From positions 1-51,839 of the forward strand of contig JAILNX010000028.1 in the NCBI GenBank assembly GCA_024691085.1: a DNA stretch of 51,839 bases, read 5' to 3'. This document shows, one piece after another, positions 1 to 51,839 of this stretch. Below the pieces are notes generated by a model. The model was not told the DNA's origin. It searched no databases and worked only from the letters and a program-made list of their open reading frames with translations. Position 1 is the stretch's first letter. Each line of letters begins with the position of its first letter. The translations under genes were made by a program, and so were the position numbers. This DNA is from Clostridiales bacterium (GTDB taxonomy: Bacteria; Bacillota; Clostridia; Christensenellales; CAG-138).

Positions 1-1
1 A

Positions 2-633
2 ACCGTTCCGGCTATTGAAATGGATATGACAAAGGACGAGGCCGCCATCGCGCTTGTGGACAGCAATCTGCACAGAGAACGGTTGCTTCCGAGCGAAAAG
101 GCGTTTGCGTATAAGCTCAAGGCGGAAGCAATGGAGCATCACGGCCGTCGATTAACTTCGGGACAAGTTGTCCCGAAGTCGGATGACAATCGAACGACAG
201 CGGTAATCGGTGAGCAAGCCGGAGAGAGCTACAAGACCGTTCAGCGCTATATCCGCCTCACACATCTTATCCCCGCGCTGCTGGATATGGTAGATGACCA
301 GCGTATCGCGTTCTCCGTCGGCGTGGAGCTGTCATTCCTTGACAGCGATATGCAGGCGGCGCTCATGATCGCGATCGATTTGAACGACTGCACACCATCA
401 TATGCCCAGGCCTGCCGTATGCACAAGGCCGTGAACGACGGCTCCATCAGCGAGGAAATGATCGATAAAATCATGGCCGAAGAAAAACCGAATCAGAAGG
501 AAAAGGTCAGTATTTCCGCCGACGAGCTTCGCGGTTACGTTCCTAACGGCACTCTGTCGGAAATGAAGGCATTTATCCGAAAAGCATGCGAGCACTATTC
601 GGATTATCTCAAGAAGAAGCGTGAGGAAGCAAG

Positions 634-637
<4 letters not shown>
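2..637 (+). CDS. ParB/Spo0J-family partition-like protein (5' end outside window)
   Basis: The reading frame is open to the window edge, so the start lies upstream; the first methionine inside is at position 20. The visible N-terminal part reads MTKDEAAIALVDSNLHRERL, the conserved ParB segment that follows the CTP-binding fold. It is followed by a helix-turn-helix region (about residues 58-85, GEQAGESYKTVQRYIRLTHL) and a helical C-terminus. ParB proteins bind centromere-like sites and act with ParA in plasmid or element partition. No parA is visible; it may lie upstream. The gene overlaps the next start by ATGA, so it belongs to the same unit as the serine recombinase. That context suggests a mobile-element ParB rather than the chromosomal one. 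Confidence 0.8.
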
Positions 638-2579
<1,942 letters not shown>

Positions 2580-2587
2580 GTGATTTT

Positions 2588-2635
2588 GGCAAAAGAAAAG
2601 CGAGTATTGACTGAAATCCGTAGTCAATACTCGCT
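2588..2635 (-). terminator. intrinsic terminator of tRNA-Gly
   Basis: A perfect 13-14 bp stem (2599-2612 with 2622-2635) and 9-base loop are followed on the minus strand by TTTTCTTTT. It lies directly after the encoded CCA end of tRNA-Gly. On the plus strand it falls just after the recombinase stop but lacks a T tract there, so it serves the tRNA best. Confidence 0.85.
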
Positions 2636-2636
2636 A

Positions 2637-2710
2637 TGGAGCGGGTGATGGGAATCGAACCCACATTATCGGCTTGGGAAGCCGACGCTCTGCCACTGAG
2701 CTACACCCGC
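2637..2710 (-). tRNA. tRNA-Gly (anticodon CCC)
   Basis: A full cloverleaf can be drawn on the minus strand: acceptor GCGGGTG/CACCCGC, D-stem GCTC/GAGC, anticodon stem TCGGC/GCCGA with loop TTCCCAA (anticodon CCC), and T-arm with GTTCGATTC. The discriminator is U, as usual for tRNA-Gly, and the CCA end is encoded at 2637-2639. The acceptor end faces the serine-recombinase gene. Confidence 0.96.
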
Positions 2711-2721
2711 GGAACGTTTAT

Positions 2722-2750
2722 ATTTTAGTGCCGGGGGAAGTATTTGTCAA
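2722..2750 (-). promoter_or_regulatory. tRNA-Gly promoter
   Basis: On the minus strand TTGACA (2745-2750) and TAAAAT (2722-2727) are separated by exactly 17 bases, a few bases upstream of the tRNA 5' end. The -35 box overlaps that of the opposite-facing msrC promoter. Confidence 0.75.
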
Positions 2751-2772
2751 GCAAAATATTTTGTGATACAAT
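2744..2772 (+). promoter_or_regulatory. msrC promoter
   Basis: TTGTCA (2744-2749), 17 bases, then TACAAT (2767-2772), 22 bases before the msrC start. The -35 hexamer overlaps by five bases with the TTGACA of the divergent tRNA promoter. Confidence 0.65.
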
Positions 2773-2793
2773 ATCGGAAAAAAGGAGGCAGAT

Positions 2794-3237
2794 ATGGACT
2801 ATAAGGAACTTAACGATCAGCTTCGCGCGCTGGTCGACAGCATACCGCACAGGATCGCGAATCTCGCCAACGCTTCGGCATTATTGTATTCAACGCTTGA
2901 CAGGCTCAACTGGGCGGGCTTCTATGAGGTCTCGGGCGACAGGCTTGTCCTCGGGCCGTTCCAGGGGCTTCCCGCCTGCATCGAGATCCCCATGGGCAGG
3001 GGCGTATGCGGCACCTCCGCAAATGAAAACAGGACGCTCGTCGTTTCGAACGTCCATGAATTTCCGGGTCATATTGCCTGCGACTCGGCGTCGAATTCCG
3101 AGATCGTCGTTCCGCTTCATATTGACGGCAGAGTCGCGTACGTGCTCGATATCGACAGCCCCGTTTTCAACAGGTTTGACGACGCTGACCGCGCAGGTCT
3201 TGAGGAATTCGCGTCGATTCTCGAGAAAGCCCTTTGA
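2794..3237 (+). CDS. msrC: free methionine-(R)-sulfoxide reductase, GAF-domain type
   Basis: The protein is 147 aa and forms a single GAF domain. Family landmarks are LNWAGFY, LVLGPFQG, PACIEIP, GVCGTSA, FPGHIACDSASNSEIVVP and YVLDIDSP. Cys62, Cys72 and Cys96 match the three redox cysteines of the fRMsr family, which reduces free methionine-R-sulfoxide using thioredoxin. An AGGAGG ribosome binding site lies at about 2782-2787. The gene is monocistronic from its own promoter, and its stop codon abuts the stop of the convergent degV with no base between them. A repair role in an anaerobe exposed to oxidants is expected. Confidence 0.93.
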   Translation: MDYKELNDQLRALVDSIPHRIANLANASALLYSTLDRLNWAGFYEVSGDRLVLGPFQGLPACIEIPMGRGVCGTSANENRTLVVSNVHEFPGHIACDSASNSEIVVPLHIDGRVAYVLDIDSPVFNRFDDADRAGLEEFASILEKAL

Positions 3238-4104
3238 TCAGCGCTGCTTTCCCAAGAAGAACAGGGCGAGGGTGCCGGGGCCGGAGTGCGCGCCGATGAC
3301 CGGACCGATATTCGTGATCAGCGCCGCTCTGTGTCCGAACTCCTGCTCGAGCATCGACTGGAGCTTTTCGGCGTCCTCGATGCAGTCGCCGTGAGAAATG
3401 AAATATTCGCCGCCCGCGGGATCCACAGCGCTCTCGCGGTATTTTTTTGCTATCGCTTTGATCGAGTTGATCCTGCCCCTGACCTTGACGACTGGGATAA
3501 GATGTCCGTAGTCGTCGACGTGCAGGACGGGCTTGATGTTAAGTACGCCGCCGAAGAACGCCGCGACCGCGCCGACTCTTCCTCCGCGCTTTAAGTAAAC
3601 GAGGTCGTCCACGGTGAACCAGTGGCAGAGCTGCGGACGCTTCTCATAAAGCACGCGCTCGACCTCGCGGAGATCGGCGCCGTTGTCCCTCGCCTTGACG
3701 GCGTAGTAGAGAATCAGTCCCTCGCCTGCGGAGGCGCAGAGGGTATCGACTACGGCGACCGTCCTTCCGGGATACTCGGACATCATCTGCTCCGCGGTCA
3801 GCTTAGCCGTGCCCGCGGTGCCGGAAAGACCGGACGAGAAGCAGACGTAGAGGATATCGAGGCCTTCGTCGAGCTTTTTGCGGAAAGCGTTCGCAAGGCT
3901 GTCGGAGTTCGCCGCGGCGGTCTTGAAGACGGTGCCCGCGCGCATCTTGTCATAGAACTCCTTTATTCCCATATCCGCCTGACGGTACTCGGTCTCCTCG
4001 CCGTCGACGCGGAACATAAGGTCGATCAGCCCGACCTTCCATTCATTAAGAAGCTCCTCGGAAATATCGCATCCGCTGTCGGTCAGAATTACGTAATCGT
4101 TCAT
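3238..4104 (-). CDS. DegV family fatty-acid-binding protein (second of tandem pair)
   Basis: This 288-aa protein opens with YVILTDSGCDISEELL and contains FSSGLSGTAGTA, VDTLCASAGEGL and LKRGGRVG, all DegV landmarks. The serine-rich loops bind a fatty-acyl chain; FakB proteins present fatty acids to the kinase FakA. No fakA is in the window, so FakB function is likely but unproven. A GAGGG ribosome binding site precedes ATG 4104, 18 bases after the upstream degV, so the two form one operon. The 3' end abuts the msrC stop from the opposite strand, with no terminator visible between. Confidence 0.92.
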   Translation of the reverse strand: MNDYVILTDSGCDISEELLNEWKVGLIDLMFRVDGEETEYRQADMGIKEFYDKMRAGTVFKTAAANSDSLANAFRKKLDEGLDILYVCFSSGLSGTAGTAKLTAEQMMSEYPGRTVAVVDTLCASAGEGLILYYAVKARDNGADLREVERVLYEKRPQLCHWFTVDDLVYLKRGGRVGAVAAFFGGVLNIKPVLHVDDYGHLIPVVKVRGRINSIKAIAKKYRESAVDPAGGEYFISHGDCIEDAEKLQSMLEQEFGHRAALITNIGPVIGAHSGPGTLALFFLGKQR

Positions 4105-4122
4105 ATTTCCCTCACTGTTTTA

Positions 4123-5010
4123 TTATTTCTGTCTGACGCCGTCCGCGCCCTCGAAGAACAGGGCGACCGTGCCGGGGCCGACGTAAGAGCCGGTGACCGG
4201 CTCGTATCTTACGACCAGGAACTCTTTGGGGGCGAATATGCCCTCGAGCATATCTCGGAGGGCGTACGCGTCGTCCTTGCAGTCCGTATACGCTATGCCG
4301 ACCGTGCCGGGCGCAGACCTGTCGACGAGCTCGCCGTACTTATCGGCAAGGGCGGCAAGGCCCTTCTTGCGGCCGCGCACCTTCGAACAAACCACGAGGT
4401 GCCCGCCATCGTCGCCCTTAAGTATCGGGCGGATGCCGAGAACGGTGCCGAGCAGCGCCTTGGGGGCGGATACCCTTCCGCCGCGGTGCAGATGCATGAG
4501 ATCCTCGATAAGGACGACCTGGTACATCGACTGCACGCGCCTCTCGATCTCGTCCGCGACCGTGTCGAGATCGAGACCGGAATCTCGCAGGGCGATCGCG
4601 CGCATTACCATTATCCCCTCGCCAAGGGACGCCGCGAGCGTGTCGACCGCGCGGATCTTCCTCTCGGGATACTTCTCCCTAAGCTCGTTCACCGCCACGA
4701 CGGAGGAGTTGAAGGAGTTCGATATGCCGGAGCTCATACTGATAAACAGCACGTCGTCGCCGCTTTCGAGCGCGGGCTCGAAGTACGAACGGTACTCCTC
4801 GGGCGTGATCTGGCTCGTTCTGACGCGGGAGCCCGACTTTAACGCCGCGTAATACTCGTCGGCGGGAACGCCGTCGAAAGCCTCGGTGTCGAGGCAGGTG
4901 AGCTGTTCGCCGTTGAAAACATAGGAAAAGGGCACTACGTCGACGTGATTCAACTCAAGATAAGAGGAGTCGAGATTCGCCGAAGTGTCCGTAAAAAGCC
5001 TGAACGACAT
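4123..5010 (-). CDS. DegV family fatty-acid-binding protein (first of tandem pair)
   Basis: This 295-aa protein is paralogous to its downstream neighbour. Landmarks are FTDTSANLDSSYL, SMSSGISNSFNSS, VDTLAASLGEGI, LHRGGRVSAPKALLG and VGPGTVALFFEG. The two copies differ in the lid and pocket region, which in FakB paralogues sets fatty-acid preference; that link is inference here. The leader is unusual: an AAAGGAAG stretch and a GCTCC-7-GGAGC hairpin (about 5026-5042) lie upstream, and no strong Shine-Dalgarno sits at normal distance from ATG 5010. A promoter is seen at 5067-5095. Confidence 0.92.
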   Translation of the reverse strand: MSFRLFTDTSANLDSSYLELNHVDVVPFSYVFNGEQLTCLDTEAFDGVPADEYYAALKSGSRVRTSQITPEEYRSYFEPALESGDDVLFISMSSGISNSFNSSVVAVNELREKYPERKIRAVDTLAASLGEGIMVMRAIALRDSGLDLDTVADEIERRVQSMYQVVLIEDLMHLHRGGRVSAPKALLGTVLGIRPILKGDDGGHLVVCSKVRGRKKGLAALADKYGELVDRSAPGTVGIAYTDCKDDAYALRDMLEGIFAPKEFLVVRYEPVTGSYVGPGTVALFFEGADGVRQK

Positions 5011-5066
5011 AATATATCAAATTGCTCCAAATATCGGAGCTTCCTTTCAATCTAATTTATAAGATT

Positions 5067-5095
5067 AAGTTAACACATAGAGCGCATTATGTCAA
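5067..5095 (-). promoter_or_regulatory. promoter of the degV pair
   Basis: On the minus strand TTGACA (5090-5095), 17 bases, then TAACTT (5067-5072). It sits back to back with the promoter for the DUF1836 gene. Confidence 0.6.
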
Positions 5096-5114
5096 GTGCT
5101 TTTTAAAATTATTC

Positions 5115-5143
5115 TTGAAAAATCCGGACAGCGGTATTATAAT
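5115..5143 (+). promoter_or_regulatory. promoter of the DUF1836 gene
   Basis: TTGAAA (5115-5120), 17 bases, then perfect TATAAT (5138-5143). Because it lies downstream of the first in-frame ATG (5096), it argues that translation starts at 5174. Confidence 0.8.
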
Positions 5144-5173
5144 ACAGTAAATCGATATATTTCGGAGACCCAT

Positions 5174-5791
5174 ATGCAGTACGATAATTCATTCATCGAA
5201 AAAAAGCTCCGCCGCTGGGAGAAATACCTTGCCGAATACAAGCTCCCCGCGTGGGAGGATATCCCCGATCTCGGGCTTTATATGGAGCAGGTGCTTTCGC
5301 TTTTAACGGAGTATCTTGATTATCTGCCCCCGGAGCTCAAGGACGAGCAGTTCATAACGGCGGCGACGATCAACAACTACGTCAGGAACCGCTATATGCC
5401 CAAGCCGCGCAAGAAGAAATACTACCGCGTGCATATCGCGTACCTCGTCATGATCTGCACGCTGAAGCAGAGCCTCACGATCGCGACGCTCACGCAGATG
5501 ATCCCGAACGACATCCCCGAGGAGGAGGTCAGGAGCATCTACACCGCCTACCGCACGAGGCACCGTATCGCCGCAGAGTATTTTATTAAGCAGGTGCGCG
5601 TTATCGCGTCGCCCATACTTCATCACGACGAGATCTCGACGCCCGCGTCCGTATCGGAGACGAGCGACCTCATCTCGACCTACGCGATACTCTCCGGGCT
5701 TTCCGGCCTTCTTGCCGAGAAGCTCCTGCTGCTCGACGGCAAGACGGGGGATGATCCTGACAGCGCCGAACGCCTTGAAAAGAAGAACTGA
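5174..5791 (+). CDS. DUF1836 domain protein (MerR-like DNA-binding fold)
   Basis: From ATG 5174 the protein is 205 aa. An earlier ATG at 5096 is rejected because a strong promoter lies inside that extension, while GGAG at 5164-5167 is well spaced for 5174. The central segment ITAATINNYVRNRYMPKPRKKKYYRVHIAYLVMICTL (given in part: NNYVRNRYMPKP, HIAYLVMICTLKQ) is the DUF1836 signature, a winged-helix region related to MerR. The C-terminal half is helical with no recognised ligand domain. Family members are assumed transcription regulators; the target here is unknown. It is followed by a strong terminator. Confidence 0.85.
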   Translation: MQYDNSFIEKKLRRWEKYLAEYKLPAWEDIPDLGLYMEQVLSLLTEYLDYLPPELKDEQFITAATINNYVRNRYMPKPRKKKYYRVHIAYLVMICTLKQSLTIATLTQMIPNDIPEEEVRSIYTAYRTRHRIAAEYFIKQVRVIASPILHHDEISTPASVSETSDLISTYAILSGLSGLLAEKLLLLDGKTGDDPDSAERLEKKN

Positions 5792-5802
5792 CAAGCAATA
5801 AA

Positions 5803-5826
5803 AAGAGCCCGCGGGGCTCTTTTTTC
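5803..5826 (+). terminator. intrinsic terminator
   Basis: AAGAGCCC (5803-5810) pairs with GGGCTCTT (5814-5821) and runs into a T tract. A poly-A run precedes it, so it could act in both directions. Confidence 0.88.
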
Positions 5827-5835
5827 GTCTGCCGC

Positions 5836-5864
5836 TTGCTATATCCGCGGTACGTCTATATAAT
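5836..5864 (+). promoter_or_regulatory. rhaD promoter
   Basis: TTGCTA (5836-5841), 17 bases, then perfect TATAAT (5859-5864). It starts about 10 bases after the preceding terminator and lies inside the longer possible reading frame, which supports the internal start at 5899. Confidence 0.72.
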
Positions 5865-5898
5865 TGAAGAGAAAAGACAACGAAGGAGCCTTGAGAAC

Positions 5899-6708
5899 AT
5901 GGATATAATGAACGCAGATTTTCTCATCGAATTGATCCGCACGACGACCAATATGTACGCGCACGGCTGGGACGAAAGGAACGGCGGCAACATAAGCGTG
6001 CTCCTCGACGAAAAAGAGGCAGGGAAGTACCTCGATCTTACGAACGTAATCCGCACCATCCCGACGGGCTTCACGGCTAAGGAGCTTGACGGAAAGATAT
6101 TCCTTGTCACCGGCACGGGCAAGTATTTCAAGAACGTTCAGTACGATCCCGCGAAGAACCTGGGCGTAGTTCGCCTCGCGGAAAAGGGCGCGAAGGCGGA
6201 GCTTCTGTGGGGCCTTACCGACGGAGGGAGCTTCACCAGCGAGTTCCCCGCGCACATGATGAGCCACGTTTCGAGGCTCGCTGCGGATCCCGAAAGCCGC
6301 GTCGTCATGCACTGCCATCCGGCTAACCTCCTCGCCATGAGCTTCGTCCACAGCCTTGACGAGCGCGAGTTCACACGCACGCTCTGGAGAATGTGCACCG
6401 AGTGCGTGATCGTGTTCCCCGACGGCGTGAACGTGCTTCCGTGGATGCTCTGCGGCACGAACGAGATAGGGGAGGCGACAGCGGAGAAGATGAAGACCGC
6501 CCGCCTCTGCGTATGGGCGCAGCACGGAGTTTACGGCGCGGGACGAAGCCTCGACGAGACCTTTGGCCTTATCGAGACCGCCGAAAAAGCCGCCGAGATA
6601 TACCTTAAGATCGCTCATCTGCCCGTCCTCAACACCATCACGGACGGGGAGATGCGTCTTATTGAAAAGCGGTACGGAGTAAAGACCAGGGAGGGATATC
6701 TCGACTGA
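5899..6708 (+). CDS. rhaD: rhamnulose-1-phosphate aldolase (class II aldolase)
   Basis: The protein is 269 aa from ATG 5899, close to the usual RhaD length. It cleaves L-rhamnulose-1-phosphate to dihydroxyacetone phosphate and L-lactaldehyde. Landmarks are GWDERNGGNIS near the N-terminus, LVTGTGKYFKNV, GGSFTSEFPAHMMSH, VVMHCHPANLLAMSF (the HxH zinc ligands) and AQHGVYGAG near the C-terminus. AAGGAG at 5883-5888 fits this start; the frame opens at 5836 but that part overlaps the promoter. rhaA and rhaB are not adjacent, so the gene stands alone. No clear terminator follows. Confidence 0.9.
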   Translation: MDIMNADFLIELIRTTTNMYAHGWDERNGGNISVLLDEKEAGKYLDLTNVIRTIPTGFTAKELDGKIFLVTGTGKYFKNVQYDPAKNLGVVRLAEKGAKAELLWGLTDGGSFTSEFPAHMMSHVSRLAADPESRVVMHCHPANLLAMSFVHSLDEREFTRTLWRMCTECVIVFPDGVNVLPWMLCGTNEIGEATAEKMKTARLCVWAQHGVYGAGRSLDETFGLIETAEKAAEIYLKIAHLPVLNTITDGEMRLIEKRYGVKTREGYLD

Positions 6709-6774
6709 CCGAACAAACTTTGTTCATTTCGCTCCAAAATTAGTATTTTCCTGTAACAATAGCGAAAAAAAAGA

Positions 6775-6803
6775 TTGACAAGCAGTCTTATATGTGATAT
6801 AAG
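6775..6803 (+). promoter_or_regulatory. promoter of the RiPP cassette
   Basis: TTGACA (6775-6780), 17 bases, then TATAAG (6798-6803). The start at 6827 follows about 23 bases later. The 118-base gap from rhaD is AT-rich. Confidence 0.75.
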
Positions 6804-6826
6804 ATTATATGTGGTGGTATGGGTAA

Positions 6827-7561
6827 ATGTCGACTGTCTACAGATTAAAACTTGCGGAAGTCCCGTTTGAACTTGTCTGCGTATCGGACGAGCACAACGA
6901 CGCATACGACAAGTACTTAACAGACGACGAGCCGCTGTTTTCTTTGACGACGGACAGGGAGACGCTCGAGCGTTGGCATGCCGGGCACATATCCTCCTGT
7001 ATAAAGATGGGGATAGAGCCCGATCCGCAGTATTTCATGCATGCCGAAGCCGCGATATTCTTTGCGGAGCTGTGCGGGCGTCTTACCGAATACGGCGTGT
7101 TCACGCTGCACGGATCGTCCCTGAGCCTTGACGGGGAAGGATACCTGTTTACCGCCCACAGGGACACGGGCAAAAGCACGCATGCCGCTCTCTGGCGCGA
7201 GGTCTTCGGCGATCGCTGCGTGATGATCAACGACGACAAGCCCCTTATAAGAAAGGCCGGCGGAGAGTTCAGGGTTTACGGTTCCCCCTTCTCGGGGAAG
7301 CATAAGCTTAACAACAATGTGTCCGCGCCGCTCAAGGCGATCGCGCAGATCGTAAGATCCGATACGAACCGCACGGAGCGTATAAGCTGCGAAGAAGCTT
7401 TCCCGCTTCTTATGACCCAGCTTTTCGGCCGTTTCGGCGGGGACGTCCTCACGAAAACGTCCGAATTCGCAAAGGATATTCTTAACGGCGTTCCGTTCTT
7501 TAAGCTGTACTGCAATATGGAACCCGACGCCGCAAAGGCCGCTTACGAAGGTCTGATCTAA
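6827..7561 (+). CDS. HPr kinase-like protein of a RiPP cassette
   Basis: This 244-aa protein has a degenerate P-loop at residues 110-118 (AHRDTGKST), a second acidic motif INDDKPLI at 134-141 and YGSPFSGK at 151-158, the signature set of HprK/PEP-carboxykinase-like kinases. It is not true HprK: it lacks that N-terminal domain and no HPr gene is near. Relatives of this size occur in lasso-peptide clusters such as paeninodin, where they phosphorylate the C-terminal serine of the precursor. Here it is the first gene, 58 bases ahead of the precursor. The start has only a weak GGTGG ribosome binding site. Phosphorylation of the peptide is inference; Ser53 is the serine nearest its C-terminus. Confidence 0.8.
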   Translation: MSTVYRLKLAEVPFELVCVSDEHNDAYDKYLTDDEPLFSLTTDRETLERWHAGHISSCIKMGIEPDPQYFMHAEAAIFFAELCGRLTEYGVFTLHGSSLSLDGEGYLFTAHRDTGKSTHAALWREVFGDRCVMINDDKPLIRKAGGEFRVYGSPFSGKHKLNNNVSAPLKAIAQIVRSDTNRTERISCEEAFPLLMTQLFGRFGGDVLTKTSEFAKDILNGVPFFKLYCNMEPDAAKAAYEGLI

Positions 7562-7619
7562 GTGTACGACAGGCTTGACCTGTTTACAGATATTTTTAAT
7601 ATTTGAAAGGAGCCTCAAA

Positions 7620-7790
7620 ATGGAAAAGTACAACGAGCCCAAAATGGAAGTCGTAAAGTTCGACGATAAGGCTGCCATCATGATGTTCGGCGAGGACGGA
7701 GACACCCGCGGCTGCATGCCCATTAATCTCCCCTGCCACTCTCAGTCCGGCAACCAGGACGCGAGCTACACCTGCTCTCCCAATAACTGA
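7620..7790 (+). CDS. putative RiPP precursor peptide, 56 aa, three cysteines
   Basis: The frame has an ATG at 7620 preceded by GAAAGGAG (7605-7612), the strongest ribosome binding site in the cassette, consistent with high-level synthesis. The leader-like part carries MEKYNEPKMEVVKF, in which Y4-x-x-P7-x-M9 resembles the YxxP leader motif bound by PqqD-like proteins of lasso systems. An acidic hinge GEDGDTRG (residues 24-31) precedes a likely core with Cys32, Cys39 and Cys52, including CMPINLPC, and ending TCSPNN. It has no transmembrane segment or signal peptide. The nature of the modification (thioether, epimerisation or other) cannot be read from the sequence. An upstream in-frame ATG at 7575 has no ribosome binding site. 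Confidence 0.78.
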   Translation: MEKYNEPKMEVVKFDDKAAIMMFGEDGDTRGCMPINLPCHSQSGNQDASYTCSPNN

Positions 7791-7819
7791 TCCGGATATT
7801 GAAATAACCGGAAAGACGA

Positions 7820-7841
7820 CTGCCTAATTGTATTCAGGTAG
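7820..7841 (+). promoter_or_regulatory. hairpin over the maturase translation start
   Basis: CTGCCT (7820-7825) can pair with AGGTAG (7836-7841), one G-U pair included, leaving a 10-base loop. AGGTAG is the only Shine-Dalgarno-like sequence ahead of the maturase ATG at 7846, so the hairpin could keep maturase levels below precursor levels. Confidence 0.4.
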
Positions 7842-7845
7842 CAGA

Positions 7846-9174
7846 ATGAAAGAACTCAATCCGAAGGATCCGAGGATCGATCAGATCCTGCCGGAAGGCG
7901 AATTGCGGCCGAACATCAGGTATATTCGGTCGCAATTTGTTATTCAGTATCATATCGAAGGTCAGCCTGTCCTTCTGAACGTATTCACGAAACAGTGCTT
8001 AATCACGGAACTTGAGGACCGTGCGTACGCTTCCGATGAGATATTGGGAAACGACGCCCTCACGGAACTTGTGAAGGGTTATTTCCTTGTTCCCGAGGAT
8101 TACGACGAGGTCGCGCGCTATATGAAAACGGTCGCGCTGATCAACGCCATTACGCACCGGGAAGGGCACGACCATTATACGGTCATCGTGACCTCTGCCT
8201 GCAACGCCCGCTGCGTGTACTGCTTCGAAGAGGGCGTGCAGTACAGGCGCATGAGCGACACGACTGCCGATCAGACCGTCGATTATATGCTGAGAACCAG
8301 GCGGGAAGGCTGTCCCGTCAGGATCACCTGGTTCGGCGGGGAACCGCTTATGGGAACTGCGGTGATCGACCGCATTTGCCGGAAGATCGCCGAAGCAGGA
8401 GTCGATTACGAAACCGATATGATCTCGAATGGCAGCCTTGTGACGGAAGAGATCGTCGAAAGGATGAAGGGGCTTTGGAAGCTCGGCATTATCCAGATCA
8501 CCATGGATGGAAACGAAAAGGCGTATATTGAAAGAAAAAGATTCTATCAATACGACGACACGTATATGAAAACCATCCGTGGCATCGAACTGATCGCCGC
8601 AAGCGGGATCAGGGTGGACGTAAGGGTCAACGTAGATTACGACAACATCGACACTTTCCCCGAGCTCCTCGACGATCTTGCCCGGATGATCGAGCATAAG
8701 GAAAAGGTTTGCGTGTATTTAAGCCCTCTCTATCAGGTCCGAGACTCCGAAAACGATCTTGCCATCTGGAAGAGGATAATCGATTATTCGCCGCTTATCC
8801 GCGAGAAGGGCTTTACCCCGCTCACGATGGGCGGATTCTATCTCGTTCTCAGGAACAAGGGCTGCAAGGCACAGGATAAGAACGCCGTTATCGATCAGGA
8901 CGGCATACTCTATCAGTGCCAGCACTACCACAAGGAGAGCATCGTCGGGAACGTCGTCGACGGCATAACGGACGAGGCGGCGCTGAGGGAGTTCACCCGA
9001 ACCGACCGCGTGCTCCCGAAATGCGCGAAATGCCCGTTCCTTCCGGACTGCACGACGTTCATCTCCTGCCCCATCAAGGACCGTCACTGCAGGGAACGCT
9101 ATACGCTGATGACCGAGAACGGGATAAGGAACATGCTGAAAAGAAAAGAGCCTGCCGCTTTGGCGGAATGCTGA
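7846..9174 (+). CDS. radical SAM/SPASM peptide maturase
   Basis: The protein is 442 aa from ATG 7846; a TTG at 7828 would add 6 residues but sits in a hairpin loop. The N-terminal ~105 residues look like the winged-helix peptide-binding domain common in these maturases. The radical SAM core has CNARCVYC with Cys119, Cys123 and Cys126 ligating the SAM cluster, and GGEP at 164-167. The C-terminal SPASM domain has Cys340, 358, 393, 396, 402, 408 and 415, enough for two auxiliary 4Fe-4S clusters, as in thioether-forming enzymes. Its substrate is most likely the adjacent 56-aa peptide. Which bond it makes is unknown. It is not SCIFF maturase by context, because the peptide does not have the six-cysteine pattern. 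Confidence 0.9.
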   Translation: MKELNPKDPRIDQILPEGELRPNIRYIRSQFVIQYHIEGQPVLLNVFTKQCLITELEDRAYASDEILGNDALTELVKGYFLVPEDYDEVARYMKTVALINAITHREGHDHYTVIVTSACNARCVYCFEEGVQYRRMSDTTADQTVDYMLRTRREGCPVRITWFGGEPLMGTAVIDRICRKIAEAGVDYETDMISNGSLVTEEIVERMKGLWKLGIIQITMDGNEKAYIERKRFYQYDDTYMKTIRGIELIAASGIRVDVRVNVDYDNIDTFPELLDDLARMIEHKEKVCVYLSPLYQVRDSENDLAIWKRIIDYSPLIREKGFTPLTMGGFYLVLRNKGCKAQDKNAVIDQDGILYQCQHYHKESIVGNVVDGITDEAALREFTRTDRVLPKCAKCPFLPDCTTFISCPIKDRHCRERYTLMTENGIRNMLKRKEPAALAEC

Positions 9175-9199
9175 TGAATACAAGGATGGTGAACCCCGA

Positions 9200-9460
9200 A
9201 TGAAACTCAAAAACGATTTTGTCACCCAGACCATTGATGACACGCAGTTCCTCGTCGCCGTCGGCGGAAAGACGTTCAACGGCATCGTCAGGAGCAATCC
9301 GACCGCCGCGTTCATCGTCGATATGCTCAGGGAAGGGACCACGAAGGAGGAGATCGTCGACGCGATGTGCGAAAAATACGACGCTCCCCGCGAGGTCATC
9401 TCGAAAGACGTCGACAAGGTGCTGGACACTCTGCGCGGTATTGACGCCATAGAAGAATGA
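9200..9460 (+). CDS. PqqD-like RiPP recognition protein
   Basis: The protein is 86 aa. The pattern FVTQTIDDTQFLVAVGG, FNGIVRSNPTAAFIVDML and TTKEEIVDAMCEKYDAP is typical of PqqD-family winged-helix recognition elements, which hold the leader peptide for the modifying enzyme. It lies 25 bases after the maturase and its stop overlaps the next start (ATGA). It is separate from, and additional to, the N-terminal domain of the maturase. Confidence 0.88.
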   Translation: MKLKNDFVTQTIDDTQFLVAVGGKTFNGIVRSNPTAAFIVDMLREGTTKEEIVDAMCEKYDAPREVISKDVDKVLDTLRGIDAIEE

Positions 9461-9888
9461 CGAGCTTCGAAGAAGTTCTTAAAAGCGGAAAGCCCCTGGT
9501 CTATAACGTCAAGGGCTGCAGCATGCGCCCCATGCTGTTCCAGGACAGGGATATCGTCATAATCGAAAAACCCGCGGCACGCCTTAAAAAATACGACGTC
9601 GCCTTCTATAAGACGGGCGAAAAGTACATCCTTCACCGCGTGGTCCGCGTCGGGAAAGGGTACTACATCACCCGCGGCGACAACAATCTGAACAACGAAA
9701 AGATCCCCGATTCCGCCGTTCTCGGCGTGCTGACGGGATTCGTAAGGAACGGGGAAGACCGTTCCGTCACGGACGCGGAGTACGTCTCCTATTATAAAAG
9801 AAGGGTGCGCGAGTACCCCCTGCGGTTCGTCTACCGCAAGGCGAAAGCGCTCGCCCGCCGGGTAAAAAGGGGTTTATTCGGCGGATAG
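9457..9888 (+). CDS. S24/S26-family serine peptidase of the RiPP cassette
   Basis: The protein is 143 aa. The nucleophile motif is GCSMRPML (Ser22 in SM) and the second conserved block is YILHRVVRV, followed by YYITRGDNN. This Ser/His arrangement is that of archaeal-type and sporulation-type signal peptidases rather than the Ser/Lys type of LepB. No N-terminal membrane anchor is visible; the C-terminus is strongly basic (RKAKALARRVKRG). In context it is a candidate leader protease for the precursor. Translation is coupled to the PqqD-like gene by ATGA. It is the last gene before a terminator, and the cassette encodes no exporter. Confidence 0.85.
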   Translation: MTSFEEVLKSGKPLVYNVKGCSMRPMLFQDRDIVIIEKPAARLKKYDVAFYKTGEKYILHRVVRVGKGYYITRGDNNLNNEKIPDSAVLGVLTGFVRNGEDRSVTDAEYVSYYKRRVREYPLRFVYRKAKALARRVKRGLFGG

Positions 9889-9898
9889 ATCTTCCGCG

Positions 9899-9966
9899 AA
9901 CCGATCCGTAAACCGATACGAGAATACGCCGGCCGGCCGATACGGTGCGGACGGTTTTTTTCTTTT
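9899..9966 (+). terminator. terminator of the RiPP cassette
   Basis: An imperfect inverted repeat (AACCG-TCCG-ACCG against CGGT-CGGA-CGGTT) encloses a GGCCGGCC core and runs into a long T-rich tract at 9954-9966. Confidence 0.65.
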
Positions 9967-9974
9967 CTTTCCGA

Positions 9975-10003
9975 TTGACTATCGGACAATAATACTGTAT
10001 ATT
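9975..10003 (+). promoter_or_regulatory. promoter of the oxidoreductase-hyp operon
   Basis: TTGACT (9975-9980), 17 bases, then TATATT (9998-10003). Confidence 0.7.
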
Positions 10004-10066
10004 ATTATCGGAACTATGTTGTTCAGAGCATATTTCGTCAAATCAATTAAAGATGGGGGCAAACGC

Positions 10067-12889
10067 ATGGGCAGGAGCATTGAGGAATGGAAGATCGGCG
10101 ATCCGATGATCAACGAGCGGGACTATTGGCAGGATCCTGCCTACGTTCCTGAGGATCCCGAGAAGGAGAAGCTGGTCAAGAAACTGGCGGAGATGATCAC
10201 CGACCGCGTCAAGAAAAAGCTGCTCCACAAGATAAACAACCGCGATCCCGAATACTGGATACTCGACATGATCCTCAACAAGGAGCAGGTCAAATTCCTT
10301 TTGAACTTCAAGAAGACCAGGGTGCCATATTCCGTGCCCGAGCTTGCCGAGATGAACGGCATGAGTCTCGAGGACACGCAGAAGATGATAGAGCGCCTGC
10401 GCTGGATCGGCGTCATCGAGCAGAACCGCGCGAAGACCGAGGATAAGCACCTCCAGTACGAGCTGCCCATATTCGTTCCCGGCAGCGCCGAGTTCATGAT
10501 GATGCAGGACAGGCTGACGGACGAGTTCCCCCAGCTTGCCACCTTCTTCAACCTTATGACGCAGATACCCCTCGCGGGACTCACACAGCTCGTTCCGCCC
10601 GGCGGCGCGGGCATCGGCATGCACGTCATACCCGTCGAAAAGGCGATCTCTGCCGAGAGTCAAAGCGTGCCCGTCGAGCATCTTTCCCGCTGGATAGATA
10701 TGTACGATAAGTTCGGCATCTCCGAGTGTTCCTGCCGCAAGCAGCAGACGATGCGCGGCGAGGGCTCGGGCGAGATACGCGGCGATTACTGCATCGGTCT
10801 GGGCGACATGGCGGAGTACATGGACGACCGCGGCATCGGGCATTACATCACAAAGGAAGAGGTGTACGAGATCCTCGAGCGCGCGGAGCGTCACGGCTAC
10901 GTGCACCAGATCACCAATATCGACGGCGAAGACAAGATCGTCGCCATCTGCAACTGCGCTCCCGGCGTCTGCAACGCGCTCCGCACGTCCCAGCTCTTCA
11001 ACACCCCGAACATGTCCGCCTCCGCTTACCGCGCGCACGTCGAAAAGGAGAAGTGCGTCGCCTGCGGCAAGTGTGTGGAGGTCTGTCCCGTCGGAGCCGC
11101 GAAGCTCGGTCAGAAGCTCTGCAGGAAGGACGGCAGCGAGGTCGTTTACCCCAGGACGCAGCTCCCGAACGGGCGCAAATGGGGCGCGGATAAATGGAAT
11201 TACAACTACCGCGAGGACGCGAAGATAAACTGCTACGAATCCGGCACCGCTCCCTGCAAGACCGCCTGCCCCGTGCACCTCTCCGTGCAGGGCTATATCA
11301 AGATGGCGGCCGAGGGACGCTATGACGAGGCACTTAAACTCATCAAGCAGGACAACCCCCTGCCCATGATCTGCGGCGCGATCTGCAACCGCCGCTGCGA
11401 GGACGCCTGCACGAGGGGCACGGTTGACGCGCCTCTCGCCATCGACGAGATCAAAAAGTTTATCGCCGCCCGCGATCTTGAAAAAGAAGACCGCTATATC
11501 CCGCTCTGCGAGAAGCACGACGGCGGCATGTGGGGCGACGAATTCAAGGTCGCGGTCATCGGCTCCGGCCCCGCAGGCCTTTCCGCCGCTTACTTCTTAA
11601 GGCGCGACGGCTATCCCGTCACCGTATTCGAAAAGGAACAGCGCGCGGGCGGTATGCTCGAGCACGGCATTCCCTCCTATCGTCTCGAGAAGGACGTCAT
11701 GCAGGCCGAGATCGACGTCATTAAAGAAATGGGCGTCGAGTTTAAGTTCGGCACAGAGGTCGGAAAGGACGTCACGATCGACGAGCTGAGGAAGCAGGGC
11801 TATAAGGCCTTCTTCATAGCGATAGGCATGCAGGGCGGCCGCCTTGCCGGCGTTACCGGCGAGGACGCCGAGGGCGTTGAGACGGGCGTCAGCTTCTTAA
11901 GACGCATCAATCTCGACCACTCCGTACGCCTTTCGGGCAAGACCGTAGTCGTCGGCGGCGGAAACGTCGCGATAGACGTAGCGGGCAGCGCGCTCCGCGC
12001 GGGCTCCGACGAGGTAACGATGCTCTGCCTTGAACAGAGGGACGAGATGCCTGCGGCCAAGGACGAGGTCAGAGAAGCCCTTGAGGACGGCGTGAAGCTG
12101 ATGAACGGCTGGGGCCCCAAGGAGGTCATCTCCGAGAACGGGCGCCTAACCGCAGTAGTGTTCAAGCGCTGCACGCGCGTTTATGACGAAAACCACCGCT
12201 TCGCTCCCGAATACGACGAGAACGATACCGTCACATTCCACTGCGACAATCTGCTTCTCTCCATCGGTCAGAGCGTCGTATGGGGCGACCTTCTTAAGGG
12301 CACCAAGGTCGAGCTTAAGCCCAACGGCACCGTGATCGCCGATCCCGTCACCCGCCAGACCGCCGAGCCCGACATATTCGTCGGCGGGGACGTGTTCACC
12401 GGCGCGAGGTTCGCGATCGACGCTATCGCCGGCGGACGCGAGGGCGCGGTTTCCATCAACCGCTTCGTGCATCCGGGCAACAGCCTCACCATCGCGCGCG
12501 ATCTAAGGGAGTTCAGGGAGCTCGACAAATCGGATATCGCGGATCCCGCGTCCATGGAGAGCTTCGACAATTCTCCCCGCCAGATCCCCGGTAAGAAGGC
12601 GGGCGCCGCGAGCGCGACGTTCGAGGACTTAAGGCTCACCTTTACCGAGGAACAGGTCAGGAAAGAGGCGAAGCGCTGCCTCGGCTGCGGCGCGACGACG
12701 GTCGATACCAACCGCTGCGTCGGCTGCGGACTCTGCACCACGAAGTGCGAGTTCGACGCCATCCACTTAACGAGGGACGTGCCCGCCGCGAGCAAGATGT
12801 ATAAGTCCGAGCAGAAGGTCAAGGCGCTTCTGCCCTACGCCGCCAAGCGCGCCGTAAAGATAGTATTCAAGAAGACGGAAGATGAATAA
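10067..12889 (+). CDS. multi-domain Fe-S/FAD oxidoreductase, GltD-like
   Basis: The protein is 940 aa from ATG 10067; the frame is open from 10016 but that part has no ribosome binding site. In order: an N-terminal helical/winged region; CSCRKQQ at about 221 and CNCAPGVC at about 295; a ferredoxin CVACGKCVEVCPVG at about 330; the GltD-type Fe-S domain with PCKTACPVH at about 394 and ICGAICNRRCEDAC; an FAD site VIGSGPAGLSAAY at about 496; an NAD(P)H site VVGGGNVAIDVAG at about 627; and a C-terminal CLGCG / CVGCGLCTTKC ferredoxin at about 871-895. It should shuttle electrons between NAD(P)H and ferredoxin-like partners; the substrate is unknown. It overlaps hypB by 8 bases, so it is in one operon with nickel-handling genes. 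Confidence 0.85.
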   Translation: MGRSIEEWKIGDPMINERDYWQDPAYVPEDPEKEKLVKKLAEMITDRVKKKLLHKINNRDPEYWILDMILNKEQVKFLLNFKKTRVPYSVPELAEMNGMSLEDTQKMIERLRWIGVIEQNRAKTEDKHLQYELPIFVPGSAEFMMMQDRLTDEFPQLATFFNLMTQIPLAGLTQLVPPGGAGIGMHVIPVEKAISAESQSVPVEHLSRWIDMYDKFGISECSCRKQQTMRGEGSGEIRGDYCIGLGDMAEYMDDRGIGHYITKEEVYEILERAERHGYVHQITNIDGEDKIVAICNCAPGVCNALRTSQLFNTPNMSASAYRAHVEKEKCVACGKCVEVCPVGAAKLGQKLCRKDGSEVVYPRTQLPNGRKWGADKWNYNYREDAKINCYESGTAPCKTACPVHLSVQGYIKMAAEGRYDEALKLIKQDNPLPMICGAICNRRCEDACTRGTVDAPLAIDEIKKFIAARDLEKEDRYIPLCEKHDGGMWGDEFKVAVIGSGPAGLSAAYFLRRDGYPVTVFEKEQRAGGMLEHGIPSYRLEKDVMQAEIDVIKEMGVEFKFGTEVGKDVTIDELRKQGYKAFFIAIGMQGGRLAGVTGEDAEGVETGVSFLRRINLDHSVRLSGKTVVVGGGNVAIDVAGSALRAGSDEVTMLCLEQRDEMPAAKDEVREALEDGVKLMNGWGPKEVISENGRLTAVVFKRCTRVYDENHRFAPEYDENDTVTFHCDNLLLSIGQSVVWGDLLKGTKVELKPNGTVIADPVTRQTAEPDIFVGGDVFTGARFAIDAIAGGREGAVSINRFVHPGNSLTIARDLREFRELDKSDIADPASMESFDNSPRQIPGKKAGAASATFEDLRLTFTEEQVRKEAKRCLGCGATTVDTNRCVGCGLCTTKCEFDAIHLTRDVPAASKMYKSEQKVKALLPYAAKRAVKIVFKKTEDE

Positions 12890-13580
12890 CAAACCGTTCG
12901 ACATAATAGACGTCCGCGCGGGGGTGGAGGCGGAAAACGACCGCTATGCCGCCCTCGTGCGCGAGCTTACCGAAAAAGAGGGCATATACCTTATAAACCT
13001 CATGGCGTCGCCCGGCGCGGGCAAGACGAGCGTGCTCTGCCGCGTTATCGACGCGCTGAAAGCCGAGTTCCGCATAGGCGTTATGGAGGCGGATATGGAC
13101 GCCGACGTGGACGCCCGTACCGTTATGGAGCACGGGGCGGAGGTCGTTCAGCTCCACACGGGCTCCTCCTGCCACATGGACGCGAAGATGACGCTCAAGG
13201 GCCTTGAGGCGATGAAGAAGCCGCTGCCCGAGGTTATCATACTCGAAAACGTCGGCAATCTCGTATGCCCCGCCGAATTCGACGTCGGCGCGGATATGCG
13301 TCTAATGATTTTGAGCGTGCCCGAGGGCGACGACAAGCCGCTCAAATATCCGCTGATGTTCACGGTCTCCGACTGGATGCTTGTAAACAAGATCGACACC
13401 GCGCCGGTATTCGATTTTGACCTATCTAGGTGCGAAGCGAACGTAAGAAGGCTTAATCCCGATATCGGGATCTTCCCCGTTTCCGCAAGGACGGGGGAGG
13501 GGATGGACGGCTTTATCGGCAGGCTCAGGCGGGAGGCCTCCGCGGCTCTTTCAAAAAAGGGAAGGGGGACGGCGAAATGA
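12882..13580 (+). CDS. hypB: HypB-family nickel GTPase, copy 1
   Basis: The protein is 232 aa. Walker A is SPGAGKTS (43-50), and metal-site residues are Cys97-His98 (SSCHMDA) with Cys129 (NLVCPAEF). GEGDDKPLKYP-like text and VNKID complete the G-domain. HypB supplies GTP-driven nickel delivery to [NiFe] hydrogenase with HypA. The N-terminal Cys-rich or His-rich nickel-storage segment of some HypBs is absent. The start overlaps the oxidoreductase stop, and the end overlaps copy 2 by ATGA. Confidence 0.92.
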   Translation: MNNKPFDIIDVRAGVEAENDRYAALVRELTEKEGIYLINLMASPGAGKTSVLCRVIDALKAEFRIGVMEADMDADVDARTVMEHGAEVVQLHTGSSCHMDAKMTLKGLEAMKKPLPEVIILENVGNLVCPAEFDVGADMRLMILSVPEGDDKPLKYPLMFTVSDWMLVNKIDTAPVFDFDLSRCEANVRRLNPDIGIFPVSARTGEGMDGFIGRLRREASAALSKKGRGTAK

Positions 13581-14242
13581 TAAAGGTCCTGGAACTCAAG
13601 ATGACCGTTACCGACTCGAACGACCGCGACGCGGAAGCTCTTCGAAACGATCTGAAAGCGCGGGACGTATTCCTTATTAACCTCATGAGCTCGCCGGGAA
13701 GCGGCAAAACGACGCTCCTTTCCCGCACGATAACCGATCTTAAGGACAGGGTGAAGATAGGCGTCATGGAGGCGGATATAGCCTCCGACGTGGACGCAAA
13801 AAGAATAAACGCTCTCGGCGCCGAGAGCATCCAGGTGCATACCGACGGCATGTGCCATATGGACGCGGGCATGACGCGCGAGGGACTTGACGGCATGGAA
13901 AGCATCGACTCGCGCATCGTATTCCTCGAGAACGTCGGCAATCTCATCTGCCCCGCCGAATTCGACACGGGCGCTCACAAAAACGTGATGATCCTGAGCC
14001 TTCCCGAGGGAGACGACAAGCCCCTCAAATACCCCCTGATGTTTAAAAAGAGCGACGCGCTCGTCATAACCAAAATGGACGCCGCTCCGTATTTCGATTT
14101 TGACCTTGACGCGGTCAGAAAAAGAGTTAAGGCGATGAACCCCGATATCCGGATCTTCCCCGTTTCCGCAAAGACGGGGGAGGGCATGGACGAGTGGGAA
14201 AGCTATATCCTTTCGGAATGGGAGAAGTGGCGCAATGCATGA
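13577..14242 (+). CDS. hypB: HypB-family nickel GTPase, copy 2
   Basis: The protein is 221 aa and paralogous to the preceding gene. Walker A is SPGSGKTT (39-46), with Cys93-His94 (GMCHMDA) and Cys125 (NLICPAEF). Both copies keep all GTPase and metal residues, so neither looks decayed. HypB works as a homodimer; two intact copies in tandem could allow a heterodimer or two separate clients, which is inference. It overlaps hypA by 8 bases. Confidence 0.92.
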   Translation: MIKVLELKMTVTDSNDRDAEALRNDLKARDVFLINLMSSPGSGKTTLLSRTITDLKDRVKIGVMEADIASDVDAKRINALGAESIQVHTDGMCHMDAGMTREGLDGMESIDSRIVFLENVGNLICPAEFDTGAHKNVMILSLPEGDDKPLKYPLMFKKSDALVITKMDAAPYFDFDLDAVRKRVKAMNPDIRIFPVSAKTGEGMDEWESYILSEWEKWRNA

Positions 14243-14606
14243 GCTTGGGATAGTTAAGCACGTGATACGCACCTTGAATGACGTCGCCGCGGAGAACAAC
14301 GTGCGCCGCATTGGCTCCGTTACTCTCGAGGTCGGCGAGGTCTCGGGCGTCGTGATCGAGCAGCTCGTCGATTGCTGGAACTATTTCCGCGAGAAGGACG
14401 AGCTTGTAAAAGGCGCACCGCTCTATGTAGAAACGCTCGAAGCCGTAACCGTCTGCACCGCGTGCGATAAGACCTACGGGACCGTGGCGCACGGCAAGAC
14501 CTGCCCCTATTGCGGCAGCAAGGAAACGTATCTTTTAAGAGGAAACGAGTTTTCGATAAAGCAGATCGAGGCGGAGCTTATAGAGGACGCCCCCGAAACG
14601 GAATGA
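14235..14606 (+). CDS. hypA: HypA nickel metallochaperone
   Basis: The protein is 123 aa. It starts MHELGIV (His2 is the nickel ligand, with Glu3), and has a zinc site Cys74/Cys77 (CTAC) and Cys90/Cys93 (CPYC). HypA passes nickel to the target enzyme together with HypB. It is the last gene of the operon, and a terminator follows 27 bases later. No hydrogenase, urease or other hyp genes lie in the window. Confidence 0.93.
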   Translation: MHELGIVKHVIRTLNDVAAENNVRRIGSVTLEVGEVSGVVIEQLVDCWNYFREKDELVKGAPLYVETLEAVTVCTACDKTYGTVAHGKTCPYCGSKETYLLRGNEFSIKQIEAELIEDAPETE

Positions 14607-14632
14607 ACAACTGAAGAATAATTACCGGATAT

Positions 14633-14674
14633 AAAAGCCGACAGCCGCGGGAGACCGCTGCTGCCGGCTTTTTA
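14633..14674 (+). terminator. terminator of the oxidoreductase-hyp operon
   Basis: AAAAGCCG (14633-14640) pairs with CGGCTTTTT near 14665-14673, with an inner CAGC/GCTG extension, followed by T's. Confidence 0.8.
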
Positions 14675-14680
14675 TTGCTT

Positions 14681-14728
14681 CTTTACGCCATCTTAATATT
14701 ATAAAGAGCGGTTCTTACGCCGTCTTAA
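14681..14728 (+). promoter_or_regulatory. direct repeats and likely promoter ahead of ktrB
   Basis: CTTTACGCCATCTTAA (14681-14696) and TCTTACGCCGTCTTAA (14713-14728) match at 14 of 16 bases and are 32 bases apart, three helical turns. A partial third copy (TCTTTACTTGAA) begins near 14744. A possible promoter TTGCTT (14675-14680) and TATTAT (14697-14702) brackets the first repeat. Tandem half-sites are typical of OmpR/KdpE-type regulators, and a kdpE gene lies in the same region. Confidence 0.42.
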
Positions 14729-14775
14729 AACGGAATGAGGTATTCTTTACTTGAAAAATAACGGAGGCTTGCCGT

Positions 14776-16113
14776 ATGGGAGAGAACGTAAAAAGAAGAA
14801 AGACCGTCTCGCCGCCCCCTCTGATCATTGCCGGCTTCATGCTGGCGGTGATACTCGGCGGCCTCCTGCTTTCGCTTCCGATATCCTCGCGCGAGGGCAG
14901 GTTCACGCCCCCGAACGAGGCGCTGTTCACGGCGGTGTCCGCCGTCTGCGTTACCGGACTTGTCGTTAAGGATACCGCGACGTACTGGTCTTACTTCGGT
15001 CAGGCGGTGATACTCGTTCTTATCCAGATAGGAGGCCTCGGCGTCGTCACAGTCGCCGCGTCGTTCACCATTCTTGCGGGGAAAAAACTCTCCATCGTCG
15101 CGCGAAGCACCATGCAAAACGCCGTCTCCGCTCCCGAGATAGGCGGCATAGTCAAGCTGACTGAGTTCATTCTCAAGGGCGCGTTCATCGTCGAGGGCGC
15201 CGGATTCCTTATGCTCCTCCCGGGATTCATAAGAAGATACGGGACGGCGGGAATATGGCCGGCGGCGTTCCATTCGGTATCGGCCTTCTGCAACGCGGGC
15301 TTCGATCTTATGGGCTCCCGGACGGGCCCGTTCTCGTCGCTCACGGCCTTTTCGGGCGACGTTCTCGTCTCGGTGCCGATAATGCTTCTCATAGTCATCG
15401 GCGGCATAGGCTTCATCACATGGGACGACGTTGTAAGAAACGGCTTCCGCCTTTCGAGATACCGTATGCAGAGCAAGGTGATACTGTCGGTATCGGGCAT
15501 ACTTCTTATTGTCCCCGCGGTTTACTTCTTCCTGTTTGAGTTTAAGGATATCCCACTCGGCGAACGCGCGCTCCTTTCCCTGTTCGCCGCGGTCACTCCG
15601 AGGACGGCGGGCTTCAACACGGCCGACCTTAACGGCATGAACGGCGTGTCGAAGGCTCTTACGACTGCGCTTATGCTTATAGGCGGCTCTCCCGGCTCCA
15701 CGGCGGGCGGCATGAAGACGACCACCCTCGCGATACTCTTTTCGGGCGTTGTCAGCACGTTCAGAAAGCGGGAGGACGTCCACTTCTTCGGAAGAAGGGT
15801 AAACCCCTCGGCGCTCAGGAACGCCTCGACGATACTCGTGACGTATCTCTCGCTTTTCGCGATCGGGGCGATGGCTATAAGCCTCATCGAGGGGCTGCCC
15901 CTTTCGGACTGCCTCTTCGAGACTGCGTCTGCGATAGGCACGGTTGGACTGACTCTCGGGATCACGACGAAGCTCGGGATCGTCTCGCAGATAATACTCA
16001 TGCTCCTCATGTTCCTCGGAAGAGTCGGAGGCCTGACGCTGGTCTATGCGATACTCCCCGGAAACGGCAGGATCAATTCAAAGCTTCCTTTGGAAAGCAT
16101 AACGGTCGGTTAA
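14776..16113 (+). CDS. ktrB: TrkH/KtrB potassium uptake channel subunit
   Basis: The protein is 445 aa, KtrB-sized, with about eight membrane spans in four M1-P-M2 repeats. The selectivity-filter segments are visible in order: VCVTGLV, AFCNAGFD, TPRTAGFN and AIGTVGLT. It forms the membrane channel that imports K+ (often Na+-coupled), gated by the KtrA ring. A GGAGG ribosome binding site precedes ATG 14776. ktrA follows after 13 bases, and a KdpD/KdpE pair sits just downstream. Confidence 0.93.
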   Translation: MGENVKRRKTVSPPPLIIAGFMLAVILGGLLLSLPISSREGRFTPPNEALFTAVSAVCVTGLVVKDTATYWSYFGQAVILVLIQIGGLGVVTVAASFTILAGKKLSIVARSTMQNAVSAPEIGGIVKLTEFILKGAFIVEGAGFLMLLPGFIRRYGTAGIWPAAFHSVSAFCNAGFDLMGSRTGPFSSLTAFSGDVLVSVPIMLLIVIGGIGFITWDDVVRNGFRLSRYRMQSKVILSVSGILLIVPAVYFFLFEFKDIPLGERALLSLFAAVTPRTAGFNTADLNGMNGVSKALTTALMLIGGSPGSTAGGMKTTTLAILFSGVVSTFRKREDVHFFGRRVNPSALRNASTILVTYLSLFAIGAMAISLIEGLPLSDCLFETASAIGTVGLTLGITTKLGIVSQIILMLLMFLGRVGGLTLVYAILPGNGRINSKLPLESITVG

Positions 16114-16126
16114 AGGAGGAAATAAT

Positions 16127-16774
16127 ATGAAAACGGTTTTACTGATAGGCGCGGGACGTTTCGGCAGGCACGTCGCTATACAGCTTTCGAAGCTCGGACA
16201 TCAGGTGATGGCGGTGGACGTGAACGAGGAAAGGGTGAACGAGATAATGCCCTTCGTTACCGACGCGCAGATCGGCAACAGCACGAACGAGAGCTTTCTG
16301 CGCTCCATCGGCGTGAACAACTTCGACGTGTGCATCGTGGCGATAAGCGGCGATTTCCAGAGCTCTCTCGAGACGGCTTCGCTCTTAAAGGAGCTCGGAG
16401 CCTCCTGCGTGATCGCCCGCGCGGAACGCGACGTGCAGGAGAAGTTCCTCTTAAAAAACGGCGCGGATCACGTCGTCTATCCCGAGAAGGAGATGGCGAA
16501 GTGGGCGGCGATCCGCTATACGGGAAACCGCATGCTCGACTTTGTTGAGCTTGACGATCAGCACGCGATCGTCGAAGTTATGGTCCCCGATGCGTGGATA
16601 GGGAAGAGCATCGGCGCGCTCGACGTCCGCAAGAAGCACGGGATAAACATACTCGGCTTAAAGCGGGACGGAGTCACCGATTTTGCCATCACGCCCGATA
16701 CCGTGCTTTCGGGAAGCATGACGGTGCTCGCGCTCGGGGAATACAAGGCTCTTCAAAGATGTTTCAGGATATGA
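16127..16774 (+). CDS. ktrA: KtrA/TrkA regulatory subunit (RCK domains)
   Basis: The protein is 215 aa with one RCK_N domain (VLLIGAGRFGRHVA nucleotide-binding loop at 5-18) and an RCK_C domain (about 135-215). This single-unit size is KtrA-like, not the doubled TrkA. It assembles as an octameric ring on KtrB and gates it by ATP/ADP and possibly c-di-AMP. The ribosome binding site is AAAGGAGG. Its stop overlaps a small downstream start by ATGA. Confidence 0.93.
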   Translation: MKTVLLIGAGRFGRHVAIQLSKLGHQVMAVDVNEERVNEIMPFVTDAQIGNSTNESFLRSIGVNNFDVCIVAISGDFQSSLETASLLKELGASCVIARAERDVQEKFLLKNGADHVVYPEKEMAKWAAIRYTGNRMLDFVELDDQHAIVEVMVPDAWIGKSIGALDVRKKHGINILGLKRDGVTDFAITPDTVLSGSMTVLALGEYKALQRCFRI

Positions 16775-17016
16775 TAGCGAGGTGCGTTTATGTGGATAAC
16801 ATAGTTCTGATAATATCCGTTCTTGCGGTCGCCGCGCTCGGGTTCATTCCCGTGATACTCCTGTCGCGGCATTTCAGCCAAAACAGAAGGACGATAATCG
16901 AGAGGCCGCGGGGCGAAGAAAAACGAAGGAACAAAATTACGGACGCGGGCGCCGACCCGCTATCCGAGTTCGAGCGCACCGGACAGGTGTTTTTCGAAGA
17001 AAAGGATGGAACGTAA
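16771..17016 (+). CDS. small single-span membrane protein between ktrA and kdpD
   Basis: The protein is 81 aa from ATG 16771, which overlaps the ktrA stop; a GTG at 16792 with GAGG upstream is an alternative. Residues about 10-34 (DNIVLIISVLAVAALGFIPV) form one membrane helix, followed by a basic then acidic cytoplasmic tail ending GQVFFEEKDGT. I do not recognise a family. The position suggests a small partner of KtrAB or of the KdpD-like kinase. The tight coupling and coherent topology support it being real. Confidence 0.55.
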   Translation: MIARCVYVDNIVLIISVLAVAALGFIPVILLSRHFSQNRRTIIERPRGEEKRRNKITDAGADPLSEFERTGQVFFEEKDGT

Positions 17017-17035
17017 CGGCGGCTTATGATATAAT
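17007..17035 (+). promoter_or_regulatory. kdpDE promoter
   Basis: An extended -10, TGATATAAT (17027-17035), lies 17 bases after a weak -35, TGGAAC (17007-17012). The -35 falls within the last codons of the small membrane protein. Confidence 0.5.
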
Positions 17036-17064
17036 AGACGCAGTATAAAGGGAGTCCCCGCACG

Positions 17065-19047
17065 ATGAAGAAGACCTTATCAAAAGAAACGGAGATGGAG
17101 CACATACTTGTGTGCCTCTCTTCTTCGCCGTCAAATGAAAGGATCGTCAGGACCGCGATAAGGATGGCGTCGGTCTTCGGCTCGCAGCTCACCGCGCTTT
17201 ACGTAAAGACGCCGCAGAGCGAAAAGATGAGCGCCGAGGACAGAGCGAGGCTCGGCGCGAATATGCGCATCGCCGAGGAAGCGGGAGCGGAGATCGTCAC
17301 CACTCACGGAGAGGATATCCCCGCGCAGATAGCGGAGTACGCAAGGCTCTCCGGCGTGACGAAGATCGTCATCGGCATCAAAAACACCGGCAGAAAGCTC
17401 CCGTATTTCAGGCCGTCGCTGACCGAAAGGCTCATCGAGCTCGTCCCCGGCATTGACGTACACATAATTCCCGACGCCAACACGTCCCGCATTTACCGCG
17501 AGAAGCGCAGAAGCCTCGACAAAAGCGTCATTCCCTCGTGGAAGGATATCCTCATCACCGCCGGACTGCTCGCCGCGGCGACGGGCATCGGCTTTCTTTT
17601 CCGCAGGTTCGGCTTCACCGAGGCGAACATAATCACGGTTTATCTCCTCTGCGTGCTTCTGACCTCCGTTCTGACAGGAGGCTACACCTGCGGAGTGATA
17701 GGCTCGTTCTTAAGCGTAATACTGTTCAACTATTTCTTCACCGAACCGAGGCTCTCGCTCAGGGCGTACGGCTCGGGCTATCCCGTCACGTTCGCGATAA
17801 TGCTCGCCGCGTCGATCCTCACGGGCACCCTCGCCTCGAAGCTCAAGGCGCAGGCAAAGCTCTCCGCGAGGGACGCCTTCAGGACCAAGATACTCTTCGA
17901 CACGAACCGTATGCTGGAAAGGGCGAAGGACGACTCGGAGATACTCCTTATCACCGCCGCGCAGCTTACGAAGCTCCTCGATCTCGACGCCGTAGTGTTT
18001 GCCGTAAAGGACGGCGTCCTCTCGTCCGGGACGGCGTTTAGCAAGGGGGAGAGCCTTGAAGACGGGTACCGGGGGAACGATAAGGAGCTCGCCGCGGTCA
18101 ACTGGACGCTCACGAATCTCAAAACATCCGGCGCGGGGACGAAAGTCTTCAAGGACGCGGAATACCTCTATATGCCCATAAGATCGGGCGAATACGTTTA
18201 CGGCATACTCGGCATAAGCGCTTCTGCGGGAGAACCGGACGCGCTTGAAAACAGCATCCTGCAGTCGGTGCTCGGCGAGTGCGTGCTCGCGCTCGAGAAC
18301 CACAGGAACGCGAAGGGCAGGGAAGAGGCGGCCGTCCTCGCCAAAAACGAAAAGCTGAGATCGGATCTTCTAAGGTCGATCTCACACGACTTAAGAACTC
18401 CGCTCACTTCCGTTTCGGGCAACGCCGACACGCTTATCATAAACGGGGATATGCTCGACGAGGAAACAAAAAAGAGCCTTCTTTCCGATATCCGCGACGA
18501 CGCCGACTGGCTCACGGGGCTCGTTGAGAACCTGCTTTCGATAACGAGGATAAGCGACGGCAGCGTCGCGCTGCAGCTTTCGGATCACGTCGTCGACGAC
18601 GTGATAGCGGAGGCCATGCAGCATATAGACAGGGCGGGCGCGGAGCACGTCATCGAGGTCACCGCCGCGAAGGAGCCCATACTCGCGAGGATGGACGCGA
18701 GGCTCATGATCCAGGTAATAGTCAATCTCGTAAACAACGCGGTCAAATACACGGAGAAGGGCTCGCATATAACGGTCTCCTCCGGAAGGACGGACGATAA
18801 GGCCTTCATAAGAGTCGCCGACGACGGGCCGGGAATACCCGACGGGCTTAAGGACCGCGTGTTCGAGATGTTCTTTACGGGCGACAACAGGATCGGCGAC
18901 AGCAGAAGGAGCCTCGGGCTCGGACTTCCGCTCTGCCGCTCCATAGTCGAGGCGCACGGAGGGGAGCTCGTCCTTTCGGACAATACCCCAAAGGGATGCG
19001 TTTTCACGTTTACACTTCCAATAAGCGAGGTCGATCTGAATGAATAA
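17065..19047 (+). CDS. kdpD: KdpD-type sensor histidine kinase lacking the N-terminal KdpD domain
   Basis: The protein is 660 aa against about 890 in full KdpD. It begins directly with a universal-stress-protein domain (about 11-135, HILVCLSSSPSNERIV), then four membrane spans (about 158-255), a GAF-like domain (about 285-410), a HisKA domain with phospho-acceptor His441 (SISHDLRTPLTS) and an ATPase domain (NLVNNAVKYTEKG, VADDGPGIPDGL). The P-loop ATP-binding KdpD domain is missing from the start, and there is no room for it upstream. Full KdpD senses K+ and controls kdpFABC; no kdpFABC genes are here, whereas ktrBA is adjacent. It overlaps kdpE by 8 bases. Confidence 0.9.
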   Translation: MKKTLSKETEMEHILVCLSSSPSNERIVRTAIRMASVFGSQLTALYVKTPQSEKMSAEDRARLGANMRIAEEAGAEIVTTHGEDIPAQIAEYARLSGVTKIVIGIKNTGRKLPYFRPSLTERLIELVPGIDVHIIPDANTSRIYREKRRSLDKSVIPSWKDILITAGLLAAATGIGFLFRRFGFTEANIITVYLLCVLLTSVLTGGYTCGVIGSFLSVILFNYFFTEPRLSLRAYGSGYPVTFAIMLAASILTGTLASKLKAQAKLSARDAFRTKILFDTNRMLERAKDDSEILLITAAQLTKLLDLDAVVFAVKDGVLSSGTAFSKGESLEDGYRGNDKELAAVNWTLTNLKTSGAGTKVFKDAEYLYMPIRSGEYVYGILGISASAGEPDALENSILQSVLGECVLALENHRNAKGREEAAVLAKNEKLRSDLLRSISHDLRTPLTSVSGNADTLIINGDMLDEETKKSLLSDIRDDADWLTGLVENLLSITRISDGSVALQLSDHVVDDVIAEAMQHIDRAGAEHVIEVTAAKEPILARMDARLMIQVIVNLVNNAVKYTEKGSHITVSSGRTDDKAFIRVADDGPGIPDGLKDRVFEMFFTGDNRIGDSRRSLGLGLPLCRSIVEAHGGELVLSDNTPKGCVFTFTLPISEVDLNE

Positions 19048-19759
19048 GCCTTTGATACTCGTCGTCGAGGACGACAAGCCGGTAAGAAATCTAATAACCA
19101 CAACGCTGAAAACCAACGATTACAGATACGTCTTTGCCGAAAACGGTTCGAACGCCGTCATGGAGGCGGCATCGCACAACCCGGATATAGTTCTGCTCGA
19201 TCTCGGCCTGCCCGATATGGACGGCGTGGACGTAATAAAAAAGATCAGGACATGGTCGACTATGCCTATAATCGTGATCAGCGCGCGGAGCGAGGACGAG
19301 GAAAAGATCGACGCCCTCGACGCGGGCGCGGACGATTATCTGACCAAGCCGTTCTCCGTCGGCGAGCTGCTCGCGCGCATAAGGGTGGCTCAGCGCAGGA
19401 TACAGGCCCCCGGGAACGACGCGTCGGCGCAGAACCCGGTATTCACAAACGGGGATCTTAAGATCGATTTCGCCGCGGGCTGCGCGTTCATGGGCGGCGA
19501 GGAGCTGCATCTCACGCCGATCGAGTTCAAGCTCCTGTGCCTCCTCGCGAACAACGCGGGAAGGGTGCTGACGCACACCTTCATCACGCAGAAGATATGG
19601 GGCTCGAGCTGGGATAACGATATCGCATCCCTGCGCGTGTTCATGGCGACGCTAAGAAAAAAACTCGAAACGGGCTCCGATTCGCCGCAGTACATACAGA
19701 CGCACATAGGGGTAGGCTACAGGATGCTCCGCGTGGAGCCTAGGGAGAAGGAGATATGA
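19040..19759 (+). CDS. kdpE: KdpE-type response regulator (OmpR family)
   Basis: The protein is 239 aa. The receiver domain has Asp11-Asp12 and phospho-acceptor Asp54 (VLLDLGLPDMDG), and the switch lysine is in YLTKPFSVGELLARI. The C-terminal winged helix (about 140-232) includes LTPIEFKLLCLLANNAGRVL and HIGVGYRM. It is the cognate partner of the overlapping kinase. Possible targets are the direct repeats ahead of ktrB. It is followed by an overlapping hydrolase gene (ATGA). Confidence 0.93.
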   Translation: MNKPLILVVEDDKPVRNLITTTLKTNDYRYVFAENGSNAVMEAASHNPDIVLLDLGLPDMDGVDVIKKIRTWSTMPIIVISARSEDEEKIDALDAGADDYLTKPFSVGELLARIRVAQRRIQAPGNDASAQNPVFTNGDLKIDFAAGCAFMGGEELHLTPIEFKLLCLLANNAGRVLTHTFITQKIWGSSWDNDIASLRVFMATLRKKLETGSDSPQYIQTHIGVGYRMLRVEPREKEI

Positions 19760-20505
19760 TCAAAGAGTTTTCGATACACGACGCGCCGAACAATATCCGC
19801 TGCCTTTTTTACGGCGGAAGCGGTTCCGCCCGGCACGTCGTTATCTACTGCCACGGTTTTGCTGGGCACAAGGGTACGAGAGCCGCCGCGCGCTTCGCGG
19901 AATACATGCTTCCCAAGTACAAGGACATGGCCGTGCTCTGCTTCGACTGGCCGTGCCACGGCGAAGACGTAAGAAAAAAGCTCTGTCTTTCGGACTGCTC
20001 GGCCTACCTCGGCGCGGTCGTCCGCTACGCGAAGGAGACCCTGGGCGCGGAGACCGTCGACTGCTACGCGACCAGCTTCGGAGGTTATCTTACGCTTAAA
20101 TACATTTATGAAAACGGCGACCCGTTCAGGCTGATCGCTCTTCGCAGTCCCGCGGTAAATATGTACGAGGTAACGAATTCCCTCCTGACCGACGAAGACC
20201 GCGCGCAGATAAAAAAGGGTAAGGAAGCGCTCGTGGGCTTCGACAGGAAGATCGCCATAGGCGCGGCCTTCCTCGACGAACTCAAAAAGGCGGATATCAC
20301 CGCGTTCGATTATAGCAACACGGCGGATTCCATACTGATAATGCACGGCAATAAGGACGAGGTGGTGCCGTTCGCCGCCGTCAGCGATTTTGCCGAAAAA
20401 AACAAAATCGACTTCATCCCGTTCCCTAACGCGGATCACCGCTTCTCCGATCCGAAGCTCATGACGGAAGCCATACAGTACGTCGAAGCGTTCTTCGAAG
20501 GGTAA
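19756..20505 (+). CDS. alpha/beta hydrolase
   Basis: The protein is 249 aa. The oxyanion segment YCHGFAGHKG (31-40) precedes nucleophile Ser107 in CYATSFGGYL, with acid Asp201 (MHGNKDEVVPF) and His228 (PNADHRFSD) completing the triad. The fold matches small esterase/acyl-hydrolase proteins; the substrate is unknown. No signal peptide is seen, so it is cytoplasmic. It is coupled to kdpE by ATGA, an unusual partner for a K+ two-component system. Confidence 0.85.
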   Translation: MIKEFSIHDAPNNIRCLFYGGSGSARHVVIYCHGFAGHKGTRAAARFAEYMLPKYKDMAVLCFDWPCHGEDVRKKLCLSDCSAYLGAVVRYAKETLGAETVDCYATSFGGYLTLKYIYENGDPFRLIALRSPAVNMYEVTNSLLTDEDRAQIKKGKEALVGFDRKIAIGAAFLDELKKADITAFDYSNTADSILIMHGNKDEVVPFAAVSDFAEKNKIDFIPFPNADHRFSDPKLMTEAIQYVEAFFEG

Positions 20506-20554
20506 ACGCGGACGCGGCTGCGTTTGCAGATTTAAGGTCAGATCAGGAGCATAA

Positions 20555-21268
20555 ATGTCCACCTTCGCCATCTCGGATCTACACGGGTATCCGCTTGAGA
20601 AGTTTATAGCCCTGCTTGACAGGGTCGGCTTTTCCGGGGAGGATACGCTTTACGTTCTCGGCGACGTCATCGACCGCAACGGCGACGGCGGCGTCGGGCT
20701 TTTGCGCTATATCATGGCGCAGCCGAACATCGAATTTCTTATCGGCAATCATGAGGATATGCTCATAAACTGCGCCTACCTGTTCGACGAGATCACCGAC
20801 GAGAGCCTTGACAGGCTTTCTCCCATGGGTATGGCTTACTACGACCGCTGGATGCGAAATGGCGGCGGGGTGACGCTTGAAAGCCTGAAGAAGCTTCACA
20901 GGGAGGAGCCCTACGCGTTCCGCGATCTTATGCAGTTCCTTAAAGACGCTCCCGCGTGCGGAGGCGACACGGTGGGAGGAAGGGATTTCCTCTTCGTTCA
21001 CGGAGGCTTAAAGGACTTTTCGCCCGAAAAAAAGATCTCGGACTATACCTATTTCGACGTCCTGTGGACGCGCCCGAAGCTTAGCGACGAATACTTTGAC
21101 GACATCATCACCGTTTTCGGTCACACGCCCACGCTGTATTACGGCGACGAGTATAGGGGCAAGGTCATAAAGACGCGCACTTGGATCAATATCGACGCCG
21201 GCGCGGCTGACGGTCTGCCTCCGGCGCTTCTGCGCCTCGACGATCTTGAAGTCTTTTACGGGGAATGA
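20555..21268 (+). CDS. calcineurin-like metallophosphoesterase
   Basis: The protein is 237 aa with all five metallophosphoesterase motifs: ISDLHG (Asp8, His10), GDVIDRNGDG, GNHEDM, FVHGG and FGHTPT. Overall it resembles the bacterial Ser/Thr protein phosphatase-like (PrpA/ApaH-like) group, binding two metal ions. CAGGAG precedes the ATG. The substrate could be phosphoprotein or a dinucleotide; the sequence does not decide. Confidence 0.85.
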   Translation: MSTFAISDLHGYPLEKFIALLDRVGFSGEDTLYVLGDVIDRNGDGGVGLLRYIMAQPNIEFLIGNHEDMLINCAYLFDEITDESLDRLSPMGMAYYDRWMRNGGGVTLESLKKLHREEPYAFRDLMQFLKDAPACGGDTVGGRDFLFVHGGLKDFSPEKKISDYTYFDVLWTRPKLSDEYFDDIITVFGHTPTLYYGDEYRGKVIKTRTWINIDAGAADGLPPALLRLDDLEVFYGE

Positions 21269-21416
21269 TCCCGGATTTGCAGCTATAATTGAAATAATCT
21301 GCGCATGCACCGCCGCAAAAAAACGCCGGCGTCATTGAGCCCTCTAAGTAGGGGCAAGCCCGCGCTCTTTGCTGAATAAAAACCAGCTGCATTCTTTCGT
21401 TTGACGGAGGAACGAT

Positions 21417-22919
21417 ATGCCCAAGCTTTACCTCTCCAAATCCAGATACTGCGCGCTTTGGCAGTGCCCGAAGCTGGCGTGGCTATTGAAGTACAAGCCC
21501 GAGGAGCAGATGGTTTCGCCTGACGTTCAGGCGCGGTTCGACGCCGGCAATGAGGTCGGCCATCTCGCGATGGGGCTCTTCGGCGACTTCGTAGAGGTAA
21601 CTTCATTCAAGGACGGCAGGCTCGACCTTTCCCGCATGATCGAAAAAACACGCGAGGAGATGGGGAAGGGCACGCCGGTCATCTGCGAGGCTTCGTTCTC
21701 GTTTGACGGGCTTTTCTGCGCGGTCGACATCCTTAAAAAGGAGGACGGCGGCTGGGCGATCTATGAGGTCAAGAGCTCAACCCACGCGAACAAGGACGTG
21801 TACGCCGCCGACGCCGCCTATCAGAAATACGTGCTCACGCACTGCGGCGTGAACGTAGTCGGGACTTACGTCGTCGTGCTAAACGGCGATTACGTGTTCG
21901 ACGGCGAGCTCGACCTTGGTGAGCTCTTCCGTATCACCGACGTTTCCGCGGCGGTCGAGGCAGAAAGCCGCGAGATAGAGCACGTGCTCGCACTCGGCGA
22001 GAAGTATCTGCTCTCAAACGAGGAGCCCGCGATAGACCTCTCCGAGGCGTGCAGTCATCCGTACGCCTGTGCATATTGGGAGTACTGCACGCGAAACCTA
22101 CCGAAGCCCAACGTGTTCGACCTCTACCGGATGGACTTCGAGACGAAGATACGGTATTACCTTGCCGGCGCAGTGTCATTCCGGGAGGTGTGGGATTTCA
22201 ACACGGTCACGAACCGGAAGCAGATAATGCAGATGGACTGCGCGCTCCACGACCGGGGGGATTATATCGACCGCGAGGGCATACGCGATTTCCTTTCGAA
22301 GCTCTCGTATCCCTTGTATTTCCTCGATTTCGAGACGGTGCAGTACGCCGTGCCGCGCTACGTTGGCACGAAGCCGTATCAGCAGATACCCTTCCAGTAT
22401 TCCCTGCACTATTTAGAGCGCGAGGGAGGAGAGCTTTTCCGCCGCGAATTCCTGGCCGAGGCGGGCACGGATCCGCGCCGCGCGATCGCCGAGAGGCTCT
22501 GCGCGGACATTCCCATGGACGTCTGCGTGACCGCGTACAACAAGAGCTTCGAGTGCGGAAGGATCAGGGAGCTTGCGGAGCTGTATCCCGACCTTGCGGA
22601 GCATCTTCTGAATATCCGCGATAACATAGTCGACCTGATCGATCCGTTCCAGTCGGGCTTTTACTACAACCGCGCGATGGGCGGGAGCTTTTCGATAAAG
22701 TCCGTGCTGCCCGCGCTGTTCCCCGATGAGCCCTCGCTCGATTATCACAACCTCGAGGATATCCACAACGGCACCGAGGCGATGAGCGCGTTCCCAGCGA
22801 TGGAGCGAATGACGCCGGACGAGCGGGAGCGCACGCGGCAAAACCTATTAAAATACTGCGAGCTCGACACCTACGCCATGGTCAAGGTCTGGGAGAAGCT
22901 TAAGGAAGCCGCGAGATAA
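21417..22919 (+). CDS. DUF2779 protein, nuclease-like
   Basis: The protein is 500 aa. The N-terminal half carries LSKSRYCALWQCPKLAWL and a PD-(D/E)XK-like core (ICEASFSFDGLFCAVDIL with YEVKSS downstream), followed by conserved cysteines near ACAYWEYCTR, reminiscent of Cas4/AddB-like Fe-S nucleases. The C-terminal half is the DUF2779 region, FLDFETVQYAVPRY with YNKSFECGRI and LLKYCELDTYAM, an RNase H-like exonuclease pattern of acidic residues. It probably acts on DNA or RNA ends, but no function is assigned. GGAGG lies ahead of ATG 21417. The gene is monocistronic and convergent with cobQ. Confidence 0.82.
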   Translation: MPKLYLSKSRYCALWQCPKLAWLLKYKPEEQMVSPDVQARFDAGNEVGHLAMGLFGDFVEVTSFKDGRLDLSRMIEKTREEMGKGTPVICEASFSFDGLFCAVDILKKEDGGWAIYEVKSSTHANKDVYAADAAYQKYVLTHCGVNVVGTYVVVLNGDYVFDGELDLGELFRITDVSAAVEAESREIEHVLALGEKYLLSNEEPAIDLSEACSHPYACAYWEYCTRNLPKPNVFDLYRMDFETKIRYYLAGAVSFREVWDFNTVTNRKQIMQMDCALHDRGDYIDREGIRDFLSKLSYPLYFLDFETVQYAVPRYVGTKPYQQIPFQYSLHYLEREGGELFRREFLAEAGTDPRRAIAERLCADIPMDVCVTAYNKSFECGRIRELAELYPDLAEHLLNIRDNIVDLIDPFQSGFYYNRAMGGSFSIKSVLPALFPDEPSLDYHNLEDIHNGTEAMSAFPAMERMTPDERERTRQNLLKYCELDTYAMVKVWEKLKEAAR

Positions 22920-22933
22920 ACTTATAACGCATC

Positions 22934-22960
22934 CGGCCTTAAGTACGGCCGCCCGTTTTT
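22934..22960 (+). terminator. weak terminator between DUF2779 gene and cobQ
   Basis: A CGGCC/GGCCG stem with an 8-base loop is followed by CCCGTTTTT. The stem is short; the T run reaches the cobQ stop codon on the other strand. Confidence 0.45.
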
Positions 22961-24420
22961 CAGACCTCTCTGTTCAGGATCCTGCAGACGAGTTCCATAT
23001 CGAACCCGTCGCGGACGGCGGAGGCGAGCTTATCGTACTGGGCTTCCTTATAAGCTCTGGGATCGAACGAACCGAGCGCGGAGGGATCCGCGCCTTTCTT
23101 TTCGCAGAGAGCGCGAAGGATCGTATCCGCGATCCCCGGCGCGTCGAATATGCCGTGGACGTAGGAACCGTAGACGTTACCGTTTGAAATGACGGCGGGG
23201 AGCTCACCGCTTCTTCCCATATGGATCTCGTAGCCTTCGTAGGCAAGGCCGGAGAGAGGTGCAAAAATGCCCGATAGCTTCGGGAAAACTCCGCTCGTCT
23301 GCCTCTGGACCTTCTCGTCTTCGAATACCGTCTCGATGGGCAGGAGCCCGAAGCCGTCGATCTTCGTAATGCCGGAAGCCTCCGCTCCGGCGGGATCCGC
23401 GACGCTCTTTCCCAGCATCTGATAGCCTCCGCAAATGCCGAAAACCGGCGTCCCGCGGGAGGCTCTTTGCTTTACGGCCGCCTCAAGCCCGCTCTCGCGG
23501 AGCCATATGAGGTCGGATATCGTGCTCTTCGTGCCGGGTATGACGATGAGATCCGGCTCGCGCAGGTCGGCGGTCTTTACGATATAGCGCACGGATACGT
23601 TCTCGAACCGCTCGAACGGCGCGAGGTCGGTGAAATTGGAAATGCGCGGCAAACGGATGACCGCGATATCGATGAGCTTCGACGCCGTATCGCGGGAGAA
23701 TCTTTCGGAGAGGCTGTCCTCGTCGTCGATATCGACGTGAAGGTACGGCACGACGCCCGCGACGGGCACGCCGCAGAGCTCTTCAAGCTGTTTGAGCCCG
23801 GGCTCGAGGATCTTTTTATCGCCGCGGAATTTGTTGATGACGGTGCCCTTCACACGTGCCCGCTCGTCCGCCTCGAGCAAAGCCACAGTACCGTATAGCT
23901 GGGCGAAAACGCCGCCGCGGTCGATGTCGCCGACGAGCAGCACGGGCGCGTCAACGAGCTTCGCGAGCCCCATGTTGACGATGTCCTCCTGCTTGAGGTT
24001 GATCTCCGCGGGACTGCCCGCGCCCTCGATGACGATGATATCGTTTTCGGAGGCAAGGCTTTCGTACGCCTCCATAACTGCGGGGATGAACTCGCGCTTG
24101 CGGCGATAGTATTCCATCGCGCGCATATTGCCGACGGGCTTGCCGTTCACGATGATCTGGCTGCCGACGTCGGTCGTGGGCTTTAAAAGGATCGGGTTCA
24201 TGCGGACGTCGGGTTCGATTCCTGCGGCCTCGGCCTGAACGACCTGCGCGCGGCCCATCTCGAAGCCGTCCTTCGTGATAAACGAATTGAGCGCCATATT
24301 CTGGCTTTTGAACGGCGCGACGCGGAACCCGTCCTGCCGGAATATGCGGCAGAGACCTGCGCAGAGCAGGCTCTTGCCCGCGTTCGACATAGTACCCTGT
24401 ATCATTATGTTTTTTGCCAT
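22960..24420 (-). CDS. cobQ: cobyric acid synthase (adenosylcobyric acid synthase)
   Basis: The protein is 486 aa from ATG 24420, preceded by GAGGTG on the minus strand; the open frame runs further up but over cobD. It amidates adenosylcobyrinate diamide at positions b, d, e and g using glutamine and ATP. The N-terminal synthetase has [14 protein letters not shown] and [12 protein letters not shown]. The C-terminal glutaminase has [11 protein letters not shown] (nucleophile Cys) and GSYVHGIFD (His). It is the last gene of the minus-strand cobalamin operon and overlaps cobD by 16 bases. Confidence 0.96.
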
Positions 24421-25457
24421 AGCACACCTCTTATTGCTTCGATAAGCCGGTCGTTCTGCTCCGGTTTTTTCACGGCCGCGCGGAAGAAACCGGGCCCGAG
24501 ACCAATGTAATTCGAGCAGTCGCGAACGGCGATGCCGAGCTTTTTTAGTTCCGCGCCGAGCGAAGGATCGCCTTTGAACAGCAGGAAATTCGCGTCGGAA
24601 CGGAATACCGTGAGCCCGAGCGCGGAAAGCGCGCCCGCAAGCCTCGGACGCTCTTTTTCTATAAGCCGCCTCGTTTTTTCGACAAATCCCGATTCGCCGA
24701 GCGCCGCGGTCCCCGCCTCCTGCGCGACGGTGGACACGTTCCACGGCTGCACCGCGCGGGACATATTCTTCAAAAGTTCCGCGTCCGACGAGATCACGTA
24801 GCCGAGCCGCACGCCCGCCATGCCGAAGATCTTAGTGAACGCTTTCAGCACGGTCAAGGCAGGATGCGCCGCCGTTTTCGGGACGAAGCCCGCGCCGCCG
24901 GTGAAATCCAGAAAGCATTCGTCTGCAAAGAGCCGGACGCCGAGCCGCGAGCAGGTCTCAAGCAGCGCCGTTTTCAGAGCTTCATCCGCCGATCTCCCCG
25001 TGGGGTTGTTCGGATCGCACAGGAAAACCGCGTCCGGACGAAACTCTTCGATATCCGAAAGAAGCCTTTCGGTCACGCGGAAGCCGTCTTCCTCGCGGAG
25101 CAGATGCCTGTTAACATCACAGCCCGTGCGCTCGAGCGCGAGGGAATATTCGGAGAAAGTCGGCGCAAGCTCGATCGCCTTCCTCGGTCTCACCGCTTCG
25201 CAGTACGAATAGATAAGCTCCGCCGCGCCGTTGCCGCAGAGAACGAACTCATTGGGAACGCACTCATGCGCCGCGATCGCGGAAACGAGTCTGCGGCAGT
25301 AGGGGTCGGGATACCGGTCGAGCCGTGTTACGGCGCGCTTTATCGCCGCCTGCACGCCCGCGGGAGTCCCGAACGGGTTGGTGTTGGCGGAAAAGTCGAG
25401 CTCGATATCGCCCGCGTATATGTCCCCGCCGTGGGGATTTTTCTCATAATACAGCAT
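24405..25457 (-). CDS. cobD: threonine-phosphate decarboxylase (PLP)
   Basis: The protein is 350 aa of the class I/II aminotransferase fold. [12 protein letters not shown] at the N-terminus, [19 protein letters not shown] and the PLP-lysine region [17 protein letters not shown] are diagnostic. It makes (R)-1-amino-2-propanol phosphate, the linker of the lower ligand. It overlaps cobQ and cbiB on both sides, consistent with one transcript. Confidence 0.92.
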
Positions 25458-26430
25458 GGATCAAAAACAGTACGGCAAGCCTTGCGCCTCCGAAAATAAG
25501 AAGCGCGAAAAGCGCAGTAAGGTACATGATGACGTTCGACCGGCGGATATCGTCGGGCTCGATTTCCCGCAGGGCGTCGCCGATGAAGTCCTTCTTGTGG
25601 AGCACGCCGTGATAATACGCGTCTCCCGCGAGCCGGAGTCGCAAAAGCCCCGCCATGACGGATTCGGTCTGCGCCGAATTGGGACTTGCGTGCTTATAGC
25701 GGTCGCGGCGGAAAATGCGGCGGCCGTTCTTCATATCGAATCCCGTTACGCCCCCGGCAAGGAGCATAACGATCGCGGAGATCCTCGCTGGAATGAAGTT
25801 GAAAACGTCGTCCGCTTTCGCGGGAATAAGGCCGAAATACCTGTACGGCGGCTCAACGTAGCCGAGCATTGAATCCATAGTGTTGACTGCCTTATAGAGC
25901 ATGCCGAGAGGCCCGCCGCCTATTGCGAGGAACATTAGCGGCGCGATCACGCCGTCGGAGGTGTTCTCCGCGACGGTCTCGACCGCGGCGCGGGCGACGC
26001 CTTTCTCATCCAAAGCGTCCGTGTCGCGTCCGACGATCATCGATACGGCGCGGCGGGAAGCGGAAATATCCCCGGAATCAAGCGCTTTTTTGACCTTCAT
26101 GCTCTCGTCGCGAAGGGACTTCGCGGCAAGGCACTGCCAGCACATGACGCTTTCAACGGCAAAGCCGAGCCACTTTGATATGTGATAGCAGAGCATGAGG
26201 ATCGCCGCGGGAACGAGAAAAGCAAGCGCGGAAACGACGAGCCAGAGCACCAGACCGGCGACGTTCTCGCCGCGCTTCGTCTTCGGGAATACGCGGCGGA
26301 GCAGCTTTTCGAGAAGCGATATCAGCTTTCCCATCAGCACCACGGGGTGCGGGAGCCAATGAGGGTCGCCTATGACAAGGTCGGTCAAAAACCCCGCCGC
26401 AAGCGCAAAAAGTGAATAAAAGCCGAACAT
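25444..26430 (-). CDS. cbiB: adenosylcobinamide-phosphate synthase
   Basis: The protein is 328 aa with about five membrane spans. Landmarks are LVIGDPHWLPHPVVLMG near the N-terminus, VGRDTDALDEKGVARAAVETVAENTSDGVIAPL (in part: VETVAENTSDGV), MDSMLGY and RDRYKHASPNSAQTESVMAG (in part: HASPNSAQTE). It attaches aminopropanol phosphate to cobyric acid at the membrane. It starts one base after the end of cbiJET in transcription order. Confidence 0.95.
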   Translation of the reverse strand: MFGFYSLFALAAGFLTDLVIGDPHWLPHPVVLMGKLISLLEKLLRRVFPKTKRGENVAGLVLWLVVSALAFLVPAAILMLCYHISKWLGFAVESVMCWQCLAAKSLRDESMKVKKALDSGDISASRRAVSMIVGRDTDALDEKGVARAAVETVAENTSDGVIAPLMFLAIGGGPLGMLYKAVNTMDSMLGYVEPPYRYFGLIPAKADDVFNFIPARISAIVMLLAGGVTGFDMKNGRRIFRRDRYKHASPNSAQTESVMAGLLRLRLAGDAYYHGVLHKKDFIGDALREIEPDDIRRSNVIMYLTALFALLIFGGARLAVLFLIHAVL

Positions 26431-26431
26431 C

Positions 26432-28405
26432 TTACGTCCTTTGCATGGTGAAGATATAAACGGGATTCTGCCCCGTCATAAGGCTGTACGCGCCGGCCCT
26501 CCGCGCTTTCGCGACGCTTAAGGAGACGACCTCCGTTTCCGTAAAGCCGAACTCCTTTATTACGGCAGTCAGCTCGGAAACGGTCTCGAGCGCTATGGCG
26601 GCGGCGACGATACGTACGCGGGGATTCTTTTCAAGAAGAAGCCCGACTATCCCGCGCATATTGCCCGAGCTCCCACCGATAAAGGCGTGAGTAGGCGCGG
26701 GAAGTTCGGCGCAGATCTCCGGCGCGGAGCCCTCGATCACTTCGATATTTTTCAGGCCGAAAGCCGCGGTATTGTCCCTGATAAGTTCGCAGGCTTCGGG
26801 CTTTTTCTCAATTGCGTACACGCGGCCCTTAAGCGCCGCAAGCGCCATCTCGACGGCGCAGGAGCCGGTGCCGGAGCCGATATCCCAGCAGACGGAATCG
26901 GAAAGCAGGCGGAGCTTGCTCATCGCGACCGCGCGCACCTCGGATTTCGTCATCGGCACGACGGGTTTTTCGTCCGAATTGCGGATAAAGGCCTCGTCGG
27001 GAAGCCCTGCCGCTGCGCTCTGCGGGGAGTCGTTTTCAATAAGTACGCAGCTGAGCGCGTCGAAAGAAAGTCCCGCGAGCTCGTCTGCAGTGCCTTGGCT
27101 TATCTTTTCATCGGGGTAGCCGAGCCTCTCGCCGACCGATACGCGGACGGCGCCGAGCCCGTTTCCCGCAAGTGCGCCGATCAGCCTGCCCGCGCCGTTT
27201 TCGCCGCCTAAAAGGGCGAATACGCGCCTGTTCCTCAGCACCTCGGGCAGGACGTTCCCGTCCCGTCCGTGCAGGCTGACGTTCTTAACGCCCTCGTATG
27301 AAACGCCGATCTTCGCCGAAAGATACGCGAGCGAGCTTATTCCGGGAAGAACCTCGACCTTGCAGAAATCGAGCATCGGAAGCAGTTTTTTCGCTCCGCT
27401 GAAAAAGCCGACGTCGCCGCTCATAAGCACGGCAAAGCGCGAAAACTCATTGTGTTTCCTTATAAAATCGGCTATCGCGTCGGGCGATACCGCCTCAAAA
27501 ACCGTCTGGTCGGGACGCGCCGAACTAACCATGCGCGCGGCTCCTATAAGGCATTCAGCTTTGGACGCGGCCTCGTTCGCCGAGATCGTCATTCCAGAGC
27601 GAGGGCCGGGGCCGATACCGACGACGGTGACCTTGGGCTTTGCCGCAAACCCGTACCGCTTTTCAAGGAGCTCAAGCGTTTCGCTGAAGGAAAGGCCTAT
27701 CGCGCCGGATTCCGGGCGGCCGATGACGACGAGCTTCGCGCCGGCTTTCATAGCGGCAAGCGCCTTTTCCTCAAAGCCGCCCGCTTTGCCGGAATCCTTC
27801 GTGACGACGTAGGCGGCATTGACGGACTTTATCATCGCGGCGTTCATGCCGACGGAAAACGGGCCCTGCATGGCGAGTATGTGGGCGGGTTTCAGCCCAG
27901 CCTCGCGGCAGGCGGTTATCGAGCTTTCCACGGGGAGGACCCGTGCGAAAGTCCTTTCGGCAAAATCCGCGACTCCGGAGAAAGCGGAGAGCTCCTTCGA
28001 GCCGGTAGTGAGCAGGATATTGCCTATAGTGCCGTTAAGATACTCGACTGCTTCGGGGATATCGTTAACGCAAACGGCGCTTTCGGGAGCGTCCTCGCCG
28101 CCGCGCTCAAGCCGCAGGTACTCCGTTTGGGTATTGAGGCATGCAGTCATCACGTTTTCCGTGACGGCGGAAGCGTAGGGATGCGTCGCGTCGATGACCA
28201 GATCGAAGATTTCTGCTTTGAAAAGCTCTTCCATCTCCGGCTCGTCCATTCGTCCGGAGCGGACGGTCAGCCTCTCCGCGGGCTCGATTAGCTCCCCGCC
28301 ATATTCCGTGGCGACGCAGGCGGTGATGAGCGAGTCCTGCTGTTTTAAGAAATCGACCATCCTGCGGCCTTCGCTCGTGCCGGCAAATACGCAGAGCTTA
28401 TACAT
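26432..28405 (-). CDS. cbiJET: triple fusion: CbiJ reductase, CbiE and CbiT methyltransferases
   Basis: The protein is 657 aa with three enzymes in one chain. Residues 1 to about 255 are precorrin-6A reductase (VFAGTSEGRRMVDFL, ATHPYA). About 257-460 is CbiE, starting KVTVVGIGPGPRSGMT with LMSGDVGFFSG. About 470-657 is CbiT, a Rossmann methyltransferase/decarboxylase with CWDIGSGTGSCAVEMA. Together they reduce the corrin ring, methylate C5 and C15 and remove the C12 acetate carboxyl. CbiE-CbiT fusion (CobL) is common; adding CbiJ in front is rarer. It overlaps cbiH by 8 bases. Confidence 0.93.
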   Translation of the reverse strand: MYKLCVFAGTSEGRRMVDFLKQQDSLITACVATEYGGELIEPAERLTVRSGRMDEPEMEELFKAEIFDLVIDATHPYASAVTENVMTACLNTQTEYLRLERGGEDAPESAVCVNDIPEAVEYLNGTIGNILLTTGSKELSAFSGVADFAERTFARVLPVESSITACREAGLKPAHILAMQGPFSVGMNAAMIKSVNAAYVVTKDSGKAGGFEEKALAAMKAGAKLVVIGRPESGAIGLSFSETLELLEKRYGFAAKPKVTVVGIGPGPRSGMTISANEAASKAECLIGAARMVSSARPDQTVFEAVSPDAIADFIRKHNEFSRFAVLMSGDVGFFSGAKKLLPMLDFCKVEVLPGISSLAYLSAKIGVSYEGVKNVSLHGRDGNVLPEVLRNRRVFALLGGENGAGRLIGALAGNGLGAVRVSVGERLGYPDEKISQGTADELAGLSFDALSCVLIENDSPQSAAAGLPDEAFIRNSDEKPVVPMTKSEVRAVAMSKLRLLSDSVCWDIGSGTGSCAVEMALAALKGRVYAIEKKPEACELIRDNTAAFGLKNIEVIEGSAPEICAELPAPTHAFIGGSSGNMRGIVGLLLEKNPRVRIVAAAIALETVSELTAVIKEFGFTETEVVSLSVAKARRAGAYSLMTGQNPVYIFTMQRT

Positions 28406-29129
28406 TCCGATACCCCCTCGGCGTGACCATATTGCCGCCGATCATCCTCGTGTGCGCGTTGCCGATAAACACCGTGCAGAACATATCCGCGGGAAAATCG
28501 CGGAGCTCGGCAAGCGTCATGAAAAACCTCTCCTCGCCCTCGCGTCCGATATTGCGCGCAACGGCGCAGGGACGGTCTTCGGGAAGCGTTTTTAATAGTA
28601 TTTCACAGGCCTTTTTGAGGTGGTCGGGTCTTCCGTGACTCGCGGGATTGTAGAGCACGATCGAAAGATCCGCATCCGCCGCTGAGGCAAGGCGCTTCTC
28701 GATCAGCTCCCATTCCGTGAGCCTGTCCGAAAGGGATATGACGGCGAAATCGTGCGTGAGCGGAGCGCCCAAGAGCGCCGCGCCCGAAATGCACGCGGAA
28801 AGGCCGGGGATCACCTCGACCTCGGGTTCCGTATCCTCACCGCGAAGTTCCAGAACGAGCCCCGCCATGCCGTAAACGCCGCTGTCGCCGGAGCAGACGA
28901 GCGCGACCTGCTTGCTATTTTTCGCTTCGTCCAAAGCCATCCGGCACCTTTCGGTCTCCTTCGTCATGGGAGTGGTGAGGTATTCCTTATCGGGCCAACG
29001 CCCGCGCAAAAGGTCGACGTAGACGTGATAGCCGATTATGACCTCGGCTTCTGCCAAAGCTCTGTCCGCCCTCACGGTCATGTTCTCATAATTACCGGGG
29101 CCGATGCCCACGATGAACAGCTTACTCAA
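28398..29129 (-). CDS. cbiH: (cobalt-)precorrin-3B C17-methyltransferase
   Basis: From TTG 29129 the protein is 243 aa, with GGAGG 6 bases upstream; an ATG at 29150 lies inside cbiG and lacks a ribosome binding site. FIVGIGPGNYENMTVRA opens the SAM-dependent tetrapyrrole methylase fold, with IIGYHVYVDLL, VCSGDSGVYGMAGL and LVLYNPASHGRP-like text (SIVLYNPASHGRP) following. It methylates C17 with ring contraction. It overlaps cbiG by 8 bases and cbiJET by 8 bases. Confidence 0.93.
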   Translation of the reverse strand: MSKLFIVGIGPGNYENMTVRADRALAEAEVIIGYHVYVDLLRGRWPDKEYLTTPMTKETERCRMALDEAKNSKQVALVCSGDSGVYGMAGLVLELRGEDTEPEVEVIPGLSACISGAALLGAPLTHDFAVISLSDRLTEWELIEKRLASAADADLSIVLYNPASHGRPDHLKKACEILLKTLPEDRPCAVARNIGREGEERFFMTLAELRDFPADMFCTVFIGNAHTRMIGGNMVTPRGYRNV

Positions 29130-30135
29130 AGCGCACCTCCGTTTTTTCAAGCGACACGGCGACGGTAACGCCGCACAGCGCAGTCTTTTTTATTATAAGC
29201 TTTTCGCATCCGACCATCGCCGCGCGCTCGCACACGCAGTCGACGCCGGTAATCTCCTTTACAAAATCCGATTTTGTGAACTCGCCGGTGACCGCGTTAA
29301 GTTCGTCCGCGGTGTGGAAGGAAAGCGGCAGGCCTTTTTCCCGACAAAACCCGATAAGCCCGGCTTCGTCCTTCTTGAGGTCGATCGAGGCGGCGCATTT
29401 TACCGCACGCCTGTCGATCAGATTCTCCGACAGTACGATGCTCACGGCGTTTTCTATCGTTTCCTTCGGCGTTCCGCGCCTGCATCCGATGCCTATATGC
29501 AGGCATTTAGGTATCAGCCTTAAGGTGTTCTTAAAAGGCTCGTCGGTCTTATATGTTATCAATATGCCCGTTTCGCCGTCGCCGGTTTTTAACCCGGAGG
29601 GCAGCTCTCCCGCGATCGCAAAATCGCTCTTTACGGGGACGTCCCCCTCGAGAATCGCGGCTGAGACGGTCTTCGCCATGCCCATATCCGAGATGACCAT
29701 GCCGTTCTCCTTCGCCCATGAATCGACCGAAAAACGGCCGTTTACGTCCGTTGCGGTGGTGATCACCGGCGTTGCTCCTATCCCCTCCGCGATCCGCAGG
29801 GCAAGCGCGTTAGCGCCGCCCAAATGCCCCGAGAGCAGGGATATCGCGAACCTGCCCGTCTCGTCGACGACTACGACGGCGGGATCGGAGGTCTTGCTTT
29901 TCACAAACGGCGCGACGCTCCTCACCGCGATGCCGCAGGAGGAGACGAAGACGAGCGCATCGCTTGCCGCAAATCTTTCGCCGTAGAAATCTTCAGAGGG
30001 CTTCGGTATGGGCAAAGCGCCGTTCCCCGCAAGACGTTCCACGGTGAAAAGCTCCGCTTCGCCTTCGATGCAGGCGGCAGCTTTTTTTGCCGTTTCCAAG
30101 CCTTTTTTGCTGTATGCGAAAAGGGAAAACTTCAT
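29122..30135 (-). CDS. cbiG: cobalt-precorrin-5A hydrolase
   Basis: The protein is 337 aa. The N-terminal domain ends with LLSGHLGGANALA and VITTATDVNGRFSVD, and the C-terminal CbiG domain has HIGIGCRRGTPKETIENAV. It opens the delta-lactone and releases acetaldehyde, a step of the oxygen-independent pathway. Its start overlaps cbiF by ATGA-type 4 bases. Confidence 0.93.
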   Translation of the reverse strand: MKFSLFAYSKKGLETAKKAAACIEGEAELFTVERLAGNGALPIPKPSEDFYGERFAASDALVFVSSCGIAVRSVAPFVKSKTSDPAVVVVDETGRFAISLLSGHLGGANALALRIAEGIGATPVITTATDVNGRFSVDSWAKENGMVISDMGMAKTVSAAILEGDVPVKSDFAIAGELPSGLKTGDGETGILITYKTDEPFKNTLRLIPKCLHIGIGCRRGTPKETIENAVSIVLSENLIDRRAVKCAASIDLKKDEAGLIGFCREKGLPLSFHTADELNAVTGEFTKSDFVKEITGVDCVCERAAMVGCEKLIIKKTALCGVTVAVSLEKTEVRFE

Positions 30136-30887
30136 TCCTTCGCCTTTCTGAATTCCGTTGTGAATCCGGGATGATACAGGAACGAGCGCAGGTATTCGCC
30201 GCCCATACAGCCGCCGACGATGATCAGACTCGTCTTCGTGAGGCCGTTCTCCGTAACGGTTTTGTGGAGCGTGCCGACCGTGCAGCGGAGTATCCTTTCA
30301 TCAGGCCACGTCGCCTTGTAGACGACGGCGGCGGGCGTTTCTTCGGCGTAGCCGCCCGCGATGAGCTCCGCCTGCAGTTTCTCCGTCAATGAGGTCGATA
30401 AAAACAGCACCATCGTCGCGCCGTGCTTAGCGAGCGAGCGGATGCTCTCCCTTTCGGGGACGGGCGTTTTGCCCGCCGCGCGGGAGATTATCACGGTCTG
30501 GCTCACGCCCGGGAGGGTGTATTCGGCCTTCAGTGACGCCGCCGCGCCGCAGAACGATGAAACGCCGGGGGTGACGTCGTATCCTATGCCGAGCGCGTCG
30601 AGCGCGTCGAACTGCTCGCGCACCGCGCCGTATATGGAGCTGTCGCCTGTGTGCAGACGCACGGTGGTTTTGCCCGCGGCTTCGGCGTTTTTGATGATAT
30701 CAACGACCTCTTCGAGCGTCAGCCGCGCGCTGTCGAATCTCTCGCAATCGGGTTTGCAGTATGAAAGCAGCTCGGGGTTCACGAGCGAGCCCGCCCAGAT
30801 CACGACGTCCGCTTCCGAAAGGAGCCTCGCGCCGCGAACGGTGATGAGATCGGCTGCTCCCGATCCCGCGCCGACAAAGTGCACCAT
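30132..30887 (-). CDS. cbiF: (cobalt-)precorrin-4 C11-methyltransferase
   Basis: From ATG 30887 the protein is 251 aa, with AAGGAGG upstream; a further ATG at 30920 is inside cbiD. VHFVGAGSGAADLITVRG, VIWAGSLVNPE, RLHTGDSSIYGAVREQ and YDVTPGVSSFCGAAASL are the CbiF/CobM landmarks. It adds the C11 methyl from SAM. It starts one base after the cbiD stop. Confidence 0.94.
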   Translation of the reverse strand: MVHFVGAGSGAADLITVRGARLLSEADVVIWAGSLVNPELLSYCKPDCERFDSARLTLEEVVDIIKNAEAAGKTTVRLHTGDSSIYGAVREQFDALDALGIGYDVTPGVSSFCGAAASLKAEYTLPGVSQTVIISRAAGKTPVPERESIRSLAKHGATMVLFLSTSLTEKLQAELIAGGYAEETPAAVVYKATWPDERILRCTVGTLHKTVTENGLTKTSLIIVGGCMGGEYLRSFLYHPGFTTEFRKAKE

Positions 30888-30888
30888 G

Positions 30889-32025
30889 TTATGCCTCCTT
30901 AAAAAAGTCAATGAATTCATGGGCTTTTTCCGTTTCGCCCAGTATGCCGTATTCCTTTGAGAACATGATCATTTCGATGTTCATTTCATCGCCCGCGCGG
31001 TGTATGAGGTTCGCGTGCGCCTTCCTTGTTACGCTCTCGAGCGTGCGTTTTTCAAGCGCGGGATCCGCATCCCGGAGGAGCCTCACCGCCTCGTCGCAGG
31101 CGACGCAGCCGAGGATCTCACCTAAAAGCTCCGGGCTCGCGCCTTCCTTGCCCGCGTGCGCGGCGAGTATCTCCATGCGGCAGTCGCCGTACTTCGAGTG
31201 CGTGTTCATCATGTTGCCGGCGAGCTTTACCAGCTTGCCGATATGCCCGATGAGGAGCGCGTTTCTGAAGCCGAGCCCGCGGCAGAAATCAATGGAATCT
31301 CCGATGAAATTGGACGTCTGCACCGCGATTTCGGGATCTATGCCTAGGCTCGATTTAATAAACTCCGCGCCGTAATTGCCGGGCGTGAGAAGAACGTTTT
31401 CATTTCCGAGCGCCCGCCTTTGGGTAAGCTCCGTCTTAATGGTCTCCACGAGCGCCTGCTCGCTCATCGGCTCGACGATCCCGGTGGTGCCTATGATCGA
31501 AATGCCTCCGACGATTCCGAGGCGCGGATTGAACGTTTTTTTCGCAAGCTCGATCCCCGCGGGGCAGGATATGATCACCGAGACGCCGCCTTCACAGCCG
31601 AAAAGGCTCATGACTTCGCCGACGTTCTCCGCGATCATTCTGCGCGGAACGGAGTTTATCGCCGCGTTGCCGACGGGCTGATCGAGCCCCGGTTTCGTGA
31701 CCCGGCCGACGCCGACTCCGCCGTCGATCGTCACGCCGGGCGTGTCAGAATAACGCGCCTCCGCATAGACGAGCGCCCCGTCGGTAACGTCCGGATCGTC
31801 GCCCGCGTCCTTGCGGACGGCGCAGGAGACCGCGCTTTCGCCGATCGAGATGTCCTCGACCGCAAGCGTGAGAGCGATCCCCTTAGGCGTTTCGAGGGTG
31901 ATGCTCTCCTTGCGTTTTCCGGACAGAAGCATCCACGCCGCGGCCTTTGCCGCCGCAGCAGCGCAGGAGCCCGTCGTGTAGCCGAGCCTGAGCTTTTTGC
32001 CGTCTTTTTCTATAAATTCGTTCAT
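30889..32025 (-). CDS. cbiD: cobalt-precorrin-5B C1-methyltransferase
   Basis: The protein is 378 aa. The N-terminal LRLGYTTGSCAAAAAKAA and internal GNYGAEFIKSSLGI and IGKLVKLAGNMMNTHSKYGD (in part: AGNMMNTHSKYGD) identify CbiD. It methylates C1 and exists only in the anaerobic route, which confirms the pathway type. It overlaps cbiC by 4 bases. Confidence 0.95.
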   Translation of the reverse strand: MNEFIEKDGKKLRLGYTTGSCAAAAAKAAAWMLLSGKRKESITLETPKGIALTLAVEDISIGESAVSCAVRKDAGDDPDVTDGALVYAEARYSDTPGVTIDGGVGVGRVTKPGLDQPVGNAAINSVPRRMIAENVGEVMSLFGCEGGVSVIISCPAGIELAKKTFNPRLGIVGGISIIGTTGIVEPMSEQALVETIKTELTQRRALGNENVLLTPGNYGAEFIKSSLGIDPEIAVQTSNFIGDSIDFCRGLGFRNALLIGHIGKLVKLAGNMMNTHSKYGDCRMEILAAHAGKEGASPELLGEILGCVACDEAVRLLRDADPALEKRTLESVTRKAHANLIHRAGDEMNIEMIMFSKEYGILGETEKAHEFIDFFKEA

Positions 32026-32651
32026 CTTGTCAGTTTGTACATCAGCGCGTTGACGATCGCCGCCGCCACGTTCGAGCCTCCCTTTCTGCCGCGCGCGACG
32101 ATGTGCGGCACGCCGGACGCGATGATGAGCTCCTTCGATTCAACGACGTTTACAAAGCCTACCGGCACGCCGATGATGAGCTTCGGCGCGAGCTTTCCTT
32201 CCTTTATCAGCCCGTCCAGAGCGATAAGCGCGGTCGGGGCGTTGCCGATGGCGAAGATAAGGGGCTTTTCGAGCCCCGCCGCCTTTTCCATCGAAACGAT
32301 GGCGCGCGTGACGCCGCGCGATTTGGCCTCCTCCGCGACGTCCTCGTCGGACATAAAGCAGTACGCTTCGCAGCCGAGCTTATTTAGGGCAGCTTTGTTT
32401 ATGCCCGACTTCGCCATCTGCGTGTCGGTGACGATGCCGCAGCCTTCTTTCAGCGCTTCAAGGCCGATCCCGACCGCGTTTTCGGAGAAAACGAGGTTGT
32501 CGACGTATTCGAAATCCGCGGTCGTGTGGATGACGCGCTTCACGACCGCCTCGTTTTCAGGGGGCAGTACGACGCCTTTTTCCAAAAGAATGCCTGAAAT
32601 TATTTCAAAGCTGCGCCTCTCGATATCCATCGGCTTAATGTTTTCGATCAT
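32022..32651 (-). CDS. cbiC: (cobalt-)precorrin-8 methylmutase
   Basis: The protein is 209 aa. MDIERRSFEII, VIHTTADFEY (catalytic His in the TTADF block), VGFVNVVESKE and GRKGGSNVAAAIVNAL match CbiC/CobH. It moves the C11 methyl to C12, giving cobyrinate. It overlaps cbiA by 17 bases. Confidence 0.95.
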   Translation of the reverse strand: MIENIKPMDIERRSFEIISGILLEKGVVLPPENEAVVKRVIHTTADFEYVDNLVFSENAVGIGLEALKEGCGIVTDTQMAKSGINKAALNKLGCEAYCFMSDEDVAEEAKSRGVTRAIVSMEKAAGLEKPLIFAIGNAPTALIALDGLIKEGKLAPKLIIGVPVGFVNVVESKELIIASGVPHIVARGRKGGSNVAAAIVNALMYKLTR

Positions 32652-33999
32652 TGTGTTTCTCCTTTATACAGGCCCTTGCGAAGTTCTCCGCAAAGCGGGG
32701 ATCGGCAAGAAAATGAAAGTGCGGGAATCCCGCGTAGAGCGTGTCTGTCGCGAAAACGCAGTCCCAGCTGCGCCCGTCCGCCTTTTCTGCGGTGAAGGAA
32801 TCGCCGGTCAAATCGCAGTCCCACCTGTGGAACTCATGCGCGGGGATCGTATCACCCTTTTCGCAGAGCATATTATCCTTTTTCGCGGTCAGAGTGACGT
32901 AGCCGAATCGCGTGAGCCTGCCCGTGTCGAAGGCGGTTCCTCTTATGAAACCAACGGCGGGATGACCCGCGACCGCTTCCGTGAGGTACATGAACCCGCC
33001 GCACTCCGCGACGCAGGGAAGCCCGTTTTCAAGCGCAGTCCTTATGCTTTTCAGCATGGTCTCGTTCCCGGCAAGCTCCTTTGCGTTTAGCTCGGGGTAT
33101 CCGCCGCCGAGGTAGAGGCCGTGTATGCCATCAGGCAGTTTTTCGTCGGCGAGCGGGCTGAACGGAACGAGCTCCGCGCCCATCGCGGAAAGCGCCGCAA
33201 GGCTGTCCTCATAGTAAAAACAGAACGCCCTGTCCCGCGCGACGGCAATGCGGAAGGGCTCGAGCCTTTCCGTGATCACCGGCTCATACGAAAGCTCCGG
33301 CGCGGATGCGGCAAGCGCGATGATCCCGTCGAGATCAAGGCTCTTTTCCGCCTGTTCCGCAAGACGGGCGAGCTTTTGTTTAAGATCCGTCACCTCGTCA
33401 GCGGTGATGAGCCCTAAATGGCGAGAGCCGAGCTCGCATTCCGGCATCTTCGGCATGAAGCCGAGCGGCCTTATACCGATGCGGGCTTCGATCAGCGGCG
33501 CAAGGGAGGAATAGATCTTTTCCGTGCAGTTGTTGAGGATAACGCCGCGGATGAGGCTGTCCGGCTCAAACTCTGAAAAACCCTTGACCGCCGCGAGAAC
33601 GGAAAGCGAGGCGCCCTTCGCGTTCACCGTGAGGATCACAGGCGTCGCTGTCTTTTTCGCAGCCTCGTACGTTGAGGCGCGGGAGGTCGCGCCGAGGCCG
33701 TCGTAATAGCCCATCACGCCCTCGATAACGGTGAGCTCCTTCTCCGCGCCGTGCGAGGCAAGCAGGAAGCGGAGCGTGTTTTCATCAAAAAAGAAGGGAT
33801 CGAGGTTGGTGCTCGGCACTCCCAGGGCGCTCCTGTGGAACATCGGGTCGATGTAATCCGGCCCGCATTTGGCGGAGGCCAATGCCGCTCCGCGCTTATT
33901 GAGCGCGGCGAGCACGGCAAGCGTTACCGTGGTCTTTCCACAGCCGGAATTCGTGCCCGCGATCAGCACTCTGTTGACTTTTTCAACACATTTATTCAT
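32635..33999 (-). CDS. cbiA: cobyrinate a,c-diamide synthase
   Basis: The protein is 454 aa. The ATP-dependent amidase domain has IAGTNSGCGKTTVTLAV and KCGPDYIDPMFHR. The C-terminal glutaminase has GLYLGGGYPEL and CVAECGGFMYL (nucleophile Cys), with HFHFLADPRFAENF at the end. It amidates the a and c acetate side chains. It overlaps the upstream ABC ATPase gene by 8 bases. Confidence 0.95.
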   Translation of the reverse strand: MNKCVEKVNRVLIAGTNSGCGKTTVTLAVLAALNKRGAALASAKCGPDYIDPMFHRSALGVPSTNLDPFFFDENTLRFLLASHGAEKELTVIEGVMGYYDGLGATSRASTYEAAKKTATPVILTVNAKGASLSVLAAVKGFSEFEPDSLIRGVILNNCTEKIYSSLAPLIEARIGIRPLGFMPKMPECELGSRHLGLITADEVTDLKQKLARLAEQAEKSLDLDGIIALAASAPELSYEPVITERLEPFRIAVARDRAFCFYYEDSLAALSAMGAELVPFSPLADEKLPDGIHGLYLGGGYPELNAKELAGNETMLKSIRTALENGLPCVAECGGFMYLTEAVAGHPAVGFIRGTAFDTGRLTRFGYVTLTAKKDNMLCEKGDTIPAHEFHRWDCDLTGDSFTAEKADGRSWDCVFATDTLYAGFPHFHFLADPRFAENFARACIKEKHNDRKH

Positions 34000-35089
34000 C
34001 CTTCAAAAGCCCCTTTTCACGGGCAAGCGCGAGGAGCCGTCCGTTCGCTTCGTTGAGAGCGCGTACCGGCGTTCCCGCGTCGGCGACGGCTTTGCACGAG
34101 AGCATCAGTTCCTTCGCTTTTTCATAGAGTTCTTCGCTTATCGGTTCGAACGCGGGAGCGATCACGGAAGCCGAGGCGAGGCTTTTCGCCACCCGCGCGT
34201 CCACGTCGTTCTCGAAGAGTATGCCCGCCGCGAACGGCGTTCTTTCCCGCTGCAGAGCGCGGAAAACGCTTATGCCGCAGCCGCCGCCGGCGACGACGAA
34301 CACCTCAGGCTTACCCTGCGGTCTTTCAAGCTCCACGCTGCCGAAGAGCGGATCGTAGCTTCCGCTGTTCATATCGTAAAGCGATTCAATGGGAAGCGCC
34401 TTCAGCACCTCCTCCGGCGTGCCGAAGGCGGCTATTGTCTCGCCCTTGACGCAGAGCAGAAGATCGGAGACCTTTGCCGCAAGGTCGATCTCGTGCAGGC
34501 TCATGATGATCGTCACGTCCTTTTCCAGCGCGAGCCGGCGCAGTATGGATAATAACTCCGTCTTGTGGCGGATGTCGAGGTACGCCGTCGGCTCGTCGAG
34601 GATCAGAAGCTCCGGCATTTGGGCGAACGCGCGGGCGAGCACGACGCGCTGCTTCTGCCCGTCGGAGAGGGTGGAAAACTCCTTATCCGCAAGCGCTTCG
34701 GCGTTGACCGAGGCGAGCGCGTCGGAGACTATGCTCTCGTCCTCGGGCGTCAGCCTGCCTATCATATTCGTGTAGGGGTACCGCCCGAAGGCGACTATCT
34801 CCCTCGCGGTGTAGAGCTCGGGCCGTATGCGCTCGGTGAGCACTACCGCCTGCTTTTTGGCAAGCTCCTTCTGCGGCATCGTGAAAAGCTGCGCGCCGTC
34901 CACCGAAGCCGCGCCGCGTATCGCCGCTATCTGACGGGAAAGCGTTTTTAAGATAGTGGTTTTTCCGGAGCCGTTCGGGCCGATCAGCGTAAGTATTTTG
35001 CCCTTGCCGAGCGCAAGGTCGATATCATGGATCAGCGCGCTTCCGCCGTAGCCGACGGAAAGGCCGTGCGTTTCGAAATAATTATCCAT
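33992..35089 (-). CDS. btuD: cobalamin ABC transporter ATPase with C-terminal extension
   Basis: The protein is 365 aa, about 105 longer than FecE/BtuD-type ATPases. The ATPase part (1 to about 255) has Walker A GPNGSGKTT (37-45), signature LSDGQKQRVVLARA, Walker B LLILDEPTAYLD and the H-loop region IIMSLHEIDLA. The extension from about 258 begins PEVFVVAGGGCGISVFRAL and ends LALAREKGLLKDE; it looks like a small alpha/beta domain and is not a normal part of the transporter. It pairs with the permease 3 bases upstream and with BtuF of the plus operon. Confidence 0.9.
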   Translation of the reverse strand: MDNYFETHGLSVGYGGSALIHDIDLALGKGKILTLIGPNGSGKTTILKTLSRQIAAIRGAASVDGAQLFTMPQKELAKKQAVVLTERIRPELYTAREIVAFGRYPYTNMIGRLTPEDESIVSDALASVNAEALADKEFSTLSDGQKQRVVLARAFAQMPELLILDEPTAYLDIRHKTELLSILRRLALEKDVTIIMSLHEIDLAAKVSDLLLCVKGETIAAFGTPEEVLKALPIESLYDMNSGSYDPLFGSVELERPQGKPEVFVVAGGGCGISVFRALQRERTPFAAGILFENDVDARVAKSLASASVIAPAFEPISEELYEKAKELMLSCKAVADAGTPVRALNEANGRLLALAREKGLLKDE

Positions 35090-35092
35090 GCG

Positions 35093-36130
35093 CTACACCT
35101 CCTGCGAGCGGCGTTTCGATATCATCATCCATATGACGACCGGCGCGCCGAAGACGCTCGTCACCGTGCCGATATTGAGCTCGGTGGGGGAGAACACCGT
35201 CCTCGCGATAAGATCGCAGAAGACGCAGAACACGGCGCCGCACAGGAAGACAGTCGGTATGACGAGTATCGGCCGGGAGCTTCTTAAGAGCCGCCTCGTA
35301 ATATGCGGCACGGCGATGCCGACGAACGAAATCGGCCCGGCGAGCGCGGTAACGCAGGCGGAAAGCAGACTCGAGAGCAGTATGAGCGCGGTGCGGAAAG
35401 GCTTTACCGCGACGCCCATGCTCTTCGCATAACCTTCGCCGAGGGCGTACGCGCCCATGGGCTTTGATAAAAGCCACGCGGCGATCGCGGCGGGGAAGCA
35501 GACGGCCGCGGCGGTCAGAACGCTGTCCCAGCCCTTGCCGGAGAACGTGCCCATCGACCAGTATTTGAGGTTAACGATGTCCTGCTCGCTCGCGAAGGTC
35601 ACCGCCATATCGGTGACGGCGGAGCAAATATAGCCGACCATTATGCCGACGACGAGCAGCATCGCCATATTCTTGACCTTCTGGGAAAAGAGAAGCACGA
35701 TAGCCGTGATCATAAGCGACCCGATGAACGCGGCGAGGATCATGGTCCACGGGCTCATCGCGATCCTTCCGGCGAGGAATATCATCGTGATGCCGACGAT
35801 CATCTTGGCTCCGGAGGAGATGCCGAGTACGAACGGTCCCGCGATGGGATTGCGGAAAAATGACTGAAGCAGGAAGCCGGAAACGGAGAGCGCTCCGCCG
35901 AGTATCGCGGCTAGGAGCATTCGCGGCATTCTGATATTGAATACGATGAGGCTTTCGGTGGAGGCGTTCCGTCCGTCTTTCAACAGGCCCAGTATCTCGG
36001 CGGGGCTCATGCGGACCGAGCCGACCGCGAGATTCACGGCGAGTGCGATCACCAGCAGCAGGAGAAGCAGGCAGAGTATGATCAGGAACCTGCCCGCGCC
36101 GCGCCGCGCCGTATTATCCTTCTTTTCCAT
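35093..36130 (-). CDS. btuC: cobalamin/corrinoid ABC transporter permease (FecCD family)
   Basis: From ATG 36130, with CGGAGG upstream, the protein is 346 aa; the longer frame runs into the riboswitch leader. About ten membrane spans are visible. Landmarks are RMPRMLLAAILGGALSVSGFLLQ, NPIAGPFVLGISSGAK and GPISFVGIAVPHITRRL. It forms the membrane channel with the adjacent ATPase. It is the first gene of the riboswitch-controlled minus operon. Confidence 0.93.
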   Translation of the reverse strand: MEKKDNTARRGAGRFLIILCLLLLLLVIALAVNLAVGSVRMSPAEILGLLKDGRNASTESLIVFNIRMPRMLLAAILGGALSVSGFLLQSFFRNPIAGPFVLGISSGAKMIVGITMIFLAGRIAMSPWTMILAAFIGSLMITAIVLLFSQKVKNMAMLLVVGIMVGYICSAVTDMAVTFASEQDIVNLKYWSMGTFSGKGWDSVLTAAAVCFPAAIAAWLLSKPMGAYALGEGYAKSMGVAVKPFRTALILLSSLLSACVTALAGPISFVGIAVPHITRRLLRSSRPILVIPTVFLCGAVFCVFCDLIARTVFSPTELNIGTVTSVFGAPVVIWMMISKRRSQEV

Positions 36131-36148
36131 CAAGACCTCCGAACGAAA

Positions 36149-36181
36149 CAAAAACCGCGCAAGCCCGAAAGCTTGCGCGGC
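36149..36181 (-). terminator. leader terminator of the minus-strand cobalamin operon
   Basis: CCGCGCAAGC pairs with GCTTGCGCGG around a TTTCGG loop and runs into TTTTT on the minus strand, 18 bases before the btuC start. It lies between the aptamer and the first gene, so it is the expected off-switch. A second hairpin CTTTGCC/GGCAAAG (36210-36234) lies between aptamer and terminator. Confidence 0.85.
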
Positions 36182-36243
36182 CGTTTTCCCGCAGCAAATA
36201 AACAAACGCCTTTGCCTTCATTCCTTCGGCAAAGCCCTTTCTT

Positions 36244-36425
36244 CAAGCAGGTCTTCCGGCTCGCGCATCATCGGCCGGGGCGCGCCTTCTCGGAACGAGT
36301 TCCAATGGCCGACTTTCGTCCTGCACCCTGCCTCCGCGCTTACGGCGGCGGTTCCGCCCGGGATTCTCACCCGGTTGTCTATTCTCTCCCGGGAGCAGCG
36401 TTAGCTTCCGGGAGCACTTGAAGTA
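36244..36425 (-). promoter_or_regulatory. cobalamin riboswitch (controls btuC to cobQ)
   Basis: Read on the minus strand: GGTGAGAATCCCGGGCGG, then CCGCCGCCGTAA at the B12-box position (36340-36353), GACGAAAGTCGGCCATTGG, and the terminal GCCGGAAGACCTGCTT (36245-36260). This order is the conserved cobalamin aptamer core. The B12 box reads GCCGCCG rather than the usual GCCACTG. The downstream terminator implies transcription attenuation when adenosylcobalamin or a related corrinoid binds. Confidence 0.93.
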
Positions 36426-36442
36426 AAAAATCTGCTTATGAT

Positions 36443-36471
36443 ATTTTATTATTCCGCCGCACTTTTGTCAA
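36443..36471 (-). promoter_or_regulatory. promoter of the minus-strand cobalamin operon
   Basis: On the minus strand TTGACA (36466-36471), 17 bases, then TAAAAT (36443-36448), leading straight into the riboswitch. Confidence 0.8.
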
Positions 36472-36518
36472 GCGCGACAGAATAAAAGAAAATATATTGA
36501 AAAGCGGCAAAAACCGTG

Positions 36519-36547
36519 TTGACAAAATCTTCGGCTTGCGGTATGCT
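36519..36547 (+). promoter_or_regulatory. promoter of the plus-strand cobalamin operon
   Basis: TTGACA (36519-36524), 17 bases, then TATGCT (36542-36547), leading into the second riboswitch. About 47 bases separate it from the divergent promoter. Confidence 0.8.
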
Positions 36548-36561
36548 CTTTGTAATCGAAT

Positions 36562-36747
36562 AAGCGTTTGAGTGCGCTGCATCGCCTTCGGGCCTGCAGC
36601 GAGAATAGGGAATTCGGTGAGAATCCGGAACGGTACCGCCACTGTAAGCGCTAAAAGCCGCCGTAGACGAAAGTCGGTCATTGAGGGAAACCTTGAGAAG
36701 GCTGTGCGTGCTTTGCTTGATGCGTAAGTCAGGAGACCTGCTTGGAT
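36562..36747 (+). promoter_or_regulatory. cobalamin riboswitch (controls cbiK to btuF)
   Basis: GGTGAGAATCCGGAACGG, then the B12 box ACCGCCACTGT (36635-36645), AGACGAAAGTCGGTCATTG and GTCAGGAGACCTGC (36729-36742) are the conserved aptamer blocks in the right order. No terminator with a T tract follows before cbiK; the expression platform appears to act on translation instead. Confidence 0.94.
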
Positions 36748-36855
36748 GTGTGCTTTTGGTGCGCTCCCGGTATTTGGGGCGTCATCGTTATGTGTTTGTG
36801 CATATATCCGGCAGGGGCGAAAGCTTCTGCCTTTTGATTTCGCCCGAATGCTTAT

Positions 36856-36915
36856 TCCTAAGGAGCACCCAAGCCCCTTAAGAGGCTGGAAATAAAGCTA
36901 TATTACCTTAGGAGG
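36856..36915 (+). promoter_or_regulatory. likely ribosome-binding-site sequestering helix of cbiK leader
   Basis: TCCTAAGG (36856-36863) is exactly complementary to CCTTAGGA (36906-36913), which overlaps the cbiK Shine-Dalgarno GGAGG (36911-36915). An 8-bp helix would hide the ribosome binding site. Ligand control by the upstream aptamer is inference. Confidence 0.55.
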
Positions 36916-36921
36916 AACCAA

Positions 36922-38097
36922 ATGAAAACCATTGTTAAGATCATCAGCATGATGCTCGCGGTCTTAATGATCGCCGGTCTTGCCGCCTGCAAGCCCGGCG
37001 AGACCAAGAAGACCGACAAAGAGCTCGCGGACGAAGTCGCCGCGCTCATCGACGCCATCTACGTACAGACCCGCACCGATAAGACCGACGAGCAGTGCGC
37101 CGCCGCCAAGGCCGCGTGGGACAAGCTCACCGACGCCCAGAAGGAGCTCGTCGAGGGCGAAGAGGCCGATCCCGATTACTTCGGCCGCGACACCGGCGAC
37201 GCCAAGCTGGACGATCCCAGGAACGCCGACGGCATCGGCGAGAAGGAACTCCTCGTCGTAAGCTTCGGCACCTCGTTCAACGAGAGCCGCGCCAAGGACA
37301 TCAAGGGCATTGAGGACGCGCTTCAGGCCGCCTTCCCCGACTGGTCGGTAAGGCGCGCGTTCACCGCTCAGATCATCATCAACCACGTTCAGGCCCGCGA
37401 CGGCGAGAAGATCGACAACATGGAGCAGGCCCTCGAGCGCGCTGTCAAGAACGGCGTCAAGATCCTCGTTATCCAGCCCACCCACCTCATGCACGGCGCC
37501 GAGTACGACGAGCTTAAGGAAGCCGCCGACAAGTATGCCGACAAGTTCGAGAAGATCGTCATCGCCGAGCCCCTCCTCGGTGAGGTAGGCGCGGACGCTT
37601 CCGTCGTCAACGCCGATAAGGAAGCCGTTGCAAAGGCCGTCGTCGCAGCCGCTGTCGCCGACGCGGGCTTTGCTTCCGTCGACGCCGCCGCTGAGGCCGG
37701 CGTAGCTTTCGTCCTCATGGGTCACGGCACCTCCCACACCGCGAAGGTCACCTATTCCCAGATGCAGGCCCAGATGGAAGCCCTCGGCTATAAGAACGTG
37801 TTTATCGGCACGGTTGAGGGCGAGCCCGAGGAGACCTCCTGCGAGAACGTGATCGAAGCCGTCGCCGCCGCGGGATACAAGAACGTCGTTCTCCGTCCCC
37901 TGATGGTCGTTGCGGGCGATCACGCCAACAACGATATGGCCGATCCCGAGGATCCCGAGTCCTGGCTTTCCATGTTCACCGCTTCCAAGAAGTTCGATAA
38001 GATCGACGTACAGATCGCCGGTCTCGGCCGCCTTTCCGATGTTCAGGCGCTCTATGTCGCCCACGCCAAGGCCGTTATCGACTCCATAGCTGACTGA
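36922..38097 (+). CDS. cbiK: CbiK-type cobaltochelatase as a surface lipoprotein
   Basis: The protein is 391 aa. Residues 1-23 form a lipoprotein signal ending LAAC (lipid on Cys23). About 80 residues of helical, acidic sequence follow (DEVAALIDAIYVQTR, WDKLTDAQKELVE), then the CbiK fold from about residue 110 (LLVVSFGTSFNESR). Metal-site histidines are expected at His188 (QPTHLMHG) and His268 (MGHGTSH). CbiK inserts Co2+ into sirohydrochlorin, the first step of the anaerobic pathway. Periplasmic CbiK is known in Desulfovibrio; here it is a predicted cell-surface lipoprotein, and corrin assembly would normally need the product inside. First gene of the plus cobalamin operon. Confidence 0.9.
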   Translation: MKTIVKIISMMLAVLMIAGLAACKPGETKKTDKELADEVAALIDAIYVQTRTDKTDEQCAAAKAAWDKLTDAQKELVEGEEADPDYFGRDTGDAKLDDPRNADGIGEKELLVVSFGTSFNESRAKDIKGIEDALQAAFPDWSVRRAFTAQIIINHVQARDGEKIDNMEQALERAVKNGVKILVIQPTHLMHGAEYDELKEAADKYADKFEKIVIAEPLLGEVGADASVVNADKEAVAKAVVAAAVADAGFASVDAAAEAGVAFVLMGHGTSHTAKVTYSQMQAQMEALGYKNVFIGTVEGEPEETSCENVIEAVAAAGYKNVVLRPLMVVAGDHANNDMADPEDPESWLSMFTASKKFDKIDVQIAGLGRLSDVQALYVAHAKAVIDSIAD

Positions 38098-38103
38098 TAA
38101 AAA

Positions 38104-38895
38104 ATGTGTATTAAAAAGACTTTTTCATTCATCCTCTGTATCGCCGTAATGCTCCTTCTGCTCGCTTCGTGCGGGCAGAAGCCGAGCGGCGATCCCGCAG
38201 CGGAAAAGGCCCCGATAGCCGACGGCGTCTACACTGCCGATTTCAAGACTGACGGCAGTATGTTCCACGTCAACGAGGCGCATCACGGCAAGGGCGTTCT
38301 GACGGTCAAGGACGGCAAAATGACCATCCATATCTCAATGCCGTCAAAAAACACGGTCAACCTGTTTTTAGGCACCGCGGAGGATGCGCAGAAGGACGGC
38401 GCGAAGCTCATCGAGCCGACCGTCGATACCGTGACGTATGACGACGGCACGACAGACGAGGTCTACGGCTTCGATATTCCCGTGCCGTATCTCGATAAGG
38501 AATTCGACTGCGCGCTCGTCGGCACCAAGGGTAAGTGGTACGACCACAAGGTCTCGGTCTCGAACCCGGTTCTGAGGCTTGAGGACGGCGAGTACACCTG
38601 CGCTGTCACCTTGACCGGCGGCAGCGGCAAGGCGACCGTCGAGAGCCCCGCCAGGATCGTGATAAAGGACGGCAGGGCGACCGCGACGGTGGTCTGGTCG
38701 AGCAAGCACTATGAGCTCATGACCGTGAACGGCGTAGAGTATAAGCCCGTAAACACAGAGGGCAATTCGACTTTCGAGATCCCCGTCGAGCTCGACGCGG
38801 ATATGAAGGTCTCCGCGCTCACGACCGCCATGAGCGAGCCGCATACCATCGAGTACACGCTGCGCTTTGACTCAAGCACGCTGAAGAAAGACTGA
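38104..38895 (+). CDS. lipoprotein with two beta domains, possible corrinoid/tetrapyrrole binder
   Basis: The protein is 263 aa. Residues 1-23 form a lipoprotein signal with LLASC. Two similar segments begin DGVYTADFKTDGSMF (about 41) and DGEYTCAVTLTGGSGKATVE (about 161), each with a VKDGK/IKDGRA turn, suggesting tandem beta-sandwich domains of a NEAT-like kind. NEAT domains bind haem; that likeness is weak and I would not name the family. Position between lipoprotein cbiK and btuF suggests it handles a tetrapyrrole or corrinoid at the surface. It is spaced 6 bases from cbiK and 1 base from btuF. Confidence 0.72.
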   Translation: MCIKKTFSFILCIAVMLLLLASCGQKPSGDPAAEKAPIADGVYTADFKTDGSMFHVNEAHHGKGVLTVKDGKMTIHISMPSKNTVNLFLGTAEDAQKDGAKLIEPTVDTVTYDDGTTDEVYGFDIPVPYLDKEFDCALVGTKGKWYDHKVSVSNPVLRLEDGEYTCAVTLTGGSGKATVESPARIVIKDGRATATVVWSSKHYELMTVNGVEYKPVNTEGNSTFEIPVELDADMKVSALTTAMSEPHTIEYTLRFDSSTLKKD

Positions 38896-38896
38896 T

Positions 38897-40027
38897 ATGA
38901 AGCGCGTTTTCGCCGTCATAATAAGCGTAATAATGCTCCTCGCGCCGCTTTCCGGCTGCAGAAAAGCCCCAAGTCCGGGCGGTCTCGGCAACGGCATGGA
39001 ACCAAGCGGCAGAGAGGAGCTTTCCTATGCGCACGAATTCTCCGTGGATCATTATGACGGCGGCTTGAAGCTCATCACCATTAACGAAGGCGGCCGTTTC
39101 CTCGTCGTGCCCGAGGGCGCGGAGGTCCCGAAAAACCTTGCAGGCGATATCGCGGTCCTTAAGCAGCCCGTTAAGAATATCTATCTTGCGGCGACCGCGG
39201 TCATGTGCCTCTTCGACGGGCTCGAACGCCTCGACGCGATACGGCTCTCCGGCACGAAAGCGGACGGATGGTACGTTGAAAGCGCCCGACTTGCGATGGA
39301 AAACGGCGATATTCTCTACGCGGGCAAGTATTCCCAGCCCGACTATGAGCTGATACTTCGGGAGAACTGCGCTCTCGCGATCGAGTCGGGCATGATAGGT
39401 CACGCCTCAGACGTGAAGGCTCAGCTTGAAAAGCTCGGCGTTCCGGTGCTCGTCGACCGCTCCAGCTACGAAACGCATCCGTTAGGACGCACCGAATGGA
39501 TCAAGCTCTACGGCGTCATTCTCGGCTGTGAGGAAAAGGCGGAAGCGCTCTTTAACGAGCAGGTGCGGCTGATGAACTCCGTAAGCGGCGCGGATACTGG
39601 CAAGACCGTCGCGTTCTTCCGCATAAGCGGCACGGGCTACGCCGTCGCACGCAAATCCGGCGATTACGTAAGCCGCATGATCGAGCTCGCGGGCGGGCGT
39701 TACGCCTTCACGGATCTCGGCGACGACAGCGCGATGGCGACTGTGAACGTCGAGATGGAGACCTTCTTTAAAACCGCGAGGAGCGCCGATATCGTCATCT
39801 ACAACTCGACCATCGGCGGCGAGATATCGTCGCTCGACGAGTTCCTCGCATTGAATCCGCTCATGGGCGAGCTTAACGCCGTCCGGAACGGCGCCGTCTG
39901 GTGTACGCGCGAGAGCATGTATCAGCAGACGCTGAATATCGGCCTCATGATCAGCGAGATCCACACGATCCTGACATGCGGCCCGGACGACGAGCCGCAG
40001 CTCAAGTACTTTTTCAGATTAAAATAA
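38897..40027 (+). CDS. btuF: corrinoid ABC transporter substrate-binding lipoprotein
   Basis: The protein is 376 aa. The signal peptide ends in a PLSGC lipobox (Cys21). A class III solute-binding fold follows, with helical backbone segments around MCLFDGLERLDAIRLSG, VPVLVDRSSYETHPLGRTEWIKLYG (in part: SSYETHPLGRTEWIKL) and AGGRYAFTDLGDDS. It should deliver corrinoid to the BtuC/BtuD pair encoded divergently on the minus strand. Iron-siderophore binding is possible by fold alone, but the shared cobalamin riboswitch decides for corrinoid. A strong terminator follows. Confidence 0.87.
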   Translation: MKRVFAVIISVIMLLAPLSGCRKAPSPGGLGNGMEPSGREELSYAHEFSVDHYDGGLKLITINEGGRFLVVPEGAEVPKNLAGDIAVLKQPVKNIYLAATAVMCLFDGLERLDAIRLSGTKADGWYVESARLAMENGDILYAGKYSQPDYELILRENCALAIESGMIGHASDVKAQLEKLGVPVLVDRSSYETHPLGRTEWIKLYGVILGCEEKAEALFNEQVRLMNSVSGADTGKTVAFFRISGTGYAVARKSGDYVSRMIELAGGRYAFTDLGDDSAMATVNVEMETFFKTARSADIVIYNSTIGGEISSLDEFLALNPLMGELNAVRNGAVWCTRESMYQQTLNIGLMISEIHTILTCGPDDEPQLKYFFRLK

Positions 40028-40040
40028 TAATGTATTCAGA

Positions 40041-40071
40041 AAAACAGAGGGCGCCAGCCCTCTGTTTTTTT
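40041..40071 (+). terminator. terminator of the plus-strand cobalamin operon
   Basis: AAAACAGAGGGC (40041-40052) and GCCCTCTGTTTT form a perfect stem around a short loop, with a run of seven T's. Confidence 0.92.
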
Positions 40072-40203
40072 GTTTGATCATATCCGCGGATCCAGCACAT
40101 ATGATACCTGCAGCCTCATCACGGCCGGATGCTCACGCCTGTCTGCGGCAAAAGATCGTCCGCACAGGAAGATTAATATATTATTTTTAATTAAGACGTA
40201 GCG

Positions 40204-40232
40204 TAGACAATCACGGCCGACTGTGGTAAACT
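40204..40232 (+). promoter_or_regulatory. possible promoter of the dockerin protein gene
   Basis: TAGACA (40204-40209), 17 bases, then TAAACT (40227-40232). The 354-base gap 40076-40429 holds no gene I can support. After this promoter candidate it has two hairpins, GCCGGA/TCCGGC (40325-40350) and ACCGAT-GAAG-ATCGGT followed by four T's (40374-40392). I recognise no riboswitch class. Confidence 0.35.
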
Positions 40233-40429
40233 AATATGAGTATATATAGTTGCAATACAATGTTAGTATTATACTTATATGCGAATGGCCGGCGGCGGGA
40301 TCGTGAGAAGACTGCCGGGGACAGGCCGGAATACGGAACGGATCTCCGGCTTTAGATGACGACGGTTTATATGACCGATGAAGATCGGTTTTAAACAAGT
40401 AACTATATTATGATAAGGAGAGACACACA

Positions 40430-43400
40430 ATGAAAGCAAAGCGAATCCTTGCATTGCTGGTATCACTGGTAATGGTGATCCAGCTGATGCCTGCTGCGCT
40501 TGCGGACGCTTTCTATGATGCGGCCAGGGACAAAGCTCCCGCCGTCAAAACGGAAACACCCGCGGACGAGCAGACGGATGACCCCGTCGGGGAACCGGTA
40601 AAGCCGGCGAACCGCGGCGCGGTCAGAGGCCGTAACGATGTCGCTACGGTCGAGTACGCCGACGGCGACGGCTTTGAAAGCTATCTTACGCTTACCGAAG
40701 CCATAGCCGCCGCGGGGACCGAGATCGACGGCTATCCGCTCGGCACGACGATCAAGCTGGCGAAGAACGCCGCTGAGAACGTCGTCTTCCCTGCGGGCAA
40801 AGACGTCGTTCTTGACCTTAACGGCAAGACGCTGTCCAACGCAAACAGCAGCCATACGGTCATCGTCAGAGGCGGTCTGACCGTCGTCGACTCCGTCGGC
40901 AGCGGTCTGATCAAGTCCGACAACAACTGCGCGATCTGCGTCCAGGGCGGCACGCTGACCTTTGAAGGCGGCAGCGTCGAGGCGCAGGAGATGGCGGTCT
41001 TCATGATCGACGCAGGCACTGCGGTCATCAACGCCGGCACTTTCACCGCACACGACAACGCGGTGCTCGGTTCCAACGGATCGAATGGCCGCGGCGGCAA
41101 TAACGTCACGGTCAACGGCGGTACGTTCATCGGCACGATCCAGACTGCGGGCTATGTCGCATGCGGCGTTTACGCGGCGAACGACGACGTCTGGAACATT
41201 GAAGGCGGCACCTTCGACATCACGAACGGCGCCGGTATCGTCGCCCGCGCGGGTCATGTCAGCGTAGGCGAAGGCGTTGTCATCAACACCACGGGCAATT
41301 CGGTCGGCAAGGTCGGCGACTCCCGCGTCGTCGTTCCGTGCTCGGCGATCGTCTTCGATTCCGAGGCGAACTATCCGGGCCTCAACGACGACTCCGTGAT
41401 AGAGGTCACCGGCGGCACGTTCACGTCCGAGGTCGATCCGGTCGCGGCGATCGGTGACAATTATATCGAGATCACGGGCGGCAAATTCAGCGACAAGCCC
41501 GAGGATAAGTACTTCGCGGACGGCCTGACGGCGTCCTCGGAAACGACCGACGGCTTCTACACCGTTGTCGGCGACACCCGAGTTGCAAAGATCGGCGACG
41601 TTCGCTACGCAACCCTCGCGGATGCGCTTGCGGCAGTTCAGGATGGAGAGGAAATCGTTCTTCTGAACGACGCTGAAATGTCGGAGGTCGTTGCGATCAC
41701 GAAGTCCATCACTCTGAACGGCAGCGGAAAGACGTTGAAAACAACGGCAACTCGCGGAATCTGGGTCGCAGCATCCGATGTCGATGTAACGATCAAGAAT
41801 TTGACGGTTGTTTCGACGAACGGCGCAATGGAGCGCGCGTTCCAAGTGAATTTGAACTATACCGGCGTCAAGCTCACGCTCGATAATTGCACTGCGACCG
41901 CGACGATGTATACGGTTAATATTTGCAATGGCGTTGAGAATCTTGAGCTGATCATTCGCAACTGCGATCTTACCGGTTGGGGCGTCATCAACCTCTGGGG
42001 TAAGAACGGCAATGTTACCATCAGCGATTCCAAACTGACCGGCATTAACGACAAGTCATACAATGCCGAAGGTTGGAACAGCTTTGGCGTCATTATCGTT
42101 GAAGGCGATACGACCGGGCAGACCGATATGCATGCAGCCGCATACGATATCAAACTGACCGGCTGCACAATTACTGCAACGGAAACAACAGGTAATAAAC
42201 AGTGCATTCTTCTTTATAATAATCCGAGCGTCAGCAATGCCATGACGCTTGAAGACTGCACCATCGTCCTGAACAGCGACAATTGCACCTTCCTGCTTGA
42301 TCGGGGCGACGAATCCACTACAAAGATCAAGAATACGACCGTTCAGGCGACCGGCGAGCTTCCGGAGCTTCCGGCAATGCTTGCATGGCTGGAAAACGGT
42401 TCGTACTACGTTGTCGTCGATGCGATTGCTCAGGTTGGCGATAAGTACTATGCGACCTTCGCTGAGGCTGCCGCGGCGGCAAACGGCGAAACCATCATCC
42501 TCCTTGCGGACGCGGACGCGGAATACACGCTCGAATCCGGAGAGATGAAGGTTCAGCTCAACGGTTATGCGCTGACGGTCAACGCGCCGGCAGGCAGCGT
42601 ACTGAAGACGAGCGAAGCGGAAGGCGTCACCACCTACACGTCCGCCAAAGCAGTCGCCAAGATCGGCGATACGCTGTATGCGTCAGTCGCAGAAGCGCTT
42701 GCGGATGCGGTCAGCGGTGATACGGTCGAGGTCTTTGCAGGTGAGCATGAACTGTCAGGTACGATTCCGGAAAACGTCACGGTTTGCGGTGCAGGAAAAG
42801 ATCAGACGAAGTTGATTCTTACCGCAACGTTCAATCTGACGAAAAAGAATTCGGCCATTAAGAATGCATATATCGACGGAAGTCAGCTTCCGAATTCGTA
42901 TTATGCAGGCGTGATCAATCTTAAAGCCGACGGAGCAACCTTAGAAAACTGTATCATCTATGGCGGCGGCGGCGGAACATGGAGCGCAACCGTCGGTATC
43001 AGCGGTATTGCTGCAGGAGAGACCGTATATCTCAAAGATTGCGAGATCAGCGGCGGTTTCCGCAGTGTTTTCCTTGGAAGCCCGAAAGGCAACGTGGAGA
43101 TTGACGGCTGTACTTTAACTCCCGGCGCTTACACGATCAGCGTAGACGGTGCAAGCACCACAACGGAAATCACAGTCAAGAACAGCACACTCAAAGGCTG
43201 GACTTCATACTCAAAGGTAAAGGCGTCGACATTCGAGAATGTTACCTTTGTAAAGGGTAATTATGACTATATGCGCCCGTATGGCGACACTACCTTTATC
43301 AATTGTACGTTTGACAGCAGCTTCAAATTGAATGTAGTCAATGGGGCTACAGCAACGCTTGAAGAATGCTATCGGACCAACGCAAACGGCGAGAGCGTTC

Positions 43401-46400
43401 TTGTCACAGCTGCAAACTATAGTGATTTTGTCAGCTTTGGCAATGAGGCTTCCGATCTTGTAGCACCGGTAGCAATTGTTGACGGCACAATCTACTACGG
43501 CAGCGTAAAGAATCCCGACATGACCGAGGCGGTCAATGCGGCTCATGCGCTGAACGATTTTGCCGACAGCTATACCTTCTACTGCGATCCGACCCCGGCT
43601 CTTCCCGAGGGTTATGCTGCATACCAGAACAGCGACGACGGTCTCTGGATCGTCTATAAGCTCGTTACCGGCATCAACGTCGCTCCCGCTGACCTCTTCT
43701 TCATCAAGGGCGATACCGAGACCAAGACGCTGACTGCGACGGTCGTTCCCGCAGACGCGATGAACACCGAGCTCGTCTGGACCTCCTCCGACGAAACCGT
43801 CGCGACGGTCGATCAGAACGGCGTTGTCACTCCCGTAGGCCAGGGTGTTGCGACCATCACGGTAGCGTCTGTCGCGCAGCCCGAAATGAAGGCTGAAGTG
43901 ACGGTCGTCGTTGCGGTCGCCAAGGTCACCGACGGCGAGAACAACGAGATCTATTACGCAACGCTTCAGGACGCCGTCAACGCGGCTCACGAGCTTACCG
44001 GCAACGTGACGGTCACGCTTCTTGCGGACGTCCAGGAAGTCGTTGTTATCCATCAGAAGGCCGGACTGAACCTTACGGTCATGGGCGAGAATATGCCCAC
44101 GATCACCGGTCAGATCCATATCGACGGCGACGGCAGATCCACCGGCACGGATACGGTCACGATCACCGGCCTGAAGTTCGCGTACGACGCCGCGACTTAC
44201 GAGGGCGGCTTCGTCAATCTGCCGAACACCAAGAACACCGGTAAGGTCTACACGACCGGAAAATGGAATTACGCGCACAACATCACGGTAAGCGACTGCG
44301 AATTTGCCGGCGTATACGGCACGACGGTCGCGTTCAACTTCGGTTCCATCGGCGGCGGTATCAGGAATATAACGCTGAAGAATCTTACCGCAGACGCCAT
44401 GCACAGCCTTGCGCAGTTCAACGGCGTGGATAACGTCACGATCGAAGGCTGCAAGCTGACGAACGCGAAGAACGGCGTCAATATGACCAACGTTGCCGGC
44501 ACCGTGATCATCAAAGACTGCGAGATCACGTCTGACGGCTACACCTTCCGCATGAAGGGCTCGAGCTCCGCGGATGCGACGCTCAGCGGCAACACCTTCA
44601 ACGGCACGGAAGGCATCGTATTCAATACGTCCGAAGCAGCCGGAACGATCCACATCACCGACGGTTACTACGGCGGCCCGCTGTCTGCGGATGCTGCGAA
44701 CAAGGGCAGCTTCGACATCACCGGCGGTTACTTCACGGTCGCTCCCGCGCTCGCATACTGCGGCACTGACGCCGAAGGCAATCAGCTCTACCCGATGGCG
44801 AGCGACAATGCGGATTATCCCTACACGGTCGGCGCCCCGGTCGCGGTCGTCAACGACTTCGGTTATGACTCCGTTGCCGACGCCAAGGCGGGCAGGGATA
44901 CCGAAGACGACGTCATCACCCTCTTAAAGATCGCGGACTACGCGTTCGTCGCGGGCGACGTCCTCAAGATCTACAAAGCAAACGACACGATCGAGTTCAC
45001 CTATACGGTACCCGAGACCTACGTGCTCTCGATCAGCGCTCCCGACGAGAACGGCGTCGTGACTTATACGGTGCGCGGCGCGGTCGCAAAGATCGGCAAC
45101 ACGCTGTATGCGTCTCTTGCCGAAGCGGTCGCGGCGGTTCCGGCAGACGGCACCGAAACCACGATCGTGATGATCGCGGATGTGAGGATCGACGTTTCCG
45201 GATATGCAGTGACCATTCCGGCAAACAAGAACGTTGTTCTTGATCTCAACGGTCACGAAGTCATCGGTCAGTGCACGACAACCGGCACGTCCGCATTGAT
45301 CCGCAACCTCGGCGCCCTGACCATCAGGGACAGCGCAGGAAACGGCAAACTGATCGGCGGCGCTGATCCCACATGGACCTGGGACGGTTCCGACGATTAT
45401 TCCGGCAGTTACGCAAGCAACCTGATCCGCAACGAAGGCACGCTCACCGTAGACGGCGGTACCCTTTACAATGCGAGTTCCGGTTCCGCGGCGTACGCGA
45501 TCGATAACTACAGCGCAGGCAAAGTTACGATCAACGGCGGCACGGTCGACGCGGCTAAAGCGGCTGCGATCCGCATGTTCTACTGCAACGGCGGCGTCGT
45601 AACGGTCAACGGCGGTACGATCGGTCGTTACAACAGTGATGATGACTGCTCATACATGGGCATTCAGGTCATGAGCGGCACGAACGCGGTCGTCAATGTG
45701 ACCGGCGGTATGATCGCAGGTATGTATGCGCTCTACAGCAATGCAACCGGTGACAGTGCGGTCAACATCTCCGGCGGTGAATTCGACGGTTATGTCGGCT
45801 TTGCCGCAGGCCAGAATAACATTGCGATCAGCGGCGGTAAATTCTACGAATGGGCCGGCACCTGGGGCGATCAGACGGAGTTCATCTCCGGCGGCGAATT
45901 TGCCGTTGAACCCGATCCGGAGTACATCGTACGCGGCAAGTGCGCTGTACAGCGCGAAGACGATTGGTGGATCATCACCGACGCGGTCGCAGAGATCGGC
46001 ACGATCGGATACGTCACATTCGCTGCGGCAGCGGAGGCGAGGGAGGATTATGACACGGTCATCCACCTGCTCGCCAAGATCACCGAGCCGTACACCCTGG
46101 CGCTTGACGAGACTCTGAAAGTCCGCAAGGACGGCAAGTCGATCACCGTCAAGGCTCCGGAAGGCCCGTATGTGGTCAAATCCGTGACAGCGGACGGCGT
46201 CACGACCTACACGGTCGTCGAAGCGGATATTGAATACACCGCTGCAAACGGCACGGTAAGCTATAAGCTGTTCAGCGGCACCGTCATCAGCGGAAGCGGT
46301 ACATATAAGCTTCTGAAGGATATTACGGCAACTGTCCGCATCGTTCCCGGCGTCATGGCAACCAACGTCACGCTCGATCTGAACGGACATATCCTGACTT

Positions 46401-49400
46401 CTACCGCAAGCGATTATGCGATCCTGCTCAGCCGCAACGGTTCCGAGGCGAGCCCGAAGACCTTCGCGGTCATCGACTCGAGCGCGGATAAGGGCGGCAA
46501 GCTGGTCGTCAATCCCGCGGCTGACGACGCGATCATGGTGAGCGGCAAGTACAATTACGTCACCATTGGCGAAGGCGTCACCATCGAGGGCGGCTGCGTT
46601 GCGGTCCTCTCCGAGAATGATAAGCTGGACGTCTACGGCACGATCATCGGCGGCGACGACTTTGCGGTAGCCACCAACGGTTCGTCCACCAAGAACGCGA
46701 CTATCACCATCCACGACGGCGCAGTGCTCACGTCCGACGTGACCGCGATGTATCTCCCCGGCAACGTTGGCCTCGTTGTAACGATCGAGGACGGCACGGC
46801 CATCACCGGCTCCACCGGCATCGAGATCCGCGCCGGCAAGCTCGACATCCAGGGCGGCACGATCACTGCTACCGGCGCATTCAGCGAAGCACAGAACGGC
46901 AGCGGCACGACCGTTACCGGCGCTGCTGTTGCGATCTCGCAGCATACCACCAACCTGCCCATCGAGGTCACCGTCTCCGGCGGCACTCTGATCGGCGAGA
47001 AGGCTCTGTACGAGGTCGACCTCCAGGATGAGACGACCGACGGCGTGACCATCTCCGTCACGGGCGGCTTCTTCAACGGCGCGATCGAAAGCGAGAACGT
47101 TGAAGGCTTCATCACCTGCGGCTTCTTCACCGATGCGCCCGCAGCCGAGTACTGCGGTAATGACCTCTATCCGATCGAGAGCGGCAGAGACGACGAGTAC
47201 AAGTACACCGTCGGCGACGCTGTTGCAAAGATCGGCGACAAATACTATACGACCCTCGAGGCGGCATTCGCTGCGGCGGCCGACAATGACACGATCGTAC
47301 TCCTAAAGGACGTTGAGTGCGGCAATATCGAGGTCGGCAAGAAGGTCACGCTTGACCTTGACGGCAAGACGATCCAGGCGACCGATCCCGAGCTGTTCTC
47401 GGTCACCGCGAACGGCGATTTGACGATCACCGGCAACGGCACGATCAACGGCGTTGCGAACGGCGCGGCTTACGACGGCCGGGCACTGATCACGGTCGAC
47501 GCGGGCAAGCTGACGATCGAAAACGGCACCCTTACCGCGACGGGCGAAGGCTCCGACGGTATGTACGGCGTCTACGTGCTGAACGGCGGCTCCGCGGTCT
47601 TCGGCAAGGAAGGCGAGACCGACGGCCCGACGATCACCGCTCACTTTGCCGCGATCGGCGAGAACCACATGACGGCTCCCGGCTCGATCACGGTTTACGG
47701 CGGCACCTATACCGCGAATGCCGAGCCGAACGGCGCATGGTGGTATTACTTCTGCGCGGCGATCTACGCACCCGGCAGCGGCGCCATCGACATCTACGGC
47801 GGTACGTTCAACGGCTACTACGGCATCTCCGACAGGTATGCCGACGTTGAACAGGAACTCAACATTTACGGCGGGACCTTCAACGCGAGCTCCGGCACGC
47901 AGATCTTCGTCGACGAAGTCAACGGCTCGGACGGCACCGCGAACCGCACGATCTGGGCGGCTGACAATGCTCTGACGGTTCCCGAAGAGTACATCTGGGG
48001 CGAGGCCGAGGATGAAGGCTACATCCTGTCCAAGGCAGTCACCGTGACCTTCGTGACCGAGGACGGCATCGAAGCTCCCGAGGCGCAGAGGATCCCGGTC
48101 AACACCAAGGCCGAAAAGCCCGCCGATCCCGAGAAGGAAAACTACAACTTCATCGGCTGGTTCGCCGAGGGGTCCGATACGGCGTTCGACTTTGACACTC
48201 CCGTCACCGAAGACATCACTCTGACGGCGAGGTTCGAAGGCGTTCCCGTAACGATCATCTACACCGACGCCGTCACCGGCAGGGTCCTCCAGATCATCGT
48301 TGTTCACTACAACGATCCGAAGGAAGACTACGCGTTCACCGCTTTCAACAAGATCCAGGCGCGTACGGGCTTCCACTATGACGAGAACGACATGTGGACC
48401 ATCGAGGTCGCAGACTATGCTACCGAGGACACCGTCTACGTTCTGAAGTGGATCCCGAACACAGTCACCGTCACCTTCTATACCGACGGCGGCAACGCGA
48501 TCGATCCGGTCGAGGTCGAATACGGCACCCCGGTCGCCGAACCCGCGACCCCCGTCAAGGACGGCTTCATCTTCGCAGGATGGACCCTCAACGGCGCAGC
48601 TTACGACTTCTCCGCGAACGTGACCGAGAACATCACCCTGGTCGCGACTTGGGCAGAGGCGGTCGCAAAGATCGGCGATACGATGTACGCAACGCTGACT
48701 GACGCCATAGCGGCTGTCAACGCCGGCGAGACGATTGAGCTTTTAAAGGACGTCACCGAGAGCGTTGTTGAGATCGGCGGCGGCAAGAGCTTCACGCTCG
48801 ATCTCGGCGCTCATACTCTGACGGTGGATTACATCGATCAGTATGACGCTTTCGTAACGATCAAGAACGGTACTGTCGCGGGCACGATCTACGCAAACGG
48901 CCTCGCAAACGGCGAGACAGGTAAACTGACCATTGCTTCCGACGCCGCGATCGAAGCGGACTATGCGATCATCCTCTATCAGGCTGCCGATAAGACAGGC
49001 AACGGCTATACCATCGACATCAACGGTACGGTCAACGGTATCGTTTGGGTAATGGGCAATATCCTCTCCGGCGACTCCGTGATCAACGTCAATGACGGCG
49101 CTGTGATCAACGGCGACGACGTCGGTATCGCGATCAACGGTTATGCGACCGTCAACGTGTACGAAGGCGCGACTGTTACCGGTACCGCTACCGGTATCGA
49201 AGTCCGTGCCGGCGTGCTGAATGTTGAAGGCGGTACGATCACCGGAAACGGCGCTTCGACCTCTGTTACTGCCAATGGCAGCGGCACCACTACGGTCGGC
49301 GCAGGTATTGCTGTTGCACAGCATACGACCGGGCTCGATATCACCGTGAACATCTCCGGCGGTACGATTAACGGCACCACCGCGCTGAACGTCGCGAACC

Positions 49401-50047
49401 CGCAGGGCGGCAATGACGGCACGATCGCTATCGAGGTCACCGGCGGTATCTTCAACGGTCCCGTGAACGTCGACGAGAATGAGACCCGCGCTGCGAATTT
49501 CATCTCCGGCGGTTACTACTTGGAGACGGTCGATCCCGATTACGTTGCGGAAGGCAAGCTCTGCACCACGACGCTGACCGAGAACATCGACGGCACCGAG
49601 TACTACTATATCGTGAATGCGGTCACGATCACGCTGGATCCGTGCAACGACGGCGCATCCGAGTCTGTAACGGTTATGATCCCCGCGGGCGAGAGCCTGA
49701 GCGAGGACGACCTGTTCACGCCCGAGTACGACAGATGGCACAGGTTCATCGGTTGGTTCCTTAACGCCGGTATCGGTGTTGCTACCGGCACGGGCACCGA
49801 GGTCACTGACGAAACCGTGTTCGACGAGGATACCACGATCTATGCCAACTGGTATATGCCCGGCGACGTCAATGGCGACGGCAAGGTAAACAACAAGGAC
49901 GTCAACCGTCTCCTGCAGTATATTGCCGGCGATGATGTGGAAGTTGTCCTCAAAGCCTGCGACACCAACGGCGACGGCAAGATCAACAACAAGGACGTCA
50001 GCCGTCTCCTGCAGTATCTTGCAGGCGACAACGTTGAGATCTTCTGA
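40430..50047 (+). CDS. giant secreted beta-helix repeat protein with C-terminal dockerin
   Basis: The protein is 3205 aa. A signal peptide (about 1-26) ends near PAALADA. The body repeats one module at least nine times: a lead such as AVAKIGDTLYASLAEALA, a line like TIVLLKDV, LDLNGKTL, then right-handed beta-helix coils rich in GGTF and NGGT. A Big2-like domain lies at about 1078-1162 (LTATVVPADAMN, WTSSDETVATVD). Two InlB-type repeats at about 2536-2604 and 2677-2744 flank a MucBP-like stretch. A dockerin occupies about 3145-3205 with two calcium loops, DVNGDGKVNNKD and DTNGDGKINNKD. AAGGAG precedes ATG 40430. No sortase signal is present, so attachment should be through cohesin. An adhesin or glycan-interacting role is inference; no catalytic domain is seen. 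Confidence 0.93.
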   Translation: MKAKRILALLVSLVMVIQLMPAALADAFYDAARDKAPAVKTETPADEQTDDPVGEPVKPANRGAVRGRNDVATVEYADGDGFESYLTLTEAIAAAGTEIDGYPLGTTIKLAKNAAENVVFPAGKDVVLDLNGKTLSNANSSHTVIVRGGLTVVDSVGSGLIKSDNNCAICVQGGTLTFEGGSVEAQEMAVFMIDAGTAVINAGTFTAHDNAVLGSNGSNGRGGNNVTVNGGTFIGTIQTAGYVACGVYAANDDVWNIEGGTFDITNGAGIVARAGHVSVGEGVVINTTGNSVGKVGDSRVVVPCSAIVFDSEANYPGLNDDSVIEVTGGTFTSEVDPVAAIGDNYIEITGGKFSDKPEDKYFADGLTASSETTDGFYTVVGDTRVAKIGDVRYATLADALAAVQDGEEIVLLNDAEMSEVVAITKSITLNGSGKTLKTTATRGIWVAASDVDVTIKNLTVVSTNGAMERAFQVNLNYTGVKLTLDNCTATATMYTVNICNGVENLELIIRNCDLTGWGVINLWGKNGNVTISDSKLTGINDKSYNAEGWNSFGVIIVEGDTTGQTDMHAAAYDIKLTGCTITATETTGNKQCILLYNNPSVSNAMTLEDCTIVLNSDNCTFLLDRGDESTTKIKNTTVQATGELPELPAMLAWLENGSYYVVVDAIAQVGDKYYATFAEAAAAANGETIILLADADAEYTLESGEMKVQLNGYALTVNAPAGSVLKTSEAEGVTTYTSAKAVAKIGDTLYASVAEALADAVSGDTVEVFAGEHELSGTIPENVTVCGAGKDQTKLILTATFNLTKKNSAIKNAYIDGSQLPNSYYAGVINLKADGATLENCIIYGGGGGTWSATVGISGIAAGETVYLKDCEISGGFRSVFLGSPKGNVEIDGCTLTPGAYTISVDGASTTTEITVKNSTLKGWTSYSKVKASTFENVTFVKGNYDYMRPYGDTTFINCTFDSSFKLNVVNGATATLEECYRTNANGESVLVTAANYSDFVSFGNEASDLVAPVAIVDGTIYYGSVKNPDMTEAVNAAHALNDFADSYTFYCDPTPALPEGYAAYQNSDDGLWIVYKLVTGINVAPADLFFIKGDTETKTLTATVVPADAMNTELVWTSSDETVATVDQNGVVTPVGQGVATITVASVAQPEMKAEVTVVVAVAKVTDGENNEIYYATLQDAVNAAHELTGNVTVTLLADVQEVVVIHQKAGLNLTVMGENMPTITGQIHIDGDGRSTGTDTVTITGLKFAYDAATYEGGFVNLPNTKNTGKVYTTGKWNYAHNITVSDCEFAGVYGTTVAFNFGSIGGGIRNITLKNLTADAMHSLAQFNGVDNVTIEGCKLTNAKNGVNMTNVAGTVIIKDCEITSDGYTFRMKGSSSADATLSGNTFNGTEGIVFNTSEAAGTIHITDGYYGGPLSADAANKGSFDITGGYFTVAPALAYCGTDAEGNQLYPMASDNADYPYTVGAPVAVVNDFGYDSVADAKAGRDTEDDVITLLKIADYAFVAGDVLKIYKANDTIEFTYTVPETYVLSISAPDENGVVTYTVRGAVAKIGNTLYASLAEAVAAVPADGTETTIVMIADVRIDVSGYAVTIPANKNVVLDLNGHEVIGQCTTTGTSALIRNLGALTIRDSAGNGKLIGGADPTWTWDGSDDYSGSYASNLIRNEGTLTVDGGTLYNASSGSAAYAIDNYSAGKVTINGGTVDAAKAAAIRMFYCNGGVVTVNGGTIGRYNSDDDCSYMGIQVMSGTNAVVNVTGGMIAGMYALYSNATGDSAVNISGGEFDGYVGFAAGQNNIAISGGKFYEWAGTWGDQTEFISGGEFAVEPDPEYIVRGKCAVQREDDWWIITDAVAEIGTIGYVTFAAAAEAREDYDTVIHLLAKITEPYTLALDETLKVRKDGKSITVKAPEGPYVVKSVTADGVTTYTVVEADIEYTAANGTVSYKLFSGTVISGSGTYKLLKDITATVRIVPGVMATNVTLDLNGHILTSTASDYAILLSRNGSEASPKTFAVIDSSADKGGKLVVNPAADDAIMVSGKYNYVTIGEGVTIEGGCVAVLSENDKLDVYGTIIGGDDFAVATNGSSTKNATITIHDGAVLTSDVTAMYLPGNVGLVVTIEDGTAITGSTGIEIRAGKLDIQGGTITATGAFSEAQNGSGTTVTGAAVAISQHTTNLPIEVTVSGGTLIGEKALYEVDLQDETTDGVTISVTGGFFNGAIESENVEGFITCGFFTDAPAAEYCGNDLYPIESGRDDEYKYTVGDAVAKIGDKYYTTLEAAFAAAADNDTIVLLKDVECGNIEVGKKVTLDLDGKTIQATDPELFSVTANGDLTITGNGTINGVANGAAYDGRALITVDAGKLTIENGTLTATGEGSDGMYGVYVLNGGSAVFGKEGETDGPTITAHFAAIGENHMTAPGSITVYGGTYTANAEPNGAWWYYFCAAIYAPGSGAIDIYGGTFNGYYGISDRYADVEQELNIYGGTFNASSGTQIFVDEVNGSDGTANRTIWAADNALTVPEEYIWGEAEDEGYILSKAVTVTFVTEDGIEAPEAQRIPVNTKAEKPADPEKENYNFIGWFAEGSDTAFDFDTPVTEDITLTARFEGVPVTIIYTDAVTGRVLQIIVVHYNDPKEDYAFTAFNKIQARTGFHYDENDMWTIEVADYATEDTVYVLKWIPNTVTVTFYTDGGNAIDPVEVEYGTPVAEPATPVKDGFIFAGWTLNGAAYDFSANVTENITLVATWAEAVAKIGDTMYATLTDAIAAVNAGETIELLKDVTESVVEIGGGKSFTLDLGAHTLTVDYIDQYDAFVTIKNGTVAGTIYANGLANGETGKLTIASDAAIEADYAIILYQAADKTGNGYTIDINGTVNGIVWVMGNILSGDSVINVNDGAVINGDDVGIAINGYATVNVYEGATVTGTATGIEVRAGVLNVEGGTITGNGASTSVTANGSGTTTVGAGIAVAQHTTGLDITVNISGGTINGTTALNVANPQGGNDGTIAIEVTGGIFNGPVNVDENETRAANFISGGYYLETVDPDYVAEGKLCTTTLTENIDGTEYYYIVNAVTITLDPCNDGASESVTVMIPAGESLSEDDLFTPEYDRWHRFIGWFLNAGIGVATGTGTEVTDETVFDEDTTIYANWYMPGDVNGDGKVNNKDVNRLLQYIAGDDVEVVLKACDTNGDGKINNKDVSRLLQYLAGDNVEIF

Positions 50048-50066
50048 TCAAAAGGAATAGATCATT

Positions 50067-50996
50067 TTGAAAAAAACGATCGGTCTATTATTGGTGCTGG
50101 CAATGACGTTTGCCCTGGCGGGCGCGGCTCTTGCCTCGGGATCCGTTCCGACCTTCGTTATCTCCGAAGAGACGGCGGCTCCCGGGGAGGAGGTCCGTGT
50201 GACCGTCAGCATAAAAAACAATACAGCCGTTGCCAGCATCCAGATCGAACCGCAGTTCGATCACACCTTCCTCGAGTGGATAGGCGTCGAACAGGGCGAT
50301 TATACCGGAACATGGGATCCGAGGATAGACAGAGGATTTCTGAGATGGTTCGGTCCGTCCGGACATAACGTGAGCTTTGACGGCGTATTTGCGACTCTGA
50401 TCTTCAAAGTAAGTGAAAGCGCCCCGTCGGGCGATCTGACGGTTACGGTCACCTATGATGAGGACAACGTGTTCAATCAGGATGATGATAACGTCTACTT
50501 CGCTGTCCGGCCCGGAAAGGTGACGGTCTCGGGAGGCGGAACTCCTTCCGAAACGCCGACGCCTTCGCCGTCCGAACAGACGCCGGAAAACAGCCCGACT
50601 CCGACGCCGGGTCAGCCGACTTCCTCTCCGGAAAACAGCCCGACTCCGGCGCCCGGTCAGCCGACCCCGGCGCAGACACAGAGACCGGAAACAAGCCCGA
50701 CGCCTGCGGCGACCGCAGAAGCAACAGTGCCCTCGGGCTCCGTAGGACCGGGACCGACTCAGACTCCAGAGGGCTCGGACGATCCCTTGAAAACTCCTGA
50801 AGCTTCTGAAACTCCGGAAGGCAGGCCGACCGACAGCGCAGACGAACCCACTGCCGAGCCTGACAAGACCGAAGAACCGCATACGCAGCAGGAAACGAAA
50901 GGCCTTACGTGGCTCTGGATACTGCTCGGAGCGGCAGCGGCCTTGGGCGCAGGGGCGGCAATAGTCGCCGCAGCCGGAAAGGCCAAAAAGAAATAA
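50067..50996 (+). CDS. membrane-anchored cohesin protein
   Basis: The protein is 309 aa from a TTG with AAAGGA upstream, 19 bases after the dockerin gene. A signal peptide (1-25) is followed by a cohesin domain at about 28-158: VPTFVISEETAAPGEEVRVTV, VASIQIEPQFDHTFLEW, GVFATLIFKVSESAPSG and VRPGKVTVSGG. A Pro/Thr/Ser linker (about 160-275) contains a twice-repeated PENSPTPxPGQPT unit. A C-terminal membrane helix (WLWILLGAAAALGAGAAIVA) ends KAKKK. It should display one cohesin at the outer face and hold the upstream dockerin protein. No LPxTG or S-layer motif is present. Confidence 0.92.
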   Translation: MKKTIGLLLVLAMTFALAGAALASGSVPTFVISEETAAPGEEVRVTVSIKNNTAVASIQIEPQFDHTFLEWIGVEQGDYTGTWDPRIDRGFLRWFGPSGHNVSFDGVFATLIFKVSESAPSGDLTVTVTYDEDNVFNQDDDNVYFAVRPGKVTVSGGGTPSETPTPSPSEQTPENSPTPTPGQPTSSPENSPTPAPGQPTPAQTQRPETSPTPAATAEATVPSGSVGPGPTQTPEGSDDPLKTPEASETPEGRPTDSADEPTAEPDKTEEPHTQQETKGLTWLWILLGAAAALGAGAAIVAAAGKAKKK

Positions 50997-51000
50997 CACT

Positions 51001-51036
51001 AAAAACAGCCCTGCCATAATGGTGGGGCTGTTTTTA
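51001..51036 (+). terminator. terminator after the cohesin gene
   Basis: AAAAACAGCCC pairs with GGGCTGTTTTT, with a short inner CC/GG pair; T's follow. It begins 5 bases after the stop codon. Confidence 0.9.
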
Positions 51037-51044
51037 TGCTATCG

Positions 51045-51073
51045 CAGGCAGGTGCTTTCGCGTTCGAATCGGT
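51045..51073. repeat. 29-bp direct repeat, copy 1
   Basis: Matches 51197-51225 at 27 of 29 bases and contains CGCGTTCGAATCGGT, a string resembling a tRNA T-arm. The 203 bases between the two flanking terminators (51037-51239) show no supportable gene. Confidence 0.7.
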
Positions 51074-51196
51074 TTGCGGGTGCGCTTGGCTCCCCGGGGC
51101 GGACTGCCTCACTTCGTGAGGACTGCCGCCCGTTCTTTGCCTTCACGACCGTCCACCGGACGCTCGTGATTGCCTGCGGCAACCGGCTCAGAACCC

Positions 51197-51225
51197 CAGG
51201 CAGGCGCTTCCGCGTTCGAATCGGT
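51197..51225. repeat. 29-bp direct repeat, copy 2
   Basis: Second copy, 152 bases after the first, with two mismatches. It is followed by a second terminator. Confidence 0.7.
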
Positions 51226-51239
51226 GTTCATGAACACTA

Positions 51240-51277
51240 AAAATATAACCCCGCCACAAGGGCAGGGTTATTATTTT
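51240..51277 (-). terminator. bidirectional terminator hairpin
   Basis: ATAACCC (51245-51251) pairs with GGGTTAT (51265-51271) plus an inner GCC/GGC. A's on the left and T's on the right allow use from either strand. It touches the CCA end of the tRNA remnant, as a normal tRNA terminator would. Confidence 0.7.
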
Positions 51278-51321
51278 GGCCTCCCCGGCGCGATTCGAAC
51301 GCGCGACCTTTCGCTTAGGAG
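51277..51321 (-). pseudogene. 3' half of tRNA-Arg(CCT), remnant 1
   Basis: Minus strand: anticodon loop CTCCTAA (anticodon CCT), GCGAAAGG, T-arm CGCGCGTTCGAATCGCGC(C), acceptor strand GGGGAGG and encoded CCA. Upstream there is no D-arm, no 5' anticodon strand and no 5' acceptor strand. It is a truncated copy of the kind left when an integrating element recombines inside a tRNA gene. Confidence 0.85.
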
Positions 51322-51335
51322 CACTGAAAAATGCG

Positions 51336-51600
51336 TTCCAATGCGGTGTTAAAAAGACGATATCTTCCCCAAAAACCTAAAGAACGTATAACTTTTTCGA
51401 AAGGTGGTTTCCAATCGAAGGAGAAAACATTAAGTTCATATCAAAATTTTCCAAAAATTTGTGTAGTAAAACTGTAGTAAAGTAGGTTTTGCCTGACCGC
51501 ATTAGAATCGTCAGAAGGTGTTCTAATGCGGTCGCCTAAGAGAGCATTTTTTGAGTTGATTTGAGTTGTGAAAGAGTGGAGATTTGGTTCTAATGCGGTC
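51336..51600. repeat. repeated 13-bp motif TTCTAATGCGGTC, four copies
   Basis: Copies at 51336-51347 (TTCCAATGCGGT, one mismatch), 51495-51507 (inverted), 51521-51533 and 51588-51600. The second and third form a perfect 13-bp inverted repeat with a 13-base loop. The 342-base interval 51322-51663 holds no supportable gene. Confidence 0.75.
51462..51481. repeat. two TGTAGTAAA repeats one helical turn apart
   Basis: TGTAGTAAA at 51462-51470 and 51473-51481, period 11 bases. This phasing fits paired arm-type sites for a tyrosine integrase or accessory factor, which is inference. Confidence 0.5.
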
Positions 51601-51625
51601 GTTTTAAGGTCAAAAAGAGCAAAAG

Positions 51626-51662
51626 AAAAAGTCTTAAAAACCCAATGCTTTTAAGACTTTTT
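51626..51662 (-). terminator. terminator hairpin beside tRNA remnant 2
   Basis: AAAAAGTCTTAAAA (51626-51639) pairs with CTTTTAAGACTTTTT (51648-51662). It is symmetrical and could act on both strands; on the minus strand it directly follows the remnant's CCA. Confidence 0.75.
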
Positions 51663-51664
51663 CG

Positions 51665-51709
51665 TGGCACACTTGTCGGGATTCGAACCCGAGACCTTCC
51701 GCTTAGGAG
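51665..51709 (-). pseudogene. 3' half of tRNA-Arg(CCT), remnant 2
   Basis: Minus strand: loop CTCCTAA, GCGGAAGGTC, T-arm CTCGGGTTCGAATCCCGA, acceptor strand AAGTGTG, and encoded CCA. No D-arm or 5' half is present upstream. The anticodon-side 17 bases match remnant 1 with one difference, while T-arm and acceptor differ, so the two come from different tRNA-Arg genes. From 51710 to the window end I see nothing I can assign. Confidence 0.82.
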
Positions 51710-51839
51710 AGCCATCGGATAGCGTTAAACTGACGGTAAGTAAGTGCCAAAAACACCGTAATTACAAAGGTTTCGCCATCATTCGCTGTCAGACTTTGAA
51801 CATCGAAAAACAGCTAAAATCAGGCTTGAACAGGGGTGT

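Follow-up and report, generated by a model that had tools for sequence, protein, structure and literature searches.

Gene content of the cassette

The window, which is the whole stretch of 51,839 nucleotides analysed from a contig (JAILNX010000028.1) of a rumen-type gut Clostridiales bacterium, contains five consecutive genes in the order HPrK-like, precursor, radical SAM/SPASM, PqqD-like and S24/S26 peptidase. All five frames are present on the + strand, in the order claimed by a preliminary description of the same DNA. The features are as follows.

6775..6803, + strand: sigma-70-type promoter TTGACA-17-TATAAG, read by eye, with no entry in the automatic scan
6827..7561, + strand: HPrK-like kinase of the ScmC/HprK-related superfamily, 244 aa, from profile matches, with H95, G115, K116, S117, D136 and D137 present
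7154..7180, + strand: degenerate kinase P-loop A110-HRDTGKS-T118, with RD in place of the SG of 33 other readable rows
7607..7612, + strand: AAGGAG, ribosome site of the precursor
7620..7790, + strand: RiPP precursor, 56 aa with 3 Cys, a recurring small frame with a leader match
7629..7640, + strand: YNEP, leader YxxP recognition motif at residues 4-7, its role taken from PMC13381572 and PMC12710340
7728..7775, + strand: conserved core segment L37-P-C-H-S-Q-S-G-N-Q-D-A-S-Y-T-C52 of the LPxHG..GN..C group, from alignment
7846..9174, + strand: radical SAM/SPASM maturase, 442 aa, from Pfam, NCBIfam and solved-structure matches and alignment
9200..9460, + strand: free PqqD-like RRE, 86 aa, from Pfam; closest solved relative the lasso RRE TbiB1 (1.6e-8)
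9457..9888, + strand: soluble S26 (S24/S26) peptidase of SipW/archaeal type, 143 aa, from NCBIfam and alignment

The cassette had been credited with its own promoter and terminator, of which the promoter is retained. Its hexamers, TTGACA at 6775-6780 and TATAAG at 6798-6803, are separated by a 17 nt spacer; the automatic scan accepts a second hexamer only with T in position 6, and this promoter is absent from its output. The terminator is unsupported, with no site near 9930-9966 in the automatic scan and a fold of 9885-9975 that is no better than its own shuffles (z 0.26). Pfam matches in the cassette comprise PF04055 (2.5e-17), PF05402 (2.9e-16) and PF00717 (1.6e-5), and none of the cassette proteins reaches a curated family cut-off.

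The CX3CX2C motif and seven SPASM cysteines described for the maturase have been borne out, as C119-x3-C123-x2-C126 together with C340, C358, C393, C396, C402, C408 and C415 are invariant in 34/34 rows (alignment A8, the window protein and 33 relatives). The nearest solved structure is 5wgg (1.5e-23), which we take to be the thioether enzyme CteB. The best NCBIfam model is TIGR04463, followed by the geopeptide and Clo7bot maturase models, with 120, 118 and 104 bits against cut-offs of 525, 400 and 600. The PapB model NF047865 (3.7e-29) gives 102 bits against a cut-off of 340, and the SCIFF maturase model TIGR03974 gives 47 bits against 425. None of the curated models applied, from NCBIfam and Pfam, has a name for the putative maturase family.

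The peptidase frame overlaps the PqqD frame by 4 nt. Ser22 and His60 of the peptidase are invariant in 16 aligned rows and the protein matches TIGR02228 at 1e-10, under the cut-off; the signal-peptidase-like protease reported earlier is of the SipW/archaeal signal-peptidase type, and soluble. Linear polyphosphorylated peptide (LPP) modules comprise an HPrK, a lasso-type RRE, a SipW-like peptidase and an MsbA-like exporter, with no lasso cyclase (PMC13381572, Nat Commun 2026). The same paper describes SpI-like peptidase cleavage as RRE-dependent, YxxP as bound and polyphosphorylation as the primary modification of LPP (PMC13381572). The preliminary description had seen a combination of two toolkits, in which a lasso kit with swapped parts was joined to a SPASM maturase. 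The union of a kinase/RRE/peptidase set with a SPASM maturase stands, but the partner has been corrected from the lasso kit to LPP, because the set, with neither lasso cyclase nor B2 peptidase, matches the LPP module.

Precursor family and recurrence of the locus

The 56-aa cysteine-bearing peptide does have a better ribosome site than the other four genes. It matches no NCBIfam model, and no conserved cut site is readable for it; YxxP is common to the leaders of related precursors. Among the 69 precursors that could be split into leader and core (17/86 unique precursors were not splittable by pattern and were left out of these counts, and four loci, copies of records already included, were left out of the 86-row table), cysteine accounts for 2/1582 leader residues vs 166/1716 core residues and is present in 68/69 cores. 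Three cysteines are not a family feature, with core cysteines ranging from 0 to 7 across the 69, and some precursors have a Cys-free core (e.g., L041, L081 and the first of L076). The window precursor is one of eight in the LPxHG..GN..C group, all eight beside an HPrK, in which Y4, E10, G31, P38, H40, G44 and C52 are invariant. When the window core was compared with the other seven, its score was reached by 2/5000 shuffles, a figure that is optimistic because the group was chosen partly by the motif seen in the window; for the L033 core alone it was reached by 1241/5000. A single clade for the maturases of this group, which would denote one origin, was rejected (p-AU 0.0036).

Related maturases have been found at 76 loci, of which 75 are scorable (L078 was dropped, as it has no scorable maturase frame). 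The preliminary description had staked its reading on a conserved peptide frame, and a leader-matching small frame does recur near the maturase in 63 of these 75, alongside PqqD in 50, HPrK in 27 and S26 in 26; the L033 precursor, with a GTG start inside a longer frame, is one more, found by hand and outside the 63/75. A search for co-occurrence of the five families, also proposed there, recovered the whole set in 10/49 loci and the order seen in the window in 3 (5 when those with multiple precursors are counted), the 49 being loci with full flanks (26/75 were left out), and PqqD is also present in 18/18 HPrK loci and 18/18 S26 loci among them. A wider independent precursor set was sought in the order (12/396), the class (3/391), two small families (1/16 each) and the window's own family (29/103 genomes, largely the same as those in the named collection). 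On viral contigs, 31 loci were observed, with a best identity of 33 percent.

Within the genus, the next downstream gene is conserved. A clean empty site was rejected, because this gene adjoins neither rhaD nor cassette genes in the five genus genomes examined. Within the window's own family, the kinase/RRE/peptidase set also occurs where a radical SAM gene is lacking. The earlier statement that no exporter is present holds for the cassette, since neither it nor its tested neighbours contain an MsbA-like exporter, but another contig (C16) of the same genome carries a related HPrK/RRE/SipW-like peptidase module with an MsbA-like ABC exporter.

The predicted product and alternative readings

The preferred reading, with a probability of roughly 60 percent, is that an LPP-type handling module here serves to produce a peptide modified by the radical SAM enzyme. 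The product is probably a small peptide with a predicted cross-link. In the proposed route, PqqD (9200-9460) would bind the leader at Y4-N-E-P7, and the SPASM enzyme, through a 5'-deoxyadenosyl radical, would link a core cysteine (C52, perhaps C32 and C39) with a residue close by, a thioether being the likeliest bond. With the RRE holding it, the S26 peptidase may then cleave the leader around its hydrophobic residues 18-24 (AAIMMF/G). The product, carrying the LPxHG..GN..C segment, might exit via an exporter acting in trans, the best candidate, at a guess, being the C16 ABC transporter.

That the product is instead a ranthipeptide, with a Cys to Asp/Glu thioether of the PapB or SCIFF type, is unlikely. 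The maturase's matches to NF047865 and 5wgg would agree with it, as would the family cores, where D/E at +3 of Cys is observed 60 times vs 24.1 expected (66 de-duplicated cores; z 8.6, 0/2000 shuffles) and no other offset exceeds z 2.8. The PapB and TIGR03974 scores nonetheless stay under their cut-offs, and the PapB motif is CX3D, whereas D/E at +4 shows no enrichment in this family (18 vs 23.1) and the pattern here, CX2[DE], is carried by 28/63 Cys-bearing cores vs 20.5 expected (47/2000 shuffles). In 15 new cores alone this pattern is not significant (8 vs 4.9 expected), and the window cysteines have I, Q and N at +3 and N, S and N at +4; on both counts, CX2[DE] was rejected as a rule for the window itself. 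L032 and L035 are examples of loci with a CX2[DE] precursor and a maturase.

It is likewise improbable that the window product has no Cys cross-link at all, its cysteines serving as ligand or in disulfides while the enzyme performs a C-C link or an epimerisation on the LPxHG segment. His40, Gly44 and Pro38 are conserved as much as Cys52 in the group of eight and certain family cores are without Cys, but the near confinement of cysteine to the cores, with Cys in 68/69 of them, argues against this.

An LPP system proper, with polyphosphorylation of the precursor by HPrK, as for LppA, and a secondary tailoring role left to the radical SAM enzyme, is decidedly improbable. In its favour are the shared HPrK, RRE, SipW-type peptidase and YxxP leader, the retained kinase residues H95, K116, S117, D136 and D137, and a Ser at Y+18 in 0.42 and at Y+19 in 0.40 of anchorable precursors, adjoining the LPP phosphosite (Y+18, as counted by us from the consensus in PMC13381572). 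Against it, the window precursor has MMFGE at Y+17..21, with no Ser, SGTGK is missing only from the window kinase among 34 readable rows (HRDTGKST vs SGTGK[ST] in the 33 others), and no NTP transferase occurs among the five cassette genes or three scanned neighbours. A higher frequency of Ser near Y+18 beside HPrK was also rejected, Ser being rarer there, in 23/32 with HPrK vs 42/44 without (p 0.0065; one of the HPrK rows is wrongly anchored and in fact carries Ser). The L033 and L052 kinases have the SGTGK P-loop, and the precursors at these loci carry this Ser. Phosphorylation of the window product, which had been put forward earlier, is therefore doubtful: the gene is HPrK-like, but its P-loop is degenerate and the precursor lacks Ser near the LPP phosphosite.

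By itself, the window kinase has no Pfam match and only a weak NCBIfam match, to TIGR04249 (0.018), with an ScmC score of 14.4 bits against a cut-off of 125, and among solved structures its sequence finds nothing beyond weak matches to the PEPCK P-loop (best 0.042). Of the aligned family members, 28/28 match TIGR04249 (best 1.2e-7) and 26/28 match TIGR04352, HprK-related kinase A; wherever a curated cut-off was given, these matches fall under it. The role of the kinase in the window is probably reduced or altered. YxxP peptides are tied to HPrK genome-wide, also in genomes without the maturase (23/25 vs 9/49), which makes this role a direct question.

That ordinary genes came together here by chance, or are in decay, is very unlikely because the architecture recurs in many MAGs, with intact frames and invariant catalytic residues, even though, of 13 genomes in the genus, only that of the window has the maturase at 1e-40, the synteny upstream of the next downstream gene differs in five genus genomes and the P-loop is degenerate.

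Many MAGs of gut Clostridia have the LPP handling kit beside SPASM maturases, which indicates a shared chassis for two chemistries. Tentatively, this may extend to a modular peptide economy on one YxxP leader, in which the HPrK/RRE/SipW-peptidase/ABC module would handle LPxHG radical-SAM-linked peptides, CX2[DE] peptides and Cys-free acidic peptides (behind large secreted proteins), with the radical SAM enzyme as a plug-in; the LPxHG product would be no variable bacteriocin but a conserved molecule that bears a function. The loci supply CX2[DE] as a testable Cys/acidic rule for this unnamed family of maturases, and the conservation of the LPxHG core suggests a defined molecule among the rumen flora.

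Comparison with known systems

The nearest named maturase models are those of TIGR04463, geopeptide and Clo7bot, all under cut-off. Ranthipeptides (PapB/freyrasin, SCIFF/CteB) share the SPASM family, a Cys core and, in part of the family, a fixed spacing between Cys and an acidic residue. The cassette differs in its scores under the curated cut-offs, in CX2[DE] rather than CX3D, a motif absent from the window core, and in its free RRE, kinase and S26 peptidase; the SCIFF six-Cys precursor model TIGR03973 is unmatched by the window precursor.

The SynChlorMet cassette (TIGR04248-04251) presumably comprises the HPrK-like ScmC, the PqqD-like ScmD and two SPASM enzymes. The joint occurrence of an HPrK-like protein, PqqD and a SPASM enzyme is thus not without precedent, because ScmC is matched by all 28 HPrK rows. 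The matches are far under cut-off, however, and the window cassette has a single maturase with a precursor that recurs; the name SynChlorMet led to no paper.

Phosphorylated lasso peptides, as in Bsf (PMC10368454) and rumen lasso clusters (PMC7533575), share HPrK with RRE, a YxxP leader and the kinase motif residues H, G, K, S, D and D. They differ in that neither a macrolactam cyclase nor a B2 peptidase is encoded in the cassette or the three scanned neighbours.

The closest likeness is to LPP (PMC13381572): the cassette has an HprK-like kinase, albeit with a degenerate P-loop in the window, a discrete RRE, a YxxP leader with a variable C terminus and a soluble SipW/SpI-like leader peptidase with Ser-His, the lasso cyclase is absent, and an MsbA-like exporter lies in the C16 module. 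The differences are that the cassette is without exporter and NTP transferase, that the window precursor does not keep a Ser at the phospho-acceptor position (Y+18, three residues into the core), and that a radical SAM/SPASM maturase and Cys-rich cores are added. The word "radical" does not occur in that paper, and the novel part is the radical SAM/SPASM enzyme on an LPP module.

The five-gene cassette and its enzymes

The cassette is a real RiPP-type locus and a new variant, in which a handling module of the kind associated with linear polyphosphorylated peptides (LPP) is joined to a radical SAM/SPASM maturase. It lies on one of the 38 contigs of a 1.98 Mb genome, a contig of 51,839 bases which the window covers entirely. 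The gene order given in the preliminary description has been found as stated, with all five genes on the + strand, the strongest ribosome binding site of the five before the 56-aa peptide and a readable promoter at 6775-6803; the terminator also claimed is without support.

Genes of the cassette and its flanks
5836-6708: rhamnulose-1-phosphate aldolase (TIGR02624, 397 bits), flanking gene
6827-7561, +: HPrK-like kinase
7620-7790, +: precursor peptide, 56 aa
7846-9174, +: radical SAM/SPASM maturase
9200-9460, +: PqqD-like leader-binding protein (RRE)
9457-9888, +: S24/S26 peptidase
10016-12889: flavin/Fe-S oxidoreductase, 957 aa, flanking gene on the other side

At 0.536, the G+C content of the cassette is lower than that of the contig as a whole (0.572). 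Elsewhere in the window, a cohesin protein comes after a protein of 3205 aa that carries a type I dockerin besides List_Bact repeats and Big_2 (40430-50996), and CbiD, CobB/CobQ-type and CbiK genes represent part of the cobalamin pathway (30892-38097).

The maturase matches PF04055 (2.5e-17) and narrowly misses the SPASM domain cut-off (21.1 bits, cut-off 21.5), while the radical SAM cysteines and seven SPASM cysteines are invariant across 34 aligned maturase rows. Its nearest solved chain in a sequence search of solved structures is 5wgg (1.5e-23), which we take to be CteB. No NCBIfam model reached its cut-off in a scan of this protein; the same models (TIGR04463, Clo7bot, geopeptide, CefB) were indicated by 12/12 members of maturase set A1. 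In set A2, the four closest maturases, those of the window (C442, 9172-9174), L016, L017 and L018, all carry a C-terminal Cys. The nearest solved chain to the PqqD protein is the lasso RRE TbiB1 (1.6e-8). The peptidase is of the archaeal/SipW (S26) type (TIGR02228, 1e-10, below the NCBIfam cut-off), with Ser22 and His60 invariant in 16 aligned rows and no membrane span detected (top 19-residue hydropathy 0.59). The HPrK family matches ScmC (TIGR04249) in 28/28 members and HprK-related kinase A in 26/28.

Recurring architecture, leader/core split and the LPxHG product group

Scanning named genomes yielded 387 maturase relatives, the best 80 of which represent 76 loci, 75 of them scorable. The titles of these 80 mostly name rumen or gut Clostridia MAGs and a few name Planctomycetota, Bacteroidales or Coriobacteriaceae; the named isolates include Sarcina sp. 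DSM 11001 and Ruminococcus flavefaciens YL228. A precursor frame matching the leader, whose absence the preliminary description had taken as refuting, recurs near the maturase at 63/75 loci, together with PqqD at 50, HPrK at 27 and S26 at 26. Among the 49 of these loci with full flanks, the counts are 42, 34, 18 and 18, respectively; the complete set stands beside the maturase, in whatever order, at 10/49, and neither HPrK nor S26 was found without PqqD. The 86 unique precursors share the leader pattern M-x-x-Y-x-x-[PA]-x-[ML]-E, and in the 69 that could be split Cys is concentrated in the cores (166/1716 residues, against 2/1582 in leaders), with at least one Cys in 68. None of 46 precursors scanned had a good NCBIfam or Pfam family match. 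Four tandem maturase genes accompany four precursors (MKKYxTPEMDVESLANDVVTAS, with [19 protein letters not shown]) at L019 6396-12668. Small proteins without YxxP adjoin HPrK/maturase at L021 7017-7337 and L023 6703-6945; with a leader KxYVRAEQxLINIAxDSVLFTxSSG and a repeat-like tail bearing Cys or Pro/Thr, they are a second precursor type.

LPxHG..GN..C recurs in eight distinct precursors (window, L020, L033, L052, the second of L057, L058, L074 and L153), with seven invariant positions beyond the start and K3, including Y4, P38, H40, G44 and C52. HPrK adjoins all eight; in the 86-row table the comparison is 7/7 against 25/79 for other precursors (p 6e-4, kinship ignored). The similarity of the window core to the other seven was equalled by 2/5000 shuffles, the motif used to find the group being partly window-derived. 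When all other precursors were ranked against this core, six of the seven fell in the top nine, L033 lying outside the ranked set and two Cys-rich precursors ranking above group members. A profile of the eight gave nine strong matches (E < 1e-13) in 103 family genomes, from the same genomes. In the maturase tree, two adjacent lineages hold six of the eight loci, and the other two lie apart from these. The hypothesis of a single clade is rejected; the core has thus been kept across diverged maturases, a retention that suits a product with a fixed job.

Cys spacing was compared with shuffled cores at offsets -8 to +10 in 66 de-duplicated cores holding 163 Cys. Asp/Glu is found 60 times at the +3 position from Cys, compared with 24.1 in shuffles (z 8.6, 0/2000), the remaining offsets reaching z 2.8 at most (at +9), and stricter de-duplication to 31 cores retains the excess (25 vs 10.5, z 5.0). 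The motif is confined to part of the family (28/63 Cys-bearing cores, 20.5 expected, 47/2000 shuffles), and in 15 later-collected cores it occurs 8 times against 4.9 expected, not significant on their own. This enrichment is a hint that many related maturases may link Cys to the acidic residue at +3; the natural PapB motif is described as CX3D (PMC9413430). In the window core, the residues at +3 are I, Q and N, none acidic.

Phosphorylation and the handling module elsewhere

A phosphorylated product (+80 Da) was suggested by the preliminary description. Of the lasso kinase motif H-G-G-G-K-S-D-D (PMC10368454), the window HPrK keeps H95, G115, K116, S117, D136 and D137; at the first Gly position the whole family has Ala, and at the second the window has Asp where the 33 other readable rows have Gly. 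The LPP kinase is reported to add several phosphates to core Ser3 (PMC13381572). Most precursors have a Ser near that site, at Y+18 or Y+19 from the leader Tyr, which the window precursor lacks, and this Ser is not commoner beside HPrK (23/32 with, 42/44 without; one HPrK row was mis-anchored and does have it). Owing to the Gly to Asp change, the missing Ser and the lack of an HPrK-Ser tie, +80 Da is the weakest part of that view for this cassette.

The genome holds three HPrK and three PqqD genes, at the cassette and on contigs C32 and C16. The C32 set comprises two precursors, HPrK, a maturase 43 percent identical to that of the window and PqqD, with no S26. On C16 (L031 6811-10091) HPrK, PqqD, S26 and an ABC transporter follow one another, and no maturase or precursor was seen in this module. 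HPrK, PqqD and S26 also occur together in 11/20 chosen HPrK regions of other family genomes, with no maturase in any of the 20; the ABC gene was checked by Pfam at C16 and L240. Of the 103 family genomes, 50 encode leader-like peptides, 58 HPrK and 29 the maturase. HPrK is present in 46/50 genomes with such peptides against 12/53 without (p 2.6e-13, kinship ignored), and in 23/25 against 9/49 of the 74 maturase-free genomes (p 7e-10, kinship ignored).

Applied to 17 loci, the leader model matches 22 of 1831 small frames and none of as many shuffled ones. For 16 of these 22, a frame of 250 aa or more ends 2 to 36 nt ahead of the start. Of 21 such long frames, 11 passed a crude test of N-terminal hydropathy, one of which resembles an FAD enzyme, at least five others being incomplete and extending past the stretch examined. 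Four of the 22 belong to the window's genome, where C32 carries three and C3 the fourth.

Cys-free acidic YxxP-leader peptides (all on the - strand)
C32 (L232) 5999-6115
C32 (L232) 7237-7353
C32 (L232) 9111-9227
C3 (L233) 6944-7093

These peptides end in DW or EW, and the frames that precede them by 16-20 nt measure 352, 517, 511 and 728 aa; no maturase was found near them. At L240 and L295, one of the peptides matched by the leader model is followed by HPrK and PqqD.

Comparison with known systems

For the cassette, the processing steps would follow a presumed order in which the maturase may form a thioether, the leader would be cut at a putative site, the product is possibly exported in trans and the window kinase may have a reduced role. 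HPr kinase and PqqD are described as frequent in rumen lasso clusters (PMC7533575), and RRE-Finder had earlier recorded radical SAM enzymes with discrete RREs of the lasso type next to them (PMC7470986). Ranthipeptides were defined by TIGR03973 in the Hungate1000 survey (PMC13289728), a model that the window precursor does not match. LPP clusters are described as comprising an SpI-like peptidase, a discrete RRE, an HprK-like kinase, an NTP transferase and an MsbA-like transporter, with a leader consensus YxxPxVLxHQxIxFETxxS; the RRE is reported to present the leader to the peptidase (PMC13381572). The word "radical" is absent from that paper's text, and searches of open-licence papers for such a kit combined with a SPASM enzyme gave either no paper or a list that includes PMC13381572. 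Compared with LPP clusters, the C16 module is LPP-like, although an NTP transferase was not seen there, and the cassette consists of the LPP kit together with a SPASM enzyme.
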